Shown here in pieces: positions 1 to 64,000 of a DNA stretch of 64,000 nt (positions within the stretch are counted from its first letter, which is position 1; each line of letters begins with the position of its first letter). The DNA is taken from positions 744,001 through 808,000 of the forward strand of contig NZ_JAHVIT010000001.1 in the NCBI RefSeq assembly GCF_019801605.1. The letters are read 5' to 3'. Position numbers and translations under genes: made by a program. The notes beneath the pieces are model-generated. The model saw only the letters and a program-made list of their open reading frames with translations. It made no database searches and was not told the origin of the DNA. The stretch is from Maritimibacter alkaliphilus. Its GTDB lineage: Bacteria; Pseudomonadota; Alphaproteobacteria; Rhodobacterales; Rhodobacteraceae.

Positions 1-429
1 GGCGGCGCTGACGCGGCGCATCGCATTTGCAAAGTCATCGACCCAAGGTTGCAAATCCTCGATCGGGTCGCGCTGCGGATAGCGGGCGGAGAGGGCGCGG
101 ATCAGGTCGGCCTCGGGCTGCGTGACGCCCTCCAGCCGGGAGAGGGCCTCCTGCGTGGCGTCAAAGGACACCGCGAGCGCCTTGGCGCGGCTGACGGGAT
201 CGAGCTTGACCCAGGGCAGGTTGTAGTTCGGCCCGCTGGCATAGGCGACGCCCCACCACGCCATGGCGCAGGCGGGATCGGCCTCCAGCGCCTTGTGGAA
301 ACAGGCGACCGCCTCGACGTGGTTGTAGCCGTAGACCCAGTTCAGCCCCCGGTCGAACCACAACTGCGCCAGCGGGCTGGCGGTGGTGACGGGCATCCCG
401 TGCGGGCCGAGGTCATAGTAATCGTCCAT
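1..429 (-). CDS. TPR-repeat protein, 3' end outside window
   Basis: The reading frame begins at an ATG (429-427) and stays open for 143 codons to the left edge, so the C-terminus is missing. The N-terminus has the look of a tetratricopeptide helix pair: a segment with A, F and A at the expected TPR spacing (around residues 37-50, HVEAVACFHKALEADP) followed by small and aromatic residues (CAMAWWGVAYAS). Proteins of this type in alphaproteobacteria are cytoplasmic, usually 500-600 residues long, and of unknown role. It lies 49 bp downstream of the HD-domain gene on the same strand and may be co-transcribed with it. The TPR call is from pattern only; the specific function is unknown. Confidence 0.7.
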   Translation of the reverse strand, partial: MDDYYDLGPHGMPVTTASPLAQLWFDRGLNWVYGYNHVEAVACFHKALEADPACAMAWWGVAYASGPNYNLPWVKLDPVSRAKALAVSFDATQEALSRLEGVTQPEADLIRALSARYPQRDPIEDLQPWVDDFANAMRRVSAA

Positions 430-478
430 GGGCGGCTGGCTCCTCTGCGTCTGCGGGGCCAGCCTAGCGCCCGGGGGA

Positions 479-1630
479 TCAGCGGGCCAGTGTCGCCATG
501 AAGGCGCAGACCTGCGGGGCGATCCAGTCGAAGAGGTCCGGGGCGCCATGGGCGATTTTCGCGCCGACGCGGGCCTCGAAGGTGGCGTAGTCGACGCTGT
601 ATTCGACCCAGCTGCCGCCGCCGCAGGCGAGGTTCTGGTTCGGCGGCTGGAACCGGTCGACCGACTTGGCGAAGCGGGCGTCGGGGGTCTCGTTGGCCTC
701 GAATTCGCCCCAGAGCGCGCGCAGGGCACGGGCCTGTGCCTCGGGCAGCAGGCCGAAGAGACGGTCGGCGGCTGCGGCCTCCTCGGCCTCCTTCGCGGCG
801 GCGTCGAAATCCCCGAAGATCGGCGCATCGCCCGCGTCGATCTCGATGATGTCGTGGATCAGCAGCATCTGCACGACCCGGGCGGGGTCGACCCCGGGAC
901 CTGCATGTTCCCCCAGCACGAGGGCATAGAGCGCGAGGTGCCAGGAGTGTTCGGCCGAATTCTCGCGCCGGGAGCCGTCGCCGAGGGTGGTGGCGCGGTA
1001 GATGTTTTTCAGGCGGTCCATCTCGGCGAGGAAGCGGACCTGCCGGGCGATATCGCCGCTGGCGGTACCCTCGGCCTCGAGGCAGGCGAAGAGGGCGGGC
1101 AGCGTCTCGGCGATCAGCCGGGCGCGGCCGCTGGAGAGGTTCTCGCGGCAGACGGCCTCGTGATCGGCGCGGCGCGGGCTGGCGGCCCAGGTCTGCAGGA
1201 TCGGCACGGCGAAATCGACGCTCTTGGCGAGGCGGGCGTCGGGGCTGTCGCAGGCCTCGAACTCCTCCCAGAGGGCGCGGAAGGCGCGGCCCTGATCGGC
1301 GGGCAGCAGCGCGAAGAGGCGCTCGGCGGCGGCGGCCTCGGCGGCGGCGAGAGCCACGGCGTCATGGGGCAGGTCGATGGGCTGGTCACCGGCGTCGATC
1401 TCGACGAGGTCGTGCAGCAGCAGCATGGCGATGATGCGCGACAGCCGGTCCGGCGCGAGGTCGCCGAGCCAGATCATCGCGGCGAGGGCGGCCTGCCACG
1501 AATGTTCGGCGGAATTCTCCTGCCGCGACTGGTCGGTCAGGGTCGAGGCGCGATCAACCGCCTTCAGGCGGTCGCTTTCCTGCAGGAAGGCCATCTGCGC
1601 GTCGAGCCGGGGGCGGAGGTCATCGGTCAT
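479..1630 (-). CDS. Tandem HD-domain phosphohydrolase (two YfbR-like HD domains)
   Basis: The 383-residue protein consists of two homologous halves about 185 residues apart. Each half begins with the same signature, ENSAEHSW at 38-45 and again at 223-230. Each then carries an HD pair in similar surroundings (LLLHDLVEIDAGD near 71-82; LLIHDIIEIDAGD near 257-268) and a later KSVD aspartate (139 and 325). H43/H73-D74/D139 and H228/H259-D260/D325 are therefore both complete metal-binding sets. HD proteins of this kind hydrolyse nucleotides or other phosphate esters, and typical single-domain members are near 190-200 residues. Substrate is not evident. The gene is followed by the TPR gene and preceded by a stem-loop at 1686-1701. 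Confidence 0.85.
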   Translation of the reverse strand: MTDDLRPRLDAQMAFLQESDRLKAVDRASTLTDQSRQENSAEHSWQAALAAMIWLGDLAPDRLSRIIAMLLLHDLVEIDAGDQPIDLPHDAVALAAAEAAAAERLFALLPADQGRAFRALWEEFEACDSPDARLAKSVDFAVPILQTWAASPRRADHEAVCRENLSSGRARLIAETLPALFACLEAEGTASGDIARQVRFLAEMDRLKNIYRATTLGDGSRRENSAEHSWHLALYALVLGEHAGPGVDPARVVQMLLIHDIIEIDAGDAPIFGDFDAAAKEAEEAAAADRLFGLLPEAQARALRALWGEFEANETPDARFAKSVDRFQPPNQNLACGGGSWVEYSVDYATFEARVGAKIAHGAPDLFDWIAPQVCAFMATLAR

Positions 1631-1685
1631 CTGTCATGTCCCAGTATCGTGTCCCGGTATCTGCCGCCGCAATAGCCATTGCGCG

Positions 1686-1701
1686 CGCCGGGCGAAAGCC
1701 C
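1686..1701. terminator. GNRA-capped stem-loop
   Basis: A perfect 6-bp stem, CCGGGC / GCCCGG, is closed by a GAAA tetraloop in the gap between the small gene ending at 1773 and the HD gene. It could attenuate read-through on the minus strand, but there is no T-tract, so it is only a candidate terminator. Confidence 0.4.
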
Positions 1702-1772
1702 GGATGCCGGGAAACGCGGGACAGGGGGCAGGAAATGGCCAGCGGGCAGGGGCATTGCAGCCCCGGCAGGGC

Positions 1773-2093
1773 TCAGCCCTCGGGCGGCTTCGGGGCCGGG
1801 CGGCGGGGAGGCTGGCCGGCAGCGGCCGCGGGCTTGGCGGCAGGTTTGACTGCGGGCCGGGTGCCGGCGGGCGGCAGGCCCTTCTCGGCGAGCTTCTGGT
1901 TGAGCAGCGCGCGGGCGCGCCGCTCGGCGATCCGGATCCGGATCGCGGTCATGAAGGCCTCTTCGGTCGTGGTCGAAGAGGCGGCGAGGACCTTGGCGAT
2001 CTCGCGGATCAGGTCGTGCTCGTCGCCCAGATGGGGGGCGGAGGCGAGCACGTCCCGCGCGAGCGCATCGGCAAGCTCCTCGGCGACGCTCAT
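1773..2093 (-). CDS. Small hypothetical protein with Ala/Pro/Lys-rich tail
   Basis: A 106-residue protein. Residues 1-65 are predicted helical and mildly acidic. Residues 70-106 form a low-complexity tail rich in A, P, K and G that is probably disordered. The start codon lies one base after the stop of the upstream alpha/beta hydrolase, so the two are almost certainly co-translated. I do not recognise a domain. No signal peptide or membrane segment is visible, so a cytoplasmic location is likely. Confidence 0.6.
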   Translation of the reverse strand: MSVAEELADALARDVLASAPHLGDEHDLIREIAKVLAASSTTTEEAFMTAIRIRIAERRARALLNQKLAEKGLPPAGTRPAVKPAAKPAAAAGQPPRRPAPKPPEG

Positions 2094-2094
2094 A

Positions 2095-2748
2095 TCAACG
2101 GGTGGATTCGGTCAGGCGGCGCTTCACGTAGTCGCTCACCGTGCCGATCATCGTGTCCATGTGGGGCTCTTCGAAGAAGTGACCCGCGCCCTCGATCTGC
2201 TCGTGGGTGACGGTGATGCCCTTCTGCTCCTGCAGCTTGCTGACCAGCGAGGTGGTGTCCGCGGGCGGCGCCACGCGGTCGGCGGTGCCGTTGATGATCA
2301 GCCCCGAGGAGGGGCAGGGCGCGAGGAACGAGAAATCGTACATGTTCGCGGGCGGTGCGACCGAGATGAATCCGGTGATCTCGGGGCGGCGCATCAGCAA
2401 CTGCATGCCGATCCAGGCCCCGAAGGAGAAGCCAGCAACCCAGCAATGCTTGGAGTTGTTGTTCATCGACTGCAGGTAGTCGAGGGCCGAGGCCGCATCC
2501 GACAGCTCGCCCACGCCCTGATCGTATTCGCCCTGGCTGCGTCCGACGCCGCGGAAATTGAAGCGCAGAACGGTGAAACCCATGTTATAGAAGGCGTAGT
2601 GAAGGTTGTAGACAACCTTGTTGTTCATCGTGCCCCCGAACTGAGGATGCGGGTGAAGCACGATGGCGATCGGGGCGTCCTTGTCCTTCTGGGGGTGGTA
2701 GCGGCCTTCGAGGCGGCCTTCGGGTCCGGGGAAGATGACCTCGGGCAT
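2095..2748 (-). CDS. Alpha/beta-hydrolase superfamily protein
   Basis: The 217-residue protein has a compact alpha/beta hydrolase layout: HPHPQFGG near 32-39 (oxyanion region), the nucleophile elbow GFSFG with Ser108, an acid at Asp157 (GTADRVAPP) and the catalytic His190 (GAGHFF). This matches the COG2945-type predicted hydrolases, about 210-220 residues, which lack a lid domain. Substrate is unknown. The gene is divergent from iscR and the suf operon, and its promoter appears to share the 2784-2850 control region, which hints at co-regulation with Fe-S biogenesis. No signal peptide is seen. Confidence 0.88.
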   Translation of the reverse strand: MPEVIFPGPEGRLEGRYHPQKDKDAPIAIVLHPHPQFGGTMNNKVVYNLHYAFYNMGFTVLRFNFRGVGRSQGEYDQGVGELSDAASALDYLQSMNNNSKHCWVAGFSFGAWIGMQLLMRRPEITGFISVAPPANMYDFSFLAPCPSSGLIINGTADRVAPPADTTSLVSKLQEQKGITVTHEQIEGAGHFFEEPHMDTMIGTVSDYVKRRLTESTR

Positions 2749-2783
2749 GTGTGCCTTGTCTCCTGCGGCGGTCGGGCTTAATT

Positions 2784-2850
2784 CTTGACAGAATTGGTAA
2801 GCGACCTTAGAACGGTTCTAAATCAGTCGGTGGACCGACTGGCTGTCAAG
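2784..2850. promoter_or_regulatory. Divergent suf/iscR promoter with three nested inverted repeats
   Basis: An outer inverted repeat, CTTGACAG (2784-2791) and CTGTCAAG (2843-2850), places a consensus TTGACA hexamer on each strand. On the plus strand TTGACA (2785-2790) is 17 bp from TAGAAC (2808-2813), a fair -10. Inside lies a perfect dyad TTAGAAC-G-GTTCTAA (2807-2821), which covers that -10 and resembles the iron control element bound by the Fur-family regulator Irr. A second perfect dyad, CAGTCGGT-GG-ACCGACTG (2824-2841), sits just downstream, where an IscR-type or other repressor could bind. The sequence is direct observation; the regulator names are inference from alphaproteobacterial practice. 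Confidence 0.7.
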
Positions 2851-2911
2851 CGAGATAAGGCTTGGGGGCCATGAGGTCAATTCATTCGCGTGTTCTGTCG
2901 GAGATCCGGTC

Positions 2912-3406
2912 ATGAAACTCAGCACGAAGGGGCGCTATGCGATGGTTGCCCTTGCGGACATGGCGCTTCAGCCCAAGGAATGCCTCGTGACGCTGGCAGA
3001 GATCTCCAAGCGGCAGTCGATCTCGCTGCCTTACCTGGAACAGCTCTTCGTCAAGCTGCGCCGGGCGGGGCTTGTCGTGTCGGTGCGCGGACCGGGCGGC
3101 GGCTATCGCCTGTCGCGTCCCGCGGCAGAGATTCGCGTGGTCGATGTGCTCTCGGCGGTGGATGAAACCGTCAGCGCCATGCACAAGGGGGCGGGCGCCA
3201 GCGGCGGTGCCTCGGGCAGCCGCGCCCAGTCGGTGACGAACCGCCTGTGGGAAGGGCTCTCGGCCCATGTCTATGTCTTCCTGCACCAGACCAGCCTCGG
3301 TGACGTGGTGAAGAACGGCCTCGCGCCGTGCCCGGCCGTGCCCACGCTCTTTGCCGTGGTGGACGAGGAAGACGGCTCGACGGCGGAAGAGGTCAGCGAG
3401 GCGTGA
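2912..3406 (+). CDS. iscR: Rrf2-family Fe-S regulator IscR, cysteine-poor type
   Basis: A 164-residue Rrf2 protein opening MKLSTKGRYAMVAL, with a winged helix over residues 1-70 (YLEQLFVKLRRAGLV, then the GGGYRLSRP wing). It heads the suf operon, which is the classical place for an autoregulating IscR. The three cluster cysteines of the enterobacterial protein (around 92-104) are absent: the equivalent stretch is Gly/Ala/Ser-rich (91-103), and only Cys24 and Cys140 remain. Cysteine-poor IscR proteins are known in Rhodobacteraceae. SD-like GGAGAT precedes the ATG. Control probably comes through the dyads at 2807-2841. Confidence 0.9.
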   Translation: MKLSTKGRYAMVALADMALQPKECLVTLAEISKRQSISLPYLEQLFVKLRRAGLVVSVRGPGGGYRLSRPAAEIRVVDVLSAVDETVSAMHKGAGASGGASGSRAQSVTNRLWEGLSAHVYVFLHQTSLGDVVKNGLAPCPAVPTLFAVVDEEDGSTAEEVSEA

Positions 3407-3494
3407 AGGACATGCGCGCATACCGGCCCCGGCCGTCTCTTAAAGGTCTACGCAGCGTCCATCTTCGGGACGGTGCGGCAGAGGGGATGCGCTG

Positions 3495-4541
3495 ATGGCC
3501 CCGCGTACCTATCTGGATTTCAACGCCACCACGCCCCTGCGCCCCGAGGCCCGCGCCGCGATGATCGCGGCGATGGACGTGGCCGGGAACCCCTCTTCGG
3601 TCCATGCCGAGGGGCGGGCGGCCAAGGCGCTGGTGGAGCGCGCCCGCGCGCAGGTCTCGGCCGCGCTCGGGGCGGACGGCGCGGACATCGTCTTCGTCTC
3701 CTCGGCGACCGAGGCCGCGGCGCTGGCGCTCGCGGGCCGGGGGCTGGTCGGCGCGGACATTGAACACGACGCCGTGGGCGCCTGGATCGACCCGGTGCTT
3801 CCGGTCAGCCGCGACGGGATCGTCACGGTGGACGACCCTGCCGCGACCTGCCTGCAACTCGCCAACAGCGAGACGGGCGTGCTGCAGGACCTGCCGCAGG
3901 GGCTGGCCGTCACGGATATGACGCAGGCCTTCGGCAAGCTGCCCGTGGCCTTCAACTGGCTGGGCTGCGACATGGCCCTCGTCTCGGCGCACAAGCTGGG
4001 CGGGCCCAAGGGCATCGGGGCGCTGGTGCTGCGCCGGGGCCTCGACGTGACCGCGCAGCTGAAGGGGGGCGGTCAGGAGATGGGCCGCCGGGCCGGGACC
4101 GAGAATATCCTCGGCATCGCGGGCTTCGGGGCCGCCGCCGAGGCCGCCGCGAAGGACCTCGACGCCGGGGTCTGGAAGGACGTGGCCGCGCGCCGCGACC
4201 GGCTGGAGGCGATGATCGCCGAGGCCGCGCCGCAGGTGATCGTGGCCGGGCAGGGCGCCAAGCGCCTGCCCAACACGTCATGCCTGATCGCGCCCGGCTG
4301 GAAGGGCGAGACGCAGGTGATGCAGATGGACCTTGCGGGGTTCGCCATCTCGGCGGGCTCGGCCTGTTCCAGCGGCAAGGTGCGCGCCAGCAAGGTGCTG
4401 CGCGCCTATGGATTTGACGAGGCCGAGGCCAGCTGCGCGATCCGCGTCAGCCTGGGCCCCGAAACGACAGACGATGACATCACGCGCTTTGCCGAGACAT
4501 GGCTGGCGCGGCTTGAGAAACACCGCGCCCGCGCGGCGTGA
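3495..4541 (+). CDS. Cysteine desulfurase, NifS/IscS-type (group I), short form
   Basis: A PLP enzyme of 348 residues that takes sulfur from cysteine for Fe-S assembly. Visible landmarks are the N-terminal [10 protein letters not shown], a PLP-stacking His91, Asp141, the Schiff-base lysine 167 in [10 protein letters not shown], and the catalytic Cys291 in the loop [10 protein letters not shown] typical of group I enzymes. It is about 50 residues shorter than ordinary IscS. It lies between iscR and sufB, so this operon carries two desulfurases, this one and SufS (10657-11877). Whether it feeds the SUF scaffold or tRNA thiolation cannot be read from sequence. Confidence 0.9.
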
Positions 4542-4557
4542 GACGGAAGGAAGCGAC

Positions 4558-6096
<1,539 letters not shown>

Positions 6097-6098
6097 TC

Positions 6099-6290
6099 AT
6101 GTCGGGCCGCGCCACCTTCACCGCCGCCGTCGTGCTGGCCGCCCTCGGGACGGCGGGCCTGACGGTTGCGGGGGCCTCGGCCCTCGGGCTGTTCGAGGGC
6201 GAGCGGCTGCACATGGCCGTCGTCATCGGGCTGACCGGGGCTCTGGCCCTTGGGCTTGGCCGCGCCGTGACCGGAAAGGATCGCAGATGA
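6099..6290 (+). CDS. Small two-helix membrane protein
   Basis: A 63-residue protein that starts 2 bp after the sufB stop. It contains two hydrophobic segments, about residues 7-29 and 39-55, separated by a short charged loop (FEGERLH), with a basic C-terminus (GKDRR). This suggests an inner-membrane hairpin with both ends in the cytoplasm. Its stop overlaps the next start (ATGA, 6287-6290), so the two small membrane proteins are translationally coupled. I do not recognise a family. Such genes are seen embedded in roseobacter suf operons, but their role is unknown. Confidence 0.7.
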   Translation: MSGRATFTAAVVLAALGTAGLTVAGASALGLFEGERLHMAVVIGLTGALALGLGRAVTGKDRR

Positions 6291-6481
6291 TCGTCTCTCT
6301 CGCGATGCAATCGCTCGGCGTCGGGATCGGCGTCTTCGTGGGCATCCTGATCGGCCTTGGCATGCGCAAGCGCAAGGGCAACGTCGAGGGGCTGGTGGCC
6401 GGCTCGGTCGTGCTGACCGCACTTGCGGCCGGTGTGCTGGCGATGATCGTCATGATGGCGATGAAGTACCTGTTCGGCTGA
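6287..6481 (+). CDS. Small two-helix membrane protein
   Basis: A 64-residue protein with hydrophobic segments at about 4-25 and 36-61, separated by a positively charged loop ([10 protein letters not shown]) that should lie in the cytoplasm. It overlaps the preceding small membrane gene by 4 bp, so the pair is likely to be made together. No domain is recognised. The location between sufB and sufC suggests co-expression with Fe-S assembly but does not show involvement in it. Confidence 0.7.
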
Positions 6482-6512
6482 GGCCGGGCCGACGGAACGG
6501 CGGGAGAAAGCG

Positions 6513-6827
6513 ATGATCGTCACCACCACCAACAGCGTCGAGGGACGCCGGATCACGGACTACAAGGGCGTGGTCGTCGGTGAGGCGATCATGGGCGCCA
6601 ACGTGGTGCGCGATCTCTTCGCCTCGATCACCGACGTGATCGGGGGCCGGTCGGGTGCCTACGAGAGCAAGCTGCAGGACGCGCGCGACGTGGCCTTCGG
6701 CGAGCTTGAGGCGCGGGCGGCGACGCTGGGGGCGAATGCCATCGTCGGGGTCGATCTCGACTATGAGGTGGTGGGCCAGTCGATGCTGATGGTCTCGGTC
6801 TCCGGGACCGCCGTGGTGCTGGACTGA
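6513..6827 (+). CDS. YbjQ/UPF0145-family protein
   Basis: A 104-residue protein with the full YbjQ family pattern: an N-terminal [12 protein letters not shown] strand, [15 protein letters not shown] near 23-37, a central GGRSGAYE turn, and the [14 protein letters not shown] motif near 77-90. Members are small beta-alpha proteins that form pentamers and are sometimes labelled heavy-metal-binding, although no metal chemistry is established for them. There are no cysteines. It is preceded by GGGAGAAAG, a good ribosome site. It is an accessory gene of the suf operon. Confidence 0.85.
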
Positions 6828-6840
6828 GGCGGAGCGCGCG

Positions 6841-7437
6841 TTGCCGGATACCGCCCCCTCGCTTCCGCGTCCTGAGCTGACGCTGCCCGCGGCCGAAGCT
6901 GCGGCGCTGCGGTCCGCCTACGGGGCGGCGCAGGGCATCCTCGAATACGGCTCGGGCGGGTCCACCGTCATGGCCGCCGAGATGCCGGGCAAGCAGGTGG
7001 TCGCGGTGGAAAGCGACCCCGACTGGGCCGCGATGATGCAGGCGTGGTTCGCCCAGAACCCGCCGGTGAGCGCGGTGGAGGTCCGTCACGCCGATATCGG
7101 CGGGACCGAGAACTGGGGCTATCCGCTGGACGACAGCGGCTGGCGCGGCTTCGCGGCCTACCCGCTGGGGGTCTGGGACGATCTGGCGTTCCACCCCGAC
7201 GTGGTGCTGGTGGACGGGCGCTTCCGTCTCGGCTGCGCCATGGCGACGGCCTTCCGGATCAGCCGCCCCGTGGCGCTGCTGATCGACGACTACGGTGACC
7301 GGCCGGAATACCGCCCGGTCGAGGAATTTCTGGGGCAGCCGGTCATGACCGGCCGGCTGGCCCGGTTCGATATCACGCCGCAGCCGGTCCCGGCGGACCA
7401 ACTGCTGCGGCTCATGGAATGGATGCAGACCCCGTGA
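6841..7437 (+). CDS. Rossmann-fold methyltransferase-like protein
   Basis: A 198-residue protein initiating at TTG (6841), with a purine-rich GGCGGAG upstream and no better ATG in frame. Residues 34-42 (LEYGSGGST) form a glycine-rich nucleotide loop and VVAVESDPDW (near 53-62) resembles the acidic loop that follows in class I SAM methyltransferases. VVLVDGRFR and LLIDDYG further on fit the same fold. The catalytic partner is not recognisable, so the activity is uncertain. It sits between the YbjQ-like gene and sufC in the suf operon. Similar proteins recur in roseobacter suf clusters, but I know of no assigned role. Confidence 0.7.
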   Translation: MPDTAPSLPRPELTLPAAEAAALRSAYGAAQGILEYGSGGSTVMAAEMPGKQVVAVESDPDWAAMMQAWFAQNPPVSAVEVRHADIGGTENWGYPLDDSGWRGFAAYPLGVWDDLAFHPDVVLVDGRFRLGCAMATAFRISRPVALLIDDYGDRPEYRPVEEFLGQPVMTGRLARFDITPQPVPADQLLRLMEWMQTP

Positions 7438-7462
7438 GGGCTGCCTGCAAAGGATGAAAGAT

Positions 7463-8217
<755 letters not shown>

Positions 8218-8218
<1 letters not shown>

Positions 8219-9519
8219 TGCAATCGCCCAAAGTTGCCCTGCGTGCGCGCAAGGACGAGGCGACCGAAGCCCGTCTTGCGACGCTGACCCTGCCCGAAAC
8301 CGGCGGCTGGCTGGACGGCCTGCGCGCTGACGCGCTGAGCCGCGTCCGTGCCATGGCGCTGCCCGGCCCCCGGGACGAATACTGGAAGTGGACCCGCCCC
8401 GAGACGCTGATCTCGCCCGATGTGACGCCGGCCGCGCTCTTCAAGGATGACGAGCCGCCGATGTTCGACGAGGTGGACCGCCTCAAGATCGTCTTCACCT
8501 CCGGCAAGTTCGACGCCGAGGCCTCGGACGATCTGAGCCTCGAAGGCCTGACCATCGAGCGTCTGGCCGAGGCCGGCGCGACCGATCTGCACTGGGCCCG
8601 CGACCTCTACGGCACGCTGGAAACCAACGGTCAGACCCCGGTGGAACGTCCGCTGGCGGCGCTGAACACGGCCTTTGCCACCGATGGCGTGCTGATCCGC
8701 GTCACCGGCAAGGTCTCCAAGCCCGTGAGCCTGATCTACCGCCGCGAGAGCGAAGCCTCCGAGGCGATCCTGCACCACGTCGTGAAAGTGGAGCAGGGCG
8801 GCGAGATGACCCTGCTGGAGAACGGCCCGGCGGCCGCGCGCTTCAACAAGGTGCTGGAGGTCGAGGTGGCCGACGAGGCCGCCTTCCACCACGTCCGGAC
8901 CCAGGCCCGCGACCACGAGCGTCGTGCCGCGACCCATATCTTCGCGCGCCTCGGCCGCGAGAGCGTGTTCAAGAGCTTCACGGTCACCATGAACGGCGTG
9001 CTGACGCGCAACGACTGCGTGATCGAGCTGACCGGCGATGACGCGGTGGCCCACGTGGCCGGTGCGGCACTTGGCGACGGCGATTTCCACCACGACGACA
9101 CGGTCTTCGTGACCCATGACGCGGTGAACTGTGAAAGCCGCCAGGTCTTCAAGAAGGTGCTGCGCAACGGCGCCGTCGGGGTCTTCCAGGGCAAGATCCT
9201 CGTGAAGGAAGGCGCACAGAAGACCGATGGCTACCAGATCAGCCAGTCGCTTCTGCTGGACGACGACAGCCAGTTCCTCGCCAAGCCGGAGCTGGAGATC
9301 TACGCCGATGACGTGGCCTGTTCGCACGGCTCGACCTCCGGTGCGATCGACGAGACGGCGCTCTTCTACCTGCGCTCGCGCGGGGTGCCGACGGATCAGG
9401 CGACCAACCTGCTGACGCTGGCCTTCCTCGCCGAAGCCCTGCAGGAGATCGACAGCGAAGAGCTGTCGGGCCTGATCCTTGCCCGCCTCGAAGGCTGGCT
9501 GGAGCGGCGTCGCGGCTGA
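8218..9519 (+). CDS. sufD: Fe-S assembly protein SufD
   Basis: SufD, 433 residues, the SufB paralogue that completes the SufBC2D scaffold. The N-terminal helical part contains the usual GPRDEYWKWTRP segment. The middle is a beta-helix, and the C-terminal part has the family motif DDVACSHGSTSG followed by ALFYLRSRGV and helices for SufC docking. The start shares bases with the sufC stop. The histidine expected next to the scaffold interface is present in ACSHGST. The downstream Yip1-like gene starts on the sufD stop codon (TGATG at 9517-9521), so translation is coupled through this part of the operon. Confidence 0.96.
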
Positions 9520-10031
9520 TGTCGATCCTGCGCGACATCGCGGCCACCTACCGGAGGCCGGGGGCGGTTCTGCGCCGCCACCTCCGGGCAGGGGAGCGCG
9601 AGGACAGGGCGCTTGCCACGCTGATGGCGGGCTGCCTGCTGATCTTCGTGGCGCAATGGCCGCGGCTGTCGCGGGAGGCCTTTCTCACCGGCGAGGAGCT
9701 GAGCCCGCTGCTCGGCTCCACGCTGATGGCCTGGGTTTTCCTCGCGCCGCTGCTGCTTTACGGCATCGCGGCACTGGCGCATGTTGTGGCGCGGATTGCG
9801 GGCGGACGCGGGACATTCTACACCGCGCGCATGGCGCTCTTCTGGTCGATCCTTGCGGCCGCGCCGGTGTTGCTGCTCCATGGCATGGTGGCAGGCTTCA
9901 TCGGGCCCGGTCCGGCGCTCGACCTCGTGGGGCTGGCATGGCTGGCCATCTTCCTGTGGTTCTGGATCGCAGGCATGCGGGTGGCCGAATGGCCCCTCGC
10001 ACCCGATGGGGCCGCGACCGGACAGGAGTGA
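9519..10031 (+). CDS. Yip1-like integral membrane protein
   Basis: A 170-residue protein with a basic N-terminus (residues 1-30) and four hydrophobic segments, at about 32-47, 68-90, 105-127 and 130-152. The size, helix count and neighbourhood agree with the bacterial YIP1-domain proteins. It overlaps the sufD stop by one base and is followed after 2 bp by a second protein of the same type, so the two look like a divergent duplicated pair. Function in Fe-S assembly is unproven. An inner-membrane location is inferred from the helices. Confidence 0.75.
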   Translation: MSILRDIAATYRRPGAVLRRHLRAGEREDRALATLMAGCLLIFVAQWPRLSREAFLTGEELSPLLGSTLMAWVFLAPLLLYGIAALAHVVARIAGGRGTFYTARMALFWSILAAAPVLLLHGMVAGFIGPGPALDLVGLAWLAIFLWFWIAGMRVAEWPLAPDGAATGQE

Positions 10032-10033
10032 CG

Positions 10034-10615
10034 ATGAGTTTCGACGAGATCAAGGCACTGGTGCTGATGTCTGTGGTGGAGCCGGGCAAGGCCGGTCGCC
10101 AGCTGCTGAGCCTGCGCCCGCCGAACAATGCCGTCTGGACGGCCATGGGCCTGCTGGCGGTGCTGAACGGCATCCTTTACGGGCTGCTCTTCGCGCCGGT
10201 CGACGTGCTGCCGCCGATGCTGCGCTCGCCCTTCGCCCTCGCGGCGCTGATCGGCTTTGCCATGGTCGGCATGACCGTGATCATGACGCAGGCCGGCCGC
10301 ATGCTGGGCGGGACCGCGCGGCTGGCGGACATGGCGCTGGTCGTCGTCTGGCTGCAGGCGCTGCGGCTTGCGGCGCAGCTGGCCGTCAGTGCGATTTCGC
10401 TGCTGATCCCGATGCTGGGCGGCCTGCTCGGCATGGCGGCGGGCTTCTGGGGGCTCTTCGTGCTCGGCGGGTTCCTCGCCGCCGCCCATGGCTTTACCGG
10501 CTGGGGCAAACCGGCCGCGCTGATGCTGATGACCGGCCTGCTGCTGGCCTTCCTGCTCTCCTTCGTGCTGGCGGCCTTCGGGGTCGCCCCCGCGACCGTT
10601 GAAGGGGCGCTTTGA
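10034..10615 (+). CDS. Yip1-family integral membrane protein
   Basis: A 193-residue protein starting at 10034 behind GGAGTG. The N-terminal segment (about 1-30, SFDEIKALVLMSVVEPGKAG) is the amphipathic lead-in typical of YIP1 proteins, and about five hydrophobic helices follow between residues 35 and 188. It is 2 bp from the preceding membrane gene and 41 bp before sufS. The pair may form a membrane complex, but nothing in the sequence ties it to cluster assembly beyond co-transcription. Confidence 0.8.
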   Translation: MSFDEIKALVLMSVVEPGKAGRQLLSLRPPNNAVWTAMGLLAVLNGILYGLLFAPVDVLPPMLRSPFALAALIGFAMVGMTVIMTQAGRMLGGTARLADMALVVVWLQALRLAAQLAVSAISLLIPMLGGLLGMAAGFWGLFVLGGFLAAAHGFTGWGKPAALMLMTGLLLAFLLSFVLAAFGVAPATVEGAL

Positions 10616-10656
10616 TGCCCTCGACCGCTGCCCCCGACTGCTGAAGGACCTCTCTG

Positions 10657-11877
10657 ATGTATGACGTCAACGCCATCCGCGCCGACTTCCCGATCCTGTC
10701 GCGGGAGGTGAACGGCGTGCCGCTGACCTATCTGGACAACGGCGCCTCGGCCCAGAAACCGCAGGTGGTGATCGACGCGATCACGCAGGCCTATTCCATG
10801 GAATACGCCAACGTGCACCGCGGCCTGCACTACCTTTCCAACCTCGCGACCGAGAAGTACGAGGCCGTGCGCGGCAAGATCGCGCGTTTCCTCAATGCCG
10901 CTTCCGAGGACGAGATCGTCATGAACTCGGGCACCACCGAGGGGATCAACATGATCTCCTACGGCTGGGCCGCGCCGCGCCTGAAGGAGGGGGACGAGAT
11001 CATCCTCTCCGTGATGGAGCACCACGCCAATATCGTGCCGTGGCATTTCCTGCGGGAACGCCAGGGCGTCGTGCTGAAGTGGATCGAACCCGAGGCCGAC
11101 GGCTCCCTCGACCCGCAGAAGGTGCTGGAGGCCATCGGGCCCCGGACCAGGCTGATCGCCGTGACCCAATGCTCCAACGTGCTCGGCACCATCGTCGACG
11201 TGAAGGCGATCTGCGCCGGGGCCCGCGCCGCCGGTGTGCCCGTCCTCGTGGACGGCTCGCAGGGCGCGGTGCACATGCCCGTCGACGTTCAGGACATCGG
11301 CTGCGATTTCTACGCCATCACCGGGCACAAGCTCTATGGCCCCTCCGGCTCCGGCGCGATCTACATCAAGGCCGAGCGGATGGAAGAGATGCGTCCCTTC
11401 CTCGGTGGCGGCGACATGATCAAGGAAGTCACCCGCGAGGGCATCTGCTATGCCGAGCCGCCGCTGAAGTTCGAGGCCGGGACGCCGGGCATCGTCCAGA
11501 TGATCGGCCTCGGTGTGGCGCTGGACTACATGACCGGTGTCGGCATGGAGGCGATCGCTGCCCACGAGGCCGACCTCGCGGCCTATGCCACAGAGAAGTT
11601 CAAGGGTCTGAACTGGATCAACATCCAGGGGCAGGCGCCGGGCAAGGCGGCGATCTTCTCGCTCACCCTCGACGGGGCGGCGCATCCGCATGATATCTCG
11701 ACGATCCTCGACAAGAAGGGCGTCGCGGTCCGGGCCGGGCACCATTGCGCCGGGCCGCTGATGGAGCATCTGGGGGTCACCGCGACCTGTCGCGCCTCCT
11801 TCGGGATGTACAACACCCGCGCCGAGGTCGACACGCTGATCGACGCGCTGGAACTGGCCCACGACCTCTTCGCCTGA
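10657..11877 (+). CDS. sufS: Cysteine desulfurase SufS (group II)
   Basis: A 406-residue PLP enzyme that removes sulfur from cysteine and loads it as persulfide. Landmarks are the N-terminal YLDNGASAQKP, His123 (EHHANIVPW), Asp199 (VDGSQGAVH), the PLP lysine 225 in TGHKLYGPSG, and the active-site Cys364 in RAGHHCAGPLM. The last is the short loop of group II enzymes, which normally depend on SufE or SufU. No sufE-like gene is in the window. It is the last gene of the suf operon as seen here, and a 13-bp hairpin follows at 11941-11970. Confidence 0.96.
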   Translation: MYDVNAIRADFPILSREVNGVPLTYLDNGASAQKPQVVIDAITQAYSMEYANVHRGLHYLSNLATEKYEAVRGKIARFLNAASEDEIVMNSGTTEGINMISYGWAAPRLKEGDEIILSVMEHHANIVPWHFLRERQGVVLKWIEPEADGSLDPQKVLEAIGPRTRLIAVTQCSNVLGTIVDVKAICAGARAAGVPVLVDGSQGAVHMPVDVQDIGCDFYAITGHKLYGPSGSGAIYIKAERMEEMRPFLGGGDMIKEVTREGICYAEPPLKFEAGTPGIVQMIGLGVALDYMTGVGMEAIAAHEADLAAYATEKFKGLNWINIQGQAPGKAAIFSLTLDGAAHPHDISTILDKKGVAVRAGHHCAGPLMEHLGVTATCRASFGMYNTRAEVDTLIDALELAHDLFA

Positions 11878-11940
11878 GGCGCCGGCCGGGTCAATCCGGG
11901 GCCGCTGACCAAAAAACTTGCTGGCAGTCCCTGCCGTGCC

Positions 11941-11970
11941 GGGCCCGGTCTTCGCGTGAAGACCGGGCCC
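11941..11970 (+). terminator. Strong hairpin ending the suf operon
   Basis: A perfect 13-bp stem, GGGCCCGGTCTTC and its complement, with a GCGT loop lies 63 bp after sufS. The following bases (GAAGTCGTTTC) are only weakly T-rich, so it is a likely but not textbook intrinsic terminator. It separates the suf operon from the methyltransferase gene at 12143. Confidence 0.75.
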
Positions 11971-12142
11971 GAAGTCGTTTCAGCGTCTTGATTTTCACCG
12001 CACGGGGCAGGGGGCGCGGACGTCAAGAAACGGGCAGGGCGGCAGAAAACGTCACCGAATGGTCTATTTGCGACCTTGAGCTGTTTTCATCTGGCCTAGG
12101 TCCTGTAGCATGCCCACAGGTTAACGACAGAAGGAGACAGGG

Positions 12143-13156
12143 ATGCCCCTTGCGCAGAACGCCGACGAGATTTCCGATATTGCCTTTGGGTTCATGGGAT
12201 CGAAGGCACTCTTCTCGGCCTTGCAATTCGGGGTGTTTACCCATCTCTCGGGCGGGGAAAAGACCGCCGCGGACCTCGCGAAGGCCGCCGGGATCGGCGA
12301 AGACGCCATGATGACACTGCTGACCAGCCTCGCGGGCCTCGGCCTCGTGGCGGTGGAGGATGGCAAGTTCTCCAATGCGCCCGCCTCCGAGGCCTTCCTC
12401 GTGAAGGGCGCGAAATACGACTTCGGCCCCTATCTCGAACTTCAGGTCGGCAAGCAGATGTACCCGCTGCTCGACCAGATCGAGGACGCGCTGCAGGGCA
12501 AGCTGAAGGACGAGGACACCGGCTCCTACGCCGAGTGGTTCTCGGACCCGGAAGAGGCCAAGCTCTATTCCGAGAGCCAGCACGCGGGCTCGCTCGGGCC
12601 GGCACGGCAGCTGGCCAAGGCGCTGGACCTCTCGACGGCGGATTCGCTGCTGGATGTCGGCGGCGGCACCGGCGCCTTCGCGATCACGCTCTGCCAGAAG
12701 AACCCGCAGCTCAAGGCGACCGTGCTGGAGTTCCCCAACGTCGCCGCCCTTGGACGCCGCTACGTGGCTGAGGCAGGGCTTTCCGACCGGGTGATCTATG
12801 ACGACGGCAACGCGCTCGAGACGGGCTTCCCGGGTGGGCAGGACGTGGTGCTCATGTCCTACCTCTTCTCCGGCGTGCCCGGCGAGGCCCACGAGGACCT
12901 GATCAAGCGCGCCTATGACGCGTTGAAACCGGGCGGGCGGCTGCTGATCCACGATTTCGTGGTGGATGCGGACCGGTCCGGGCCCAAGCTGGCGGCGCTC
13001 TGGCAGTTGCAGCACACCGCCTTCACCCCCGAGGCGCGGTCTCTCGACGCGGGCTGGCTGGAAGAGGCGCTAACCAAGGCGGGCTTCGAGGCCGCCTCCG
13101 TCGACACGATGATCCCCGAGATGACCATGCTGGCACAGGGCGTGAAACCTGCCTGA
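12143..13156 (+). CDS. dsyB: SAM-dependent methyltransferase, DsyB-like (candidate DMSP synthesis enzyme)
   Basis: A 337-residue protein of the O-methyltransferase (Methyltransf_2) fold. An N-terminal helical dimerisation region (about 10-95, SKALFSALQFGVFTHLSGG) leads to a class I SAM core with DVGGGTG at 171-177 and a C-terminal LIHDFVVD strand. Length and pattern fit DsyB, the methylthiohydroxybutyrate S-methyltransferase of marine alphaproteobacterial DMSP synthesis. The stretch from KYDFGPYLELQVGKQMYP to SESQHAGSLG seemed family-like to me, but I could not compare it. Many other small-molecule methyltransferases share the fold, so the DsyB name is tentative. It has its own ribosome site (AGAAGGAGA) and follows the suf terminator. 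Confidence 0.55.
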   Translation: MPLAQNADEISDIAFGFMGSKALFSALQFGVFTHLSGGEKTAADLAKAAGIGEDAMMTLLTSLAGLGLVAVEDGKFSNAPASEAFLVKGAKYDFGPYLELQVGKQMYPLLDQIEDALQGKLKDEDTGSYAEWFSDPEEAKLYSESQHAGSLGPARQLAKALDLSTADSLLDVGGGTGAFAITLCQKNPQLKATVLEFPNVAALGRRYVAEAGLSDRVIYDDGNALETGFPGGQDVVLMSYLFSGVPGEAHEDLIKRAYDALKPGGRLLIHDFVVDADRSGPKLAALWQLQHTAFTPEARSLDAGWLEEALTKAGFEAASVDTMIPEMTMLAQGVKPA

Positions 13157-13258
13157 GGCAGGTCCTGGCCCGGGCTGCACATCGCGGCATCGCGCCGGGG
13201 ATGGAGCAGGAGGGAGACCGCGCCGCGCGGCCCTCCGACGGCGCCCGGCGTCACCGTC

Positions 13259-13274
13259 GCGAGGGGCCCCTCGC
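13259..13274. repeat. Perfect 16-bp palindrome
   Basis: GCGAGGGG followed directly by CCCCTCGC, about 100 bp after the methyltransferase stop. It could fold as a short hairpin or act as a protein site. There is no T-tract. Confidence 0.5.
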
Positions 13275-13302
13275 AGCGGCGAAAACTGTCCCGAAGGAAA
13301 TC

Positions 13303-13342
13303 GACTTACCCCATTGCGCGGGTCCCGGTGATGGGGTAAGTC
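13303..13342. repeat. 12-bp inverted repeat just upstream of tRNA-Arg
   Basis: GACTTACCCCAT (13303-13314) and its exact complement ATGGGGTAAGTC (13331-13342) are separated by 16 bases and end 10 bp before the tRNA. It may terminate transcription from the methyltransferase gene or take part in tRNA promoter control. It lies too close to the tRNA to be an ordinary distant operator. Confidence 0.6.
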
Positions 13343-13352
13343 ACCGCGACAC

Positions 13353-13429
<77 letters not shown>

Positions 13430-13537
13430 CTTCCCCGCATACCTCCTTGATATCGCTGCACGGCTTCCGTTCTGCGCCGCGCGTGGCCCCATGCCCGCAA
13501 TCAGCGGGGCCGACGGCAGGCCGGGACGGCGGGGCGG

Positions 13538-14662
13538 TCAGGGCATCCGTGCCGCGATCCAGCGGGCGAACTCGTAATTCGGCCGTTCGAGGTGGCTGAG
13601 GGAGCCCGGCACGGCGAGGCGGCCCTGCATGCCTTTCCAGACCCGCTCGGTACAGCCGCGATCCTCGTCGTTGACGTGGTCCAGCAGCCCCTTGAGCGTC
13701 GCGAAATGGGCCTCGGCTTCCGGATCGGCGGCGAAGTCGGGGTGCAGCCCGCCACCGTAGACGATCTTCACCTTGCCGGGCTCCGCCCCGGGGGCGAGGC
13801 AGAGGTACCAGAAATATCCCGGCGTCAGGGTGATCAGCAGCGAGGGATAGATCGCCATCAGCCAGGTGCGATAGCGGTCCTCGCCCTCGAGGGTCGTGTT
13901 GTCCTTGTGGGCGATGGAGAGGGCGATCGAATCGTCCTTGAGGATGTGGTGGTAGTTGAAGGCGGCCTTGCCTTCCGGACAGGTCATCTTGCGCAGGTCC
14001 ACCGCGCCGCCGATGGTGCCGCCGTGGCACATGGGCAGGTGATAGCTCTCCATGAAGTTCTCGGCGAGGATCTTCCAGTTGGTGTCCCAGAGGTGGTCCT
14101 CGCGGAAGGTCTCCACGTAGCGGCTCATGTCGAGGTAACCGACGAGGTCATCGACCTCGGCCAGTTGCTCGGCCGGGTCGGGCAGGTCGGGGTTCAGGGT
14201 GACCATGATCCAGCCCTGCCAGTCGACGCAGCGGATCGCGGGCAGCCCGTGATCCGCCTTGCAGAAGCCCTTGTTCATCTCCATCGCCGGCGCGCCGCGA
14301 AGAGAGCCGTCGAGCGAGTAGGTCCAGGCGTGGTAGGGGCAGGTGATGACCCGCACGTTGCCGCGCCCTTCCAGCAGCGTGGACATCCGGTGACGGCAGG
14401 TGTTGGACATGGCGCGCAGCGCGCCGTCCCGGTCGCGCAGGATCAGCACCGGGTCGCCCGCGATCTCCATCGTCAGGTAGTCGCCCGGGTCTTTCAGCGC
14501 ATCCGCACGGCCGGCGCAGAGCCATGACCTGGCAAAGACATGCTCCTGCTCCAGCGCCATGAAGTCGGGCGAGGTATAGACCGAGACCGGCATGGCGCGG
14601 GCCTGATCGAAGGGCAGGGCGACATTGGCGCGCAGCTCGGCTGCGGGATCATGGAAGTTCAC
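13538..14662 (-). CDS. Rieske non-heme iron oxygenase, alpha subunit
   Basis: A 374-residue protein starting at GTG (14662), chosen because AAGGAGG lies 6 bp upstream; the longer frame beyond it has non-coding composition. The Rieske [2Fe-2S] ligands are C89, H91, C108 and H111 (CRH...CPYH). The mononuclear iron site is in [14 protein letters not shown] with H208 and H213 behind N202 and E205. This arrangement is typical of the ring-hydroxylating oxygenase superfamily branch that includes demethylases of glycine betaine, carnitine and stachydrine, so a quaternary-amine substrate is possible. No reductase gene is adjacent, so electrons must come from a partner elsewhere. Confidence 0.9.
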
Positions 14663-15117
14663 GGGCGGCCTCCTTGCGGCTGATGCAGGTCCCTTGGGGG
14701 ATGGAGGAGTGTCCGCCCGGCCTGAGTGATCTGGCAAGGGGGATGTTTCCCCTGCGGAAGGCCCAGGGCCGTATTTCGCTGGCCGACTTGTTAGTGTGCC
14801 AACAAACTGCGCAGGCCAAGGCCGCCCGGCCGGCTCCTTGGCGCGCGATGACCTGCTCCACTGGGCGGCACACCGCCCGGACCACTGCCCAGGCCAGTGA
14901 TTGTCATGGGTCGTCTCAGCGGCCGCCTGGCGACCTGTCTCGGTGCTCGTCTTGTCGCCTGTAACGGCACTCTCAGCCCTGTTTCGGCCAGATCCGGGCG
15001 CCTTGGCGCGGAGGGGAGCGGTCTGCGCAGCCATTCGGCAACACAGGGCCCGCCTCGGCAGGGGTCGGGACCGGCGCCGTCGACATGGTTAATCACGCTG
15101 CGTAACCTGTGGCGGAG
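14663..15117. other. Intergenic region upstream of Rieske oxygenase gene
   Basis: Divergent gap of about 455 bp with no convincing gene. It contains a small dyad TTGTT-N8-AACAA (14788-14805) about 130 bp ahead of the Rieske start, of the kind bound by GntR or LysR-type regulators, and a loose dyad GGTTA-N10-TAACC near 15087-15106 just before the GT87-like gene. No clear promoter hexamers stand out. The operator readings are tentative. Confidence 0.4.
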
Positions 15118-16431
15118 ATGAAAGAGACGAACCGGAGCAGAGCCGCCGAAGGGGGCCCCTTGCCGAGACCCACGCATCTTTCAGAGGCCCTGGCCCGCAG
15201 CCGGCCCCTCGCGCTGGCGCTTGGGGCGCTCTTCGTGTTGCTGATCGCCGCGACCGCATGGCAACTGGGGCCGGCCCCGGCGGCGCGTCCCTCGGGCACG
15301 TTGCTGGATTTCGACGTCTTCCGCCTCGCCGGTCAGCTGGCATGGCGCGAAGAGATGCCGCAGGCCTACGACGGCGCCGCCTTCCGTCCGCTGCAGCAGG
15401 AGGCCTTCGGCAGGGATATCTTCCTGCCTTGGACCTATCCGCCACATTACAACCTGCTGGTGGCGCCGCTGGCGCTGCTGCCGGCCTGGGCGGGTTACGG
15501 GCTCTTCAGCACCGGTTCGCTGGTGCTTTTCCTCGTCCAGATCCGCAGGTTGGCGGGGGCACGGTTTCTCCTCGTCACGCTGATGCTGACGCCCGCGATC
15601 CTCGTCTGCCTCAAGACCGGGCAGAACGGGCTCTTCTTCGGCGGTCTCCTGGCGCTGTTCGTCAATCTGCGCGGGGCGCCCTCCGCGCGCCGTCGGCTCT
15701 GGGCCGGTCCGGTGCTGGCGCTGCTGGCGGCCAAGCCGCATTTCTTCCTCGGCCTCTTGGTCTACCTGCTCTGGCGGCGGGAGTGGCGGCTGCTGGGCCT
15801 TGCTGCAGTCACACTCGCGCTGATGCTGGGGCTGGCGACGCTGGCCTTCGGCCCGGCGATCTGGCCGGCCTTCCGCGAAGGGGCCGCGCAGTCCGGCAGC
15901 TTCATGGCGCTTGGCGTCTACCCGTTCTTCCGCATGGTCTCGGTCTTCGCGGGGCTGGCCTCGATGGCGGGGCCGGGGGACTGGGGCGCAGCAGGCGGGG
16001 GCACGGCGGATTGGGCACTGGCTCTGCATCTCGCGGTGGCACTTCTGCTGGTCGCAGGGCTCTTCTACAGCCGGGCGCGGGGGGCGGACCCGCGGGTGGG
16101 TCTGGCCCTCGCCCTTGGGGCAGGCTTCCTGATCTCGCCCTATGCCTATGACTACGACGTGCCGATCTTCGGCGTCACGCTGGCGCTGCTGCTCCCGCTC
16201 TGTGCCGGGCGGATCGGGGACGGGACGGCGCGGATGCTGATCCTGCTGGGCTGGCTGACCGCGCTGCCGAGCCTCGTGATGGCGCTGGTGCTGGCCGGGC
16301 AGGGCGGCAGCCTTGCGGGGGCCGGGGCGCTCTGGTCGCTCGGCTGGCTCGGGGTGACGGGAAGCCTGACGCTGGCGGCACTTCGCACCGCGCCGTCGGA
16401 GGCGCTGCGATTGCAGCCGACGCAGGGCTGA
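15118..16431 (+). CDS. GT87/DUF2029-family polytopic membrane glycosyltransferase-like protein
   Basis: A 437-residue protein with about ten hydrophobic segments and the GT-C type layout. After the first helix (about 30-50) comes a periplasmic loop with DFDVFRLAGQLAW, where the acidic pair is typical of the catalytic region, and then PWTYPPHYNLLVAPLALLP, a motif shared by DUF2029 proteins. These use polyprenyl-phosphate sugars as donors; the acceptor is unknown. The start is ambiguous: ATG at 15118 or GTG at 15109, both with weak ribosome sites. The next gene, 195 bp downstream, is opgG-like, so a role in envelope glucans is conceivable. Confidence 0.8.
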   Translation: MKETNRSRAAEGGPLPRPTHLSEALARSRPLALALGALFVLLIAATAWQLGPAPAARPSGTLLDFDVFRLAGQLAWREEMPQAYDGAAFRPLQQEAFGRDIFLPWTYPPHYNLLVAPLALLPAWAGYGLFSTGSLVLFLVQIRRLAGARFLLVTLMLTPAILVCLKTGQNGLFFGGLLALFVNLRGAPSARRRLWAGPVLALLAAKPHFFLGLLVYLLWRREWRLLGLAAVTLALMLGLATLAFGPAIWPAFREGAAQSGSFMALGVYPFFRMVSVFAGLASMAGPGDWGAAGGGTADWALALHLAVALLLVAGLFYSRARGADPRVGLALALGAGFLISPYAYDYDVPIFGVTLALLLPLCAGRIGDGTARMLILLGWLTALPSLVMALVLAGQGGSLAGAGALWSLGWLGVTGSLTLAALRTAPSEALRLQPTQG

Positions 16432-16626
16432 TCCGGCGCGCCGCGCATGGTAGACTGCGGCCCCGCGAGCGGGGCGTCTGCGCTCTGCCTTCGAAAGCGC
16501 CGGAATACCCCCCCGATCCGGTGAAAAGCGGCAAAGCTCTGCCCATTCGGAAGGGGGCCGCTTGCCAACTCGTGGGCGCGACCCAACCTACCGGGCACGC
16601 ATATCCATCCGCCCCAGGAGACCCCG

Positions 16627-18267
16627 ATGCCACAGCCCTCGCAGGAGCCCTCGCAAGAGATCGAGAACCCCCAACGCCGTGCCCTCATGGCCTCAGCTCT
16701 CGGGGCGGGGGCGTTCTTCCTGCTTCCGGACGTGGCGCGGGCCACCGGAAACGTGGTCTCGCAGGGCATCCCCCTGGGCGAGGCACAGCCCTTCTCCTTC
16801 GACGCCCTGCGGGAGCTGGCGCGCAACCTTGCGCAGGGGGGCTATTTCCCGATGGCCAAGCCCGAGGCGACGATCCTCGACCGGATTGACTATGACGCCC
16901 ACGGGCAGATCCGCTTCCGCAAGGATCGGGCGCTCTGGGCCGAACGGGCCGGCGACAACCCGGTGCATTTCTTCTACCCCGGGCGCTACTTCCAGGACCC
17001 GGTGCATATCTACGCCGTCGACGCGGGCATGGCGCGCGAGGTGCCCTTCTCGAACGATCTCTTCTCGATCCCCGACGACAGCCCGGCGCGCGAGCTCAGC
17101 CAGACGGAGGGCTTTGCGGGGTTCTCTGTGCAGGACCCCAAGGGGCGGTCGGACTGGATGGCCTTCCTGGGCGCCTCCTACTGGCGCACGGCGGGCTATT
17201 CCGGGCAGTTCGGCCTCTCGGTGCGGGGGCTGGCGCTCGACACCGCGATCCCCGACGGGCCCGAGGAATTCCCCCGCTTCACCCGGTTCTGGATCGAGCA
17301 GCACGAGGACGGCGCCATCACCACCTCGGCCCTGCTGGAGAGCCCGCGCGCGACCGGCGCCTACCGCATCCGCTCGTGGCAGGACGCCGGGGTGGAGCAG
17401 GAGATCTCGGCCGATATCTTTCTGCGCGGGGACGTGGAGCGGCTGGGGCTGGCGCCGCTGACCTCGATGTACTGGTTCGGCAAGCATGACCGCCACGTCG
17501 CCGCCGACTGGCGCCCCGAGGTGCATGACAGCGACGGGCTGGAGATCCACGCCGCCAACGGCGAGCGGATCTGGCGACCCCTGAACAACCCGCCCCGGGT
17601 CATGGCCAACAGCTTCTCCACCCCGCGTCCGCGCGGGTTCGGCCTGATGCAGCGCGAGCGGGATTTCGACGAGTATCAGGACGATGGCGTGTTCTACGAC
17701 CGCCGCGCCTCGGCCTGGGTCGAGCCGATGGAAGATTGGGGCGAGGGCGCGGTCACGCTGATCGAACTGCCCACCGATGACGAGACCTTCGACAATATCG
17801 TGGCCTTCTGGCAGCCCTCGGGCCCGGCCGCCGCAGGCGGGGAATATCGCCTGAACTACCGGCTGAGCTGGAAGGAAGACTGCCCCGTGCCGCCGGTGAA
17901 CGCGCGCTATCGCGCGGTGCGCCTCGGCAAGGGGGGCATTCCGGGCCAGCCACGGCCCAGGGACACGGTGAAGGTGGTCTGCGACTTCGACACCCACGGG
18001 ATGGAGGGGCTGGGCCGCGGCCCCGAGACCACGGTCAACGTCACCGCCTCGCGCGGGCAGATCGGCGGAGAGGCGGCCTATCCGGTTGTGGGCGAGGACG
18101 CCTGGCGCGCGATCTTCGACGTGGACTTCTCGATGCTGGCGGCGGAGGACGACACGCCGATCGACCTGCGCGTCTACGTGGACCATGCGGGCGAGGCGAT
18201 GACCGAGACGCTGATCCTGCAACTCTTCCCCAGCCAGCTGCGCGACCTGCTGGCGTCGAGCACCTGA
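16627..18267 (+). CDS. Periplasmic glucan biosynthesis protein, MdoG/OpgG/OpgD family
   Basis: A 546-residue protein of the MdoG family, needed for osmoregulated periplasmic glucan synthesis or branching. The N-terminus has a twin-arginine-type signal (RR at 17-18, hydrophobic 21-33, cleavage probably after ARA at 39), which favours the OpgD-like branch. The mature part matches the family: LAQGGYFP near 75, FYPGRYFQDPV, SYWRTAGYSGQFGLSVRG, TSMYWFGKHDR and NNPPRVMANSF. The usual partner, the glucosyltransferase OpgH, is not in the window. OpgG and OpgD cannot be told apart reliably from sequence alone, so no symbol is given. Confidence 0.9.
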   Translation: MPQPSQEPSQEIENPQRRALMASALGAGAFFLLPDVARATGNVVSQGIPLGEAQPFSFDALRELARNLAQGGYFPMAKPEATILDRIDYDAHGQIRFRKDRALWAERAGDNPVHFFYPGRYFQDPVHIYAVDAGMAREVPFSNDLFSIPDDSPARELSQTEGFAGFSVQDPKGRSDWMAFLGASYWRTAGYSGQFGLSVRGLALDTAIPDGPEEFPRFTRFWIEQHEDGAITTSALLESPRATGAYRIRSWQDAGVEQEISADIFLRGDVERLGLAPLTSMYWFGKHDRHVAADWRPEVHDSDGLEIHAANGERIWRPLNNPPRVMANSFSTPRPRGFGLMQRERDFDEYQDDGVFYDRRASAWVEPMEDWGEGAVTLIELPTDDETFDNIVAFWQPSGPAAAGGEYRLNYRLSWKEDCPVPPVNARYRAVRLGKGGIPGQPRPRDTVKVVCDFDTHGMEGLGRGPETTVNVTASRGQIGGEAAYPVVGEDAWRAIFDVDFSMLAAEDDTPIDLRVYVDHAGEAMTETLILQLFPSQLRDLLASST

Positions 18268-18776
18268 GGGGCTCCGGGGCTTCCGGCCTCCGGGACGGAC
18301 CCCGGCTCGCGTCTGCCGGGGTAGACCTGAGGGTGGCGTCTTACGCGCCTCCCTGTAAGTCCGTTTCCCGATCCTACACCCCGTCACCGACCACCACCCG
18401 CGCGGAACAAGGCCGTGGGCCGCCGCGCATCGCAGGCAGGCCCCCACGCGGCGGCGATTTGGGTTGAGGCTGGGTGCTCGCTTTCGAGGGAGGGACGAGC
18501 TTGGCTGCCATAAAGTGGGAGCCAGAGAGGTTCGGATCGCCCCCGCGCACGCCGTCGATGCGCGGCTTCGTGGCAGACGGAGTAGGGGATGGCGGAGAGC
18601 GGGATGGCGGAGAAAGGGATGGCCGAAGCGGTACTTTTCTGGTCCGCATTGTGTTGCAAGTTGTGGGCCAAGCCATAGGCCGGCTCACGGCTCACGGCTC
18701 ACGGCTCACGGCTCACGGCTCACGGCTCACGGCTCACGGCTCACGGCTCACGGCTCAGCCCACCGCGCAACTGCCC
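18268..18776. other. Convergent intergenic region with repeat DNA
   Basis: About 510 bp between the glucan gene and the exopolysaccharide block with no credible coding region. It contains two near-copies of GGGATGGCGGAGA (around 18588-18615) and then the heptamer array at 18681-18757. No clear terminator hairpin with a T-tract was found. Confidence 0.6.
18681..18757. repeat. Heptanucleotide array, 11 x CGGCTCA
   Basis: Eleven exact head-to-tail copies of the 7-mer CGGCTCA fill 77 bp, ending 20 bp from the stop codon of the small gene at 18777-18995. The absence of any sequence drift suggests recent or continuing slippage. It lies outside coding sequence, downstream of the Wzy-like gene. Confidence 0.97.
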
Positions 18777-18995
18777 TTACGCGGCCTTGCCGTCTCCCAG
18801 CTCCTTGCGGGCGTCCTCCAGCAGTTGGATCGTCACGTCATAGCTCTTCAGCGACTTCGGGAAATGATCCCGCTGGTAGCGATAGAAGGCGATCCACTGG
18901 TCGATCTGGTCCAGCGGATAGGTGTTGCTCCAGCTGCCCAGGGTCAGGGTGAAGGTGCCGCCGGCGCGGTCGAGGGTGCAGAATCTGTCCGACAT
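18777..18995 (-). CDS. Small hypothetical protein at the end of the Wzy operon
   Basis: A 72-residue protein starting at ATG 18995, inside the 3' end of the Wzy-like gene and in another frame (52-bp overlap). It has normal amino-acid composition with several aromatic residues (GSWSNTYPLDQIDQWIAFYRY) and no signal or membrane segment. I do not recognise a domain. The overlap suggests coupled translation with the polymerase gene. The heptamer array begins 20 bp past its stop codon. Confidence 0.6.
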   Translation of the reverse strand: MSDRFCTLDRAGGTFTLTLGSWSNTYPLDQIDQWIAFYRYQRDHFPKSLKSYDVTIQLLEDARKELGDGKAA

Positions 18996-20365
18996 GGGGA
19001 CGTGATGGCCCGGGGACGAGGCGATGGCAAGGGCCCGGCCGCACCGGAGCGCGCGGCCCGCTGCCGGCGCTTGTCCCGCGCCTCCTCCTGCAGCTCCGCG
19101 CCGTGGATTCCCAGGATCATCAGCCCGGGCCAGAGCAGGTAGGCCTCGATCTCGATGTTCTCCCCGAAGGAGAGCAGAAGCAGCGTCATGACGATCGCCA
19201 GCGGCAGCCGTCCCCGTGGCCCGCGGGCCGCATCCCAGAGCGCCAGCCCGGTTTGCCACAGGATCGGCACGGCCCAGGCCAGAAGCCCCACGAGTCCCTT
19301 CACGAAGAGCAGCGCCCACCAGGTGTGATGGGTGCCGATGGGCATGTATTCCACGATGTGCGGCCCGGGCTGGACGGTGCCATGGCCGAACCAGACCGCC
19401 TCGTTCTCCCAGCGTTCGCGGGCGATCCGCTGCAGGGTTTCGCGCACGCGGGTGCTGTCGGCGCGGGCGCCCTTGAAGGCGCTCACCGCATCCTTCAGCG
19501 CCTGCAGCAGCGCGGTCCCCACCACGGCAAGCGAGGCCGTCGCCGCCGCCACCATCTGCCAGGCCCAGCCCTTGCAGACCAGCGGCAGCATCCGCGGCCC
19601 GAGGGTGCAGGCCACGAGGCCGATCAGCCCCATGCGGCTCTTTGACAGCAGGATCATCGCCACGCCCGCCGCGATGCCGATGCTGCGCCACCGCTGGTCC
19701 TTCTCCTCCAGCGCGAAACAGACCTGCACCACGCCGAGGAGCGCCGCGAAGGGCGACCAGGGCGCGTAGAACTGCCACCGCGGGGTCCAGCTGGCCGGGT
19801 CCCAGGTGAAGAGGAAGACGCTGAAATACTCCGGCCCCGGGCCGCCGATGGCCTTCAGGGGCGAGGTGAAGATCCGCTCCGGCAGGCCGATCTGCGGCGC
19901 GATGAAGAGCAGCGGCAGCAAGGCCAGCGTCCAGAGCCCGACGATGCACTGCCCGCGCACCAGCACCTCTCGCCGGATCGGCAGCACGGCCCCGGCGAAG
20001 GGGAAGAGCGCCAGCAGGGCCCAGCCCTTGGCCCAGCCGATCGAGGACTTGATCGTCTGTTTCGCCCCGAGGCCCCAGTCGAGATGTCCGACCCAGAGCG
20101 CCACCAGCATCACGGCCATGCCGCCGATCCACCCCCAGACCACCGGGGGCACGGGCCCCCGGGCGCGCAGCTCGGGCCGGATCGCGGGGCCGAGGTAGAG
20201 CACCAGCGCCGCAAGCCCTGCCAGCAGCCAGGCCAGCACCGGCCCCACCACATAGAGCGCGCCGAGGAAGTAGAACGGCCATGTCCAGCGCAGGGTCTTG
20301 TAGACCATCCGCTCGGCGAGGTTTGCGGGGGTGAGCGGGACGCGGAGCTTGGGACGACGTGGCAT
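18944..20365 (-). CDS. Wzy/O-antigen-ligase-like polysaccharide polymerase
   Basis: A 473-residue protein with about ten membrane helices between residues 28 and 410 and a large periplasmic loop before the last helices (about 285-350, containing WFGHGTVQPGPHIVEYMPIGTHHTWW). That loop is the arrangement of the Wzy_C/O-antigen ligase family, which polymerises or ligates lipid-linked repeat units at the periplasmic face. The C-terminal 45 residues are basic and low in complexity and overlap the small gene downstream. It lies on the same strand as the Wzz-like gene, but 373 bp separate them, so it may have its own promoter. Confidence 0.85.
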   Translation of the reverse strand: MPRRPKLRVPLTPANLAERMVYKTLRWTWPFYFLGALYVVGPVLAWLLAGLAALVLYLGPAIRPELRARGPVPPVVWGWIGGMAVMLVALWVGHLDWGLGAKQTIKSSIGWAKGWALLALFPFAGAVLPIRREVLVRGQCIVGLWTLALLPLLFIAPQIGLPERIFTSPLKAIGGPGPEYFSVFLFTWDPASWTPRWQFYAPWSPFAALLGVVQVCFALEEKDQRWRSIGIAAGVAMILLSKSRMGLIGLVACTLGPRMLPLVCKGWAWQMVAAATASLAVVGTALLQALKDAVSAFKGARADSTRVRETLQRIARERWENEAVWFGHGTVQPGPHIVEYMPIGTHHTWWALLFVKGLVGLLAWAVPILWQTGLALWDAARGPRGRLPLAIVMTLLLLSFGENIEIEAYLLWPGLMILGIHGAELQEEARDKRRQRAARSGAAGPLPSPRPRAITSPCRTDSAPSTAPAAPSP

Positions 20366-20738
20366 GGCGGGGTCCGGGATCAGGAGCGGGAGGAGGCGGG
20401 ATGAGACGGCGGAACGAGGCGGGTGCGGTGTTCTCAGCGGCGTGTGTGGAGCGAGAAAGCGGGCCGGGCGTGCTCAGCGGCGCGCGCGGAGCGAGGAGAT
20501 GGGTGGGGTGGGATGCGAGGCCAGCGTGGAGCGCGACGAGGGGCTGGAGCGAAGAGGCGCGCTTGGCGTGTTCTTCGGCGGGTGCGGAGTGAGGAGATGG
20601 GGCGGGCGCGACGGGCGGCGCGTGTGGACGAGGGCAGGGCCGCGATCCTGCGCGCGCCTGACCCCAAGGCGCGCCGCCGCGCGCCCCGGGTCGCGGGTGC
20701 AGTTTGCAAAGCGGCTCCGCGCGGTTTGCAAACTGCCC
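20366..20738. other. Spacer between Wzz-like and Wzy-like genes
   Basis: 373 bp without a credible gene. It is dominated by degenerate GC-rich direct repeats built on GGAGCGAGGAGATGGG-like units (about 20440-20620). The end nearest the Wzz-like gene carries an inverted repeat, GCAGTTTGCAAA (20699-20710) and TTTGCAAACTGC (20725-20736), three bases past its stop codon, with a GCGG/CCGC mini-hairpin in the loop. It could end wzz transcription or bind a regulator. Confidence 0.6.
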
Positions 20739-22301
20739 TCATTCCGCGGGCACCCCGGCGGGACCGGCCTCTTCCGCGGTGCCGCGTGGGCGGTCCTCGT
20801 CCCGGGGCGTCAGCAGCTTGTCGATCAGGGGGCGGCGCATCCAGCCAAGGAGGAAGCCAAGCGCCATGAAGAGGGTCGCCGCCACCCCCGCCGCCAGCGC
20901 CAGCTTGCGCCTTGGGCTGCTGGGGGTCTCGGGCAGGGAGGGGTTCTCGAGCACCTGCACCAGCGGATAGGAGGCGAAGAGATCGGCCTTGTTGGTCTGG
21001 GTCCGCGCCATGGCGGAGGCAAAGACCGCCTCGGCCACGGCGAAATCGCGCTGCAGGTCCTCCAGCCGGGCGGCGGGCTCGATCAGGGCCATCTGCCGGG
21101 CCCTGGCGGTCACGAGCCGGGCAGAGGTCTTGCCCAACTCCGCCTCGAGCCCAGCGCGTTCGGCTTCCAGCGTGACCAGATCGCTCAGCAGCGGCGCCCG
21201 GTTGCCCACGTGGGACATGTCGAGCGTCTTCAGCGCCGCGCGGGGCAGGCCGGTGATCAGCTCCGCCCGGGCCAGCGCGTCGGCCTCGGCCCTTGCATGG
21301 GCCGCGCGGGCGGCCTGCACCTCGGGGTGGTTGGTCCCGAAGGTGGCATTCTTGCGCGACAGCAGCGCGGCCTGGTCCGACATCTCGCGGGCCAGTGCGC
21401 CATAGGCGGTGTCTGCGTGCAGCTTCAGCGCGGCAGCCGCGAGGCGCGGGCTGGTGTCGAGGGCCTGCGTCAGGGCGGCCACGGCCTCGCTGCGATCCGC
21501 CAGCGTGGTGGCCATGTCGCCCGCCCGCCGGGCGAGGTCGTCGGTTTCGGCCACCAGGGCATCGAACTGCGTGGCAGAGATCAGCCCGGTCTCCCGCTGC
21601 AGGCGCGAGATCTCGTCGCGGGTGGCGAGGACGGATTGGCGGTAATCCCCGATGGCCTCCCCGGCGCCGCTCTCGCGCATCTGCAGCTCATCGGTGCGCA
21701 GGGCCTCGATCTCGTGGAAGAAGGCCGCCAGCAGCGCCTCGCCCCGGGCCTTGGCATCCTCGGGGGAGTTTCCGGTGATCGAGACATGGATCAGCCCGGT
21801 CTGGTCCACCAGCTCAATCCGGGGGCTCCCGAAGGCGCGCGGCTCCATCTCCAGCGTGCGGGCGGCGGCGCTGACGATCCGTTCGGCGGCCAGCAGGCGC
21901 TTGTAGGTCTCCGTCGGGCTGACCGAGGAATGCGCATAGGGCGAGGAGGCAAAGGAGGAGGCCTGCCCGATCCGGTCGAGGTTCACCGAGGCCGAGGCGC
22001 CGGACCCCGGCAGGATCAGCGAGAGCCCGGAAGTGTAGCGCAGCGGCGCGGTGGAGAGATAGGTCGAGATCGGCGTCCAGATGCAGACCGCCCCCACGGC
22101 GAAGAGCCCGAGGTAGCGCGGCAGCCGCCCCGCATCGGCCGGACGCCCGCCCCGCAGCAGCCGGGCGAAGGTGATCGTCCGCAGCGGGCTGCGGAACAGC
22201 ACCGGCAGTGGCAGGCGCACAAGGCGGCGCAGCGCCCCGCGCAGGATGCGGAGGAGAAGAGACAGGCAGCGGGTCAGCAGTCGAGTCAACAATCGGGGCA
22301 T
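20739..22301 (-). CDS. Wzz/GumC-like polysaccharide co-polymerase
   Basis: A 520-residue chain-length determinant protein. It has a basic N-terminal tail, a first membrane helix at about 64-82, a long periplasmic domain with coiled-coil character (about 190-420) and a second membrane helix at about 468-488 preceded by the proline-rich PSLPETPSSPRRKLAL, which is the family signature. The short C-terminal tail has no Walker motifs, so it lacks a fused BY-kinase. It works with Wzy, and with the Wza-like exporter encoded at 30553-31788, to set polymer length. A regulatory repeat lies 92 bp upstream of its start (22393-22410). Confidence 0.9.
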   Translation of the reverse strand: MPRLLTRLLTRCLSLLLRILRGALRRLVRLPLPVLFRSPLRTITFARLLRGGRPADAGRLPRYLGLFAVGAVCIWTPISTYLSTAPLRYTSGLSLILPGSGASASVNLDRIGQASSFASSPYAHSSVSPTETYKRLLAAERIVSAAARTLEMEPRAFGSPRIELVDQTGLIHVSITGNSPEDAKARGEALLAAFFHEIEALRTDELQMRESGAGEAIGDYRQSVLATRDEISRLQRETGLISATQFDALVAETDDLARRAGDMATTLADRSEAVAALTQALDTSPRLAAAALKLHADTAYGALAREMSDQAALLSRKNATFGTNHPEVQAARAAHARAEADALARAELITGLPRAALKTLDMSHVGNRAPLLSDLVTLEAERAGLEAELGKTSARLVTARARQMALIEPAARLEDLQRDFAVAEAVFASAMARTQTNKADLFASYPLVQVLENPSLPETPSSPRRKLALAAGVAATLFMALGFLLGWMRRPLIDKLLTPRDEDRPRGTAEEAGPAGVPAE

Positions 22302-22392
22302 GGGAGGTCTCCTTGGACCTCACCCATAGCGCGTCGTGCGATGGCCATGGGACACGCGGGCGGATCGCCTGCGGTGCCAGCGGGAGAGGGGG

Positions 22393-22410
22393 CCTACCCG
22401 GAGGGATAGG
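22393..22410. promoter_or_regulatory. EPS-cluster inverted repeat, site A
   Basis: CCTACCC-GGAG-GGATAGG, one mismatch from the perfect form CCTATCC-N4-GGATAGG found at 31876-31893. It lies 92 bp ahead of the Wzz-like start. With sites B, C and D it forms a four-member set confined to this gene cluster. Confidence 0.65.
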
Positions 22411-22473
22411 CGGGCCGGGCGCATCCCTCCGATTTGCGCCTTGCGTCGCGGAGGATGCGGGGCAGGCTCTCTC

Positions 22474-22599
22474 GGGAAGCGGGAAGCGGGAAGCGGGAAG
22501 CGGGAAGCGGGAAGCGGGAAGCGGGAAGCGGGAAGCGGGAAGCGGGAAGCGGGAAGCGGGAAGCGGGAAGCGGGAAGCGGGAAGCGGGAAGTGGGAAGT
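22474..22599. repeat. Heptanucleotide array, 16 x GGGAAGC + 2 x GGGAAGT
   Basis: Eighteen head-to-tail 7-mers. The first sixteen are identical GGGAAGC and the last two are GGGAAGT. The array begins 173 bp upstream of the Wzz-like start codon, in the region that should hold its promoter. Copy-number change would alter spacing between upstream DNA and the promoter by 7 bp per unit. Confidence 0.97.
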
Positions 22600-22789
22600 G
22601 GGCCGCCGCTGTTTGCTGAGGGGCATGGTCTCCCGGCGTGACTGGAGAGACGCGCACGGCACCGGTCCCGCGGCGCGAGGCGCTCAAGGCGACCGGCGTT
22701 GAGCGGAGACAGGGCTGGGCCGAGACAGGGCAGAGCGGAGACGGCAGAGAGCCGCGCCGCCCGGGATCGGTCCCCCGGTCAGTGTCGCT

Positions 22790-23401
22790 TCAGAACAGCC
22801 CCTGTTCCTTCGCGATCAGCGCGGCTTGCGTCCGGTTCGCGGCGCCGATCTTGCGGTAGAGCGTCTTCATGTGCAGCTTCACCGTCGGCTCGCGGATGTC
22901 GAGGTCGCGGGCGATCTCCTTGTTGGACTTGCCCTGGGTCAGCCCTTCCAGCACCTGCATCTCCCGGTGGGACAGCATCTCGGCCAGCGGGTGGCTCTCG
23001 GCCTCCTCGGTAGCGCGCATGAAGTCGAGGGGGGCATATTGCTCTCCCATGGCCATGAAGCGGATCGCGTTGACCAGCGACTTGGCCGAGAGCGTCTTGG
23101 GCAGGAAGCCCGCGGCCCCGGCGGCGAGGGCCTGCTCGGCCACCTCGCGGCTGGCGGTGCCCGAGATGATCGCAACCCGGTGATCGCCCGGCAGCGCCAT
23201 GACGCGTTCGAGCCCGTCGAGGCCGTTCATCCCCGGCATGGTGAAATCGAGCAGCACGAGATCGAAGGCATCCTCGGCGAGCAAGGCCACGGCCCCGGCA
23301 AGATCACCTGCGGTTGCGGTCTCGAGCCCGGCCTCGTTGCCGATGTAGAGCACCAGCGTATCGCGCAGCAGCTCGTGGTCGTCGGCGATCAGAATGCGCA
23401 T
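22790..23401 (-). CDS. LuxR/NarL-type response regulator
   Basis: A 203-residue two-domain regulator. The receiver (1-120) has Asp8/Asp9 (IADDHE), phospho-acceptor Asp52 (LLDFTMPGMNG) and Lys102 (FLPKTL). A C-terminal GerE/LuxR helix-turn-helix occupies about 140-200 (LSHREMQVLEGLTQGKSNKEIA, then EPTVKLHMKTLYRK). The start at 23401 is fixed by AGAGGAGA just upstream. It lies in the middle of the exopolysaccharide block. The hybrid kinase at 26264-28831 is the nearest candidate to signal to it, and the four CCTATCC-N4-GGATAGG-like sites are candidate targets. Confidence 0.93.
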   Translation of the reverse strand: MRILIADDHELLRDTLVLYIGNEAGLETATAGDLAGAVALLAEDAFDLVLLDFTMPGMNGLDGLERVMALPGDHRVAIISGTASREVAEQALAAGAAGFLPKTLSAKSLVNAIRFMAMGEQYAPLDFMRATEEAESHPLAEMLSHREMQVLEGLTQGKSNKEIARDLDIREPTVKLHMKTLYRKIGAANRTQAALIAKEQGLF

Positions 23402-23561
23402 CACGTCTCCTCTTGCGGGGCCACTTGTGGGCGTCGCCGCACGGCCCGCCCCTGCCTCCCGGGCCCCTGCCTGTTGAGACTGTCCTACCATTGCTCGATT
23501 TTGAAATGTCATCTTTTTTCCTCTTCGGCGGCGCACCGCATCCGGGGCTCAAACAGGCCCA

Positions 23562-23576
23562 TTAAGACATCATTAA
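23562..23576. promoter_or_regulatory. CtrA-type box TTAA-N7-TTAA
   Basis: TTAA (23562-23565), seven bases, TTAA (23573-23576): an exact match to the full CtrA recognition site of alphaproteobacteria, in an otherwise GC-rich region. It lies 161 bp from the response-regulator start and about 200 bp from the glycosyltransferase start. Binding is inferred from the match only. Confidence 0.65.
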
Positions 23577-23609
23577 GGTGTCAGAAAAAGGGCGCGGAGG
23601 GACGGGCTG

Positions 23610-23627
23610 TATACACCTTCGGATAGG
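23610..23627. promoter_or_regulatory. EPS-cluster inverted repeat, site B (half-site)
   Basis: TATACAC-CTTC-GGATAGG. The right half is perfect and the left half retains only TA and the last C. It lies 147 bp ahead of the fused glycosyltransferase start and is the weakest member of the set. Confidence 0.45.
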
Positions 23628-23774
23628 AGGCACGGTCCCGACGGGCGGGCGGCCCCTGCGCTGGGCGAGCGGCTGTCGCCTCCGGTGGGGCGGGCGATCC
23701 GGGCGGGCGCCGGGCCTCGCCGCCGGGGATGTTGAGCGGGGCGGGCGGGATCGGGCACCGAGGAGGTAGAAACG

Positions 23775-25211
23775 ATGCACCCCCTTCACCCAAAGGAGAC
23801 CGCCATGACCTACGCCGCCCACCGACCCGCCGACTTCCACGCCGCCCGTCCCGCCGCCGCACTGCCCGCGCCGGGCGCGGGTCTCGACCGGGTCCGCCTT
23901 TTCGGGCTCGATGTCGTCTCGGCCACGACCCCCGCCGTGATCGAGCAGTTGCTGGCGCCGGGACGGCGCAGCCGGGTGGCCTTCCTCAACGCCCATTGCG
24001 CCAATATCCTGTCGCGGGATGACGATTATGCCGATGCGATGGCCGGGGCCGACATGGTTCTGCCGGACGGGATCGGCGTGGAATTGGCCGCGAAGATGAC
24101 CGGCCAGCAGATCGCCGAGAACCTGAACGGCACCGATTTCACCCCCGCACTGCTGCGCACGGCCGCGGCCCGGGGGATGAGCGTCTACCTGCTGGGCGCG
24201 CGTCCGGGCGTGGCGCAGGCGGCGGCGGACCGGCTCTGCCTCGCGATCCCCGGCCTGCGGGTCGTGGGGGTGCGCGACGGCTATGACGGCATGGCCGACG
24301 AGGCCGCCACCGTCGCCGCCGTGAATGCCGCGCGTCCCGATATCCTGCTGGTCGCCGCCGGGGTACCGTTGCAGGACCTCTGGCTTGCCCGCAATGCTGC
24401 CCGGCTGGAGCCCCGCCTGACCCTGGGGGTGGGCGCGCTCTTCGACTTCCTCGCGGGGCGGGTGACCCGTGCACCCGCGGCAGTGCGCAGGGCGCGGATG
24501 GAATGGGTCTGGCGGCTGGCGATGGAGCCGAAGCGGATGGCCCGGCGCTATCTCCTGGGCAATGGGGTCTTCCTCGCCCGCGCCGCGGTGCAGGCGCTGC
24601 GCCAGACCCCGGCGCAGGCAGTGGTAACCCGGGCGATGGACCTCTGCCTTGCGGGCGGGGCGCTTGTGTTGCTGGCGCCTGCCGGGCTTCTGGTGGCCGC
24701 GGCGATCCGGGCCGAAAGCCGCGGGCCGGTCTTCTTCCGCCAGACCCGGGTGGGCCGGGACGGGCGGACCTTCACCATGTTCAAGTTCCGCTCGATGCAT
24801 GTCGACGCCGAGGCGCGCCGCGCGGCGCTGCTGGCGCAGTCGGACCGGGACGGGATCTGCTTCAAGGCGCGCAACGATCCGCGGGTGACGCGGGTGGGGC
24901 GCCTGCTGCGGCGATTCTCGATTGACGAGATGCCGCAGATCCTCAACGTCCTGCGCGGCGAGATGTCGGTAGTGGGCCCGCGCCCCGCGCTGCCTTCCGA
25001 GGTTGCCGCCTATCCTGCGCGGGCGCTTGGCCGGCTGGCGGCGAAGCCGGGGCTGACCGGGGTCTGGCAGGTCTCGGGCCGGGCGGAGATCGGCTTTGAC
25101 AAGATGATCGACATGGACCTGGCCTATGTCCGCGCCCGTGGGCCGCTTCTGAACCTGATCCTGATCGCGATGACTTTCCGCGCGATCCTCGGCGGGCGCG
25201 GGGCCTATTGA
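23775..25211 (+). CDS. Fused WecB/TagA/CpsF (GT26) and bacterial sugar-phosphate transferase
   Basis: A 478-residue protein joining two enzymes of lipid-linked sugar assembly. Residues about 40-235 are a GT26 domain: NAHCANILSRDDDYADAM, ADMVLPDGIGVELAA and GVGALFDFLAGRVTRAP. Residues about 285-478 are a WcaJ/ExoY-type phosphoglycosyl transferase: one hydrophobic helix, GPVFFRQTRVGRDGR, FTMFKFRSM, SIDEMPQILNVLRGEMSVVGPRP and GLTGVWQVSGR. It probably starts polymer synthesis on undecaprenyl phosphate and adds a second sugar. Two in-frame starts each have a good ribosome site: 23775 (AGGAGG) and 23805 (AAAGGAGA). Confidence 0.92.
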   Translation: MHPLHPKETAMTYAAHRPADFHAARPAAALPAPGAGLDRVRLFGLDVVSATTPAVIEQLLAPGRRSRVAFLNAHCANILSRDDDYADAMAGADMVLPDGIGVELAAKMTGQQIAENLNGTDFTPALLRTAAARGMSVYLLGARPGVAQAAADRLCLAIPGLRVVGVRDGYDGMADEAATVAAVNAARPDILLVAAGVPLQDLWLARNAARLEPRLTLGVGALFDFLAGRVTRAPAAVRRARMEWVWRLAMEPKRMARRYLLGNGVFLARAAVQALRQTPAQAVVTRAMDLCLAGGALVLLAPAGLLVAAAIRAESRGPVFFRQTRVGRDGRTFTMFKFRSMHVDAEARRAALLAQSDRDGICFKARNDPRVTRVGRLLRRFSIDEMPQILNVLRGEMSVVGPRPALPSEVAAYPARALGRLAAKPGLTGVWQVSGRAEIGFDKMIDMDLAYVRARGPLLNLILIAMTFRAILGGRGAY

Positions 25212-25699
25212 GCGCCGCAGACGCAGCGGAGAGCGGGCCGCCGCCCTCCGTGTCTCGGCCCCTGGGCGGCTGTCCGGAGAGCACGAGCCCGGCCGTGAGG
25301 CCGGGCCGCGCCGTCCCGTGCCCCGGGGCGGCGTTGCTGCGTTGCCCCATGAGGCTGCTGCCTCCACCGCGGGCTGACGGGGCGGGCTGATGGGGCGGTT
25401 GTCCCGTCCCCCGGCCATCTCCACGCGTCTCGACCTCGACCAGCGCCACGGTGGAGGCCGCTGCCCCGTCGCGGGCTGAGGGCACGCGCCGCCGCTTCCT
25501 GCGGCCCCCTTCACGCACCTCGACCCGCCCCACGGTGGCGAAAGCAGAGCTGCCCCCACCGCACAACACCCTTGATCCCGTCCCGCCTATCCGTTCGGAT
25601 ATATCCACTGCCCGGATGCTCTGGCGACCTGCGGCCCCAAGGATGGGATAACGGCTGCACACCACCGCTCACGCAAGGCATCCCCACGGAGGACATGAC
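25212..25699. other. Intergenic region upstream of SUOX-like gene
   Basis: 488 bp of GC-rich DNA with no convincing gene. Its only clear feature is EPS site C at 25586-25603. Short open frames here have arginine/proline-rich, non-coding composition. Confidence 0.6.
25586..25603. promoter_or_regulatory. EPS-cluster inverted repeat, site C
   Basis: CCTATCC-GTTC-GGATATA, with a perfect left half and five of seven bases in the right half. It lies 96 bp before the start of the SUOX-like gene, which is followed by the hybrid kinase. The spacing is close to that of sites A and D. Confidence 0.6.
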
Positions 25700-26212
25700 A
25701 TGATCGCCCGGACCCTCACGCAGATGGCCACGCTCGCCATCCTCGCCCTGCCGCAGACCCTTGCGGCCGAGACGCTGCCCGCCCCCACGGGCGAGGTGCT
25801 GCTGACCATCACCGGCGAGATCACGCAGACCAACGATGGGGATGCCGCCCGGTTCGACCGCGCCATGCTGGAGACGCTCGACCCGGTCACCTTCACCACC
25901 TCGACGATCTGGACCGAGGGCCCGCAGGAATTCACCGGCGTGCCGCTCAAGACGCTGATGGAGACCGTTGGCGCCGAGGCCGACAGCCTCGCCGCAACCG
26001 CCGTCAACGACTACGCCGTGAAGATCCCTGACAGCGACTGGATCGAGGGCGGCCCGATCGTGGCCTACCTGCAGAACGGTGCGCCCATGTCCCTGCGCGA
26101 GAAGGGGCCGCTCTGGGTGGTCTATCCCTTCGACGGCAACCCGGGGTTCCAGAACGAGGTGACCTATTCCCGCGCGATCTGGCAGCTCGACCGGATCGAG
26201 GTGGCCGACTGA
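25700..26212 (+). CDS. Periplasmic SUOX-fold protein lacking the molybdenum cysteine
   Basis: A 170-residue protein with a signal peptide (about 1-22, cleavage after TLA). The mature part resembles the oxidoreductase molybdopterin-binding (SUOX) domain: FTGVPLKTLMETVGA, LREKGPLWVVYPFD and a C-terminal RAIWQLDRIEV. The whole protein contains no cysteine, so it cannot hold molybdenum through the usual cysteine ligand. It is probably a binding or sensory protein rather than an enzyme. It stands 51 bp ahead of the hybrid histidine kinase, so delivering a signal to that kinase is a reasonable guess. Site C lies upstream. Confidence 0.75.
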   Translation: MIARTLTQMATLAILALPQTLAAETLPAPTGEVLLTITGEITQTNDGDAARFDRAMLETLDPVTFTTSTIWTEGPQEFTGVPLKTLMETVGAEADSLAATAVNDYAVKIPDSDWIEGGPIVAYLQNGAPMSLREKGPLWVVYPFDGNPGFQNEVTYSRAIWQLDRIEVAD

Positions 26213-26263
26213 TCCCGCCCTGCGCGATCCCGCGCAGGCTGAACCCTGAATGGCTGCCCCTGA

Positions 26264-28831
26264 ATGGTTGATCCCGTGATCCCGCCGACGCCCGAAGAGG
26301 CCCTTGCCGCGCGCCGCCGCCGGTCGCGGGCGCGCGCCGGGCTGGCCTTGGGCACGCTGGTGATCTGCGTTGCCCTCGTCATGGGAATGGCGCTCTTCGT
26401 CCTGCGCGAGATCGAGGCGCTCAGCAGTGCGAACTCCGACAACCTCCAGTGGAGCCTGTCCCAGACCGACGTCGAATTCCTGCGCTTCCGCCTCGCGGTG
26501 GAACACGCCCAGATGGAGCCCGAGGCGCTGGATCAGGTCCGGCGCCGCTTCGATATCTTCTACAGCCGCGTCACCTCGCTGGAGCGCGGTGATGTCTACC
26601 GCGCCCTGCGCGCGGACCCGGCCTATGTCGCGCCCCGGCAGCGCATCGCGGGCTTCCTCGACGACACGGTGCCGCTGATCGACGGGCCCGATGCCGCGCT
26701 GCAGGCGGCCCTGCCGGGCCTCGCAGAACGCGCCACGACGATCTCTGGCGAGGTGCGGGCCCTGTCACTGGCCGGGCTCTCGGCCTATGCAGAGCTGTCG
26801 GACGCCCGGCGCGAAGGGGTCATGCGCACGCTGATTGCGCTTGCCGCCGTGCTGGGGTGTCTCTTCGCGGGCCTCGTGCTGATTGCATGGGTGCTCTGGC
26901 GTCTGTCCCGGATTGCCGAGTTCCGCGCGCTGGAGCTGAGCCGCGCGGGCGAACGCACCCGCACCATCGTCGAAACCTCGCCCGAGGCCATCGTGGTGAG
27001 CGATGCCGCCGGCAATATCCGCGAATTCAACCCGCGTGCGCAGGCGATGTTCGGCTATTCCCGCGCGGCGGCCAGGCACCGCAATGCGATCAACCTGATC
27101 TTCCCCGGCGACGACGCCGCCCGGATGCGCACCGGGCTGCTGGCCTTCCTCGAAAGCGGCGGTGCGCCCGGCGAGGGGGCCAGCCACTTCGAAGCCACCG
27201 CCACCGATGCGGCGGGGCGCCGATTCCCGGCCGAGCTCTCCATCGCGCGGGCCGAGGCCGGGCCGCTCTACATCATCTACGTCCGCGACATCTCGCGCCG
27301 GAAACAGGCGGAGGAGGGGCTGACCGACGCCCGTGACCGCGCCCTCGCCGGGGAGCGTGCCAAGGCCGAGTTCCTCGCCGTCATGAGCCACGAGATGCGC
27401 ACGCCGCTCAACGGGATGCTGGGCACGATGCAGCTGCTGCGCGATCACAGCCTGACCGAACGGCAGAGCGATCTGCTCGACCGGATGGACAGTTCGGGGC
27501 ACCTGCTGCTGGGGCTGGTGAACGACGTGCTGGAGCTTTCCAAGTTCGAAGCCGGCAAGATGACCGCCGAGCGCAAGCCCTTCGACGTGGCCCGGCTGCT
27601 CGACGGGGTGATCGAGACGGCGGCGCCTCTGGCCTCTGCCGCGGGCAACAGCCTCGGCTGGTCCTGGGCGGGACCGGCGCGCGCGGTGGCCACGGGCGAT
27701 GCCCGGCGCCTGCGGCAGGTGCTCCTCAACCTCGTGGGCAACGCGGTGAAGTTCACCCGCGGGGGCTCTGTCGACGTGGAGGTCGAGGTGCTGAAGGGGG
27801 GCGAGATGCTGGAAGTTCGCGTCATCGACAGCGGCATCGGCATCGCGCCCGAGAACATCGAGCGGATCTTCCACGACTTCGAGACGCTGGACAGCTCCTA
27901 TGCCCGTCAGGCGGGCGGCACGGGCCTCGGCCTTGGCATCGCGCGGCGTTTGACCAAGCTCATGGGCGGCGAGATCGGGGTGGAAAGCGAACCGGGCGAA
28001 GGCTCGCTCTTCTGGTTGCGCATTCCCGTGGGGGCAGAGGCCACCCTGCCGGAGGCCGAGGCGGCAGAGCCCGCAGCCCCCGCCTTGCGGCCGCTGGACC
28101 TGCTGCTGGTGGAGGACAACGAGATCAACCGCTTCGTCGCGCGCCAGATGCTGGAGGCCGAGGGCCACGCCGTGACCGAGGCGGTGAACGGGCGTGCCGG
28201 CGTGGAATGGGCCGAGAGCCGCGCCTTTGACGCGATCCTCATGGATATCTCCATGCCGGTGATGGACGGGCCCGAGGCCGCGCGGCGCATCCGGGCCGGC
28301 CGCGGTGCCTCGGCCGACCGTCCGATCATCGCGGTGACGGCCCATGCGCTGCCGGAGGAGATCGCCTCGTTCCGGGCCGCGGGCATCGATTATTGCATCG
28401 CCAAGCCCATCGACCGGGCGGAACTGCTGCGCACGCTGGCCGCGGCGGTGGACGAGGGGGCGGTGCGCCCCACCGCGCCTGCCGCACCCCGGGCGCAGGG
28501 CCTGCTGGACCGGGCGCAGATCGGCACGCTCTGGGACGGGCTGCCCGAGGCGCGGCGCGACGAGATGCTGGCCCGCGTGGTGGCCGAGATCGACACCACC
28601 ATCGATGCCCTCGTCGTCACCGCGCCAGACGATCCGGCCCTGGCGGCCACGGTGCACCAATGCGCGGGCAATTGCGCGGCCTTCGGTCTGGGCGCGCTGC
28701 GCGCGGCCCTCGCCGCGATCGAGACCCGCGCGAAACAGGGCCAACCGGTGCAGCCGGAGGCGCTGACGGCGCTTGGCCCCCTCTGGGCGGAGACCCGCGC
28801 CGAGCTGGAGCACTGGCGCGCGGCCGCGTGA
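26264..28831 (+). CDS. Hybrid sensor histidine kinase (PAS-HisKA-HATPase-REC-HPt)
   Basis: An 855-residue membrane sensor. Helices at about 26-47 and 189-213 flank a periplasmic domain of about 140 residues. A PAS domain (about 230-345) is followed by HisKA with His376 (SHEMRTPLNG), HATPase_c with Asn493, the G1 box DSGIGI and the G2 box GTGLGLGI, a receiver with Glu617/Asp618 and phospho-acceptor Asp661, and a C-terminal HPt-like domain with His798. This is a complete internal phosphorelay that needs an external response regulator, for which the LuxR-type protein at 22790-23401 is the nearest candidate. The start has only a weak ribosome site and may be coupled to the preceding gene. Confidence 0.93.
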   Translation: MVDPVIPPTPEEALAARRRRSRARAGLALGTLVICVALVMGMALFVLREIEALSSANSDNLQWSLSQTDVEFLRFRLAVEHAQMEPEALDQVRRRFDIFYSRVTSLERGDVYRALRADPAYVAPRQRIAGFLDDTVPLIDGPDAALQAALPGLAERATTISGEVRALSLAGLSAYAELSDARREGVMRTLIALAAVLGCLFAGLVLIAWVLWRLSRIAEFRALELSRAGERTRTIVETSPEAIVVSDAAGNIREFNPRAQAMFGYSRAAARHRNAINLIFPGDDAARMRTGLLAFLESGGAPGEGASHFEATATDAAGRRFPAELSIARAEAGPLYIIYVRDISRRKQAEEGLTDARDRALAGERAKAEFLAVMSHEMRTPLNGMLGTMQLLRDHSLTERQSDLLDRMDSSGHLLLGLVNDVLELSKFEAGKMTAERKPFDVARLLDGVIETAAPLASAAGNSLGWSWAGPARAVATGDARRLRQVLLNLVGNAVKFTRGGSVDVEVEVLKGGEMLEVRVIDSGIGIAPENIERIFHDFETLDSSYARQAGGTGLGLGIARRLTKLMGGEIGVESEPGEGSLFWLRIPVGAEATLPEAEAAEPAAPALRPLDLLLVEDNEINRFVARQMLEAEGHAVTEAVNGRAGVEWAESRAFDAILMDISMPVMDGPEAARRIRAGRGASADRPIIAVTAHALPEEIASFRAAGIDYCIAKPIDRAELLRTLAAAVDEGAVRPTAPAAPRAQGLLDRAQIGTLWDGLPEARRDEMLARVVAEIDTTIDALVVTAPDDPALAATVHQCAGNCAAFGLGALRAALAAIETRAKQGQPVQPEALTALGPLWAETRAELEHWRAAA

Positions 28832-29067
28832 CGGACCTGTCGTCGGGGCGACCGCGGCCCGGACGAGGCATGGAGGGGGGCATCGGGCCCGCCGTCGCCC
28901 GCGTGAGCCGGTGAGCTCTGATGCAGGCCCCGGTCCCGTCCGATCGGCCCCGTGCAGGGCGCCGCGCAGGCCACCTCGGGGTCGTCCAGTCCACCGCCGC
29001 CGGATCCCGCTTGCACCTCGCCCGGGTTCCCCGTAAGCCGGGACCTTTCCGCAGAAGGGGGCATGGC

Positions 29068-30303
29068 ATGGACCGTCTGGCAATCGATTTTGGCACCTCC
29101 AACTCGGCCGTTGCGCTGCCCTACAATGGCGGCATCTACCGCATCCCGATCGAGCGCGGCGGCGACACGCTGCCGACCGCGGTCTTCTTCCCCGCGAGCG
29201 GCGGGATGCGCATCGGCACCGCCGCCGCAGAGGCGCTGATCGCGGGCGAGGAGGGGCGCTACATGCGTGCGCTGAAAAGCGTGCTCGGCCTGCCGCTGCT
29301 GCATGAAAAGCGCCTGATCGGCGGGCAGCGGCGCACGCTGGCCGAGGTGATCACCGCCTTCCTCGCCGAACTGCGCACCCGCTCCGAGGCCGCCACCGGG
29401 CTGACCTTCCGCCGCGCGCTCTCGGGCCGTCCGGTGCATTTCCATTCCAACGACCCCGAGAAGGACGCGCAGGCGGAGGCCGACCTGAGGGCCTGCTACC
29501 TCGCCGCCGGGTTCGAGGAGGTCGACTTCCTGCCCGAACCCGAGGCCGCCGTGCTGGCCAGCCACGCCCTTGCGGGCGGCGCGCGGCTCGGCCTGATCGT
29601 CGACATCGGCGGCGGGACCTCGGACTTCACCGTCTTCCGCACCTCCGCCGACCAGCCCGAGATCATCGCCAGCCACGGTATCCGCCTCGGCGGAACAGAT
29701 TTCGACCAGTCTGTCTCGCTCGCCCATGCCATGCCGCTGCTCGGCCTCGGCTCGGAACTGCGGCGCGAGATGGGCAGCGGCCTGCTGCCTGTGCCCCGCG
29801 CGCCCTACGTCGACCTTGCCACATGGGCCAAGATCCCCTTCGTCTACACCCCCGAGACCCGGCGTCTGGCCAAGGACATGCTGCGCCTCGCCGTGGAGCC
29901 CGAGAAGATCGAGCGCTTCCGCGACGTGGTGGAGGAGGAACTGGGCCACGGCCTCGCCTTCGCGGTGGAGAAGGGCAAGATCGCGGCCAACGGGCCCGAG
30001 GGCACGGGCGAGATCCGCATGGGCGAAATCGAGAAGGGCCTTGCCGCGCCGGTGACGGTGGCGGGGCTCGACGCCGCCATGGCGCCCCATGGCGCCGCCC
30101 TGAGCGAGGCGATGGTCGAGACGCTGGCCCGGGCGGGTGTGCGCGCGGAGGAGGTGCAGGATATCATCCTCGTCGGTGGCTCCAGCCTCATGGGGTTCGT
30201 TGCGCGCGAGGCCCGCGCCCTGATGCCGGGCGCGGAGGTGCGCAGCGCCGAGGCCTTCACGGCGGTGGTGGACGGTCTGGCCCTCGCGGTCGGGCGGGGC
30301 TGA
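29068..30303 (+). CDS. Hsp70-family (YegD-like) ATPase
   Basis: A 411-residue actin/Hsp70-fold protein. It has the phosphate-1 motif DFGTSNSAVALP at 7-18, the second phosphate loop VDIGGGTSDFTVF and the adenosine motif ILVGGSSLMGFV near the end. It stops after the nucleotide-binding domain and lacks the DnaK substrate-binding domain, as YegD does. Start 29068 follows AGAAGGGGG; the open frame further upstream has no coding character. Its position between the EPS sensor kinase and the exporter gene suggests a link with that cluster, but the role is unknown. Confidence 0.88.
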   Translation: MDRLAIDFGTSNSAVALPYNGGIYRIPIERGGDTLPTAVFFPASGGMRIGTAAAEALIAGEEGRYMRALKSVLGLPLLHEKRLIGGQRRTLAEVITAFLAELRTRSEAATGLTFRRALSGRPVHFHSNDPEKDAQAEADLRACYLAAGFEEVDFLPEPEAAVLASHALAGGARLGLIVDIGGGTSDFTVFRTSADQPEIIASHGIRLGGTDFDQSVSLAHAMPLLGLGSELRREMGSGLLPVPRAPYVDLATWAKIPFVYTPETRRLAKDMLRLAVEPEKIERFRDVVEEELGHGLAFAVEKGKIAANGPEGTGEIRMGEIEKGLAAPVTVAGLDAAMAPHGAALSEAMVETLARAGVRAEEVQDIILVGGSSLMGFVAREARALMPGAEVRSAEAFTAVVDGLALAVGRG

Positions 30304-30498
30304 GGGGCGGGGGAGCCGCCCACGGCGGTCATGGGCTGTCCGATAGGGCGGCCTCCAACGGAATGAACCGCCCCGAGCGGCGCGGTCCGGTGTGCCCCGT
30401 TCCGATGCGGCCAGCCATGGGGCACCCGTCCTGAACCCGCCCGTCCCGAGGCCCGCTTCCGAAGCGGCTGATGCCGTATCCCCCTGACGCAAACGAAA

Positions 30499-30523
30499 CT
30501 GGCGACGGGAACCCCGCCGCCAG
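30499..30523. terminator. Bidirectional terminator between convergent genes
   Basis: The stem CTGGCG-A-CGGG pairs with CCCG-C-CGCCAG around a 3-base loop, with one mismatch. On the plus strand a TCTTTTATC stretch follows about 12 bp later. On the minus strand TTTCGTTTG follows. It sits between the Hsp70-like gene and the Wza-like gene. Confidence 0.6.
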
Positions 30524-30552
30524 CCTCTGCTCGCCTCTTTTATCTCACCCGC

Positions 30553-31788
30553 TCAGGGCAGCATCGCCACGGCGCCGATCACTCCCAGCACCCGGCCGAT
30601 CTCGGTCACGTTGGTGATGCCGCTGTCATAGCAGGCGATGCTGTCGCCCGGCAGCAGGTAGGGGTCGTAGTCGTCCCGGTCGGCGCGAGCGCGCATCTGC
30701 TCGATGGGCCGTTCGATCACCACCGAGACATCCGTCACCGGGTTGCGCGAGAAGAGCGCGGCAGAGCGGGCGGCACTGGAGACCCGCGCCCCGCCGACGC
30801 AGTTCGCATCTACCACCGCCTGCATGTAGCGGGTGCCGTAGGGCACCTCGCGCACGGTCTGGCCGATGGCCGAGATGGCGTTGCCGGTGGCGGGCTGGGT
30901 CAGGTTCGACAGGAAGAGCGAGACGCCGGGCGGGCTGATCGGGCCGGGCACCACGAGGTCATCCTGGAAGCAGCCACGGGAGGGCACGTGGATCTCGTCC
31001 CCGGTGATCAGCATGATGTCCTCGAACATCTCGCCCCGGATCGCGCCGCGCAGGTCGAGCGTGTAGTTCCGCCCCTCGCGGGTCAGCTTCACCGCCGAGA
31101 GATCCGCATCGGGCCGGATGCCGCCCGCGTTGCGCAGCGCGACCGAGAGGTTGCGCTGTTCCGTCGAGGCCCCGAAGGCGGCCTGCCGCCGGCTGTCCAC
31201 CTGGTCGCCCGAGACGCCGCCGATATCGATCGGATGGGGCTCGAACACTGCGCCGGAGACCGCGACGCGGGCCGGTGCGAAGTCGAGGATCAGGAGCGAG
31301 GTCACCGGCTCGCTCCCGTAGTGCCCGCCCGCGACGAGGGCGCGGCGGATGTCGCTGGCGACCGCCTCGGGGCGGCGACCGGCGGCGGCGATGGGGGGCA
31401 GGAAGGGCAGCTTCAGCGTGCCATCGCGCGAGACGACGTAATCGCCCGAGAAGGTCTCGTCCTGCGGCAGGCGGAAGTCGACGAGATCCCCGCGCGAGAG
31501 CAGTTCGCCGCGCAGCGCATAGGCGTCGCCGTCCAGTTTGCCGCCGCCGGTGTACGCGGCCCCGCCGATGGGCGGGCGGCACTTGGCGGCGTTCATGTCC
31601 GGCGCGCGCAGGAAGCTCACGGCATTCCGGCTGACTTCGAACTCCCGGTACTGGGCCTGGTAGCCGTCGCCCTGTGCGACGGGTTCGATGTTGCGCGCCT
31701 GGGGCGGTGCGGCGCAGGCGGCCAGCGCGCCGAGCGCGATCAGGGCGAGACCCTTCACGGGGGCCTTTCCGATGGTCTTGCGGGGCAT
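30553..31788 (-). CDS. Wza-like outer-membrane polysaccharide export lipoprotein
   Basis: A 411-residue OPX protein. The lipoprotein signal ends in LAAC with Cys25 as the lipidated residue. A Poly_export domain follows (LLSRGDLVDFRLPQDETFSGDYVVSRDGTLKLP), then two SLBB-like regions (VAVSGAVFEPHPI, and later DIMLITGDEIHVP) and a C-terminal PGDSIACYDS. It would form the outer-membrane exit channel for the polymer. The start at 31788 is set by AGGAGG 5 bp upstream. It is divergent from the flippase operon, and the perfect EPS operator (site D) lies between them. Confidence 0.92.
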   Translation of the reverse strand: MPRKTIGKAPVKGLALIALGALAACAAPPQARNIEPVAQGDGYQAQYREFEVSRNAVSFLRAPDMNAAKCRPPIGGAAYTGGGKLDGDAYALRGELLSRGDLVDFRLPQDETFSGDYVVSRDGTLKLPFLPPIAAAGRRPEAVASDIRRALVAGGHYGSEPVTSLLILDFAPARVAVSGAVFEPHPIDIGGVSGDQVDSRRQAAFGASTEQRNLSVALRNAGGIRPDADLSAVKLTREGRNYTLDLRGAIRGEMFEDIMLITGDEIHVPSRGCFQDDLVVPGPISPPGVSLFLSNLTQPATGNAISAIGQTVREVPYGTRYMQAVVDANCVGGARVSSAARSAALFSRNPVTDVSVVIERPIEQMRARADRDDYDPYLLPGDSIACYDSGITNVTEIGRVLGVIGAVAMLP

Positions 31789-31875
31789 GGCTGCCTCCTC
31801 TGATGGGCGTGAATATCTGTGCCCTGGATACCGCGCGGCGCCCTCAGCCGTCCAACGCGCGGGCGGATCGCACTG

Positions 31876-31893
31876 CCTATCCAAGGGGATAGG
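31876..31893. promoter_or_regulatory. EPS-cluster inverted repeat, site D (perfect)
   Basis: CCTATCC-AAGG-GGATAGG, a perfect 7-bp inverted repeat with a 4-bp spacer, midway between the divergent exporter gene (88 bp) and flippase operon (128 bp). It is the reference copy of the four-member set and could control both units. Confidence 0.75.
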
Positions 31894-32020
31894 GTGCTGA
31901 CCTTTGGGGCGTGTCTCCTCGCCGCCCGCGCGGAAGCGGGACGGGCGGGGCGCTGTTAGACCTGTCTCAGCGCCCATACCCACCCCCCACACGGTGGGCG
32001 CCGCAAAGGAGCCGACTGCC

Positions 32021-33259
32021 ATGATCACCGACCGCTGCACGGGACATTTCGCCCGTCACCTTCTCGCCTACTGCCTGTCCGAAGTGGCAGCCAAGGCGTC
32101 GCGGCTGCTGGTGGTCGTGGCAGTCGCCCGAACGCTGGACGCGGGCGCCATCGGGATCGCCGCCGCCGCCATGGCCGCCGCCGATATCCTCAAGGCCCTG
32201 ACCGAGACCGGGGTGAATCAGCGCATCATCGCCGCCCCGCGGGGCGAACTGGAGGCCACCTGCCGCACCGCGCGGCGGATCTTCGACGGCTGGTGCCTCG
32301 GGCTCTTCGGGCTTCAGATGGTCCTCGGCGCCGCGCTCTGGCTGGCCGGGGGCGAGGCGCTGCTCTTTGCCCTGATCGCGATCCTCGCGGGGGAATACCT
32401 CTTCATGCCGCGCGGGCTGGTGCAATGTGCGCTCGCCATGCGGGCGGGCAAGATGCGCCAGACCGCGGCCATTGCCGCCGGTCAGGTGGTGGGGGCGAAT
32501 ATCGCCACCGCCGTGCTGGTGCTGGTGCTGCCCGGGCCGCTGGCGCTGGTGCTGCCGCGGCTGCTGGCCGCGCCGATCTGGCTGATCGCCATGCGCCGCC
32601 TCCACCCCTGGCGCCCGGACCGCAGTGTCGCGCCCGCGCCGCTGGCGCCCTTCGCCCGCTACGGCTGGGCCGTGCTGGGGGTTGAACTGGTCAAGGCGCT
32701 GCGGCTGCAGGCGGACAAGCTGGTCGTCGGCCTGCTCATGGGCCCCGAGGTGCTGGGGCTCTACTTCATGGCCTTCAACGCGGGCCTCGGCCTTGCGAAT
32801 TCCTTCTCCCAGGCGCTCTCCGTCGCGCTCTTCCCCTCGCTCTGCGCCGCCGCGGACCGCGGGCTGGAGCTGCGCCGCGCCCTGATGCTCTCGGTCGGGA
32901 TCATCGCCCCGGTGGTCGTGCTGCAGGCCTTTGCCGCGCCGCTCTACGTGCCCGTGCTCTTCGGGGACCAGTGGGCCGGGCTGGCCAAGGTGGTCTCGAT
33001 CCTCTGCCTTGCGGCGATCCCGGGCGTGATCTGGTCCGCCGTGGCGCAATACCTGCGCGCCGAGGGTCGCCCGCAGCGCGAATTCACCGTCACGCTGGCA
33101 ATGACCGCCGCGCTGATCGCCAATACCGCCCTCATGGCGCCGCACGGCCTGACCGCGCTCGCCTGGGGCTACCTCGCCGTCGCCGTCGTCACCCAGGCCG
33201 CAAGTGCGTTGCCCGTGCTGTTGGCGACCCTGCATTCCCCGCTGATCCGGAGGGCCTGA
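32021..33259 (+). CDS. Wzx-type polysaccharide flippase (MATE/MOP fold)
   Basis: A 412-residue protein with about twelve hydrophobic segments and the polysaccharide-transporter layout. The opening FARHLLAYCLSEVAAKASRLLVVVAVART corresponds to helix 1, and the central RLQADKLVVGLLMGPEVLGLYFMAFN is a family hallmark. It should turn lipid-linked repeat units to the periplasmic face for Wzy. The start at 32021 follows AAAGGAG 9 bp upstream. It leads an operon of four genes, with only one base between its stop and the next start. Confidence 0.9.
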   Translation: MITDRCTGHFARHLLAYCLSEVAAKASRLLVVVAVARTLDAGAIGIAAAAMAAADILKALTETGVNQRIIAAPRGELEATCRTARRIFDGWCLGLFGLQMVLGAALWLAGGEALLFALIAILAGEYLFMPRGLVQCALAMRAGKMRQTAAIAAGQVVGANIATAVLVLVLPGPLALVLPRLLAAPIWLIAMRRLHPWRPDRSVAPAPLAPFARYGWAVLGVELVKALRLQADKLVVGLLMGPEVLGLYFMAFNAGLGLANSFSQALSVALFPSLCAAADRGLELRRALMLSVGIIAPVVVLQAFAAPLYVPVLFGDQWAGLAKVVSILCLAAIPGVIWSAVAQYLRAEGRPQREFTVTLAMTAALIANTALMAPHGLTALAWGYLAVAVVTQAASALPVLLATLHSPLIRRA

Positions 33260-33260
33260 C

Positions 33261-34175
33261 ATGCCGTATTTCTCGATCCTCATCCCCTGCCTGAACGCCG
33301 CCGCCACCCTTGGCGAGACGCTCGACAGCCTGCTGGCCCAGACCGACGCCGACTGGGAGGCGCTGATCGTCGATGACGGCTCTTCCGATGGCAGCTGGTC
33401 GCTGGCGCTTGCCTATGCCCGCCGTGACACCCGCATCCGGGTGATGCGCAATCCGGGGCAGGGGCCCAGCACCGCCCGCAACCTCGCCATGTCGCTGGCG
33501 GGCGGCGAGGTGGTGGCCTTCTGCGATGCCGACGACCTCTGGGACCGGGCCAAGCTGGCCTGCATGCGCGCGGTCTTTGCCGACCGTCACGTGGACGCGG
33601 CCTATGCGCAGATCGCCTTCTTCGACGCGCGCGGCTCGCGCACGCTCTCGACCGTGCCGAGGGGCCTGCTGACCGTACCGCAGCTCATGGGGGAAAACCC
33701 GGTCTGCACCATGTCCAACCTCTGCGTCCGCACCCGCGTGCTGACGGCCACGGGCGGCTTCGACCCGGCCATGGTGCACAACGAGGACCTCGAATGGCTG
33801 ATCCGCCTTGCGGGCCTCGGCCACCGGGTGATTGGGCTGGACCGACTGCTGGTGCATTACCGGACCTCGCCCACCGGCCTCTCCGCCGATCTGGAGAAGA
33901 TGCGGCTGGGGCGCGAGGCAGCACTGGCCACGGCGGCGCAGCTCGGCTTTCGCCCCGATGCGCGGGCCGAGGCGATCCACCTGCGCTACCTCGCCCGCCG
34001 GGCGTTGCGCACCGATGCCCCCGCACGTGAGGCACTGCGGCTGGCGCTGCGCGGTGCCTGCCTCAGCCCGCTGGGGTTCTTTTCCGACCTCAGGCGCGGC
34101 GGGCTGACCTTCGCCTGTGCCGCCGCCGCCCCCCTGATGCCGCGGACCCTGCGCCGGGCGCTCTTTTCCCACTGA
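33261..34175 (+). CDS. Family 2 glycosyltransferase
   Basis: A 304-residue GT-A enzyme. It has the N-terminal SILIPCLNAAATLGETLDSLLAQ, nucleotide-binding acidic residues in LIVDDGSSDGS (around 36-46), the DXD-like AFCDADDLW (around 90-98) and a likely catalytic NEDLEW acidic motif near 173. It uses a nucleotide sugar in the cytoplasm to extend the lipid-linked repeat unit. No membrane helices are apparent apart from a hydrophobic C-terminal stretch. It is the second gene of the flippase operon. Confidence 0.92.
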   Translation: MPYFSILIPCLNAAATLGETLDSLLAQTDADWEALIVDDGSSDGSWSLALAYARRDTRIRVMRNPGQGPSTARNLAMSLAGGEVVAFCDADDLWDRAKLACMRAVFADRHVDAAYAQIAFFDARGSRTLSTVPRGLLTVPQLMGENPVCTMSNLCVRTRVLTATGGFDPAMVHNEDLEWLIRLAGLGHRVIGLDRLLVHYRTSPTGLSADLEKMRLGREAALATAAQLGFRPDARAEAIHLRYLARRALRTDAPAREALRLALRGACLSPLGFFSDLRRGGLTFACAAAAPLMPRTLRRALFSH

Positions 34176-34205
34176 ACTACTCACCCACCGAGAGGAGGCT
34201 TTCCG

Positions 34206-35198
34206 ATGTCCAACCGCACCCCCAGCGCCACGATCGTGGTGCCCGCCTACAACGTCGCCGAAACCATCGGTGAGACGCTTCAGAGCCTGCTGGCGCAGAC
34301 CTTCACGGATTTCGAGATCGTGGTGGTCGACGATGGCTCCCACGACCGGACGCTGGCCGTGGTCCGCGCCATGGGCGATCCCCGCATCCGGGTGATCCAG
34401 CAGCCCAACCGGGGCCTCGCCGGGGCGCGCAACACCGGGATCAATGCTGCGCGGGGGGCCTATATCGGTTTCTGCGACAGCGATGACCTCTGGCGCTCGA
34501 CCAAGCTGGCCGCCCATGTGGCGCATCTGGAGGCCAACCCGCAGGTCGGCCTCAGCTACTCCGGCTCGGAACTGATCGACGCCGCCAGCCGCCCGATGGG
34601 CCTTGCGCAGCGCCCGCGCCTGCGCGGCGTGACGGCGGCCCATGTGTTCCAGCGCAACCCGGTGGGCAACGGCTCTGCCGCCGTGCTGCGGCGCGCGGCG
34701 CTCAATGCCATCGCCTTCCGTCCCGCCTACGAGGAGAGCCGCGACTGGTGGTTCGACGAACGCTTCCGCCAGTCCGAGGATATCGAGTGCTGGATGCGCC
34801 TGATGCTGACCACCGACTGGGAGGTGGAGGGCGTGCCGGGCCTGCTGACCCGCTACCGGGTCGTGCCGGGCGGGCTCTCCGCCGGGATCGCGCGGCAGTA
34901 CCAGACGTGGGAGGCCGTGGTGGCCAAGCTGTCGCGCCTCGCGCCCGGTTTCGTGGCCGCCCATGCCCCCGCCGCCCGGGCCTTCCAGCACCGCTACCTC
35001 GCCCGTCGGGCGATCAGCTCCGGCGACGGGGCCGAGGCGCTGCGCCGCACCCGGGCCGCATGGGCCGCCAGCCCGCGCGCCCTGCTGCGCGAGCCGGTGA
35101 AGACCGCCACCACCACGCTCGCCGCCGGGGTGCTTGCTGCCCTCGGCCCCAACGCCATCGCCCGTCTGGCCCGCGTCGCCGGCCGCCGCGCCACCTGA
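34206..35198 (+). CDS. Family 2 glycosyltransferase
   Basis: A 330-residue GT-A enzyme clearly related to its upstream neighbour. Landmarks are TIVVPAYNVAETIGETLQSLLAQ, VVVDDGSHDRT, GFCDSDDLW and QSEDIECWMRL, the last being the catalytic ED motif. It lies 30 bp downstream of the first GT2 gene with AGAGGAGG before its start. Shared N-terminal wording and gene order suggest a duplication followed by divergence. Sugar specificity cannot be read from sequence. Confidence 0.92.
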   Translation: MSNRTPSATIVVPAYNVAETIGETLQSLLAQTFTDFEIVVVDDGSHDRTLAVVRAMGDPRIRVIQQPNRGLAGARNTGINAARGAYIGFCDSDDLWRSTKLAAHVAHLEANPQVGLSYSGSELIDAASRPMGLAQRPRLRGVTAAHVFQRNPVGNGSAAVLRRAALNAIAFRPAYEESRDWWFDERFRQSEDIECWMRLMLTTDWEVEGVPGLLTRYRVVPGGLSAGIARQYQTWEAVVAKLSRLAPGFVAAHAPAARAFQHRYLARRAISSGDGAEALRRTRAAWAASPRALLREPVKTATTTLAAGVLAALGPNAIARLARVAGRRAT

Positions 35199-35220
35199 TC
35201 TGCCCGTCGGAGGACACCCC

Positions 35221-36222
35221 ATGATCCGCATTGCCCATCTCGTTGACGACACCACTGCTGGCGGCGTGACCCGCTACCTCGATTTCCTGCGGCAGGACCC
35301 GCAGATGGCCCGCATCGCCGACCATCAGGTCTGCGTCGTGCCGCGCCATGCGCCTGCGCGCGCCGGGATCGACGCCGACATGATCGTCTCGCATCTCGCG
35401 ATCACGTGGCGCGGGCTGCCGGGTTTGATGGCCCTGCGGGCGCGTCACTCCGGCCTGCCGCTGGTCCATGTGGAGCACAGCTATTCCGAGGGGTTTACCG
35501 CCGCAAATGTCACCCACCGCACCCGCTTCCACCACCTGCTGCGCTGCGCCTATGCGCTCTTCGACCGGGTCGTGGCGGTGAGCGCGGCTCAGGCCGGCTG
35601 GATGGAGCGGCGCGGGCTGGTGCGGGCGCAGGCGCTCGACGTGATCCCGCCCTGTGTCGACCTTGCCCCCTGTACCGCGCTGGAGGCCCCGCGCGGCCCG
35701 GTGCGGGTGCTGGGCGCCGTGGGGCGGTTCGAGACCCAGAAGGGGTTCGACGTGCTGATCCGGGCCTTCCGGTCGCTGCCCGATCCGTTCCTGCGGCTGG
35801 CACTCTTTGGCGAGGGCGCGGCGCGGGCGGAACTGGAGACGCTCGCCGCGGGCGATCCGCGCATCCTCTTCCCCGGTTTCACCGCCCGCCCCGAGGAGGC
35901 CTATGCCGCCTGCGACGCCATCGCCATGCCCTCGCGGTGGGAGCCCTATGGCCTCGTCGCGCTGGAGGCCAATGCCGCCGGTCGCCCCGTGCTGATGTCC
36001 CGCGTGGACGGGCTGAAGGATCAGGCGGCGCGCGGCAATACCCCGGTGACGGAGTTGAGCGAGGAGGCCTGGACCGATGCCATCGCCCGGCTGACGGAGG
36101 CAGAGCGCCCCGAGATCGACCGCAGCCTTGCCACGGCGCGGCCCACCCGTGACGGCTGGGCGCGGCTGGTGGAGGACCTGCTGGGCGAGAACGAGGGCGA
36201 GAGGCTGGCGCAGACCGCCTGA
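35221..36222 (+). CDS. Family 4-type (GT-B) glycosyltransferase
   Basis: A 333-residue GT-B enzyme. The N-terminal half has the glycine motif DDTTAGGVTRYL (acceptor side) and VHVEHSYSEGFTA. The C-terminal half has VGRFETQKGFDVLIRAFRSL and the retaining-enzyme signature SRWEPYGLVALEANAAGRPV (E-X7-E) near 240-260. It ends the flippase operon, starting 22 bp after the second GT2 gene with GGAGGA upstream. It would add one sugar to the repeat unit. Confidence 0.9.
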   Translation: MIRIAHLVDDTTAGGVTRYLDFLRQDPQMARIADHQVCVVPRHAPARAGIDADMIVSHLAITWRGLPGLMALRARHSGLPLVHVEHSYSEGFTAANVTHRTRFHHLLRCAYALFDRVVAVSAAQAGWMERRGLVRAQALDVIPPCVDLAPCTALEAPRGPVRVLGAVGRFETQKGFDVLIRAFRSLPDPFLRLALFGEGAARAELETLAAGDPRILFPGFTARPEEAYAACDAIAMPSRWEPYGLVALEANAAGRPVLMSRVDGLKDQAARGNTPVTELSEEAWTDAIARLTEAERPEIDRSLATARPTRDGWARLVEDLLGENEGERLAQTA

Positions 36223-36414
36223 GGGCGAGCCATCGGGCCAGCGCGGTCGGGCACGACGTCCGTCGATGCCGGGCCGGGCATGGGACACGGTCCGGCTGAC
36301 CCCCGGAACAGGTCCGGGCAGGGGGCGCGGCCCTGCGCGGCCTCGCGTGGGACCCGGTGCAGTGCGTGACTGCGGTGGCGAGGCGCGGCGGAACGCTCCC
36401 GCCCCGCCAGCCCC

Positions 36415-37809
36415 TCAGAGGTCGAAGATCCGCCCGCGGTTCAGGATGCCGTTCGGGTCCAGCGCCCGTTTCAGCCGCCGCATCACCGCGATCTCGCCGT
36501 CGCTGCGGGCGAGGGGAAGCCACGGCTTCTTGTCCACGCCGATCCCGTGTTCGGCCGAGATCGCGCCGCCATGCTCCGCCACCACGTGATAGAGCCGGTC
36601 CAGCGCCGCCTCCTTCCGCGTGGTGGTGAAGACGTAGTGCAGGTTGCCGTCGCCGATGTGGCCGAACATGTAGAACGCCGCCCCCGGATCGACCTCCCGC
36701 ACCGCCTTTTGGCTGGCCACGGCAAAGTCGGCCATCCGCGTCAGCGGGACCGAGATGTCGCCGCTCGCCGTATTGTCGAGATGACGCACGAATTCCGCCC
36801 CGCCGTCGCGGATCTCCCACAGCGTCTCGTATTCCTTGAGGGACTGCGAGACGACGGCATCCAGCGCCAGCCCGTCCTCGATCCCCTCCATCAGCGTGTC
36901 GAGGAAACCGTCCGCCGCGCCGCCGGGCGTGGGGGACTGGCTCTCGGCCAGAAGGTAGAAGGGGGCCTCGGTCGTCAGGGGCGGGGTGCGGCCCTGATGG
37001 CGGCAGATGCCGAAATAGGCGCCGGGCCACATCACCTCGCAGGCGGTCAGCCGGGGGCCGAGTGCCGCGCGTAGCCGTTGCAGAAGGCTCAGCGCCGCCT
37101 CCAGCGAGGGCACGGCGAGGAGGGCGTTCATGGCATCCGCCGGGGCCGGGTGCAGGCGCAGCAGGGCCTTGGTCACCACGCCCATGGTGCCCTCGCTGCC
37201 GATGAAGAGCTGGTTCAGGTCGCAGCCGCTGTTGTCCTTCTCCAGCCCGCGCAGGCCCGACAGGATCGTGCCATCGGCCAGCACCGCCTCCAGCCCGGCC
37301 ACCTGTGCGCGGAACATGCCGTAGCGCAGCACCCGGATGCCGCCCGCGTTGGTGGCGATATTGCCGCCGATGGTGGCGGTACCGCGCGCGCCGATGTCCA
37401 CGCCGAAGGTGAACCCGGCCGCACTTGCGGCCTCCTGTACGGCTTGAAGGGGGGTACCGGCCTCGGCCAGCACGGTGGCGCTTTCGGTCGAGACGGGGCC
37501 GACGGCGGTCATGCGCTCCAGCGAGAGGACGGCCTCGCCCTGCACGATGCGATGCGCCCCCGACAGGCCGGTACGCCCGCCATGGACCACCACGCGCTGC
37601 CCGGCCGCATCGCAGAGCCGCAGCGCGTCGGAGACCTCCTGCGTCGTGGCGGGCCGCAGCACGAAGCGGGGCCGGGCCGAGACGCGGTCGCGCCGGTCCT
37701 CCTGATAGCGCGGGTCGATCCTGTCTCCGGTCAGCAGGGCCTGCGGCGGCAGCACCGCGCCCAGCCGTTCGATCAGGGCCTCCTCGACCCCGCTCAGTAC
37801 CTCTGTCAT
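36415..37809 (-). CDS. FAD-linked hydroxyacid oxidase/dehydrogenase (GlcD/D-LDH type)
   Basis: A 464-residue vanillyl-alcohol-oxidase-fold flavoprotein. It has the FAD pyrophosphate loop VVHGGRTGLSGAH at 74-86, IGGNIATNAGGIRVLRYG (around 146-163), SEGTMGVVTKA and a C-terminal GHIGDGNLHYVF with the metal/flavin histidines, ending in HGIGVDKKPWL and LDPNGILNRGRIF. This is the pattern of D-lactate dehydrogenase, glycolate oxidase GlcD and D-2-hydroxyglutarate dehydrogenase. The start at 37809 is chosen because GGGGAGGAG immediately precedes it. It is divergent from a FadR-type GntR regulator, so a 2-hydroxyacid such as lactate is a plausible substrate and inducer. Confidence 0.9.
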   Translation of the reverse strand: MTEVLSGVEEALIERLGAVLPPQALLTGDRIDPRYQEDRRDRVSARPRFVLRPATTQEVSDALRLCDAAGQRVVVHGGRTGLSGAHRIVQGEAVLSLERMTAVGPVSTESATVLAEAGTPLQAVQEAASAAGFTFGVDIGARGTATIGGNIATNAGGIRVLRYGMFRAQVAGLEAVLADGTILSGLRGLEKDNSGCDLNQLFIGSEGTMGVVTKALLRLHPAPADAMNALLAVPSLEAALSLLQRLRAALGPRLTACEVMWPGAYFGICRHQGRTPPLTTEAPFYLLAESQSPTPGGAADGFLDTLMEGIEDGLALDAVVSQSLKEYETLWEIRDGGAEFVRHLDNTASGDISVPLTRMADFAVASQKAVREVDPGAAFYMFGHIGDGNLHYVFTTTRKEAALDRLYHVVAEHGGAISAEHGIGVDKKPWLPLARSDGEIAVMRRLKRALDPNGILNRGRIFDL

Positions 37810-37932
37810 CCGCTCCTCCCCAGGACCTGTGATGGGCAACGCAACGACGGTCGCAGAATTAATCTATTTGTCAAACCTTTTAATCTTTTGCGCGCGGTGC
37901 TAGCCTCCGAGTCGCTTGAGAGGGGGACCGCC
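37810..37932. promoter_or_regulatory. Divergent promoter of FAD oxidase and GntR regulator
   Basis: A 123-bp AT-rich gap. TTAATC occurs at 37859-37864 and 37880-37885, exactly 21 bp or two helical turns apart. Between them TTGTCAAAC contains a TTGACA hexamer on the minus strand (37874-37869) and resembles the T-GTC-half of FadR-type operators. I read this as the GntR binding region; the -10 boxes are not obvious. Confidence 0.45.
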
Positions 37933-38712
37933 ATGGCGCTCGGCAGTGGGCTACAGACAGGATTGCAGACGGGCTTGCAGACCGGAGAGATCGTCCGGGA
38001 CGGGCTGTCGCGGCAGGTGGCCGACCAGCTGCGCGCCGCGATCCGCGACGGGCAGCTCAAGGTCGATGACCGGCTGCCGAACGAGGAGGACCTCGCGAAG
38101 CATTTCGGCGTGTCGCGGCCCACGATACGCGAGGCGCTCAAGATCCTTGCGGCCCAGAACCTGATCCGCTCGCGCCGCGGCCCCGCCGGGGGCACCTTCG
38201 TCTCGCGTCCCGATCCGCAGGGGCTGGGAGAGGCGATTGCCGATGCCGCCACGCTGCTGGTGGGCACGGGCGATATCGACGTGGAGGAGATGCTGACCGC
38301 CCGGGCCGAGACCGAGGCCGTCTGCTGCCGCCTTGCCGCCGCCGCCCGGACCGAGGAGGACCTCGCCGCGCTGCGGGCCGAGGTTGCCCTGCAACGGGAC
38401 GAGAGCCTGCGCGACGAGGACTTCTGCGCCTCCGACGTGCGGTTCCACCGGGCGCTGGTGCAGGCGACGCACAACCAGCCGCTCAAGCTGATGATGTACG
38501 CGGTGATCGAAAGCTTCATCCCCGTGACCAACATGCTGATCTACCGCGAGCATGAGCGCCGCCGCTCGGTCGACCTGCACGACCAGATCACCGAGGCGAT
38601 CGCGGCGGGCGAGGGGGCCCGTGCCGCAGAACTGATGGGACGTCACCTCGAGGGGATGCGCGACCTGCTGAATGCCACGCTCGACCGGCGCGCCGCCGGG
38701 CGCACTGGCTGA
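37933..38712 (+). CDS. GntR regulator, FadR subfamily
   Basis: A 259-residue regulator. The N-terminal winged helix (about 20-85) includes LRAAIRDGQLKVDDRLPNE, HFGVSRPTIREALKILAAQ and the wing RRGPAGGTFVSRP. The C-terminal FCD domain (about 100-240) has the metal-binding set of acidic and histidine residues (CASDVRFHRALVQATHN, LHDQITEAI). Residues 6-17 repeat GLQT three times, a short tandem expansion ahead of the DNA-binding domain. It diverges from the FAD oxidase gene and probably controls it. Its stop is 38 bp before acuI. Confidence 0.9.
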   Translation: MALGSGLQTGLQTGLQTGEIVRDGLSRQVADQLRAAIRDGQLKVDDRLPNEEDLAKHFGVSRPTIREALKILAAQNLIRSRRGPAGGTFVSRPDPQGLGEAIADAATLLVGTGDIDVEEMLTARAETEAVCCRLAAAARTEEDLAALRAEVALQRDESLRDEDFCASDVRFHRALVQATHNQPLKLMMYAVIESFIPVTNMLIYREHERRRSVDLHDQITEAIAAGEGARAAELMGRHLEGMRDLLNATLDRRAAGRTG

Positions 38713-38750
38713 GATATCACCAAGAGATCTATTCCGGGAGGAAAACGGAA

Positions 38751-39746
38751 ATGAGCGAAACCTTTCGCGCCATGATGATCACTGATGTCGAGGGCAAGCC
38801 CAGGGCGGGCTTTGCCGACATCACGCTGGCCGATCTGCCCGAGCACGAGGTGCTGGTCGAGATCGCCTATTCGACCGTGAACTACAAGGACGGGCTGGCG
38901 GTCAGCGGCAAGGGCCGCATCGCGCGCCGCCGCCCCATGGTGGCGGGGATCGACCTTGCCGGGACCGTCGTGGAAAGCGCCTCCCCGGCATGGAAGGCGG
39001 GCGACAAGGTCGTGGTGAACGGCTGGGGCCTGTCGGAGACGGAATGGGGCGGCTACAGCCGGTACCAGCGGCTCAAACCCGAGTGGCTGACACGTCTGCC
39101 CGAGGCCTTCAGCATGGAACAGGCCATGGCGATCGGCACCGCGGGCTATACCGCCGCGCTCTGCGTGGATGCGCTGGAGCAATGGGGCGCGATCCAGCCC
39201 GGCGGTGGCGAGGTGCTGGTGACCGGGGCGGCGGGCGGCGTCGGCTCCACCGCGATCAGCCTGCTCTCGGCCAAGGGCTATACTGTCACGGCGGCCACCG
39301 GCCGGCCCGAGACCCATGACTACCTCGCAGGCCTCGGCGCCAGCGGCTTTGTCGCCCGCGCCGATCTGGCCGAACCGGGCGGCGTGCTGCAGAAGGAACG
39401 CTGGGCGGGGGCGGTGGATTCCGTCGGCTCCACCACGCTGGCGAACGTGCTGGCGCAGACCTGCTATGGCGGCGCCGTGGCGGCCTGTGGCCTTGCAGGT
39501 GGGATGGACCTGCCGGGGTCGGTCGCCCCGCACATCCTGCGCGGCGTGGCGCTTCTGGGGATCGACAGCGTGATGGCCCCGCAGGCCAAGCGGGACCGGG
39601 CCTGGGCGCTGCTGGCAGAACATCTCGACACCGCCAAGCTGGCCGAGATCGCCCATGTGGAGCCGATGTCCAACCTGCCGCAACTGGCCGCAGATATCGT
39701 CGCGGGCAAGATCCGGGGCCGGGTGGTGGTGGACGTCACCGCCTGA
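38751..39746 (+). CDS. acuI: Acrylyl-CoA reductase AcuI (MDR superfamily)
   Basis: A 331-residue zinc-free medium-chain reductase of the YhdH/AcuI family that reduces acrylyl-CoA to propionyl-CoA with NADPH. Landmarks are the N-terminal FRAMMI, YSTVNYKDGLAV (around 40-51), GWGLSETEWGGYS (around 91-103), the nucleotide loop VTGAAGGVGSTA at 157-168 and the C-terminal GKIRGRVVVDVT. It takes part in detoxifying acrylate from DMSP cleavage and in 3-hydroxypropionate metabolism. There is a strong ribosome site (GGGAGGAAAA). No DMSP lyase is adjacent. It follows the GntR gene by 38 bp and may be co-transcribed. Confidence 0.9.
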   Translation: MSETFRAMMITDVEGKPRAGFADITLADLPEHEVLVEIAYSTVNYKDGLAVSGKGRIARRRPMVAGIDLAGTVVESASPAWKAGDKVVVNGWGLSETEWGGYSRYQRLKPEWLTRLPEAFSMEQAMAIGTAGYTAALCVDALEQWGAIQPGGGEVLVTGAAGGVGSTAISLLSAKGYTVTAATGRPETHDYLAGLGASGFVARADLAEPGGVLQKERWAGAVDSVGSTTLANVLAQTCYGGAVAACGLAGGMDLPGSVAPHILRGVALLGIDSVMAPQAKRDRAWALLAEHLDTAKLAEIAHVEPMSNLPQLAADIVAGKIRGRVVVDVTA

Positions 39747-39889
39747 GGGCCTGTCCTGCACGCGGCCTGACACTGGGCCTGCGCCCCCGCCTTTGGTCTC
39801 GCCCGCGCCTTTCGGGGGGCGGGCGTGCCACGCTTTGACCTTGGCCGGTGGGCTGCGCTATGCTGCCCGCCGGGACACGGGAGGGTGCC

Positions 39890-40159
39890 ATGGCCGGTGG
39901 ATGGGCGCGCGACGGCGCGGTGAGCGAACAGATCGAAGCCTCGATCAGCGATGAGTTGAAGCGGATGCAGGCGCGCCGCGGCCCCGTGGGCGAGAGCCTG
40001 ACCCATTGCGCCGAATGCGAGGAGGAGATCCCCGAGAAGCGCCGCGTGGCGATCCCGGGGGTGAAGCTCTGCATCGACTGCCAGAACGAGCGCGACGGCC
40101 GTGCAACGCAGCGCGGCGGGATCAACCGTCGCGGATCGAAGGACAGCCAGTTGAAGTGA
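39890..40159 (+). CDS. DksA/TraR-type C4 zinc-finger protein
   Basis: An 89-residue protein with a zinc finger of Cys40-X2-Cys43 and Cys61-X2-Cys64 (HCAECEEEIP...LCIDCQ), the usual DksA/TraR spacing. The N-terminal part is short and helical, about 35 residues, so this is a TraR/YbiI-sized member, not a full DksA with its long coiled coil. Such proteins can enter the RNA-polymerase secondary channel. The start at 39890 follows GGGAGGG. Genomic context gives no further clue. Confidence 0.85.
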   Translation: MAGGWARDGAVSEQIEASISDELKRMQARRGPVGESLTHCAECEEEIPEKRRVAIPGVKLCIDCQNERDGRATQRGGINRRGSKDSQLK

Positions 40160-40284
40160 CCTGAGCCGGGCCATCGCTTGCCCGGCGCTTATCCGGCGCA
40201 GCGGACTTCTCCACGCGGAACGGTCTCGGTGACGGGACAGGGGACTGCCTCCGCGAGGCCTGCGTGCAACGTCTCAGGCGGGAT

Positions 40285-40329
40285 CCGGAATTTTCAAAAA
40301 TTCCGGTCCGTTTTCTTCGAAGAAAACGG
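40285..40329. terminator. Two back-to-back palindromic hairpins
   Basis: Hairpin 1 is CCGGAATTTT (40285-40294) paired with AAAATTCCGG (40297-40306). Two bases later comes hairpin 2, CCGTTTTCTTC (40308-40318) followed at once by its exact complement (40319-40329). Both are AT-rich in the middle and GC-closed. They lie between the zinc-finger gene and the 3' end of the long catabolic operon, so they probably stop transcription from both sides. Confidence 0.75.
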
Positions 40330-40420
40330 GCAGGGCCTCGGACGCGCAGCAGCACGTGAGGGCCTTGCGCAGGAGAGAGGCGGCCGAAACCCGGCCGCCG
40401 CGTCCGTCATTCCGCAGCCA

Positions 40421-42082
40421 TCATTCCGCAGCCACGCCCGCGGCCATGGCCTTGGCCCGTTCGCGCAGCACGAACTTCTGGATCTTGCCGGTCGAGGTCT
40501 TGGGCAGATCGTCGAAGACCACCCGCGCGGGGCATTTGAAATGCGCCAGCGACCCCCGGCAATGGGCGATCAGCTCGGCCTCGCTCAGCACGCGGCCCGG
40601 GCGCAGTTCCACGAAGGCCGCGGGCCGCTCGCCCCATTTCTCGTCCGGCATCGCAACCACGGCGCAGAGCGACACGTCGGGGTGCCGGAAAAGCGCCTCC
40701 TCCACCTCGATGGAGGAGATGTTCTCGCCGCCCGAGATGATGATGTCCTTGGACCGGTCCTTCAGCTGGATATAGCCATCCGCATGCATCACGCCGAGGT
40801 CGCCGGTGTGGAACCAGCCACCGGCAAAGGCCTCCTCGGTCGCCTTCGCGTTCTTGAGGTAGCCCTTCATGATCACGTTGCCGCGCAGCATCACCTCGCC
40901 CAGCGTCTCGCCGTCGGCGGGCACCGGCTGCATCGTCTCGGGGTCCAGCACGGCGGCCTCGGAGAGCGAGAGGTAGCGCACGCCCTGACGGGCCTTGTGG
41001 GCAGCCTGATCGGGCAGGGACAGGGCGTCCCAGTCGCGGTTCCACTCGTTCACCACGGCGGGGCCGTAGGTCTCGGTCAGGCCGTAGAGGTGCAGCACCC
41101 GGAAGCCCGCGTCCTTCATGGCGGCCAGCACCGCCTCGGGCGGGGGCGCGGCGGCGGTGATGAAGATCGCCTCCTGCGGGAAGGTCCGCTTGTCGGCCTC
41201 CTCGGCGTTGAGCAGCGTCGACATGACGATGGGCGCGCCGCAGAGGTGGGTCACGCCATGCTCGGCGATCAGGTCGTAGATCGGCTTGGCCCGGACCCAG
41301 CGGAGGCAGACATGGGTGCCCGCCTGCACCGCCACGGTCCAGGAGAAGCTCCAGCCGTTGCAGTGGAAGAGCGGCAGCGTCCAGAGGTAGACCGGATGCT
41401 TGCCCATCTCGCCGTGGATCACCTTGTTCAGCGCCATCAGAGCCGCGCCGCGGTGGTGCAGGACGACGCCCTTGGGGTTGCCCGTGGTGCCCGAGGTGTA
41501 GTTGAGCGAGATCGCCTCCCACTCATCCGCGGGCGGCGGGGCGACATAGGCGGGATCGCCCGAGGCGAGGAAATCGGCATAGTCCCACGTCCCGATGGCC
41601 GGGCCCTTGGGATAGGGCGCATCCTCGGGATACTCGGGATCGTCGTAGTCGATGATCAGCGGCGGGTTTTCGAGGCCCGCCACCGCCTCGGCGGCCAGCG
41701 TCGCGAACTCGCGGTCGACGATCAGCACCTTGGCCTCGGCGTGCTCCAGCTGGAAGGCGATGGCCGGCGCGTCGAGCCGGTAGTTAAGCGAATGCAGCAC
41801 CGCGCCCTCGGCCATGGCGACGCCGTAATGCGCCTCCACCATGGGCGGCGTGTTGGAGAGCAGGACCGAGACCGTATCGCCCCGCCCGATGCCGTGGCGC
41901 ACCAGCGCCGAGGCGAGGCGGCGGCAGTTCTCCCAGAGCTGCGCGTAGGAGGTCCGCTGGCTGCCGTGGACCACGGCGAGGTGGTCGGGATAGGTCAGTG
42001 CCGCCCGTTCCAGATAGGAGATCGGCGTCATCGGCTGGTGGTTGGCCGGGCAGGGGGCGAGCCCCTCGTCGTATTTGGTCAT
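40421..42082 (-). CDS. AMP-forming acyl-CoA synthetase
   Basis: A 553-residue ANL-superfamily ligase. It has the ATP loop YTSGTTGNPKG at 195-205, the LYGLTETYGP substrate/adenylate motif, GWFHTGDLGVMHADGYI and the catalytic lysine Lys533 in KTSTGKIQKF. The N-terminal MTPISYLERAALTYPDHLAVVHG is typical of the medium-chain acyl/AAE-type branch. The substrate is unknown; possibilities include fatty, methylthio- or aromatic acids. The start at 42082 follows GGAGG. It is the last gene of the minus-strand operon that begins at 53212, 140 bp after the rhodanese gene, the largest gap in that operon. Confidence 0.9.
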   Translation of the reverse strand: MTKYDEGLAPCPANHQPMTPISYLERAALTYPDHLAVVHGSQRTSYAQLWENCRRLASALVRHGIGRGDTVSVLLSNTPPMVEAHYGVAMAEGAVLHSLNYRLDAPAIAFQLEHAEAKVLIVDREFATLAAEAVAGLENPPLIIDYDDPEYPEDAPYPKGPAIGTWDYADFLASGDPAYVAPPPADEWEAISLNYTSGTTGNPKGVVLHHRGAALMALNKVIHGEMGKHPVYLWTLPLFHCNGWSFSWTVAVQAGTHVCLRWVRAKPIYDLIAEHGVTHLCGAPIVMSTLLNAEEADKRTFPQEAIFITAAAPPPEAVLAAMKDAGFRVLHLYGLTETYGPAVVNEWNRDWDALSLPDQAAHKARQGVRYLSLSEAAVLDPETMQPVPADGETLGEVMLRGNVIMKGYLKNAKATEEAFAGGWFHTGDLGVMHADGYIQLKDRSKDIIISGGENISSIEVEEALFRHPDVSLCAVVAMPDEKWGERPAAFVELRPGRVLSEAELIAHCRGSLAHFKCPARVVFDDLPKTSTGKIQKFVLRERAKAMAAGVAAE

Positions 42083-42222
42083 CTGTTCCTCCACCGGTCT
42101 GGCCCGGTCTCCTCGTGGCCCCGGGGGCCAACTGCCGACCCCCGCACGGGCGGCGGGGGCGTTCTCGTTGCTCAACGCCGGGGCGCGGGGCCGTCAAGCC
42201 CGCCGCGCCTCCGGCGGCAGCC

Positions 42223-42618
42223 TCAGGCGCTGCGCTTTTCCTTCTCGGCGGTGGGGTGGCCGTCCTTCTTCCAGCCGCCGAAGCCGCCGCGCAGGCTCTG
42301 CGCGTCCAGCCCCATCTCCTGCCCGACCCGGGCCGCCAGCAGCGACCGCCAGCCGGAGGCGCAGTAGAAGACATAGGTCTTGCCCTCCGCGAACCACTCC
42401 TTGTGGTAGGGGCTCTCCGGGTCGATCCAGAACTCCAGCATACCACGGGGCGCGTGTCTTGCGCCCGGGATCATGCCGTCACGCTCCAGCTCGCGCGGGT
42501 CCCGGATGTCGACCAGCACGATGCCCTCGTCCTCCAGCTTGCCTGCCATCTCCTCCGCGGTGACCGAGGTCACCATCGCGTCGGCCTCCTCGAGCATCTG
42601 CTTGTAGCCTTTTGCCAT
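42223..42618 (-). CDS. Rhodanese-domain protein
   Basis: A 131-residue single-domain rhodanese. The catalytic Cys86 lies in the loop YCASGWRS, and VDIRDPRELERDGMIPGA (around 36-53) is the conserved first motif, followed by GGFGGWKKDGHP near the end. Such proteins carry sulfane sulfur as persulfide. It is separated by 3 bp from the AhpD-like gene. Its presence in an operon with a sulfoxide/N-oxide-reductase-like enzyme suggests sulfur chemistry, but transfer partners are unknown. Cytoplasmic, no signal peptide. Confidence 0.9.
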   Translation of the reverse strand: MAKGYKQMLEEADAMVTSVTAEEMAGKLEDEGIVLVDIRDPRELERDGMIPGARHAPRGMLEFWIDPESPYHKEWFAEGKTYVFYCASGWRSLLAARVGQEMGLDAQSLRGGFGGWKKDGHPTAEKEKRSA

Positions 42619-42621
42619 CTT

Positions 42622-43191
42622 TCAACGTCCCATGCTGTAGAATTCGGGGTTCGGTTTCATGCTGGTCAGGTTGGCCAGCCGGTTCGACATGCCGAAGAAG
42701 GCGGTGATGGCACCGATGTCCCAGATGTCCTCATCCGTGAATCCATGCCCGTGCAGCACCGCGATGTCCTCCTCGCCGACCTCGTAGGCACGCTCGCAGA
42801 CCTTCATGGCGAAGTCGAGCATGGCCTTCTGGCGGTCGGTGATCGCCGCCTTGCGGTAGTTGATCGCCACCTGGTCGGCGATCAGCGGGTCCTTGGCGCG
42901 GATGCGCAGGATCGCGCCGTGGGCCACGACGCAATACTGGCACTGGTTCAGGTTCGAGGTGGCGACCACGATCATCTCGCGCTCGGCCTTGGTGAGACCC
43001 TCCTTCTTGTCCATCAGCGCATCGTGATAGGCAAAGAAGGCCCGGCATTCGTCGGGGCGGTGCGCCAGCGTCAGGAAGACATTGGGCACGAAGCCGGATT
43101 TCTCCTGCACGGCGAGGACTTTCTCGCGGATGTCCTCCGGCAGGTCGGCGATTTCCGGCACCGGAAAGCGGCTGATCGGGGTCTCGGTCAT
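42622..43191 (-). CDS. AhpD-like peroxidase-related protein (carboxymuconolactone decarboxylase fold)
   Basis: A 189-residue all-helical protein of the uncharacterised peroxidase-related (TIGR01926-like) group. It has the AhpD redox motif C84-Q-Y-C87 followed by His91 (QCQYCVVAHG), preceded by LTKAEREMIVVATSNLN. The CXXC supports thiol peroxidase or disulfide reductase activity. It is 12 bp downstream of the molybdoenzyme gene, so it may protect or reduce a sulfur compound in that pathway. The natural substrate is unknown. Confidence 0.9.
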   Translation of the reverse strand: MTETPISRFPVPEIADLPEDIREKVLAVQEKSGFVPNVFLTLAHRPDECRAFFAYHDALMDKKEGLTKAEREMIVVATSNLNQCQYCVVAHGAILRIRAKDPLIADQVAINYRKAAITDRQKAMLDFAMKVCERAYEVGEEDIAVLHGHGFTDEDIWDIGAITAFFGMSNRLANLTSMKPNPEFYSMGR

Positions 43192-43203
43192 CTTGGTCCT
43201 TTC

Positions 43204-45513
43204 TCAGGTTTCGGCGGCAGCCAGAAGCTCCGCCTGGTAGGTCTCGATCGCGTCACCGGCGGGGCCCTGGTAGGGCGCCACGCGGATCAGGCAGGTATGG
43301 GCCGAACAGCCCTGCCCGAACTTGGAAGAGCCCACGTCGACGGTCAGCACGTTGGCATTGCCCGCCAGCTCCGGCCCCTGCGCCTGCGGGGTGAACCACG
43401 CGCCGGTGGGCAGGACGGCCACGCCCGCGCGCTGATCCGTCGTCAGCGTGGCGGTGGCGAGGCAATCGCCACGGTCGTTCCAGACCCGCACGGTCTGGCC
43501 GTCGCTGATGCCGCGCGCGGCCGCATCCTCGGGATGCAGGCGCAGCTGTTCGCGGCCATGGCGTTTTTCGGCAAGGCTCGCAGCCCCGGTTTCGAGCTGC
43601 GAATGCAGCCGCCCCTTGGGCTGGTGCGAGATCAGGTGCAGCGCCTCGCCACTGGTGTCGTTGCCCAGCCATTCGACCGGCTCGATCCATGCGGCGTGGG
43701 ACCAGCAGTCGTCGTAGTCGAGTTCCGCCAGCTTGCGGCTGCCGAGGACGATCTTTCCGCTTTCGGTCGCCAGCGGGGCGGCCTCGGGGTCGGCGCGGAA
43801 TTCCTTGAGGTAGGTGTGATGCCGCTCGACCGGGGCGGGGGTGTGGCCCTGCGCCCAGAAGGTGTCGAAGTCGGGCATCTCGAACCCCAGCCGCTCTGCC
43901 GCATCGGTCCGCGTCTGGTCATAGAGGTGGCGGATCCAGCCCATCTCGTCCCGGCCCTCGGTAAAGGCCTCCTCGACCCCCAGCAGGGCGGCAAGGCGCG
44001 AGAAGATCTCGTAATCCGACAGGGCCTCGCCCACGGGCGGGATCGCCTGACCCATGGCCAGCACGTAGTCCGACCGGCGCGCCCCCGCGATGTCGTTGCG
44101 CTCCAGCGAGGTGGAGGCCGGCAGCAGGATGTCGGCGCGCCGCGCGGTGGGGGTCATCATCGGCTCCTGCACGATGATGGTCTCGGGCCGGGTCCAGGCC
44201 TCCGACAGGCGGTTGAGGTCCTGGTGGTGGTGGAACGGGTTGCCGCCCGCCCAGTAGACGAGGCGGGTGTCGGGGTAGGTGCGGGTCTCGCCCTCGTAGG
44301 TGAACTCCGTCCCCGGGTTCAGCAGCAGGTCGGTGATCCGGGCCACGGGGATGAAGCTGTCGATCACGTCGCGGCCCTTGCTCATCGCGGGCGACTTGCC
44401 CCGCGCGATGGGGGAGCCGACACCGCCGAGAGAGCCGTAGCCATAGCCCACGCCGCCGCCGGGCAGGCCCAGCTGGCCGATGACGCAGGCAAGCGCCAGG
44501 GCGGCCCAGAACGGCTGTTCGCCGTGGTGCGCCCGTTGCAGCGCCCAGCTGACGGTGATCATCGAGCGGGAGGCCAGCATGGCCTCCGCCTGTGCGCGGA
44601 TCGCCGGGGCCTTCAGCCCGGTGATGCGCGCGGCCCAGTCGGCATCCTTCACGACGCCGTCGGCGCGGCCGTCGAGATAGGCCAGCAATTCCTCCGACCC
44701 GCTGGTGTAGCGGTCGAGGAAGGCGGTATCGGCGCGACCGGTCTTCACGATCTCGCCCGCCATGCCCAGCATCAGCGCCGCGTCGGTGTTCGGGCGGATC
44801 GGCCACCACTCGGCCTCCAGCCACTCGGGCAGGTCGTCCTTCAGCGGCGAAACGAGGGTCACCTTGATGCCGCGCTCCTGCATCCGGGCGAGGAATTTTT
44901 CCAGCTGGTGGGTGCCGATGCCGCCGGCCTCGCTCTGCGCGGTGCGGGGTGAGAGCGCGCCGAAGACCAGCAGGGTCTCGGTGTTCTCGGCGATGGAATC
45001 GAGCGTGTTGGCTCCGCCGCCGCAGGCCTGATCGTCGCCCAGCGTGTGGCGCAGGATCACCGGCCCTGCGGCGATGGAATAGGTGTCGCGGTGGCCGGTG
45101 TAGCCGCCCACGAGGTTCAGTACCCGTTTCAGCAGGGTCGAGGCATGGTGGAAGCGCCCGCAGCTGGTCCAGCCGTAGGAGCCCGCGAAGATCGAGGCAT
45201 TGCCATGGTCCCGCGACACGCGGGAGATTTCCTCTGCCACCAGCGACAGGGCGACGTCCCAGCTGACCGGGATCATCTTTTCCGACCCGCGCCCGCGGCG
45301 GTTGCTGTCCAGACGCTTCTCCAGCCAGCCCTCGCGCACCATGGGGCGCAGCACCCGACGCTCTTCCTTCGCCCATTCCGGCGCGGAGTGGATGATGGGC
45401 GAGGGCGCGGGATCGGCGGCGAAGGGCTCGACCCCGGTGATCTGGTCGCCCTCCACCAGCAGGGTGTAGGCGCCCCAGTGGCTGCAATGCGGAATGCGTC
45501 GGGTGGTGGTCAT
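43204..45513 (-). CDS. DMSO-reductase-family molybdoenzyme, BisC-like, cytoplasmic
   Basis: A 769-residue bis-MGD oxidoreductase without an N-terminal Fe-S cysteine cluster or signal peptide, like biotin sulfoxide reductase. Tyr113 and Trp115 (GSYGW) and Ser146 (DTYSIAAG) are spaced exactly as the Tyr114, Trp116 and Mo-ligand Ser147 of Rhodobacter DMSO reductase. Other family segments are VYWAGGNPFHHHQD, DILLPASTSLERND and LHLISHQPKGRLHSQ. It most likely reduces an S-oxide or N-oxide. It is embedded in a catabolic operon, 11 bp after the TPP-enzyme gene, which is unusual for BisC. Confidence 0.9.
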   Translation of the reverse strand: MTTTRRIPHCSHWGAYTLLVEGDQITGVEPFAADPAPSPIIHSAPEWAKEERRVLRPMVREGWLEKRLDSNRRGRGSEKMIPVSWDVALSLVAEEISRVSRDHGNASIFAGSYGWTSCGRFHHASTLLKRVLNLVGGYTGHRDTYSIAAGPVILRHTLGDDQACGGGANTLDSIAENTETLLVFGALSPRTAQSEAGGIGTHQLEKFLARMQERGIKVTLVSPLKDDLPEWLEAEWWPIRPNTDAALMLGMAGEIVKTGRADTAFLDRYTSGSEELLAYLDGRADGVVKDADWAARITGLKAPAIRAQAEAMLASRSMITVSWALQRAHHGEQPFWAALALACVIGQLGLPGGGVGYGYGSLGGVGSPIARGKSPAMSKGRDVIDSFIPVARITDLLLNPGTEFTYEGETRTYPDTRLVYWAGGNPFHHHQDLNRLSEAWTRPETIIVQEPMMTPTARRADILLPASTSLERNDIAGARRSDYVLAMGQAIPPVGEALSDYEIFSRLAALLGVEEAFTEGRDEMGWIRHLYDQTRTDAAERLGFEMPDFDTFWAQGHTPAPVERHHTYLKEFRADPEAAPLATESGKIVLGSRKLAELDYDDCWSHAAWIEPVEWLGNDTSGEALHLISHQPKGRLHSQLETGAASLAEKRHGREQLRLHPEDAAARGISDGQTVRVWNDRGDCLATATLTTDQRAGVAVLPTGAWFTPQAQGPELAGNANVLTVDVGSSKFGQGCSAHTCLIRVAPYQGPAGDAIETYQAELLAAAET

Positions 45514-45524
45514 GTGTCGATCCC

Positions 45525-47078
45525 TCAGATCATGGCTTCGATCAGGAAGGGGCCGGGACGGGACAGGGCGGCGGTGAGCAGATCGGCAAAGCCCTCTGCG
45601 GTGTCGGCGCGGGCCGCCTCGACCCCCATTCCGTTTGCCATTTGCACCCAGTTGAGCGCCGGGTCATCCAAATCCAGCATCTTGCGTGCATTTTCACCGG
45701 GGTCCCCGGCGCCGACGCCTTTCAATTCACCATGCAGGATGTTGTAGCGCCGGTTGGCGAAGACGATGGTGACCACGTCCAGCCGCTCGCGTGCCTGCGT
45801 CCAGAGCGCCTGCACCGTGTACATGCCCGAGCCATCCGCCTGCAGCGAGATCACCTTGCGGTCGGGGCAGGCGACGGCGGCGCCGGTGGCCATGGGCAGG
45901 CCAAGGCCGATGGCCCCGCCGGTCAGTTGCAGGAAGTCATGCGGGGCCGCGCCATAGGTGGTGCGGAAGAAGTCCCGCCCGGAGGAGACGCTCTCGTCGC
46001 AGATGATCGCGTGATCGGGCATGTGGCGGGCAAGCGCCACGGCGATGACATCGGGGGTCAGCGCGCCGGTGGGCATGTCGGGCGCCCCGCGCGCGGCCAG
46101 CTGGGCCGCGGGCGCGTCCGCGAGGCCCACCTCGTCCGCCAGTGCCGCGATGGCGGCGGGCACGTCATGGGCGCCGGTGGCCATGTCGATGACGGTGCAA
46201 CCCTCGGGCAGCATGTTACCGGGCTGGCCGGGATAGGCAAAGAAGCCGACAGGCGACTTGGCCGAGATCAGGATCACCTGTTCCGTCTCGGCAAAGGTCT
46301 TGAGCGCCAGTTCGATCTTGTAAGGCACCCGGTCAAGCAGCGGGCGGCCGGCGCCCCGTTCCATCCGCCCGTTCGACTGCTGCGCGATCAGCCGCGCGCC
46401 GGTCTTGCGGGCGATCCGGTCCAGCACTGCCTGCTGCTCGGCCCGCAGGGCCTTGCCGGAGACGATGATCGTGGTGCTCTTGCCGTTGCGCAGCGCCTGC
46501 GCGGCCGCGCGGATCTTCGCGGCCTCGGGGGGCAGTGGCGCGGGTGGGATCAGGGCAGCGGGCACCGCCTGCTGCGCCGCGCCCCAGGAGGCATCGGCAT
46601 GCAGTATCAGCGTGGCGATCCGACCGGGCGCGGTCATCGCCTCGGCGATGGCCTCCTCGGTGCGGTCCACGACGGTGTCGGGGCTGTCGGCGCGGCCGAC
46701 CCAATGGGACATCGGCGCGGCGAGGCTGTCGATGTCCGAGGTCAGCGGCGCGTCGAGCGCGAGGTGATAGGTCGCGTGATCGCCCACCACGTTCACCATC
46801 GGCGTGTTCGCGCGCTTGGCGTTGTGGACGTTCGCCAGCCCGTTGGCGAGGCCGGGCCCGAGGTGCAGCAGCGTGGCGGCGGGTTTTTCGGCCATGCGGG
46901 CATAGCCGTCGGCGGCACCGGTCACCACGCCCTCGAAGAGCCCCAGCACGCAGCGCATCCGGGGCTGCCGGTCAAGGGCGGCCACGAAGTGCATCTCGGA
47001 GGTGCCGGGGTTGGCGAAACAGGTGTCGATCCCGTTGGCCAGCAGGGTTTCGCAAAGCAGGTCGGCGCCGATGGTCAT
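45525..47078 (-). CDS. TPP-dependent enzyme of acetolactate-synthase/decarboxylase family
   Basis: A 517-residue ThDP enzyme. The conserved Glu49 (LGLFEGVVTGAADGYARM) activates the cofactor; FANPGTSEMHF near 21-31 is typical of a group annotated as acetolactate synthase large subunits or benzoylformate-type decarboxylases. The Mg-ThDP motif is near 410-440 (ADGSGMYTVQ...ANRRYN). The length is shorter than true acetolactate synthases, and no small subunit is present, so a 2-oxoacid decarboxylase or carboligase is more likely. Its start overlaps the kinase stop by 4 bp (ATGA), so the two are translationally coupled. Confidence 0.88.
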   Translation of the reverse strand: MTIGADLLCETLLANGIDTCFANPGTSEMHFVAALDRQPRMRCVLGLFEGVVTGAADGYARMAEKPAATLLHLGPGLANGLANVHNAKRANTPMVNVVGDHATYHLALDAPLTSDIDSLAAPMSHWVGRADSPDTVVDRTEEAIAEAMTAPGRIATLILHADASWGAAQQAVPAALIPPAPLPPEAAKIRAAAQALRNGKSTTIIVSGKALRAEQQAVLDRIARKTGARLIAQQSNGRMERGAGRPLLDRVPYKIELALKTFAETEQVILISAKSPVGFFAYPGQPGNMLPEGCTVIDMATGAHDVPAAIAALADEVGLADAPAAQLAARGAPDMPTGALTPDVIAVALARHMPDHAIICDESVSSGRDFFRTTYGAAPHDFLQLTGGAIGLGLPMATGAAVACPDRKVISLQADGSGMYTVQALWTQARERLDVVTIVFANRRYNILHGELKGVGAGDPGENARKMLDLDDPALNWVQMANGMGVEAARADTAEGFADLLTAALSRPGPFLIEAMI

Positions 47079-48583
47079 GCGTATTCCTTGTCGTGCAGGG
47101 GGGCGGCCTTGGCCGCGAGGTCTGAAAGCACGGCCCAATGGGGCCGGGTCGTGTCGATGAGCTGCCGGAAGGCGGCGTATTTGCCTTGCGCGTAGTCAGC
47201 GACGGGGCCGGTGTCTGGCATCAGCCGCTCCTCCGCCGGGCCGATCCAGTGCAGGGCGATGTCCTCTTGTCCGGCGTCCAGCAGGTGGGTCGCCGCTATG
47301 GCCGCAAGGCCGCGCGGCCCGGCGTGGGCGGTGGGCGAGCGCAGCACCGGCACCCCGGTGCAGGTGGCGAGGAAGCGGGCGAAGGCCGCATCCCGCGCCA
47401 GCCCGCCGCCGAGCGAGAGCGCCCCGCCGGGGGCCCCCATCATCGCGTGCGACGTGCAGGCCACGAAGGCGAGCGCCTCGCGCCCGGCCCAGGCGATCTG
47501 CGCGGGCGTCGTGGCGGCGGTCAGGCCGAAGAGCGCGCCGGAGGCCTCAGGGTCGGTCCAGGGTGCGCGTTCGCCCCCCGGTTCGAGGAAGGGATGCAGG
47601 ATCAGCGGGGAATAGGCGGGCTCATGCGGGGTGGCCGGATCGCGGAAGACGCCGCCCAGATGGGCCAGCACCGTCGCCCCGTTGAAACAGGGGTGGAAGC
47701 AGAGGTAGCCCTCGCCGAGCACGTATTTCTGCACCATCGCCCCGCGCGGCGCCTCGGGCATCGTGTCGGGATCGTCGAGCAGGCAGGCGTGAATGGCGCT
47801 GGTCCCGAAGACCGAGGCGCGGGTGACCTCGGGCCGTGTGCCAAGGCCGAGGCCGATCAGCGTGGACTGCACGTCGCCGGGCCCCAGCAGCACCGGCAGC
47901 CCGGCGGGCAGGCCGGTGATCGCCGCGGCGGCAGGCGAAAGCGCGGCACGGGCCTCGCCCACGGGGGCGAAGGCCGGTTGCAGCTCGACCCCGCGGGTCA
48001 GGCCGAGGGCCTCCTGCACGAGGCGGGAGGTCTCACCGCTGCGCCAGCTGCCCCAGACGGGCAGGGCGGCGGTGGGTTCTGCCAGCAATGTGCCGGTGAG
48101 CGTGTAGAACAGCCAGTCCTTCAGCCGCAGGGCATGGGCAATGCGGGCAAACCTCTCGGGCGCGTTCTGTTGCAGCCAGAGCAGTTGCAGCGATTGCGCG
48201 GCGGCGGTGGGGCGGGCGCCGGTGACGGCCTCGATGGCGTCCAGCGCGGGCGCCATGGCGGCGGCGAGCGCACGGGCCCGCCCGTCGAGCCAGGTGAAGG
48301 CGTTGCCCACCGGGCGGCCCTCGGCATCCACGGGCCAGAGCCCGTCGCCCTGACCGGTGAGGATCAGCCCCTCGGGCCGGCCCTGCGCCTGCGCCGCCAC
48401 ATCGCGCAGCACCGCCATGGCGAGGTCGCGGCTTGCCTCCATGTCCTGTTCGACCCGCGCGCCCTCACGGCGCAGCGCGGTGTTCGGCCGTTCGGCCGAG
48501 GCCAGCAGATGCCCCGCGAGGTCGAAGGCCGCAGCCTTGACCGCCGTGGTGCCGCTGTCGAGACAGATCAGGAGGCGGGTCAT
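47075..48583 (-). CDS. FGGY-family carbohydrate kinase
   Basis: A 502-residue sugar kinase. The N-terminal LICLDSGTTAVKAAAFD (5-21) is the phosphate-1 motif, TGQGDGLWPVD the sugar-binding region, GDVQST near 236 carries the catalytic Asp, and LSLGGGLARDAAFARF near 405 is the FGGY adenosine signature. Substrates of the family are pentuloses, tetritols, glycerol and similar compounds. It lies 3 bp after a class II aldolase gene, the classic kinase-aldolase pair that phosphorylates and cleaves a ketose. The exact sugar is not deducible. Confidence 0.9.
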   Translation of the reverse strand: MTRLLICLDSGTTAVKAAAFDLAGHLLASAERPNTALRREGARVEQDMEASRDLAMAVLRDVAAQAQGRPEGLILTGQGDGLWPVDAEGRPVGNAFTWLDGRARALAAAMAPALDAIEAVTGARPTAAAQSLQLLWLQQNAPERFARIAHALRLKDWLFYTLTGTLLAEPTAALPVWGSWRSGETSRLVQEALGLTRGVELQPAFAPVGEARAALSPAAAAITGLPAGLPVLLGPGDVQSTLIGLGLGTRPEVTRASVFGTSAIHACLLDDPDTMPEAPRGAMVQKYVLGEGYLCFHPCFNGATVLAHLGGVFRDPATPHEPAYSPLILHPFLEPGGERAPWTDPEASGALFGLTAATTPAQIAWAGREALAFVACTSHAMMGAPGGALSLGGGLARDAAFARFLATCTGVPVLRSPTAHAGPRGLAAIAATHLLDAGQEDIALHWIGPAEERLMPDTGPVADYAQGKYAAFRQLIDTTRPHWAVLSDLAAKAAPLHDKEYA

Positions 48584-48586
48584 GGA

Positions 48587-49264
48587 TCAGGACGCCTTGC
48601 GCAGCCCTTCCAGCGTGCCGGGGCTCTGCTGGCCATAGGTCTTGAATTTCACCAGCACCTCGGCGATCTGCGCCTCGGAGAGGGCAGGCGGCTCGCCCAT
48701 GGGCAGCAGGAGCAGCAGCTGCGTCGCCAGTTCCTCGACCGTCACGGCGAGGGAGAGGGCGCGCGCGATGGAGACATGACCGGCGATGACGCCGTGATGT
48801 TCCATCAGGCAGGCGCGGCGGCCCTCCAGCGCCTTGACCACCTGATCCGCCAGTTCCTGCGAGCCGAAGATCTCGTAGGGCGCGCAGCGGATGCTGTCAC
48901 CCCCGGCGGCGGCGATGGAATAGTGGATCGCGGGAATGTCGCGGCCCAGGATCGACACGGAGGTTGCCTTGGTCGAATGGGTGTGCACCACGGCGTTCAG
49001 GTCGGGACGCGCCTGCAGGATGTCGCGGTGGAAGCGCCATTCGCTCGACGGCAGCACGTCGCCCTCGAAGGTCGCATCCCAGGTCATCGCCACCACGTGT
49101 TCGGGCGTCAGCTGGTCATAGGGGATGCCGGTGGGCGAGATCAGGAATCCGTCGCCATGACGGACCGAGATATTGCCGGACGTGCCCTTGTTGATGCCAA
49201 GGCCGTTCATTGCCTGGCAGGCCTTGATCAGTTCCTCGCGGAGTGCGTATTCCTCGTCGGTCAT
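48587..49264 (-). CDS. Class II aldolase (FucA/AraD family)
   Basis: A 225-residue zinc aldolase or epimerase. The zinc ligands are His94, His96 (VVHTHS) and His157 (MEHHGV), with catalytic Glu75 (SSEWRFH). The phosphate-binding loop is GTSGNIS (27-33) and SPTG follows at 43-46. Positions correspond closely to E. coli FucA (Glu73, His92, His94, His155). It cleaves a ketose 1-phosphate to dihydroxyacetone phosphate and an aldehyde, probably the product of the adjacent FGGY kinase. The start at 49264 follows GAGGAGGG. Confidence 0.92.
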   Translation of the reverse strand: MTDEEYALREELIKACQAMNGLGINKGTSGNISVRHGDGFLISPTGIPYDQLTPEHVVAMTWDATFEGDVLPSSEWRFHRDILQARPDLNAVVHTHSTKATSVSILGRDIPAIHYSIAAAGGDSIRCAPYEIFGSQELADQVVKALEGRRACLMEHHGVIAGHVSIARALSLAVTVEELATQLLLLLPMGEPPALSEAQIAEVLVKFKTYGQQSPGTLEGLRKAS

Positions 49265-49274
49265 CTGTCCCTCC

Positions 49275-50333
49275 TCACTTGCACAGATGGCGCGGGGTGT
49301 CGCCGGCCAGGAACCGGGCCACATCCTCCGCGATCAGGGTGGCGGCCTTCTTGGCCGAGTAGCGCGAGGCCCCCGCGATATGCGGCGAGAGCGTCACGTT
49401 GGGCAGTTGCAGCAGCGGCATGTCGGCGGGCGGCGGCTCGGGCGTGAAGGTGTCCAGCGCGGCCCCCTTCAGGTGCCCCGAGACGAGCGCATCGTAGAGC
49501 GCGTCATAGTCCAGCACCTGCCCGCGGGTGGTGTTCACGATATAGCCGCCGGGCTTCATCATCGCGATCCGCTCGCGGCTGATCATGCCCTTGGTCTCTT
49601 CCGTCACCCGGGGATGCAGGGTGATCACGTCGGCGCGCGCCATCAGCTCGTCCAGCTCGGCCTTTTCGTAACCGTCCGCGATCTCCTGCTCCGTCAGGGG
49701 CTTGAAGGGATCGTAGATCAGGATCGCACAGCCGAAGGGCTGCAGCAGCTTGGCCACCCGTGTGCCGATGTCGCCATAGCCCACGATGCCCACCGTCAGC
49801 TCGCACAGCTCCGGCCCCGCGTTGTCGTAGTGGTAGTAAGCGCGGCTGAAGGTGCCCGCCCGCACGGCGAGGTGGCCGCGGATCAGGTTGCGCGTCTCCG
49901 CCAGCAGCGAGGCCACGGTGAATTCCGCCACCGCCGAGGCATTGCGCCCGGGCGTGTTGATCACGGTGATGCCCCGTTCGCGGGCCGCCGCCATATCGAT
50001 GTTCACGGGCCCGCCGCGCGACACGGCGATCAGGCGCAGGTCGGGGGCGTGTTTCAGGCTCTCCGCCGTGATCGGGGCGAGGTGGGTGACAAGGATGTCG
50101 AGCCCCTCGAGGAAGCCGAAATACTCCTCCGGCCGGCCGAGGAATTCCGCCACCGGCAGGGTCGGGTCATACTTGGTGGTCTTGGCGTTCAGCGGCCAGT
50201 CGACCTCCATCTGGCGGTAGTCCACCGGGCGCGATCCCAGCCGCGCGGTCAGCGCCTCCTGGAACCGGTCCGGCTTCATGAAGCCGTCGCCGATCACGCC
50301 AATGGTCAGCGGTTTGGTGTCGAGCGTGCTCAT
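49275..50333 (-). CDS. D-2-hydroxyacid dehydrogenase (NAD-binding)
   Basis: A 352-residue dehydrogenase of the D-isomer-specific family. It has the Rossmann loop VGIVGYGDIGTR at 181-192, the catalytic region SRGGPVNID near 105-113, TTRGQVLDYDAL, and a catalytic histidine in LSPHIAGAS near 319-327 with its partner glutamate between. It is somewhat longer than the usual 320-330 residues, with a long N-terminal flavodoxin-like part. It would interconvert a 2-oxoacid and a D-2-hydroxyacid. It lies 12 bp after the CoA-transferase III gene and 10 bp before the aldolase gene. Confidence 0.9.
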   Translation of the reverse strand: MSTLDTKPLTIGVIGDGFMKPDRFQEALTARLGSRPVDYRQMEVDWPLNAKTTKYDPTLPVAEFLGRPEEYFGFLEGLDILVTHLAPITAESLKHAPDLRLIAVSRGGPVNIDMAAARERGITVINTPGRNASAVAEFTVASLLAETRNLIRGHLAVRAGTFSRAYYHYDNAGPELCELTVGIVGYGDIGTRVAKLLQPFGCAILIYDPFKPLTEQEIADGYEKAELDELMARADVITLHPRVTEETKGMISRERIAMMKPGGYIVNTTRGQVLDYDALYDALVSGHLKGAALDTFTPEPPPADMPLLQLPNVTLSPHIAGASRYSAKKAATLIAEDVARFLAGDTPRHLCK

Positions 50334-50345
50334 CCCATGCCCTCC

Positions 50346-51545
50346 TCAGGCGGTTTCGTCCGTCTTCACCGGGGCGAGCCCGGGCAGGACCTCGGCAAAT
50401 TGCTCCGTGTCCAGCCCGTATTGCGCCATGACCTCTGCGGTGTGCTGGGCAAAGCGGGGCGGGGCGGTGCGGTAGCTGACCGGGGTGCGCGACAGCTTGA
50501 TCGGGCTGCCGGTGCCGCGATAGGCGCCGATGTCCACCACCATCTCGCGGTGTTTCGTGTGGGGGTCCGCCACCACCTGGTCGATGGTGCGCACCGCGCC
50601 GCAGGGCACGCCGCCCTTGATCAGCGTGTCGGAGAGCGTGGCGCAATCGTGCGCGGCCATCGCGGCCTCCAGTTCGACCTTCAGCGCATCCTGATGCGCC
50701 AGCCGGTCGGCGTTGGAGGCAAAGCGCGGGTCCTCGGCGATCCCGGGCCGCCCGATGGTGGCGCAGAGCTTGGCGAACTGGCGGTTGTTGCCGACGGCGA
50801 GGAAGAGCGGCGCGTCCTTGGTCTGGTAGGTGTCATAGGGGCAGATGTTGGGATGCGCGTTGCCCGTGGGCGCCGCGACCTTGCCCGAGAGGTAGTAGTT
50901 CGGCAGGTGCGGGTGCAGCAGCGAGACGCCGCAGTCATAGAGCGTCGCCTCGACGAACTGGCCCTTGCCGCTCTGTGCGCGTTCGTTCAGCGCCATGCAG
51001 ACGCCGAGCGCCGCGTTGAGGCCGGTCACCATGTCCACCACGGGCAGGCCGACGCGGGTCGCCTCGCCGCCCTTTTCGCCGTTCACGCTCATGATCCCGC
51101 ACAGCGCCTGGATCGCGGCGTCATAGCCCGGCAGCCCGCCCATGGGGCCATCGGCGCCGAAGCCCGACACGCGGCAATGGATCAGCTTGGGGAACCGCTC
51201 CGAGAGTTCGTCGTAGCCAAGGCCCCAGCGTTCCAGCGTGCCGGTCTTGAAGTTCTCGATGAAGACATCGGCGCCCGCGAGCAGTTCCAGCAGAAGGTCG
51301 CGGCCCGCGTCTTGCGACAGGTCCACGGCGATGCCGCGCTTGTTGCGGTTCAGGCCCTGAAAGTAGCTCGCCGCCCCGTCGAGGAAGGGCGGGCCCCAGC
51401 CACGGGTCTCGTCCCCCGCGGGCGGCTCCAGCTTGATCACGTCGGCGCCGTGGTCTGCGAGGATCTGGCCGCAGTAGGGACCGCCGAGGACACGGCTGGC
51501 GTCGATGACCTTGAGATTGGCAAGGGAACCGGTGCGGGGGATCAT
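50346..51545 (-). CDS. Family III CoA-transferase (CaiB/BaiF)
   Basis: A 399-residue CaiB/BaiF enzyme. The catalytic aspartate is Asp171 (GLPVVDMVTGLNAAL), forming an acyl-aspartyl anhydride in this family. Other landmarks are VLGGPYCGQILADHGADVIKLE near 19-40, NRNKRGIAVDL and the ENFKTGTLERWGLGYD segment. It moves CoA between carboxylic acids. The operon also encodes a family I CoA-transferase just upstream and an acyl-CoA synthetase at its end, so three separate routes to CoA esters are present. The acid is unknown. Confidence 0.93.
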   Translation of the reverse strand: MIPRTGSLANLKVIDASRVLGGPYCGQILADHGADVIKLEPPAGDETRGWGPPFLDGAASYFQGLNRNKRGIAVDLSQDAGRDLLLELLAGADVFIENFKTGTLERWGLGYDELSERFPKLIHCRVSGFGADGPMGGLPGYDAAIQALCGIMSVNGEKGGEATRVGLPVVDMVTGLNAALGVCMALNERAQSGKGQFVEATLYDCGVSLLHPHLPNYYLSGKVAAPTGNAHPNICPYDTYQTKDAPLFLAVGNNRQFAKLCATIGRPGIAEDPRFASNADRLAHQDALKVELEAAMAAHDCATLSDTLIKGGVPCGAVRTIDQVVADPHTKHREMVVDIGAYRGTGSPIKLSRTPVSYRTAPPRFAQHTAEVMAQYGLDTEQFAEVLPGLAPVKTDETA

Positions 51546-51644
51546 GGAGCTCTCCGTCTCGTCAGGGGGCGTGGGGGGGGCCCGGGGCCGGGCCGCTCAA
51601 CGTTTGGTCGCAGGCAGGTCGCGCTCTGATCGCGGTCTGCGCGC

Positions 51645-52403
51645 TCAGGCCGGAACCGACAGCGCGGCGAGGTCGCGGCGCCAGTCGGCGGCAAAGGCGG
51701 GGTAGGTCTCTTCCAACTCGTCCAGCACCCGGGTGCGCAACAGTTCCAGCGTGGCGGCATCGGGCGCGGGCGTTTCGGGCACGCTGTCGGCATGCTCGAA
51801 GGCAAAGCCCGTCGCCTCCCGGATCGAGGCCAGGCTCTCGCCCTCGTGGGTGCTTTCCAGCGTGAAGCCGGGCCGGGTCTTGTCGAAGCTGAAGAGCCCC
51901 TTGCCGGTCAGCAGGGCCACCGGGCCGCCGGGGCGGTAGACCTCGGGGTCGGAGACGCCGGGGGCGGAGACGAAATCGACCTTCTCGACCATGACGCGGG
52001 GGGTGTGTTCCTCGCGGAAGAGGATCACCTTGGGCACCACGAAGTAGAGATAGGCCGAGCCGAAGGAGCCGGGCCAGCGGACCTTGACCTGCGGGTAGTC
52101 GCCTACGCCTACGAGGTTCACGTTGGCCTGTCCGTCGATCTGGCCACCGCCGAGGAAGAAGGCGTCGATGCGCCCCTGTCCGGCGCTGTCGAAGAGCTCG
52201 CACGAGCCGTTGGTGAAGAAGTTGTGCTCCACCGAGCCGAGGATCGAGAGGCGCACGGTGCGCTCGTTCTCGTCCAGCGCGCGGCGCAGCATCGCGCCCG
52301 CGGCCGGCATCGGGGAGGAGGCACCGACGGCCACGTGGCGCACGCCCTCCAGCAGCCGGGCAATGGTGGTGATCAGGATCTCGCGGGGCAGGACATTGCT
52401 CAT
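51645..52403 (-). CDS. Family I CoA-transferase-like protein, subunit B
   Basis: A 252-residue protein of the glutaconate CoA-transferase GctB/IpdB-like fold. It has a conserved glycine-rich SILGSVEHNFFTNGSCELFDSAGQGRID (read in parts around 53-81), FFLGGGQIDGQANVNLVGVG and VSAPGVSDPEVYRPGGP near 145-162. No typical Glu nucleophile motif (ENG, EXG) of succinyl-CoA-type transferases is obvious, so it may be a transferase of the GctAB type or a CoA-ester hydrolase like steroid IpdAB. It overlaps subunit A by 4 bp. Confidence 0.85.
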   Translation of the reverse strand: MSNVLPREILITTIARLLEGVRHVAVGASSPMPAAGAMLRRALDENERTVRLSILGSVEHNFFTNGSCELFDSAGQGRIDAFFLGGGQIDGQANVNLVGVGDYPQVKVRWPGSFGSAYLYFVVPKVILFREEHTPRVMVEKVDFVSAPGVSDPEVYRPGGPVALLTGKGLFSFDKTRPGFTLESTHEGESLASIREATGFAFEHADSVPETPAPDAATLELLRTRVLDELEETYPAFAADWRRDLAALSVPA

Positions 52404-53212
52404 GCGGGCTCTCCCTGTTGCGCGGTCTCGGACATGTAGGCGTCAAAGCCCTCCTGCGTACGGGCGGCGGCGGCGTAGCGCTTCAGCTCGTCCACGTCGG
52501 CGGGGTATTCCCCCCAGAGCCCATAGGGCCATGCGCCCTTCGGCGCCTCCGCCACGGCGGAGACATAGAGCGCGGGCAGGACACCTGCGCCGGTCATCTC
52601 GTCCGCCAGCAGGTTGCCCTCGACGATGCGGTCGACGGTCACGTAGGTCTCGCGCGCGGCATAGGCCATCGGTGCCAGTTCGCGGCGGCGGCCGATCCAG
52701 ACGTTGCCGTGCCGGTCCGCCATGGGCGCATGGAAGATCGCCACGTCGGGATGGATCGCGGGGATCAGCACCACGGGATCCTTCTGGTCCGACAGGGGGT
52801 TGTCGATCACCTTCCAGTCCGGGCGGTTGGCCAGAACATCGGTGCCGATCAGCCCGCGCAGCGGCAGGAAGGGCGATCCCTTCTGGGCCGCGATCAGGCC
52901 CGCGTGGACGGCGGGGCAGGTGGCGTCGATCACCTTGATGCTCCCCTCCTTGACCGCGGCGTTGAACCGGGGCGCGCCCCCGGCCTCGCCGAGGCTGACG
53001 GCGCTGGTCTCGACAGAGCGGACGCAGCCTGCGCCCACCAGCATGTCGACCTGCAAGCCGCCCGTGGGTACGCAGACCAGATCGAGATCGCGCAGGCCGG
53101 CCTCGATCATCGGGCGCGTCAGCGCCATGGAGACACCGGCGTAATCCACCGGCACCGCAATGCGCATACCGCTGTGCAGCTTCGAGACGATCCGTTTCAG
53201 GTCGCTTTGCAT
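52400..53212 (-). CDS. Family I CoA-transferase-like protein, subunit A
   Basis: A 270-residue partner of the B subunit, first gene of the long minus-strand operon. It has the family I alpha pattern: VSMALTRPMIEAGLRDLDLVCVPTGGLQVDMLVGAG (read in parts 29-64), FNAAVKEGSIKVID, FLPLRGLIGTDVL and HAPMADRHGNVWIG. The start at 53212 follows GGAGGAGG; further upstream the frame has no coding character. The stop overlaps the B start (ATGA). It is divergent from the PotABCD-type importer and preceded by a GTTCC-N7-GGAAC operator. Confidence 0.88.
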   Translation of the reverse strand: MQSDLKRIVSKLHSGMRIAVPVDYAGVSMALTRPMIEAGLRDLDLVCVPTGGLQVDMLVGAGCVRSVETSAVSLGEAGGAPRFNAAVKEGSIKVIDATCPAVHAGLIAAQKGSPFLPLRGLIGTDVLANRPDWKVIDNPLSDQKDPVVLIPAIHPDVAIFHAPMADRHGNVWIGRRRELAPMAYAARETYVTVDRIVEGNLLADEMTGAGVLPALYVSAVAEAPKGAWPYGLWGEYPADVDELKRYAAAARTQEGFDAYMSETAQQGEPA

Positions 53213-53434
53213 GGGGTCCTCCTCCCTCGCGCCCCTCTGGCGCGTGTTCCGAATTGTGGAACGATGCTTCGAAATCGAACATAGGTTAGGGCGCTTGCCA
53301 CTGTCAATCGCCCAATTCATGCTGCGCCGCCGCAAATGACGCTGCGGAATCCGGGGCATTGACAGAAATGGAATCGTGATCAAAGATAAAACTCGGAAAA
53401 GCGTTCTATTATATGGAACGCAAGGGAGGAAAAC
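53213..53434. promoter_or_regulatory. Divergent promoter with paired GTTCY-N7-GGAAC operators
   Basis: Towards the CoA-transferase operon: TTGACA (53307-53302) with an 18-bp spacer and TATGTT (53283-53278), then operator GTTCC-GAATTGT-GGAAC (53246-53262). Towards the ABC importer: TTGACA (53359-53364) with AAAGAT 17 bp on (weak), then operator GTTCT-ATTATAT-GGAAC (53403-53419), which ends 15 bp before the ATG. Each operator lies just downstream of its promoter, the position of a repressor. The IclR protein encoded at 58003 is the natural candidate to bind both. Confidence 0.7.
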
Positions 53435-54580
53435 ATGATCGTCAACCTGGCAGAGCGCCCCGGCGCCTCTGATCCCGCCGCCCTATCCGGTGCGGGGCCG
53501 CAGCCCCAGACCGGGATCGGTTCGGGCATTTCCATTCGCGACGCGGTCAAGCGCTACGGCAGTTTTGCCGCCGCCGACCACATCAGCCTCGACATCCGGC
53601 CGGGCGAATTCGTCACGCTTCTTGGGCCCTCGGGCAGTGGCAAGACCACGCTGCTGAACCTGCTGGCGGGCTTCCAGCAGCTGAACGCGGGCGAGATCCT
53701 GGTGGACGGCAAGGCGATCCATAACGTGCCGGTGCACAAGCGCGGCTTCGGCATGGTGTTCCAGAGCTATGCGCTCTTCCCCAACATGACCGTGGCACAG
53801 AACGTGGCCTTCCCGATGCGGATGGCGGGGCTCGACCGGGCCACCAGCGACCGCCGCGTGCACGAGACGCTGGAGATGATGCGCCTGACGGAACACGCGC
53901 AGAAGATGCCCTCGGAGATGTCGGGCGGCCAGCAGCAGCGGGTGGCGATCGCGCGCTCCATCGTGATGCGCCCGCGGGTGGTGCTGATGGACGAACCGCT
54001 CTCGGCCCTCGATCGGCGGCTGCGGGAGTCGATCCAGATCGAGATCCGCGAGATCCACCGCACCATCGGCTCCACCTTCCTCTTCGTGACCCACGACCAG
54101 AGCGAGGCGCTGACCATGTCGGACCGGATCGCGGTGATGGACGCGGGCAAGATCATCCAGGTCGATACGCCCGATGAAATCTATCGCCGTCCGCGCAACC
54201 GCTTCGTGGCCTCCTTCATCGGCGAGAGCAACCTCGTGGAGGCCGAGATCCTGCGCCGCGAGGGGGGCGCGCTGACCCTGCGCACCCGCACCGGCCACCA
54301 GTTCCGCGCCGAAAGCCGCGACGAGGTGACGGGCCGCAACGTGACCGTGCTGGTGCGCCCTGAACGGCTGCGCCTGCATGAGACCGCGATGCCCGGCTCG
54401 ATCCCCGCCAGGGTGCGCTCGGCGCTCTTCCTGGGCGAGGTGCTGCGGATCGAGGTGGAGCTCGACTCGGGCGAGGTGATGCTGGTGCGCTGTCCTGACC
54501 GGGCCGGACAGGTGCTGCCCGATCCCGGCAGCGAGGTGCATGTCAGCTGGGGGGCCGAGGACGGCTGGGTGCTGGCATGA
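53435..54580 (+). CDS. ABC importer ATPase, PotA-like
   Basis: A 381-residue ATPase of the polyamine/Fe-type importer class. Walker A is GPSGSGKTT at 64-72, the Q-loop is VFQSYALFP, the signature is MSGGQQQR, Walker B is VVLMDEPLSALD, and the switch histidine is in FVTHDQSEALT. A C-terminal TOBE regulatory domain covers about 290-380. The first 30 residues are an atypical N-terminal extension. It is expressed from the divergent promoter and overlaps the permease gene by 4 bp. Confidence 0.95.
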   Translation: MIVNLAERPGASDPAALSGAGPQPQTGIGSGISIRDAVKRYGSFAAADHISLDIRPGEFVTLLGPSGSGKTTLLNLLAGFQQLNAGEILVDGKAIHNVPVHKRGFGMVFQSYALFPNMTVAQNVAFPMRMAGLDRATSDRRVHETLEMMRLTEHAQKMPSEMSGGQQQRVAIARSIVMRPRVVLMDEPLSALDRRLRESIQIEIREIHRTIGSTFLFVTHDQSEALTMSDRIAVMDAGKIIQVDTPDEIYRRPRNRFVASFIGESNLVEAEILRREGGALTLRTRTGHQFRAESRDEVTGRNVTVLVRPERLRLHETAMPGSIPARVRSALFLGEVLRIEVELDSGEVMLVRCPDRAGQVLPDPGSEVHVSWGAEDGWVLA

Positions 54581-56355
54581 CCGATGTGCCCGCCGATGCG
54601 CTGACGGCCCCGCGCCGCTCCCTGCGCCAGAGGCTGAGCAATCCGGCCCTGCTGCTGCTGCCGGCCTTCGCCTTCCTCGCCTTCATCTACGTCCAGCCGC
54701 TGATCGACCTGATGATGACCTCGGTCGAGGGCGAACCGTGGTATGCCGACCTCGCGCGGGTCTTCTCGACCCCGCTCTATTTCGATAGCCTGATCCGCAC
54801 CATGCAGATCGCCCTGACGGTGGCGCTGCTCTGTGCGCTTTTCGGCTACCCGGCGGCGCTGCTGATCCAGCGCACCCGGGGCGTCACGCAGATGCTGGTC
54901 GCGACGGCGATCATCCTGCCGTATTTCATCGCGATCCTGATCCGCACCTATGCCTGGATGGTCCTTCTGGGCCGCAACGGGCCGATCAACAAGGTGGCGG
55001 TCTGGCTGGGCATCTTCGACGAGCCGCTGGGTCTGCTTTTCAACCGGGGCGCGGTGCTGCTGGGGATGACGGCGGTGCTGCTGCCGATCATGGTGCTCTC
55101 GATCTATTCCAGCCTGACGCGGGTCGATCCGGCGCTGAAACGCGCGGCCATGGCCAATGGCGCGGGGCCGCTGGCCGCCTTCTGGCGGGTGCTGCTGCCG
55201 CTGACCCTGCCGGGTGTCGGCGCGGGCTTCCTGCTGGTCTTCGTGCAGGCGCTTGGCTTCTTCATCACGCCGACCCTGCTGGGGGGCCCGGGCGACATGA
55301 TGTTCGCCATGCACATCACCCAACAGGCCGACAGCGTGACCGGCGAAGGCTTCCTGCAGGCGCTTGCGGTGGTGCTGCTGGTGATCACACTGGTGACCGT
55401 GGCCATCGCGGGCCGCCTGCTGGGGTTCGAGTTCATCTGGGGCGGCACCCGCGCCTCACCTGCGCCGAAACCGGCCAAGGCGGTGGAGCGGACCCCGCGT
55501 CGCGGGCTGTCGGCCACCGTGGCCGATACCGTGGGCTGGCCGCTGCTGCGCATGGTCAGCGGCTTGCAGGCCCGCTGGGGCGCCTGGACCGTGCGGTTGA
55601 TGGGCGGCTTCATCGTGGCGATGCTGGTGATCCCGATCGTCGTGGTGATGATCATTTCCTTCAGCAAGGCCAGCTACCTGACCTTCCCGCCGCCGGCCTA
55701 TTCGCTGCGCTGGTACGAGAAGTTCTTTTCCGACAGCAACTGGATGGATGCCTTCTGGAACTCGCTCGGCATCGCCTGCCTCTCTGCCGGGATCTCGGTT
55801 TCGCTGGGGGCGACAGCAGCGATGGGGATCGTGCGCAGCACCATCAAGTACAAGTCGACCGTGATGCTGCTGCTGGTCAGCCCGATGATCGTGCCGCCGG
55901 TGGTGCTGGGCCTGTCGCTCTACTCGCTGTTCCTGAAGTTCGAGCTGGTGGGCACCTACCTTGGCCTTGCCGCCGCGCATTCCATCGGGGGCATTCCCAT
56001 CGTGGTGGTGATTGTCGCCGCCGCGCTGCAGGGGGTGGACCGCCAGCTGGAGCAGGGGGCGGCCGTACACGGGGCCTCGCCGCTGACGGTGTTCCGCACC
56101 GTGACCCTTCCGGCCATCGCGCCGGGGCTGGGGGCGGCGGTCTTCTTTGCCTTCCTGCATTCCTTTGACGAGCTCGTGCTGACGCTGTTCCTGTCCAGCC
56201 CGCGCATGAAGACCCTGCCGCTGATGCTCTGGGGGGACATCAACTACCAGCTGAACCCGGTCCTGGCCGTGGTCTCGACGCTGGAGGTCCTGCTTGTCGT
56301 CGGCGGCATCATCCTCGCCCGGCCGGTCCTGACCCGGCGGGCGGGGGCCAATTAA
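54577..56355 (+). CDS. ABC importer permease, PotB-PotC fusion
   Basis: A 592-residue protein with two binding-protein-dependent permease domains in one chain. Domain 1 (about 20-290) starts with helix LLLLPAFAFLAFIYVQPLIDLMM and contains the EAA-like loop AAMANGAGPLAAFWRVLLPLTLPG. A basic linker (about 291-340) follows, and domain 2 (about 345-585) contains GAAVHGASPLTVFRTVTLPAIAPG. In classical PotABCD systems these are two genes, so this is a natural fusion. The helices place it in the inner membrane with the partner ATPase (upstream) and binding protein (downstream). Confidence 0.93.
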   Translation: MTDVPADALTAPRRSLRQRLSNPALLLLPAFAFLAFIYVQPLIDLMMTSVEGEPWYADLARVFSTPLYFDSLIRTMQIALTVALLCALFGYPAALLIQRTRGVTQMLVATAIILPYFIAILIRTYAWMVLLGRNGPINKVAVWLGIFDEPLGLLFNRGAVLLGMTAVLLPIMVLSIYSSLTRVDPALKRAAMANGAGPLAAFWRVLLPLTLPGVGAGFLLVFVQALGFFITPTLLGGPGDMMFAMHITQQADSVTGEGFLQALAVVLLVITLVTVAIAGRLLGFEFIWGGTRASPAPKPAKAVERTPRRGLSATVADTVGWPLLRMVSGLQARWGAWTVRLMGGFIVAMLVIPIVVVMIISFSKASYLTFPPPAYSLRWYEKFFSDSNWMDAFWNSLGIACLSAGISVSLGATAAMGIVRSTIKYKSTVMLLLVSPMIVPPVVLGLSLYSLFLKFELVGTYLGLAAAHSIGGIPIVVVIVAAALQGVDRQLEQGAAVHGASPLTVFRTVTLPAIAPGLGAAVFFAFLHSFDELVLTLFLSSPRMKTLPLMLWGDINYQLNPVLAVVSTLEVLLVVGGIILARPVLTRRAGAN

Positions 56356-56388
56356 CCAAAAGCACCGTAAACAGTGGAGGAGAACACG

Positions 56389-57474
56389 ATGCTGAAACTC
56401 ACGAGGAGGACCCGCCGGCTGCTGGCGTTTGCCATGGCCGCGATGCTGATGGGCGGGGCGCAGGGCGCGCTCGCCGAGGGCGAGGTGATCATGCAGGACC
56501 CGGGCGGCAGCTACGGCGACGCGCTGCGTTCCGTCATGTACGACAACTTCGAGAAGGAGACCGGGATCGACGTGATCACCGTTCAGGAAGCGCGCTCCGG
56601 CCCGCGGATCAAGGCGCAGGTCGAGGCCGGCAAGGCCGAGTGGGACCTGACCTTCATCTTCGATCAGGAGACCAAGCTGCTGGGGGATTGCTGCCTTGCG
56701 GACATCGACTATGACAAGCTGTCGGACACCGCCAAGGAAACCCTGGCCACCATGCCCGACAACCTGAAGCGGCCCAAGGGCGTCGCGCTGCAGGTGATCG
56801 GTGTGGGCCTCGTCTACAACACCGATGTCTACAGCGACGAGAAGCCCACCACCTGGGCCGATTTCTGGGACCAGGAGAAGTTCCCGGGCAAGCGTTGCCT
56901 GCCGGCCTGGCCGCGCTTCAACATGGAGGCCGCGCTGATGGCCGACGGGGTGGCGAAGGAGGATCTCTACCCGCTCGACATGGAGCGCGCGCTGAAGAAG
57001 CTGGAGGAGATCAAGCCCTACGTGACGAAGTGGTGGACCACCTCGGCGCAGTCGCCCCAGCTGCTGCTGGATGGCGAGGCCGACATGTGCATGGCCTACA
57101 CCGGCTCGACCTCGCTTCTGGCGCTGGAAGGCGCCCCGATCGAGGTGGAGTGGAACCAGGGCTTCGTCTACTACGACTTCTTCTCGATCCCCAAGGGCGC
57201 GCCGAATTATGACAACGCGCTCAAGCTGCTGTCCTGGCGGCTGGACCCCGACCTCGCGGCCGAGCTGACCTCGACCTACCCGGTCGCGCTGCCCTCGCCG
57301 CTGGTCTTCGAGAAGGCCGACCCCGAGATCAGCATCTACTGGGCCAACAACCCCGACAACGTGTCGAAGGCGATCGAGTGGAGCCCCGAGTTCTGGGGCG
57401 CGATGACCGCCGACGGCAAGATGACCAACGAGGAATGGGGTCAGGAGAAGCTGAACGAGCTTCTGGCGAAGTAA
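56389..57474 (+). CDS. ABC importer periplasmic binding protein, PotD-like
   Basis: A 361-residue binding protein with a signal peptide (basic 3-10, hydrophobic to about 22, cleavage after ALA near 29). The mature form opens EGEVIMQDPGGSYGDALRSV and shows the class features QVIGVGLVYNTDV, TTWADFWDQEKFPGKR and GEADMCMAYTGST. Four cysteines occur, including a vicinal pair (GDCCLADIDY). The ATG at 56389 is preferred over an upstream GTG because GGAGGAG lies 6 bp ahead. PotD-like proteins bind polyamines, but relatives bind many small organic ligands, so the substrate is open. Confidence 0.93.
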   Translation: MLKLTRRTRRLLAFAMAAMLMGGAQGALAEGEVIMQDPGGSYGDALRSVMYDNFEKETGIDVITVQEARSGPRIKAQVEAGKAEWDLTFIFDQETKLLGDCCLADIDYDKLSDTAKETLATMPDNLKRPKGVALQVIGVGLVYNTDVYSDEKPTTWADFWDQEKFPGKRCLPAWPRFNMEAALMADGVAKEDLYPLDMERALKKLEEIKPYVTKWWTTSAQSPQLLLDGEADMCMAYTGSTSLLALEGAPIEVEWNQGFVYYDFFSIPKGAPNYDNALKLLSWRLDPDLAAELTSTYPVALPSPLVFEKADPEISIYWANNPDNVSKAIEWSPEFWGAMTADGKMTNEEWGQEKLNELLAK

Positions 57475-57495
57475 GCCCCCAGTCGCCGGAATGAC

Positions 57496-57526
57496 GTGGC
57501 CGCGGGAGGCTCCCTTCCGCGGCCAC
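57496..57526 (+). terminator. Hairpin after binding-protein gene
   Basis: GTGGCCGCGG (57496-57505) and CCGCGGCCAC (57517-57526) form a perfect 10-bp stem around an 11-base loop, starting 21 bp after the stop codon. The following T-tract is short (TGCTTTGGGG). It probably ends the importer operon. Confidence 0.7.
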
Positions 57527-58002
57527 TGCTTTGGGGTGGGGGTGTTGCGCGGTTTTGCGGATGTCGGCTTGCTATGAGGTTTGGCTTGGGGTGCGACAGG
57601 GCGAAGGGCTTTTCGCGCCCGGGCTTCCCTTGTCATGCAATAGGCGTTTCCCTCGGGGCTTAGCCCCGCAAGCTGGCACATTACTAAGGTTCCCTCTGGG
57701 CTTGGGGCTTAGCGTCGCAATCGGGCACTTAGCCACTGTTCCCTCGATAGGTCCCGCCCGGCCTCAGGCCGGGCAGCGCCGACCCGCCCCCCTGGGGCGG
57801 CGCTATTGCGCCACCCCGCGGGCCGGCGCTGCCCTTTGTGGGGGCCAGTGGGAGAGCAGTGGGGGAGTAGTGGGGTCCAGTCGGGCCAGTTTGGGGCAGT
57901 GGGATCGGGGACCGAGAACCCAACCACCCCCACACCATCATTCCCGGGTTTGCTCGGCCCCGGGAACATCGTATTGCTGAGTGAAACAGGTTCGGGGACG
58001 GA
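57527..58002. repeat. Repeat-rich, hairpin-rich gap before the IclR gene
   Basis: No gene is credible here. Three blocks can be seen. First, two diverged direct repeats of about 43-49 bp, each opening GTT(T)CCCTC (57646 and 57689), plus a third opening at 57738; the first contains the perfect hairpin CGGGGC-TTA-GCCCCG (57654-57668). Second, adjacent hairpins GCCCGGCC-TCA-GGCCGGGC (57756-57774) and CGCCCC/GGGGCG just after. Third, six (C/T)AGT-G-rich units starting at 57846, 57857, 57868, 57878, 57887 and 57897, about one helical turn apart. It may be a mosaic intergenic repeat element or a structured leader. Confidence 0.55.
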
Positions 58003-58755
58003 ATGGACAAGGCATTCGTGAAGGGATTGCGGCTGATCGAGGCCATGGCGGCCAGTGACGGCGCCCGCGGCGTGACCGATCTCGCCAAGCAGCTGGAACT
58101 GACCAAGAGCAACGTCCACCGGCTGCTCACCACGCTGTCCGCCCATGGCTACATCCGGCAGGACCCCACCAGCAGCGGCTACGAGCTGACCACGAAACTC
58201 TGGGAACTGGGCAGCAAGGTCGTCGGACGGCTTGACCTGACCAAGGTCGCGCGCCCCGCGATGGAACGGCTGGCGGCGCTCACCGGGGAGACGGTGCACC
58301 TGTCCGTGCTGGAAAACGAGGATGTGGTCTATCTCGACAAGATCGAAAGCTCGCACCACATCCGCGCCTATACCAGCGTCGGCCAGAGGGCGCCCGCCTA
58401 CACGATGGCCACCGGCAAGGCGATGCTCTCGACCCAGCCGGACGCCTACCTCGAACGCTACCGAAACCGGCTCCAGCCTTTCACGGAATACACCGTCACC
58501 ACGATGGATGCGCTCTACCGCGACATCGAGGAGGTGCGCCGCACGGGCTATGCGCAGGTACTCCATGGCCAGTGGCGCACCGGGATCGCCGCCTGCGCCT
58601 GTCCGATCCGCGGGCCGCTGGGGGACCTTGCGGGCGCGATCGGCGTCTCGGGGCCCGATACGCGGGTGCAGCAGGCGGAACTCGATGCCTTCGCGCCCCA
58701 TGTGGTGACGGCGGCGCAGACGATCTCGCGCGCGCTCGGCTACACGGGCGAGTAG
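58003..58755 (+). CDS. IclR-family transcriptional regulator
   Basis: A 250-residue IclR regulator. The N-terminal winged helix (1-65) shows GLRLIEAMAASDGARGVTDLAKQLELTKSNVHRLLTTL and the wing DPTSSGYELT. The C-terminal effector domain (about 80-248) has the usual AYTMATGKAMLS near 131-142 and the ligand-pocket cysteines in ACACPIRGP. It lies downstream of the PotABCD-type importer and is the only regulator near the long catabolic operon. It is the probable repressor acting at 53246-53262 and 53403-53419. Confidence 0.93.
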   Translation: MDKAFVKGLRLIEAMAASDGARGVTDLAKQLELTKSNVHRLLTTLSAHGYIRQDPTSSGYELTTKLWELGSKVVGRLDLTKVARPAMERLAALTGETVHLSVLENEDVVYLDKIESSHHIRAYTSVGQRAPAYTMATGKAMLSTQPDAYLERYRNRLQPFTEYTVTTMDALYRDIEEVRRTGYAQVLHGQWRTGIAACACPIRGPLGDLAGAIGVSGPDTRVQQAELDAFAPHVVTAAQTISRALGYTGE

Positions 58756-58761
58756 GGCGCC

Positions 58762-59760
58762 TCAGGCCACCGTCGTCCGCTCCACCAGCTCCACCGGCAC
58801 GGCAAAGCGCGTGGGCGGGGCCTCGGCCGGGCGGTCGATGGCCTCCAGCGTGGCGGCGGTGAGCGCGTCGAGCGACTGGCGGATCGTTGTCAGCCCGTGG
58901 GAGGACCACTCCGAGATCGGCGCATCGTCGAAGCCGATGACCGAGAGGTCGCCCGGCACCGACAGCCCCAGCTCGTGCCGCGCCGTGTTCAGCACGCCGA
59001 GCGCGATTTCATCCGTCACGCCGAAAATCCCGTCGAGCCCCGGCCGCGCCAGCAGGCTGCGCGCCGCCTCGACCCCGGTGGCATAGGCATTGGCCCCGTC
59101 GGCCCATGTGGTCACCGCGACGCCCCGCGCCGCCATGACCGCGCAGAAGGCCTCGGCCCGGGCCTTTTTGGCCGTGGTGCGCGAGCCCGAGACCACCACC
59201 GCCACCCGGCGGCAGCCCGCCGCGATCAGCCGCTCCGCCGCCAGCCGTCCGCCCCGGGCGCTGTCGGCGAGGATCAGGTCGGCCTGCGTGCCCTCGGGCG
59301 GGGGCGGGCGGTTGATCAGCACCATCCGCGCCCCGTTCTGGGCGCAGAGCCGGATCAGGTCATCGGGCGCGGCCCCGGAGAGCAGCACCACGTTGCGCAC
59401 CCGGTAATCCAGCAGCCGGGCCAGATGTTCGGAGACATCCGCCCCGGCGGAGGCGGTGTTCATCAGCAGGCATTGCAGCCCGCGCCCCTGCAAGGCGCAG
59501 GAGAGCGCGTCAAGCTGCGCCGCGATATAGGGGTTGGAGAAGTTCCCGCCCACGAGGCCGACAAGGTCGGAGCGGTCCTGATGCAGGGTCCGCGCCAGCC
59601 GGTTGACCCGGTAGCCCAGTTCCTCCGCCGCCGCATGGATGCGCTTGCGCGCGGCCTCCGAGACGGCGGCGCCGGGGGTATAGGCCCGGCTGACGGCAGA
59701 GCGGGACACGCCCGCCAGACGCGCCACGTCCGCGGCGGAGACGAAGCGCGGCTTTGTCAT
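58762..59760 (-). CDS. LacI-family transcriptional regulator
   Basis: A 332-residue LacI/GalR regulator. The helix-turn-helix is at 7-27 (SAADVARLAGVSRSAVSRAYT) with the hinge helix SEAARKRIHAAAEELGYRVN. The effector domain (about 60-330) has periplasmic-binding-protein form (LVGLVGGNFSNPYIAAQLDAL) and ends DDAPISEWSSHGLTTIRQ. Its start overlaps the end of the phosphatase gene by 4 bp (59757-59760), so it is the last gene of the operon led by the ABC importer genes. It probably senses the imported compound or its product. Confidence 0.92.
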   Translation of the reverse strand: MTKPRFVSAADVARLAGVSRSAVSRAYTPGAAVSEAARKRIHAAAEELGYRVNRLARTLHQDRSDLVGLVGGNFSNPYIAAQLDALSCALQGRGLQCLLMNTASAGADVSEHLARLLDYRVRNVVLLSGAAPDDLIRLCAQNGARMVLINRPPPPEGTQADLILADSARGGRLAAERLIAAGCRRVAVVVSGSRTTAKKARAEAFCAVMAARGVAVTTWADGANAYATGVEAARSLLARPGLDGIFGVTDEIALGVLNTARHELGLSVPGDLSVIGFDDAPISEWSSHGLTTIRQSLDALTAATLEAIDRPAEAPPTRFAVPVELVERTTVA

Positions 59761-60344
59761 GCCGGGATCAGGCCGCGGTCCAGCGCCGCGCGGGCAAGGG
59801 CGATCATCGGCGGCAGGGGATAGCTCTCGTCCTGTCCGCGGACCTGCCGCAGGTGGTGCAGCGCCGCGTCCAGCGTCGGGAAGTCCTCGCGCCGCCGCAG
59901 ATGCAGCCAGAGCGCCAGCACGGTGACCGAGCGCGACCGCCCGCCCCGGCAGTGGACCAGCAGGCCGCCCTTGGCGTGGGGCGGGTAATGCGGCTTGCCG
60001 GGCACGTAGACGCCCGCCAGCCCGTCCACCAGCTGCACCGCGGCGGCCAGCATGGCGGGATCGTTGCCGGGCCCGTCGAGCATCCCGATCTGGTAGCGCC
60101 GCACATGGACCCCCGAGGGCAGCTGCACTGGCCCGGGAAAGATGTTGATGGCGAGGTTCAGCGTCGCGGTGATGCCCGCCGCCTCCAGCGCCTGCGCATC
60201 CTCCGCCGCCGTCAGGTTGCCAAGCCAGAGCTGCGTCAGCCCCGGTTCCGCAGCGCTGACCGGGAACAGCAGCGGGCGGGCATCCTCCAGCGCCTCGGCC
60301 TCGGGCGTGGCATCGGGGAGGAAGTGGCGGGTGGTCTCGGTCAT
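59757..60344 (-). CDS. Dual-specificity/tyrosine-phosphatase-like protein
   Basis: A 195-residue protein with the cysteine-phosphatase signature HCRGGRSRS, giving nucleophile Cys132 and phosphate-binding Arg138, and a likely general acid at Asp90 or Asp95 (MLDGPGND). It therefore can form a phosphocysteine intermediate. The start at 60344 is preferred over 60350 because GAGG lies 7 bp upstream. Its coding region overlaps neither neighbour by more than a few bases. In an operon with a transporter and a metallohydrolase, a small phosphorylated metabolite is a more likely substrate than a protein. Confidence 0.82.
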   Translation of the reverse strand: MTETTRHFLPDATPEAEALEDARPLLFPVSAAEPGLTQLWLGNLTAAEDAQALEAAGITATLNLAINIFPGPVQLPSGVHVRRYQIGMLDGPGNDPAMLAAAVQLVDGLAGVYVPGKPHYPPHAKGGLLVHCRGGRSRSVTVLALWLHLRRREDFPTLDAALHHLRQVRGQDESYPLPPMIALARAALDRGLIPA

Positions 60345-60346
60345 TC

Positions 60347-61369
60347 TCATACCTCTGCGCAGGTCGCGCGGTTCAGTCTGTCCCCGAGGGCGGCCACAAG
60401 GCGTGGCGCCGCGTCGAGGTCGAGGAAGGCGGGCAGCACCTGCCGCGCACCGGTGGTCTGCGCCAGCGAGACGAGGTCATCGAGGCGGGGGTGGACGTTC
60501 CAGCCCATCCACTCTGCCGCACCGCTGGCGATCATGCCATGGGCCGGGCTGCTGCGCGGCACGTGGGAGGAGAAGATGAAGCGGAAGCCGGTGCGCCACC
60601 GCAGCGCGGCGGGCAGCCCGTGTTCCGCGTTGGGGCCATCGGCGACGATCACCATGCCGGGGCGGGCGGTCTCCTCGGTCACCGCCTCGGGCAGGGCAAA
60701 GCCCAGCCGGGCGCATTCGGCGGCGATCACCGGGCAGGCGTTGACGGTCAGCCCGGCCTCGGAGAGCCCCGCCACCATGTCCGGCCCGCGCCCGTCGGCG
60801 GGGCAGGGCAGCACGGCCCCGCCACGGGCGGCCCGTGCCAGCCGGTCGATCTGGTCGGTCAGCGCCTCGTCCCGGTCACCGTAGGAGGCATCGGCCAGAA
60901 CGCTGGCGGCGCACGGGAAGGGATCGCAGGGAAGGAGCGCGCCCTCGGTGCTGAAATCGCCGGTGTAGAGGAAGCCGCCCGCCTCGGTCTCGAAGCGCAT
61001 CCAGATGCCACCGGGCGCATGGCCCGCGCGGCCGGTTTCAACCGTCAGCCCGGCGACCTCGGCCCGGCCCGTTTCGGGCAGGGCCTGCGTCGTCGCGGGG
61101 CGGGTGCCGTTCAGCTGGCGCAGGCATTCCGCGCTTGCCAGCACCGGGGGCGATCCGATCTCGTCGAGCCGGTTCAGCGCCCCGGCGTGGTCGATATGGG
61201 CATGGCTCAGCAGGACGGCGTCCACCCGGCCCGCGCCGGAGAGGTCGGGCACTTCGCCCAGTTCCAGCCCCGCGCCAAGGTCCAGCAGCAGGCGGCGGTC
61301 GTCGATTTCCAGCAGGAAGATCGCGGCGCTCTTGCGTCCGATCCCGCTGAGGGCGGTCAGTCGCGCCAT
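60347..61369 (-). CDS. Metallo-beta-lactamase-fold hydrolase
   Basis: A 340-residue MBL-fold enzyme with the complete HXHXDH motif at 56-61 (SHAHIDHAG), the third metal-site histidine in GRAGHAPGG, and the bridging aspartate in LYTGDFS. The later part (RFIFSSHVPRSSPAHG, then GWNVHPRLDDLVSLAQ) resembles the beta-CASP region of RNase-J/CPSF-like nucleases and phosphodiesterases. It starts inside the end of the permease gene (13-bp overlap). Substrate unknown; a phosphodiester is a fair guess, given the phosphatase next door. Confidence 0.87.
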   Translation of the reverse strand: MARLTALSGIGRKSAAIFLLEIDDRRLLLDLGAGLELGEVPDLSGAGRVDAVLLSHAHIDHAGALNRLDEIGSPPVLASAECLRQLNGTRPATTQALPETGRAEVAGLTVETGRAGHAPGGIWMRFETEAGGFLYTGDFSTEGALLPCDPFPCAASVLADASYGDRDEALTDQIDRLARAARGGAVLPCPADGRGPDMVAGLSEAGLTVNACPVIAAECARLGFALPEAVTEETARPGMVIVADGPNAEHGLPAALRWRTGFRFIFSSHVPRSSPAHGMIASGAAEWMGWNVHPRLDDLVSLAQTTGARQVLPAFLDLDAAPRLVAALGDRLNRATCAEV

Positions 61370-63093
61370 GGCAGCACCCCCTCGGGCAGGCGGCGGCCGA
61401 AGACGAGGCTCACCCCCATCAGCGCCAGCACCAGCAGCACCATCAGGCAGCCCACCGCCGCGGCCAGCGTGGAGGACCCGGCCTCTTCAAGGAAGATGAT
61501 CATCGGCCCGATGGTCTGGGCCCGCGAGGAGACGAGCAGGACCGAGGTCTGGATCTCGTTGATCGCGGTCATGAAGACGAGGATGCCCGCGGCGGTGGCC
61601 GCAGGGGCGACCGAGGGCAGGATGATCGTGCGCAGCCGGGTGAAGATGCCGGCGCCTGCCAGTTGCGCGGCCTCGTCCAGCGCCCGGTCGATCTGGGCAT
61701 AGCCGCCGAGGACCGGCCGCAGGGCGAGGGCGAGGAAGTTCGAGAAATAGGCCGCGAGGATCACCCAGACCGTGCCATAGAGCCCGGTGCCGATGAAGGG
61801 GAGCGGGCGCAGGAAGAAGAGGATCATCGCCACGCCGATGATGATGCCCGGCAGCGCATAGGCCAGCTCCGAGGCCAGCCGCAGCAGCTTGGCCACCCAG
61901 CCGCGCCGCCATGTCAGCACATAGCCGAGGGCGACCGCCACCGGGATCAGCACGGCGACGGTGGTGCAAGTGATCCAGAAGGAGGTCACGAAGGCCTCGC
62001 GGATGCCCTTGTGGTGGAAGAGCGCGTTGGCGAAGTTCTCAAGCGTGATCGTCTCGGCGCTCAGCGGCTGGCCATAGCCGCGCACGAGGGCGGCGGCGAA
62101 AAGCGCGCTCAGCGGCAGGGCGAGGCCGACCAGCAGGTAGCCCCATGCGGCGAGGCCCACGGGCCACTGCCAGCGGCCGAGGCTCATCCGGGGGGCGCGG
62201 TGCGCGCTGTCGACCCGCTGGTCGCCCTTGCGGCCCAACCACGCGGTCAGGGTCATGCCGATGACGGTCAGCACCGCCAGCAGCAGCGCCAGCAGCGCCA
62301 TGTCGTTGAGCGCGGAGGGCCCGTAGGAGTTCAGCCGGCGATAGATCATGGTGATCAGCGTCTCGACCCGCGCGGGAATGCCCAGCATGGCCTGGATGCC
62401 GAAGTTCCCGATCGAGGAGACGAAGGCGAGCGCGGCACCCGCAAAGACACCGCCCCGGATCAGCGGCAGGATGATGTCGCGGATCACCGCGCCCCGGCCC
62501 GCACCGTTGGAATGCGCGGCCTCGATCAGCGCGGCGGGCAGCCGTTGCAGGCTGGCGCGGACCGAGAGGAACACCAGCGGCGCATTGTAGAGCCCCAGCA
62601 GGAAGATGATGCCGCCCATGGAATAGAGCGGATGGCGCGTGCCCGGCGGCAGCGACAGCCCGAGCGCACCCAGAACGGGGCTCGAGGGCGAAAAGGCCTG
62701 CACCCAGGCCAGTGCCGTGACCTGCGGTGGGATCATCAGGGGCAGCACGAAGCCGAAGACCCAGAGCGTGCGGGCGCGCATGTCGGTCAGCGTGGTCAGC
62801 AGCGCGGCCAGCGTGCCTGCGACGGTGGCGAGGCAGGTGGCGGCGACGGAAATCCAGATCGTGTTGAGCGTGGCCCCCACGACGCGGCGCCCGCCGAGGA
62901 TGTCGGCGATCCGGCTGGCATCGAACTGGCCCTGCGGAAGAAGCGCGGCCCAGGCGAGGCGGGCCAGCGGCGCGATGGAGAGGACGCCCACGAAGAGCAC
63001 GAGCGCCAGCATCAGGGCGGCTTCGCCCGTCAGCCATCGCGGCAGCCGAAGCGCCCGCTGGGGGCGCTTCGACAGGGTTTCGGTCAGGCTCAC
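61357..63093 (-). CDS. Two-domain ABC importer permease (FbpB/PhnV-like)
   Basis: A 578-residue permease with two fused transmembrane domains, like the FbpB/AfuB iron and PhnU/V phosphonate permeases. Domain 1 (about 25-290) holds the EAA-type loop AAHSNGAGRGAVIRDIILPL and domain 2 (about 310-570) holds AAQLAGAGIFTRLRTIILPSV. About twelve helices are visible. It lies 4 bp after the binding-protein gene. No ATPase gene follows; the next gene is the MBL hydrolase, so the ATPase must lie upstream outside the window or elsewhere. Confidence 0.93.
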   Translation of the reverse strand: MSLTETLSKRPQRALRLPRWLTGEAALMLALVLFVGVLSIAPLARLAWAALLPQGQFDASRIADILGGRRVVGATLNTIWISVAATCLATVAGTLAALLTTLTDMRARTLWVFGFVLPLMIPPQVTALAWVQAFSPSSPVLGALGLSLPPGTRHPLYSMGGIIFLLGLYNAPLVFLSVRASLQRLPAALIEAAHSNGAGRGAVIRDIILPLIRGGVFAGAALAFVSSIGNFGIQAMLGIPARVETLITMIYRRLNSYGPSALNDMALLALLLAVLTVIGMTLTAWLGRKGDQRVDSAHRAPRMSLGRWQWPVGLAAWGYLLVGLALPLSALFAAALVRGYGQPLSAETITLENFANALFHHKGIREAFVTSFWITCTTVAVLIPVAVALGYVLTWRRGWVAKLLRLASELAYALPGIIIGVAMILFFLRPLPFIGTGLYGTVWVILAAYFSNFLALALRPVLGGYAQIDRALDEAAQLAGAGIFTRLRTIILPSVAPAATAAGILVFMTAINEIQTSVLLVSSRAQTIGPMIIFLEEAGSSTLAAAVGCLMVLLVLALMGVSLVFGRRLPEGVLPWRD

Positions 63094-63097
63094 AGGC

Positions 63098-64000
63098 TCA
63101 GAACCCGAAGATATCGGCGAACTTGGCGCGGACCTCTTCGTTGGTCTTTACCGCCTCGTCGGCGTCGTAGCCCAGCAGGGTCAGGTCCTCGATCGCGGGA
63201 TAGCCCTCGGGGCCGGCGACGCCGGGCAGGATCGGCAGGTTGCCTTGCTCGGCGACCAGTTCCTGGCCTTCGCGGCTCAGCAGGAAGTCGATGAAGAGCT
63301 TGGCGGCCTCCGGTTCATCGGTGGTCGACATGATCGCGGCCGGTTCAGTGATGAAGGAGACGCCGTCCTTGGGGGTGATGTAGTCCACCGGCGAGCCGTC
63401 GGCCTTGGCGCGCAGGGCGTTGGCGTCGACGATGATCGCGTATTTCGCCATGCCCGAGGCGACGGCCTTGGTGGCGGGGCCATTGCCGCCCTCGGGGACG
63501 ATGTCCAGATCGGCGAGGCCTTCGTAGAAGGCCCAGCCGATACCGTCTGCGTTGATCAGCGCGTGCAGGTGGTTCAGCGCGGCGCCCGAATAGAGCGGCG
63601 AGGGCACGGCGATCTGGCCGCGGTTCTCTTCCTTGAGCAGGTCCATCCAGCTCTCGACCGGCTCGGCGGTATTGGTGTTGTAGGCGATGCCCGTGGTCAG
63701 CGCCTTGGTGCCGAAGAAGGTCATGTCCGGGTCATAGGTGGCGGCATCGTAGTCCGCGACGGGCGCCTCCGGGTAGGCCATCAGGTGCCCGCCGGCCTTC
63801 AGCTCGCCGAGGTTGATCACGTCGGCCACCAGCAGCACGTCGGCCTGCACCTGGCCGGCCTCGATCTCGGCGCGCATGACGTTCATCAGGGCCGAGGTGC
63901 CGTTGCGGGTCCATTCCACGGTGATGTCGGGATGCGCCGCTTCGAAGGCGTCCACGGTTTCCTGCGCCTGTTCCGGCGCCTGGCTGGTGTAGAGCGTGAG
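63098..64000 (-). CDS. ABC importer binding protein, Fe3+/phosphonate-type, 5' end outside window
   Basis: The frame is open from the right edge for 301 residues to the stop at 63098; the signal peptide and start lie beyond the window. The visible start LTLYTSQAPEQAQETVDAFE is typical of the mature N-terminus of the AfuA/FbpA and 2-aminoethylphosphonate-binding group. Later features are TGIAYNTN, ESWMDLLKEENRGQIAVPSPLYSGAALN and the C-terminal FADIFGF. A GTG at 63955 is not needed as a start because the upstream codons are family-like. It is followed by the permease and delivers the substrate to it. Confidence 0.92.
   Translation of the reverse strand, partial: LTLYTSQAPEQAQETVDAFEAAHPDITVEWTRNGTSALMNVMRAEIEAGQVQADVLLVADVINLGELKAGGHLMAYPEAPVADYDAATYDPDMTFFGTKALTTGIAYNTNTAEPVESWMDLLKEENRGQIAVPSPLYSGAALNHLHALINADGIGWAFYEGLADLDIVPEGGNGPATKAVASGMAKYAIIVDANALRAKADGSPVDYITPKDGVSFITEPAAIMSTTDEPEAAKLFIDFLLSREGQELVAEQGNLPILPGVAGPEGYPAIEDLTLLGYDADEAVKTNEEVRAKFADIFGF

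Follow-up and report, generated by a model that had tools for sequence, protein, structure and literature searches.

A PruR–DTB phosphorelay that acts on a LuxR-type response regulator, and through it on a palindromic operator, very probably controls exopolysaccharide (EPS) genes of Maritimibacter alkaliphilus together with the pruR–DTB operon itself. This reading draws on the position of the palindromes in the EPS cluster, their conservation in related loci, their co-occurrence with the regulator, the pairing of the sensor genes and the layout of the promoters.

Palindromic sites in EPS clusters

The window, that is, the whole stretch of 64,000 nucleotides that was analysed, contains three palindromes of the 18-bp form CCTATCC-N4-GGATAGG, with 0, 1 and 2 mismatches, and one half-site (Table 1), so that the four sites of a preliminary description of this DNA were all recovered. 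The palindromes were returned by a search allowing up to 3 mismatches, which missed 23610–23627 because its left half has 4 mismatches; this site, whose right half is perfect, was read from the sequence. The operators lie 92, 97, 88 and 128 bp from the starts of the Wzz, SUOX-like (pruR), Wza and Wzx genes, respectively, and the half-site 147 bp from the ATG of the glycosyltransferase gene (also read from the sequence), values identical to those given earlier except for the SUOX-like gene, formerly placed at 96 bp. The rest of the window has only four matches, each with 3 mismatches, at 10790, 13966, 20954 and 41599. The motif is not equally frequent throughout the 4.91-Mb genome: at up to 2 mismatches it gives 14 palindromes and the reversed pattern 6, and 3 of these 14 fall in the 9.5-kb cluster stretch (binomial P 2.6e-6).

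Table 1. Genes, putative operators and promoter elements of the EPS cluster (window coordinates; TA distances counted from the operator start)
Feature	Position	Strand	Basis and remarks
Wzz-like chain-length protein, 520 aa, putative target gene	20739..22301	-	GNVR and TIGR03007 (E 5e-14), both below cut-off
Putative -10-like TATGGG, Wzz promoter	22323..22328	-	TA +83
Putative operator, 1 mismatch	22393..22410	-	Faces Wzz-like gene; weaker half-sites after it, e.g. GCGATCC at +43 to +49
LuxR/NarL-type response regulator, REC + GerE, 203 aa	22790..23401	-	Domain matches; proposed operator binder
Putative -10-like TAATGG, response-regulator promoter	23559..23564	-	TA +64
Putative degenerate operator, one good half	23610..23627	-	Faces response-regulator gene; CCCGTCC at +22 to +28; TA +64
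Fused WecG-type/bacterial sugar transferase, initiating glycosyltransferase, 478 aa	23775..25211	+	Domain matches
Putative operator of the pruR–DTB operon, 2 mismatches	25586..25603	+	Motif search and locus conservation
Putative -10-like TAACGG, pruR promoter	25649..25654	+	TA +64
Putative PruR-type periplasmic pterin-binding protein, SUOX-like, 170 aa; no Cys, Trp for Mo-ligand Cys	25700..26212	+	Homology
DTB-type hybrid histidine kinase, 855 aa; periplasmic WX7E, PAS, HisKA, HATPase, REC, Hpt	26264..28831	+	Domain matches
Wza-like polysaccharide export protein, putative target gene	30553..31788	-	Domain match
Putative -10-like TATCCA, Wza promoter	31825..31830	-	TA +64
Putative perfect operator, 0 mismatches	31876..31893	.	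Between divergent Wza-like and Wzx-like genes, would serve both
Putative -10-like TAGACC, Wzx promoter	31957..31962	+	TA +82
Wzx-like flippase, first gene of divergent EPS unit	32021..33259	+	Polysacc_synt_3, E 1.2e-27

Conservation in relatives is much stronger evidence for the motif than its count in one window. In 19 of 20 Rhodobacteraceae EPS loci it precedes these same genes, with 60 sites at up to 2 mismatches, every one of them near the start of a cluster gene and 57 near that of Wzz, the response regulator, the glycosyltransferase, the SUOX-like gene, Wza or Wzx. Culturable relatives with the cluster include Thioclava dalianensis (L066) and Ruegeria atlantica (L063). The count of 20 excludes L058–L061, which were left out for lack of the cluster, their match being confined to the C-terminal half of the glycosyltransferase; L058 and L059 have one site each at up to 2 mismatches. 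No site at this threshold is present in the EPS clusters that lack the regulator, namely L056 of genome G054, L067 and L068. The earlier suggestion of an EPS regulon marked by a common operator is thus borne out by conservation upstream of orthologous genes and by the co-occurrence with the regulator described below. Its description as self-contained is not a general rule, since in two relatives (G006 and G113) the regulator and the kinase are found on other contigs and the EPS operators are retained.

The sensor pair and its probable regulator

Pterin-responsive PruR–DTB (DcpA-TorS-BaeS) systems have already been published and are described, in the available text of a review (PMC13259868), as widespread in Proteobacteria. 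By homology and domain content, the SUOX-like protein and the hybrid kinase of the cluster are such a pterin-sensing pair. The best PDB matches of the SUOX-like protein are the pterin-binding proteins 7rkb (4.2e-37) and 7kos (7.4e-35); 7kp2 matches at 3.6e-23, and sulfite oxidases only at E 0.02. Its score with the Pfam family Oxidored_molyb is 25.4 bits, for a cut-off of 24. Among aligned relatives the Trp is found in 40 of 40, and 37 of the 40 have no Cys in the aligned part; the N-terminus of the window's protein is hydrophobic, as judged by eye. The protein would thus, by homology, bind a reduced pterin in the periplasm. The kinase gene lies directly downstream on the same strand, at 51 bp, and its product harbors the sequence W-SLSQTDV-E, in which the Trp is kept by 44 of 47 aligned relatives and the Glu by 40 of 47, with Asp in 5 more. 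The best model for the kinase is TorS (E 5e-110, below its equivalog cut-off), and its membrane topology was assigned by eye.

The regulator matches Response_reg (83.2 bits) and GerE (73.2 bits), and the columns of the phospho-acceptor Asp and of the Lys are D and K in all 57 rows listed of its alignment. NarL is its best NCBIfam model, all NCBIfam scores being far below the curated cut-offs, and its PDB matches are VraR and NarL. It had been described as an orphan, a label that does not fit a protein whose cluster encodes a PruR–DTB pair and whose relatives are usually encoded beside such pairs.

Promoter architecture

The promoter layout is activator-like, as far as it can be read from the DNA. 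Downstream of the operators there are weaker half-sites at 21-bp steps, at +21/22 and +42/43, followed at a constant spacing, +63 or +83, by a -10-like TA. This TA is found at 83 ± 1 in 16 of 17 Wzz-facing and 12 of 14 Wzx-facing sites, at 63 ± 1 in 12 of 14 Wza-facing sites and at 64 ± 1 in 7 of 13 SUOX-facing sites, the window's own site being among them in each case. The +22 half-site of Wza is weak when taken alone (P 0.028). Equivalents of the 23610 site in relatives have both the +22 half-site and the TA peak towards the response-regulator gene. Its original assignment to the promoter of the fused glycosyltransferase finds no support, there being no TA peak in that direction (3 of 14, P 0.55), and the promoter signature points to the regulator gene instead. 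The window's own regulator-facing site is degenerate.

Repressor sites more often overlap the -10 element or the start. In the EPS promoters the sites are placed upstream of the putative -10 elements and the arrays end at a fixed distance from them, which fits activation and argues against the most serious alternative, that the same regulator is a repressor, or activates only in its unphosphorylated form, with the result that EPS is repressed or derepressed by the pterin signal. This alternative, which we regard as unlikely, draws on the PruR pathway of Agrobacterium, which restricts polysaccharide and biofilm according to the available text of the review (PMC13259868), so that pterin may have a negative net effect in M. 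alkaliphilus as well.

Co-occurrence of the operator and the regulator

Sites with up to 1 mismatch were compared with a control pattern in 149 genomes of the family, binned by the E exponent of their regulator relative. Sites outnumber controls 66 to 5 in the 28 genomes with a close relative (exponent -70 or lower), 37 to 10 in the 33 genomes at -50 to -69 and 2 to 0 in the 5 genomes at -35 to -49, and no enrichment is seen in the 83 genomes with no regulator relative (18 sites versus 21 control). The enrichment tracks the regulator (Fisher P 1.5e-12; control pattern, P 0.83), and it holds when genomes having the full EPS glycosyltransferase are set aside (Fisher P 1e-8). For regulators with an EPT recognition helix 39 of 42 halves have C at position 6 of the half-site, and for those with EVT 11 of 26 do; the P of 7e-6 for this difference overstates independence, since the regulator tree places the change in a single event.

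The regulator search gave 99 matches, 14 of them in EPS clusters, and of the 85 listed outside these clusters the 40 best-scoring loci, three being skipped, were examined. These 40 loci contain 29 sites at up to 2 mismatches versus 2 control; a DTB-type kinase is nearby in 31 of them, divergent in 29 and accompanied by PruR in 26, and a PruR–DTB pair was not seen nearby in 9. The operator occurs in regulator–pruR intergenic regions far from EPS genes, with no site at up to 1 mismatch in 10 of the 27 divergent intergenic regions. At these non-EPS loci the array layout recurs in the direction of pruR (second half-site; TA in 13 of 17; P < 0.0002) and was not found in that of the regulator (P 0.93), and a TA stands at +63 in just 6 of 17. 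The M. alkaliphilus genome also encodes a second PruR/regulator/DTB set, which has no operator site of this kind. Outside the family, regulator relatives are distant, with a PruR match at 1 of 13 loci (short flanks only).

Each genome has many LuxR-type regulators (57 first-look candidates in M. alkaliphilus), and it could be argued that another regulator binds the palindrome, the cluster's regulator being a linked passenger. This is improbable, given that the enrichment follows the regulator even without the full EPS glycosyltransferase, that the site recurs between regulator and pruR far from EPS genes, that EPS clusters keep their sites after the regulator has moved away, and that half-site and recognition helix differ together, albeit in one event. 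The cluster's LuxR-type regulator, already proposed as the binder in the preliminary description, is therefore the best candidate to bind the operator, as judged from co-occurrence, position and the joint helix and operator change.

The perfect 7-bp arms and 4-base loop at 31876 would also suit a hairpin in the 5' leader RNA that affects translation or termination, but one site serves two divergent genes and the putative -10 elements are downstream of the palindrome. In the 60 sites none of 52 changed pairs is compensated (40 broken, 12 G-U), with room for one compensated pair per site under the 2-mismatch limit; the palindrome is therefore taken as a DNA operator, and a hairpin is very improbable. 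Chance palindromes in G+C-rich DNA are rejected, for the modest excess in the window alone (7 matches at up to 3 mismatches versus 2.14 expected, 7 being reached in 1 of 100 shuffles) is joined by conservation at orthologous promoters and by the 66 sites versus 5 control.

No clear further regulon member emerged in the M. alkaliphilus genome from the gene surroundings of L003, L007, L011, L012 and L013, the other six non-cluster sites being judged only by a TA at the expected place. The palindromes of L003 (a mutM-like frame), L007 and L011 are within long frames; that of L012 was called within a frame that probably starts later, 135 bp past the palindrome, and at L013 a small frame is 148 bp away. 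Twenty regions around non-EPS sites of relatives have mixed neighbours, some plausible and others with the site within genes, and one of these regions (L258) has no site at up to 1 mismatch. Plausible neighbours, named by eye from translations, are a second PruR (L248), a mannose-1-phosphate guanylyltransferase-like protein (L255) and a glycosyltransferase-like protein (L256).

Relation to known systems and proposed mechanism

The pair of M. alkaliphilus shares its two-gene organization with the PruR–DTB systems of the review (PMC13259868), with a SUOX-like protein of about 170 aa that lacks the Mo-ligand Cys and a hybrid kinase whose periplasmic domain contains WX7E; TorS is the best kinase model here. 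The systems are described in the available text without response regulator, operator or targets (PMC13259868), whereas here a LuxR-type regulator encoded nearby is proposed, together with an operator and EPS targets. It likewise shares PruR input and polysaccharide output with PruR–DcpA of Agrobacterium tumefaciens, in which, according to the same review, DcpA acts via c-di-GMP (PMC13259868), unlike the transcriptional output via phosphorelay proposed here. As a REC and GerE protein, the regulator resembles the NarL/FixJ/LuxR-type regulators with palindromic sites, such as NarL, GacA/UvrY and DevR. Inverted repeats of 18 bp, and phased arrays that lie upstream of the -35, are usual for this type, and to our knowledge the half-site CCTATCC has not been reported for any characterised member. 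No description of an output regulator and operator of PruR–DTB systems was found in searches of the open-licence PMC literature, in agreement, within those searches, with the earlier view of an undescribed operator. The primary paper behind the review reportedly appeared in PNAS in 2024.

The model proposes that the PruR-type protein controls the periplasmic domain of the DTB kinase, which would pass phosphate, through its HisKA, REC and Hpt domains, to the LuxR/NarL-type regulator. Once phosphorylated, the regulator would occupy the palindrome as a dimer, and more dimers would align on the degenerate half-sites every 21 bp, or two helical turns. The last dimer would adjoin the polymerase at a fixed distance (about 41 bp) from the -10 element, and activation of Wza, Wzx, Wzz, the regulator's own gene and the pruR–DTB operon is therefore the most likely outcome.

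It is also rather likely that this is the missing output arm of PruR–DTB, by which a periplasmic pterin sensor, a phosphorelay and a dedicated operator would control the sugar coat of Rhodobacteraceae, the 21-bp array setting the promoter start and the operator giving a genome-wide read-out of the genes under each PruR–DTB system. If so, the cognate regulator, operator and targets of PruR–DTB would be readable directly from sequence, and it would become testable whether pterins, extracellular or in the periplasm, steer the exopolysaccharide production of marine Rhodobacteraceae.

Proposed operator sites and their conservation

In the window sequence, the three CCTATCC-N4-GGATAGG palindromes and the single half-site of the exopolysaccharide (EPS) cluster lie at the positions given in the preliminary description (see table). 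With up to 3 mismatches the window holds 7 matches against 2.14 expected, a count equalled in 1 of 100 shuffles, and the excess within the window alone is modest. Across the whole genome, 14 palindromes have no more than 2 mismatches, and the same pattern read backwards, which served as control, gives 6; the EPS cluster holds 3 of the 14 (binomial P 2.6e-6).

Positions in the window of the operator sites and neighbouring features
Feature	Positions	Remark
473-aa protein	18944-20365	no Pfam or NCBIfam match
Wzz	20739-22301	
Palindrome	22393-22410	
CGGGAAG array	22473-22602	between Wzz operator and regulator gene 3' end
LuxR/NarL-type response regulator	22790-23401	
Half-site	23610-23627	
Fused WecG/sugar transferase	23775-25211	
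Palindrome	25586-25603	
PruR (SUOX-like)	25700-26212	
DTB hybrid kinase	26264-28831	
HSP70-like gene	29062-30303	between DTB kinase and Wza
Wza	30553-31788	
Palindrome	31876-31893	
Wzx	32021-33259	

When the fused WecG/sugar-transferase gene was used as query against 149 genomes of Rhodobacteraceae, 27 matched. In 17 of these, among them the genome itself and G082, the match spans most of the protein or falls in the same gene cluster. The EPS comparison set comprised 20 loci, namely the window, 16 stretches and three named relatives (Ruegeria atlantica, Thalassococcus profundi and Thioclava dalianensis), and gene order is kept in most of them. The motif is indeed conserved ahead of orthologous EPS genes: sites with up to 2 mismatches occur in 19 of the 20 loci, and all 60 such sites are close to a cluster gene start, 57 of them to that of Wzz, the regulator, the glycosyltransferase, PruR, Wza or Wzx. 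The sole locus lacking a site at this threshold, L056, lies at a contig end of a genome (G054) with no regulator relative found at 1e-35, and two more distant EPS clusters, from Larsenimonas (L067) and a Maricaulis MAG (L068), have neither a regulator match nor a site with up to 2 mismatches.

The 473-aa protein is kept beside Wzz in most EPS loci compared. The HSP70-like gene has no match in the other EPS loci compared, though a match does occur near a regulator locus (L228). The CGGGAAG array looks perfect and has 18.6 copies of its 7-bp unit, whose size is not divisible by 3; the array may vary in length. The record named Oceanobacillus sp. HTM 045 (L065/L054), which carries this alphaproteobacterial EPS locus and groups with Rhodobacteraceae in the genome search, is probably mislabelled.

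Co-occurrence of operator and regulator

The 149 genomes, one per genus, were grouped by best regulator match, and sites with no more than 1 mismatch were tallied against the control. Genomes with an E-value exponent of -70 or lower (28) hold 66 sites against 5; those from -50 to -69 (33), 37 against 10; those from -35 to -49 (5), 2 against 0; and the 83 with no regulator at 1e-35, 18 against 21. Site presence is associated with a regulator match whose exponent is no higher than -50 (odds ratio 14, P 1.5e-12), and the control pattern shows no such association (odds ratio 1.1, P 0.83). Exclusion of genomes with the full glycosyltransferase leaves the association in place (odds ratio 10, P 1e-8). 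G006 and G113 keep the EPS-cluster operators although their regulator and kinase sit on contigs away from the cluster.

In 40 regulator loci, all outside EPS clusters, 29 sites have no more than 2 mismatches, and the control gives 2. Of 27 divergent intergenic regions, 17 contain CTATNC-N4-GNATAG when 1 mismatch is allowed and 10 do not. Among loci whose regulator has an EPT recognition helix, 21 of 23 have a site, and 39 of the 42 halves carry C at half-site position 6; among those with an EVT helix, 13 of 22 have a site and 11 of the 26 halves carry that C (P 7e-6 counted by half, 6e-4 by locus). Because the EPT rows form one clade of the regulator tree, together with one EAT row, this co-change of helix and operator counts as a single event, suggestive but no independent proof.

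Promoter layout

Alignment of the EPS loci on the palindrome revealed weaker half-sites repeating at +21/22 and +42/43 from the operator start. The dinucleotide TA, interpreted as the -10 element, has its peak at +62 to +64 in the direction of Wza (12/14), PruR (7/13) and the regulator (8/12), and at +83 towards Wzx (12/14) and Wzz (16/17), each with a permutation P of 0.0084 or lower. With one extra half-site the -10 is shifted 21 bp downstream, so that the distance from the last half-site to the -10 TA remains about 41 bp, a spacing that would fit an activator in contact with the polymerase. The half-site had been proposed to serve the glycosyltransferase; since no TA peak exists in that direction (3/14, P 0.55), this intergenic site is most likely that of the regulator gene on its other side. 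Control of the EPS genes may be positive or negative, since the PruR pathway of Agrobacterium is described as restricting polysaccharide (PMC13259868).

Outside EPS clusters, the second half-site was found towards pruR, with TA in 13 of 17 (0 of 5000 permutations as high), and was not found towards the regulator (P 0.93); TA stands at +63 in just 6 of 17. In another stretch of this genome (L012), CCTATCCGAAAGGATAAA lies at about 1501-1518, some 135 bp upstream of where a gene judged by eye to encode a winged-helix-type response regulator probably starts; a uvrB-like gene adjoins, and TA is absent at the expected places.

The PruR-DTB pair and its probable regulator

The SUOX-like protein matches the pterin-binding structures 7rkb, 7kos and 7kp2 far better than sulfite oxidases; it has no Cys, and Trp takes the place of the Mo-ligand Cys, as described for PruR proteins (PMC13259868), a residue conserved in 40 of 40 relatives. 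The kinase bears the WX7E motif of DTB kinases and PAS, HisKA, HATPase, receiver and Hpt domains, TorS being its best named model at a score below the TorS cut-off. Because of these features the two are, as judged by sequence, a PruR-DTB pair. Such pairs are already known; for the operator or a DTB output regulator, no description was found among the open-licence PMC papers searched, judged by title or abstract start.

A second set in the same genome (L280, C1:1003000-1016000) comprises a PruR 49% identical, a DTB kinase and a divergent regulator 47% identical, lacks the CCTATCC operator, and is possibly an insulated paralogous system.

The regulator had been regarded as an orphan, a view that does not hold for most of its relatives: a DTB-type kinase lies nearby in 31 of the 40 loci outside EPS clusters (24 divergent with PruR, 5 divergent with the kinase alone detected, and 2 with PruR in same-strand orientation), whereas the other 9 have none. 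The regulator is therefore likely to be the partner of PruR-DTB in general, with the EPS cluster as one target set.
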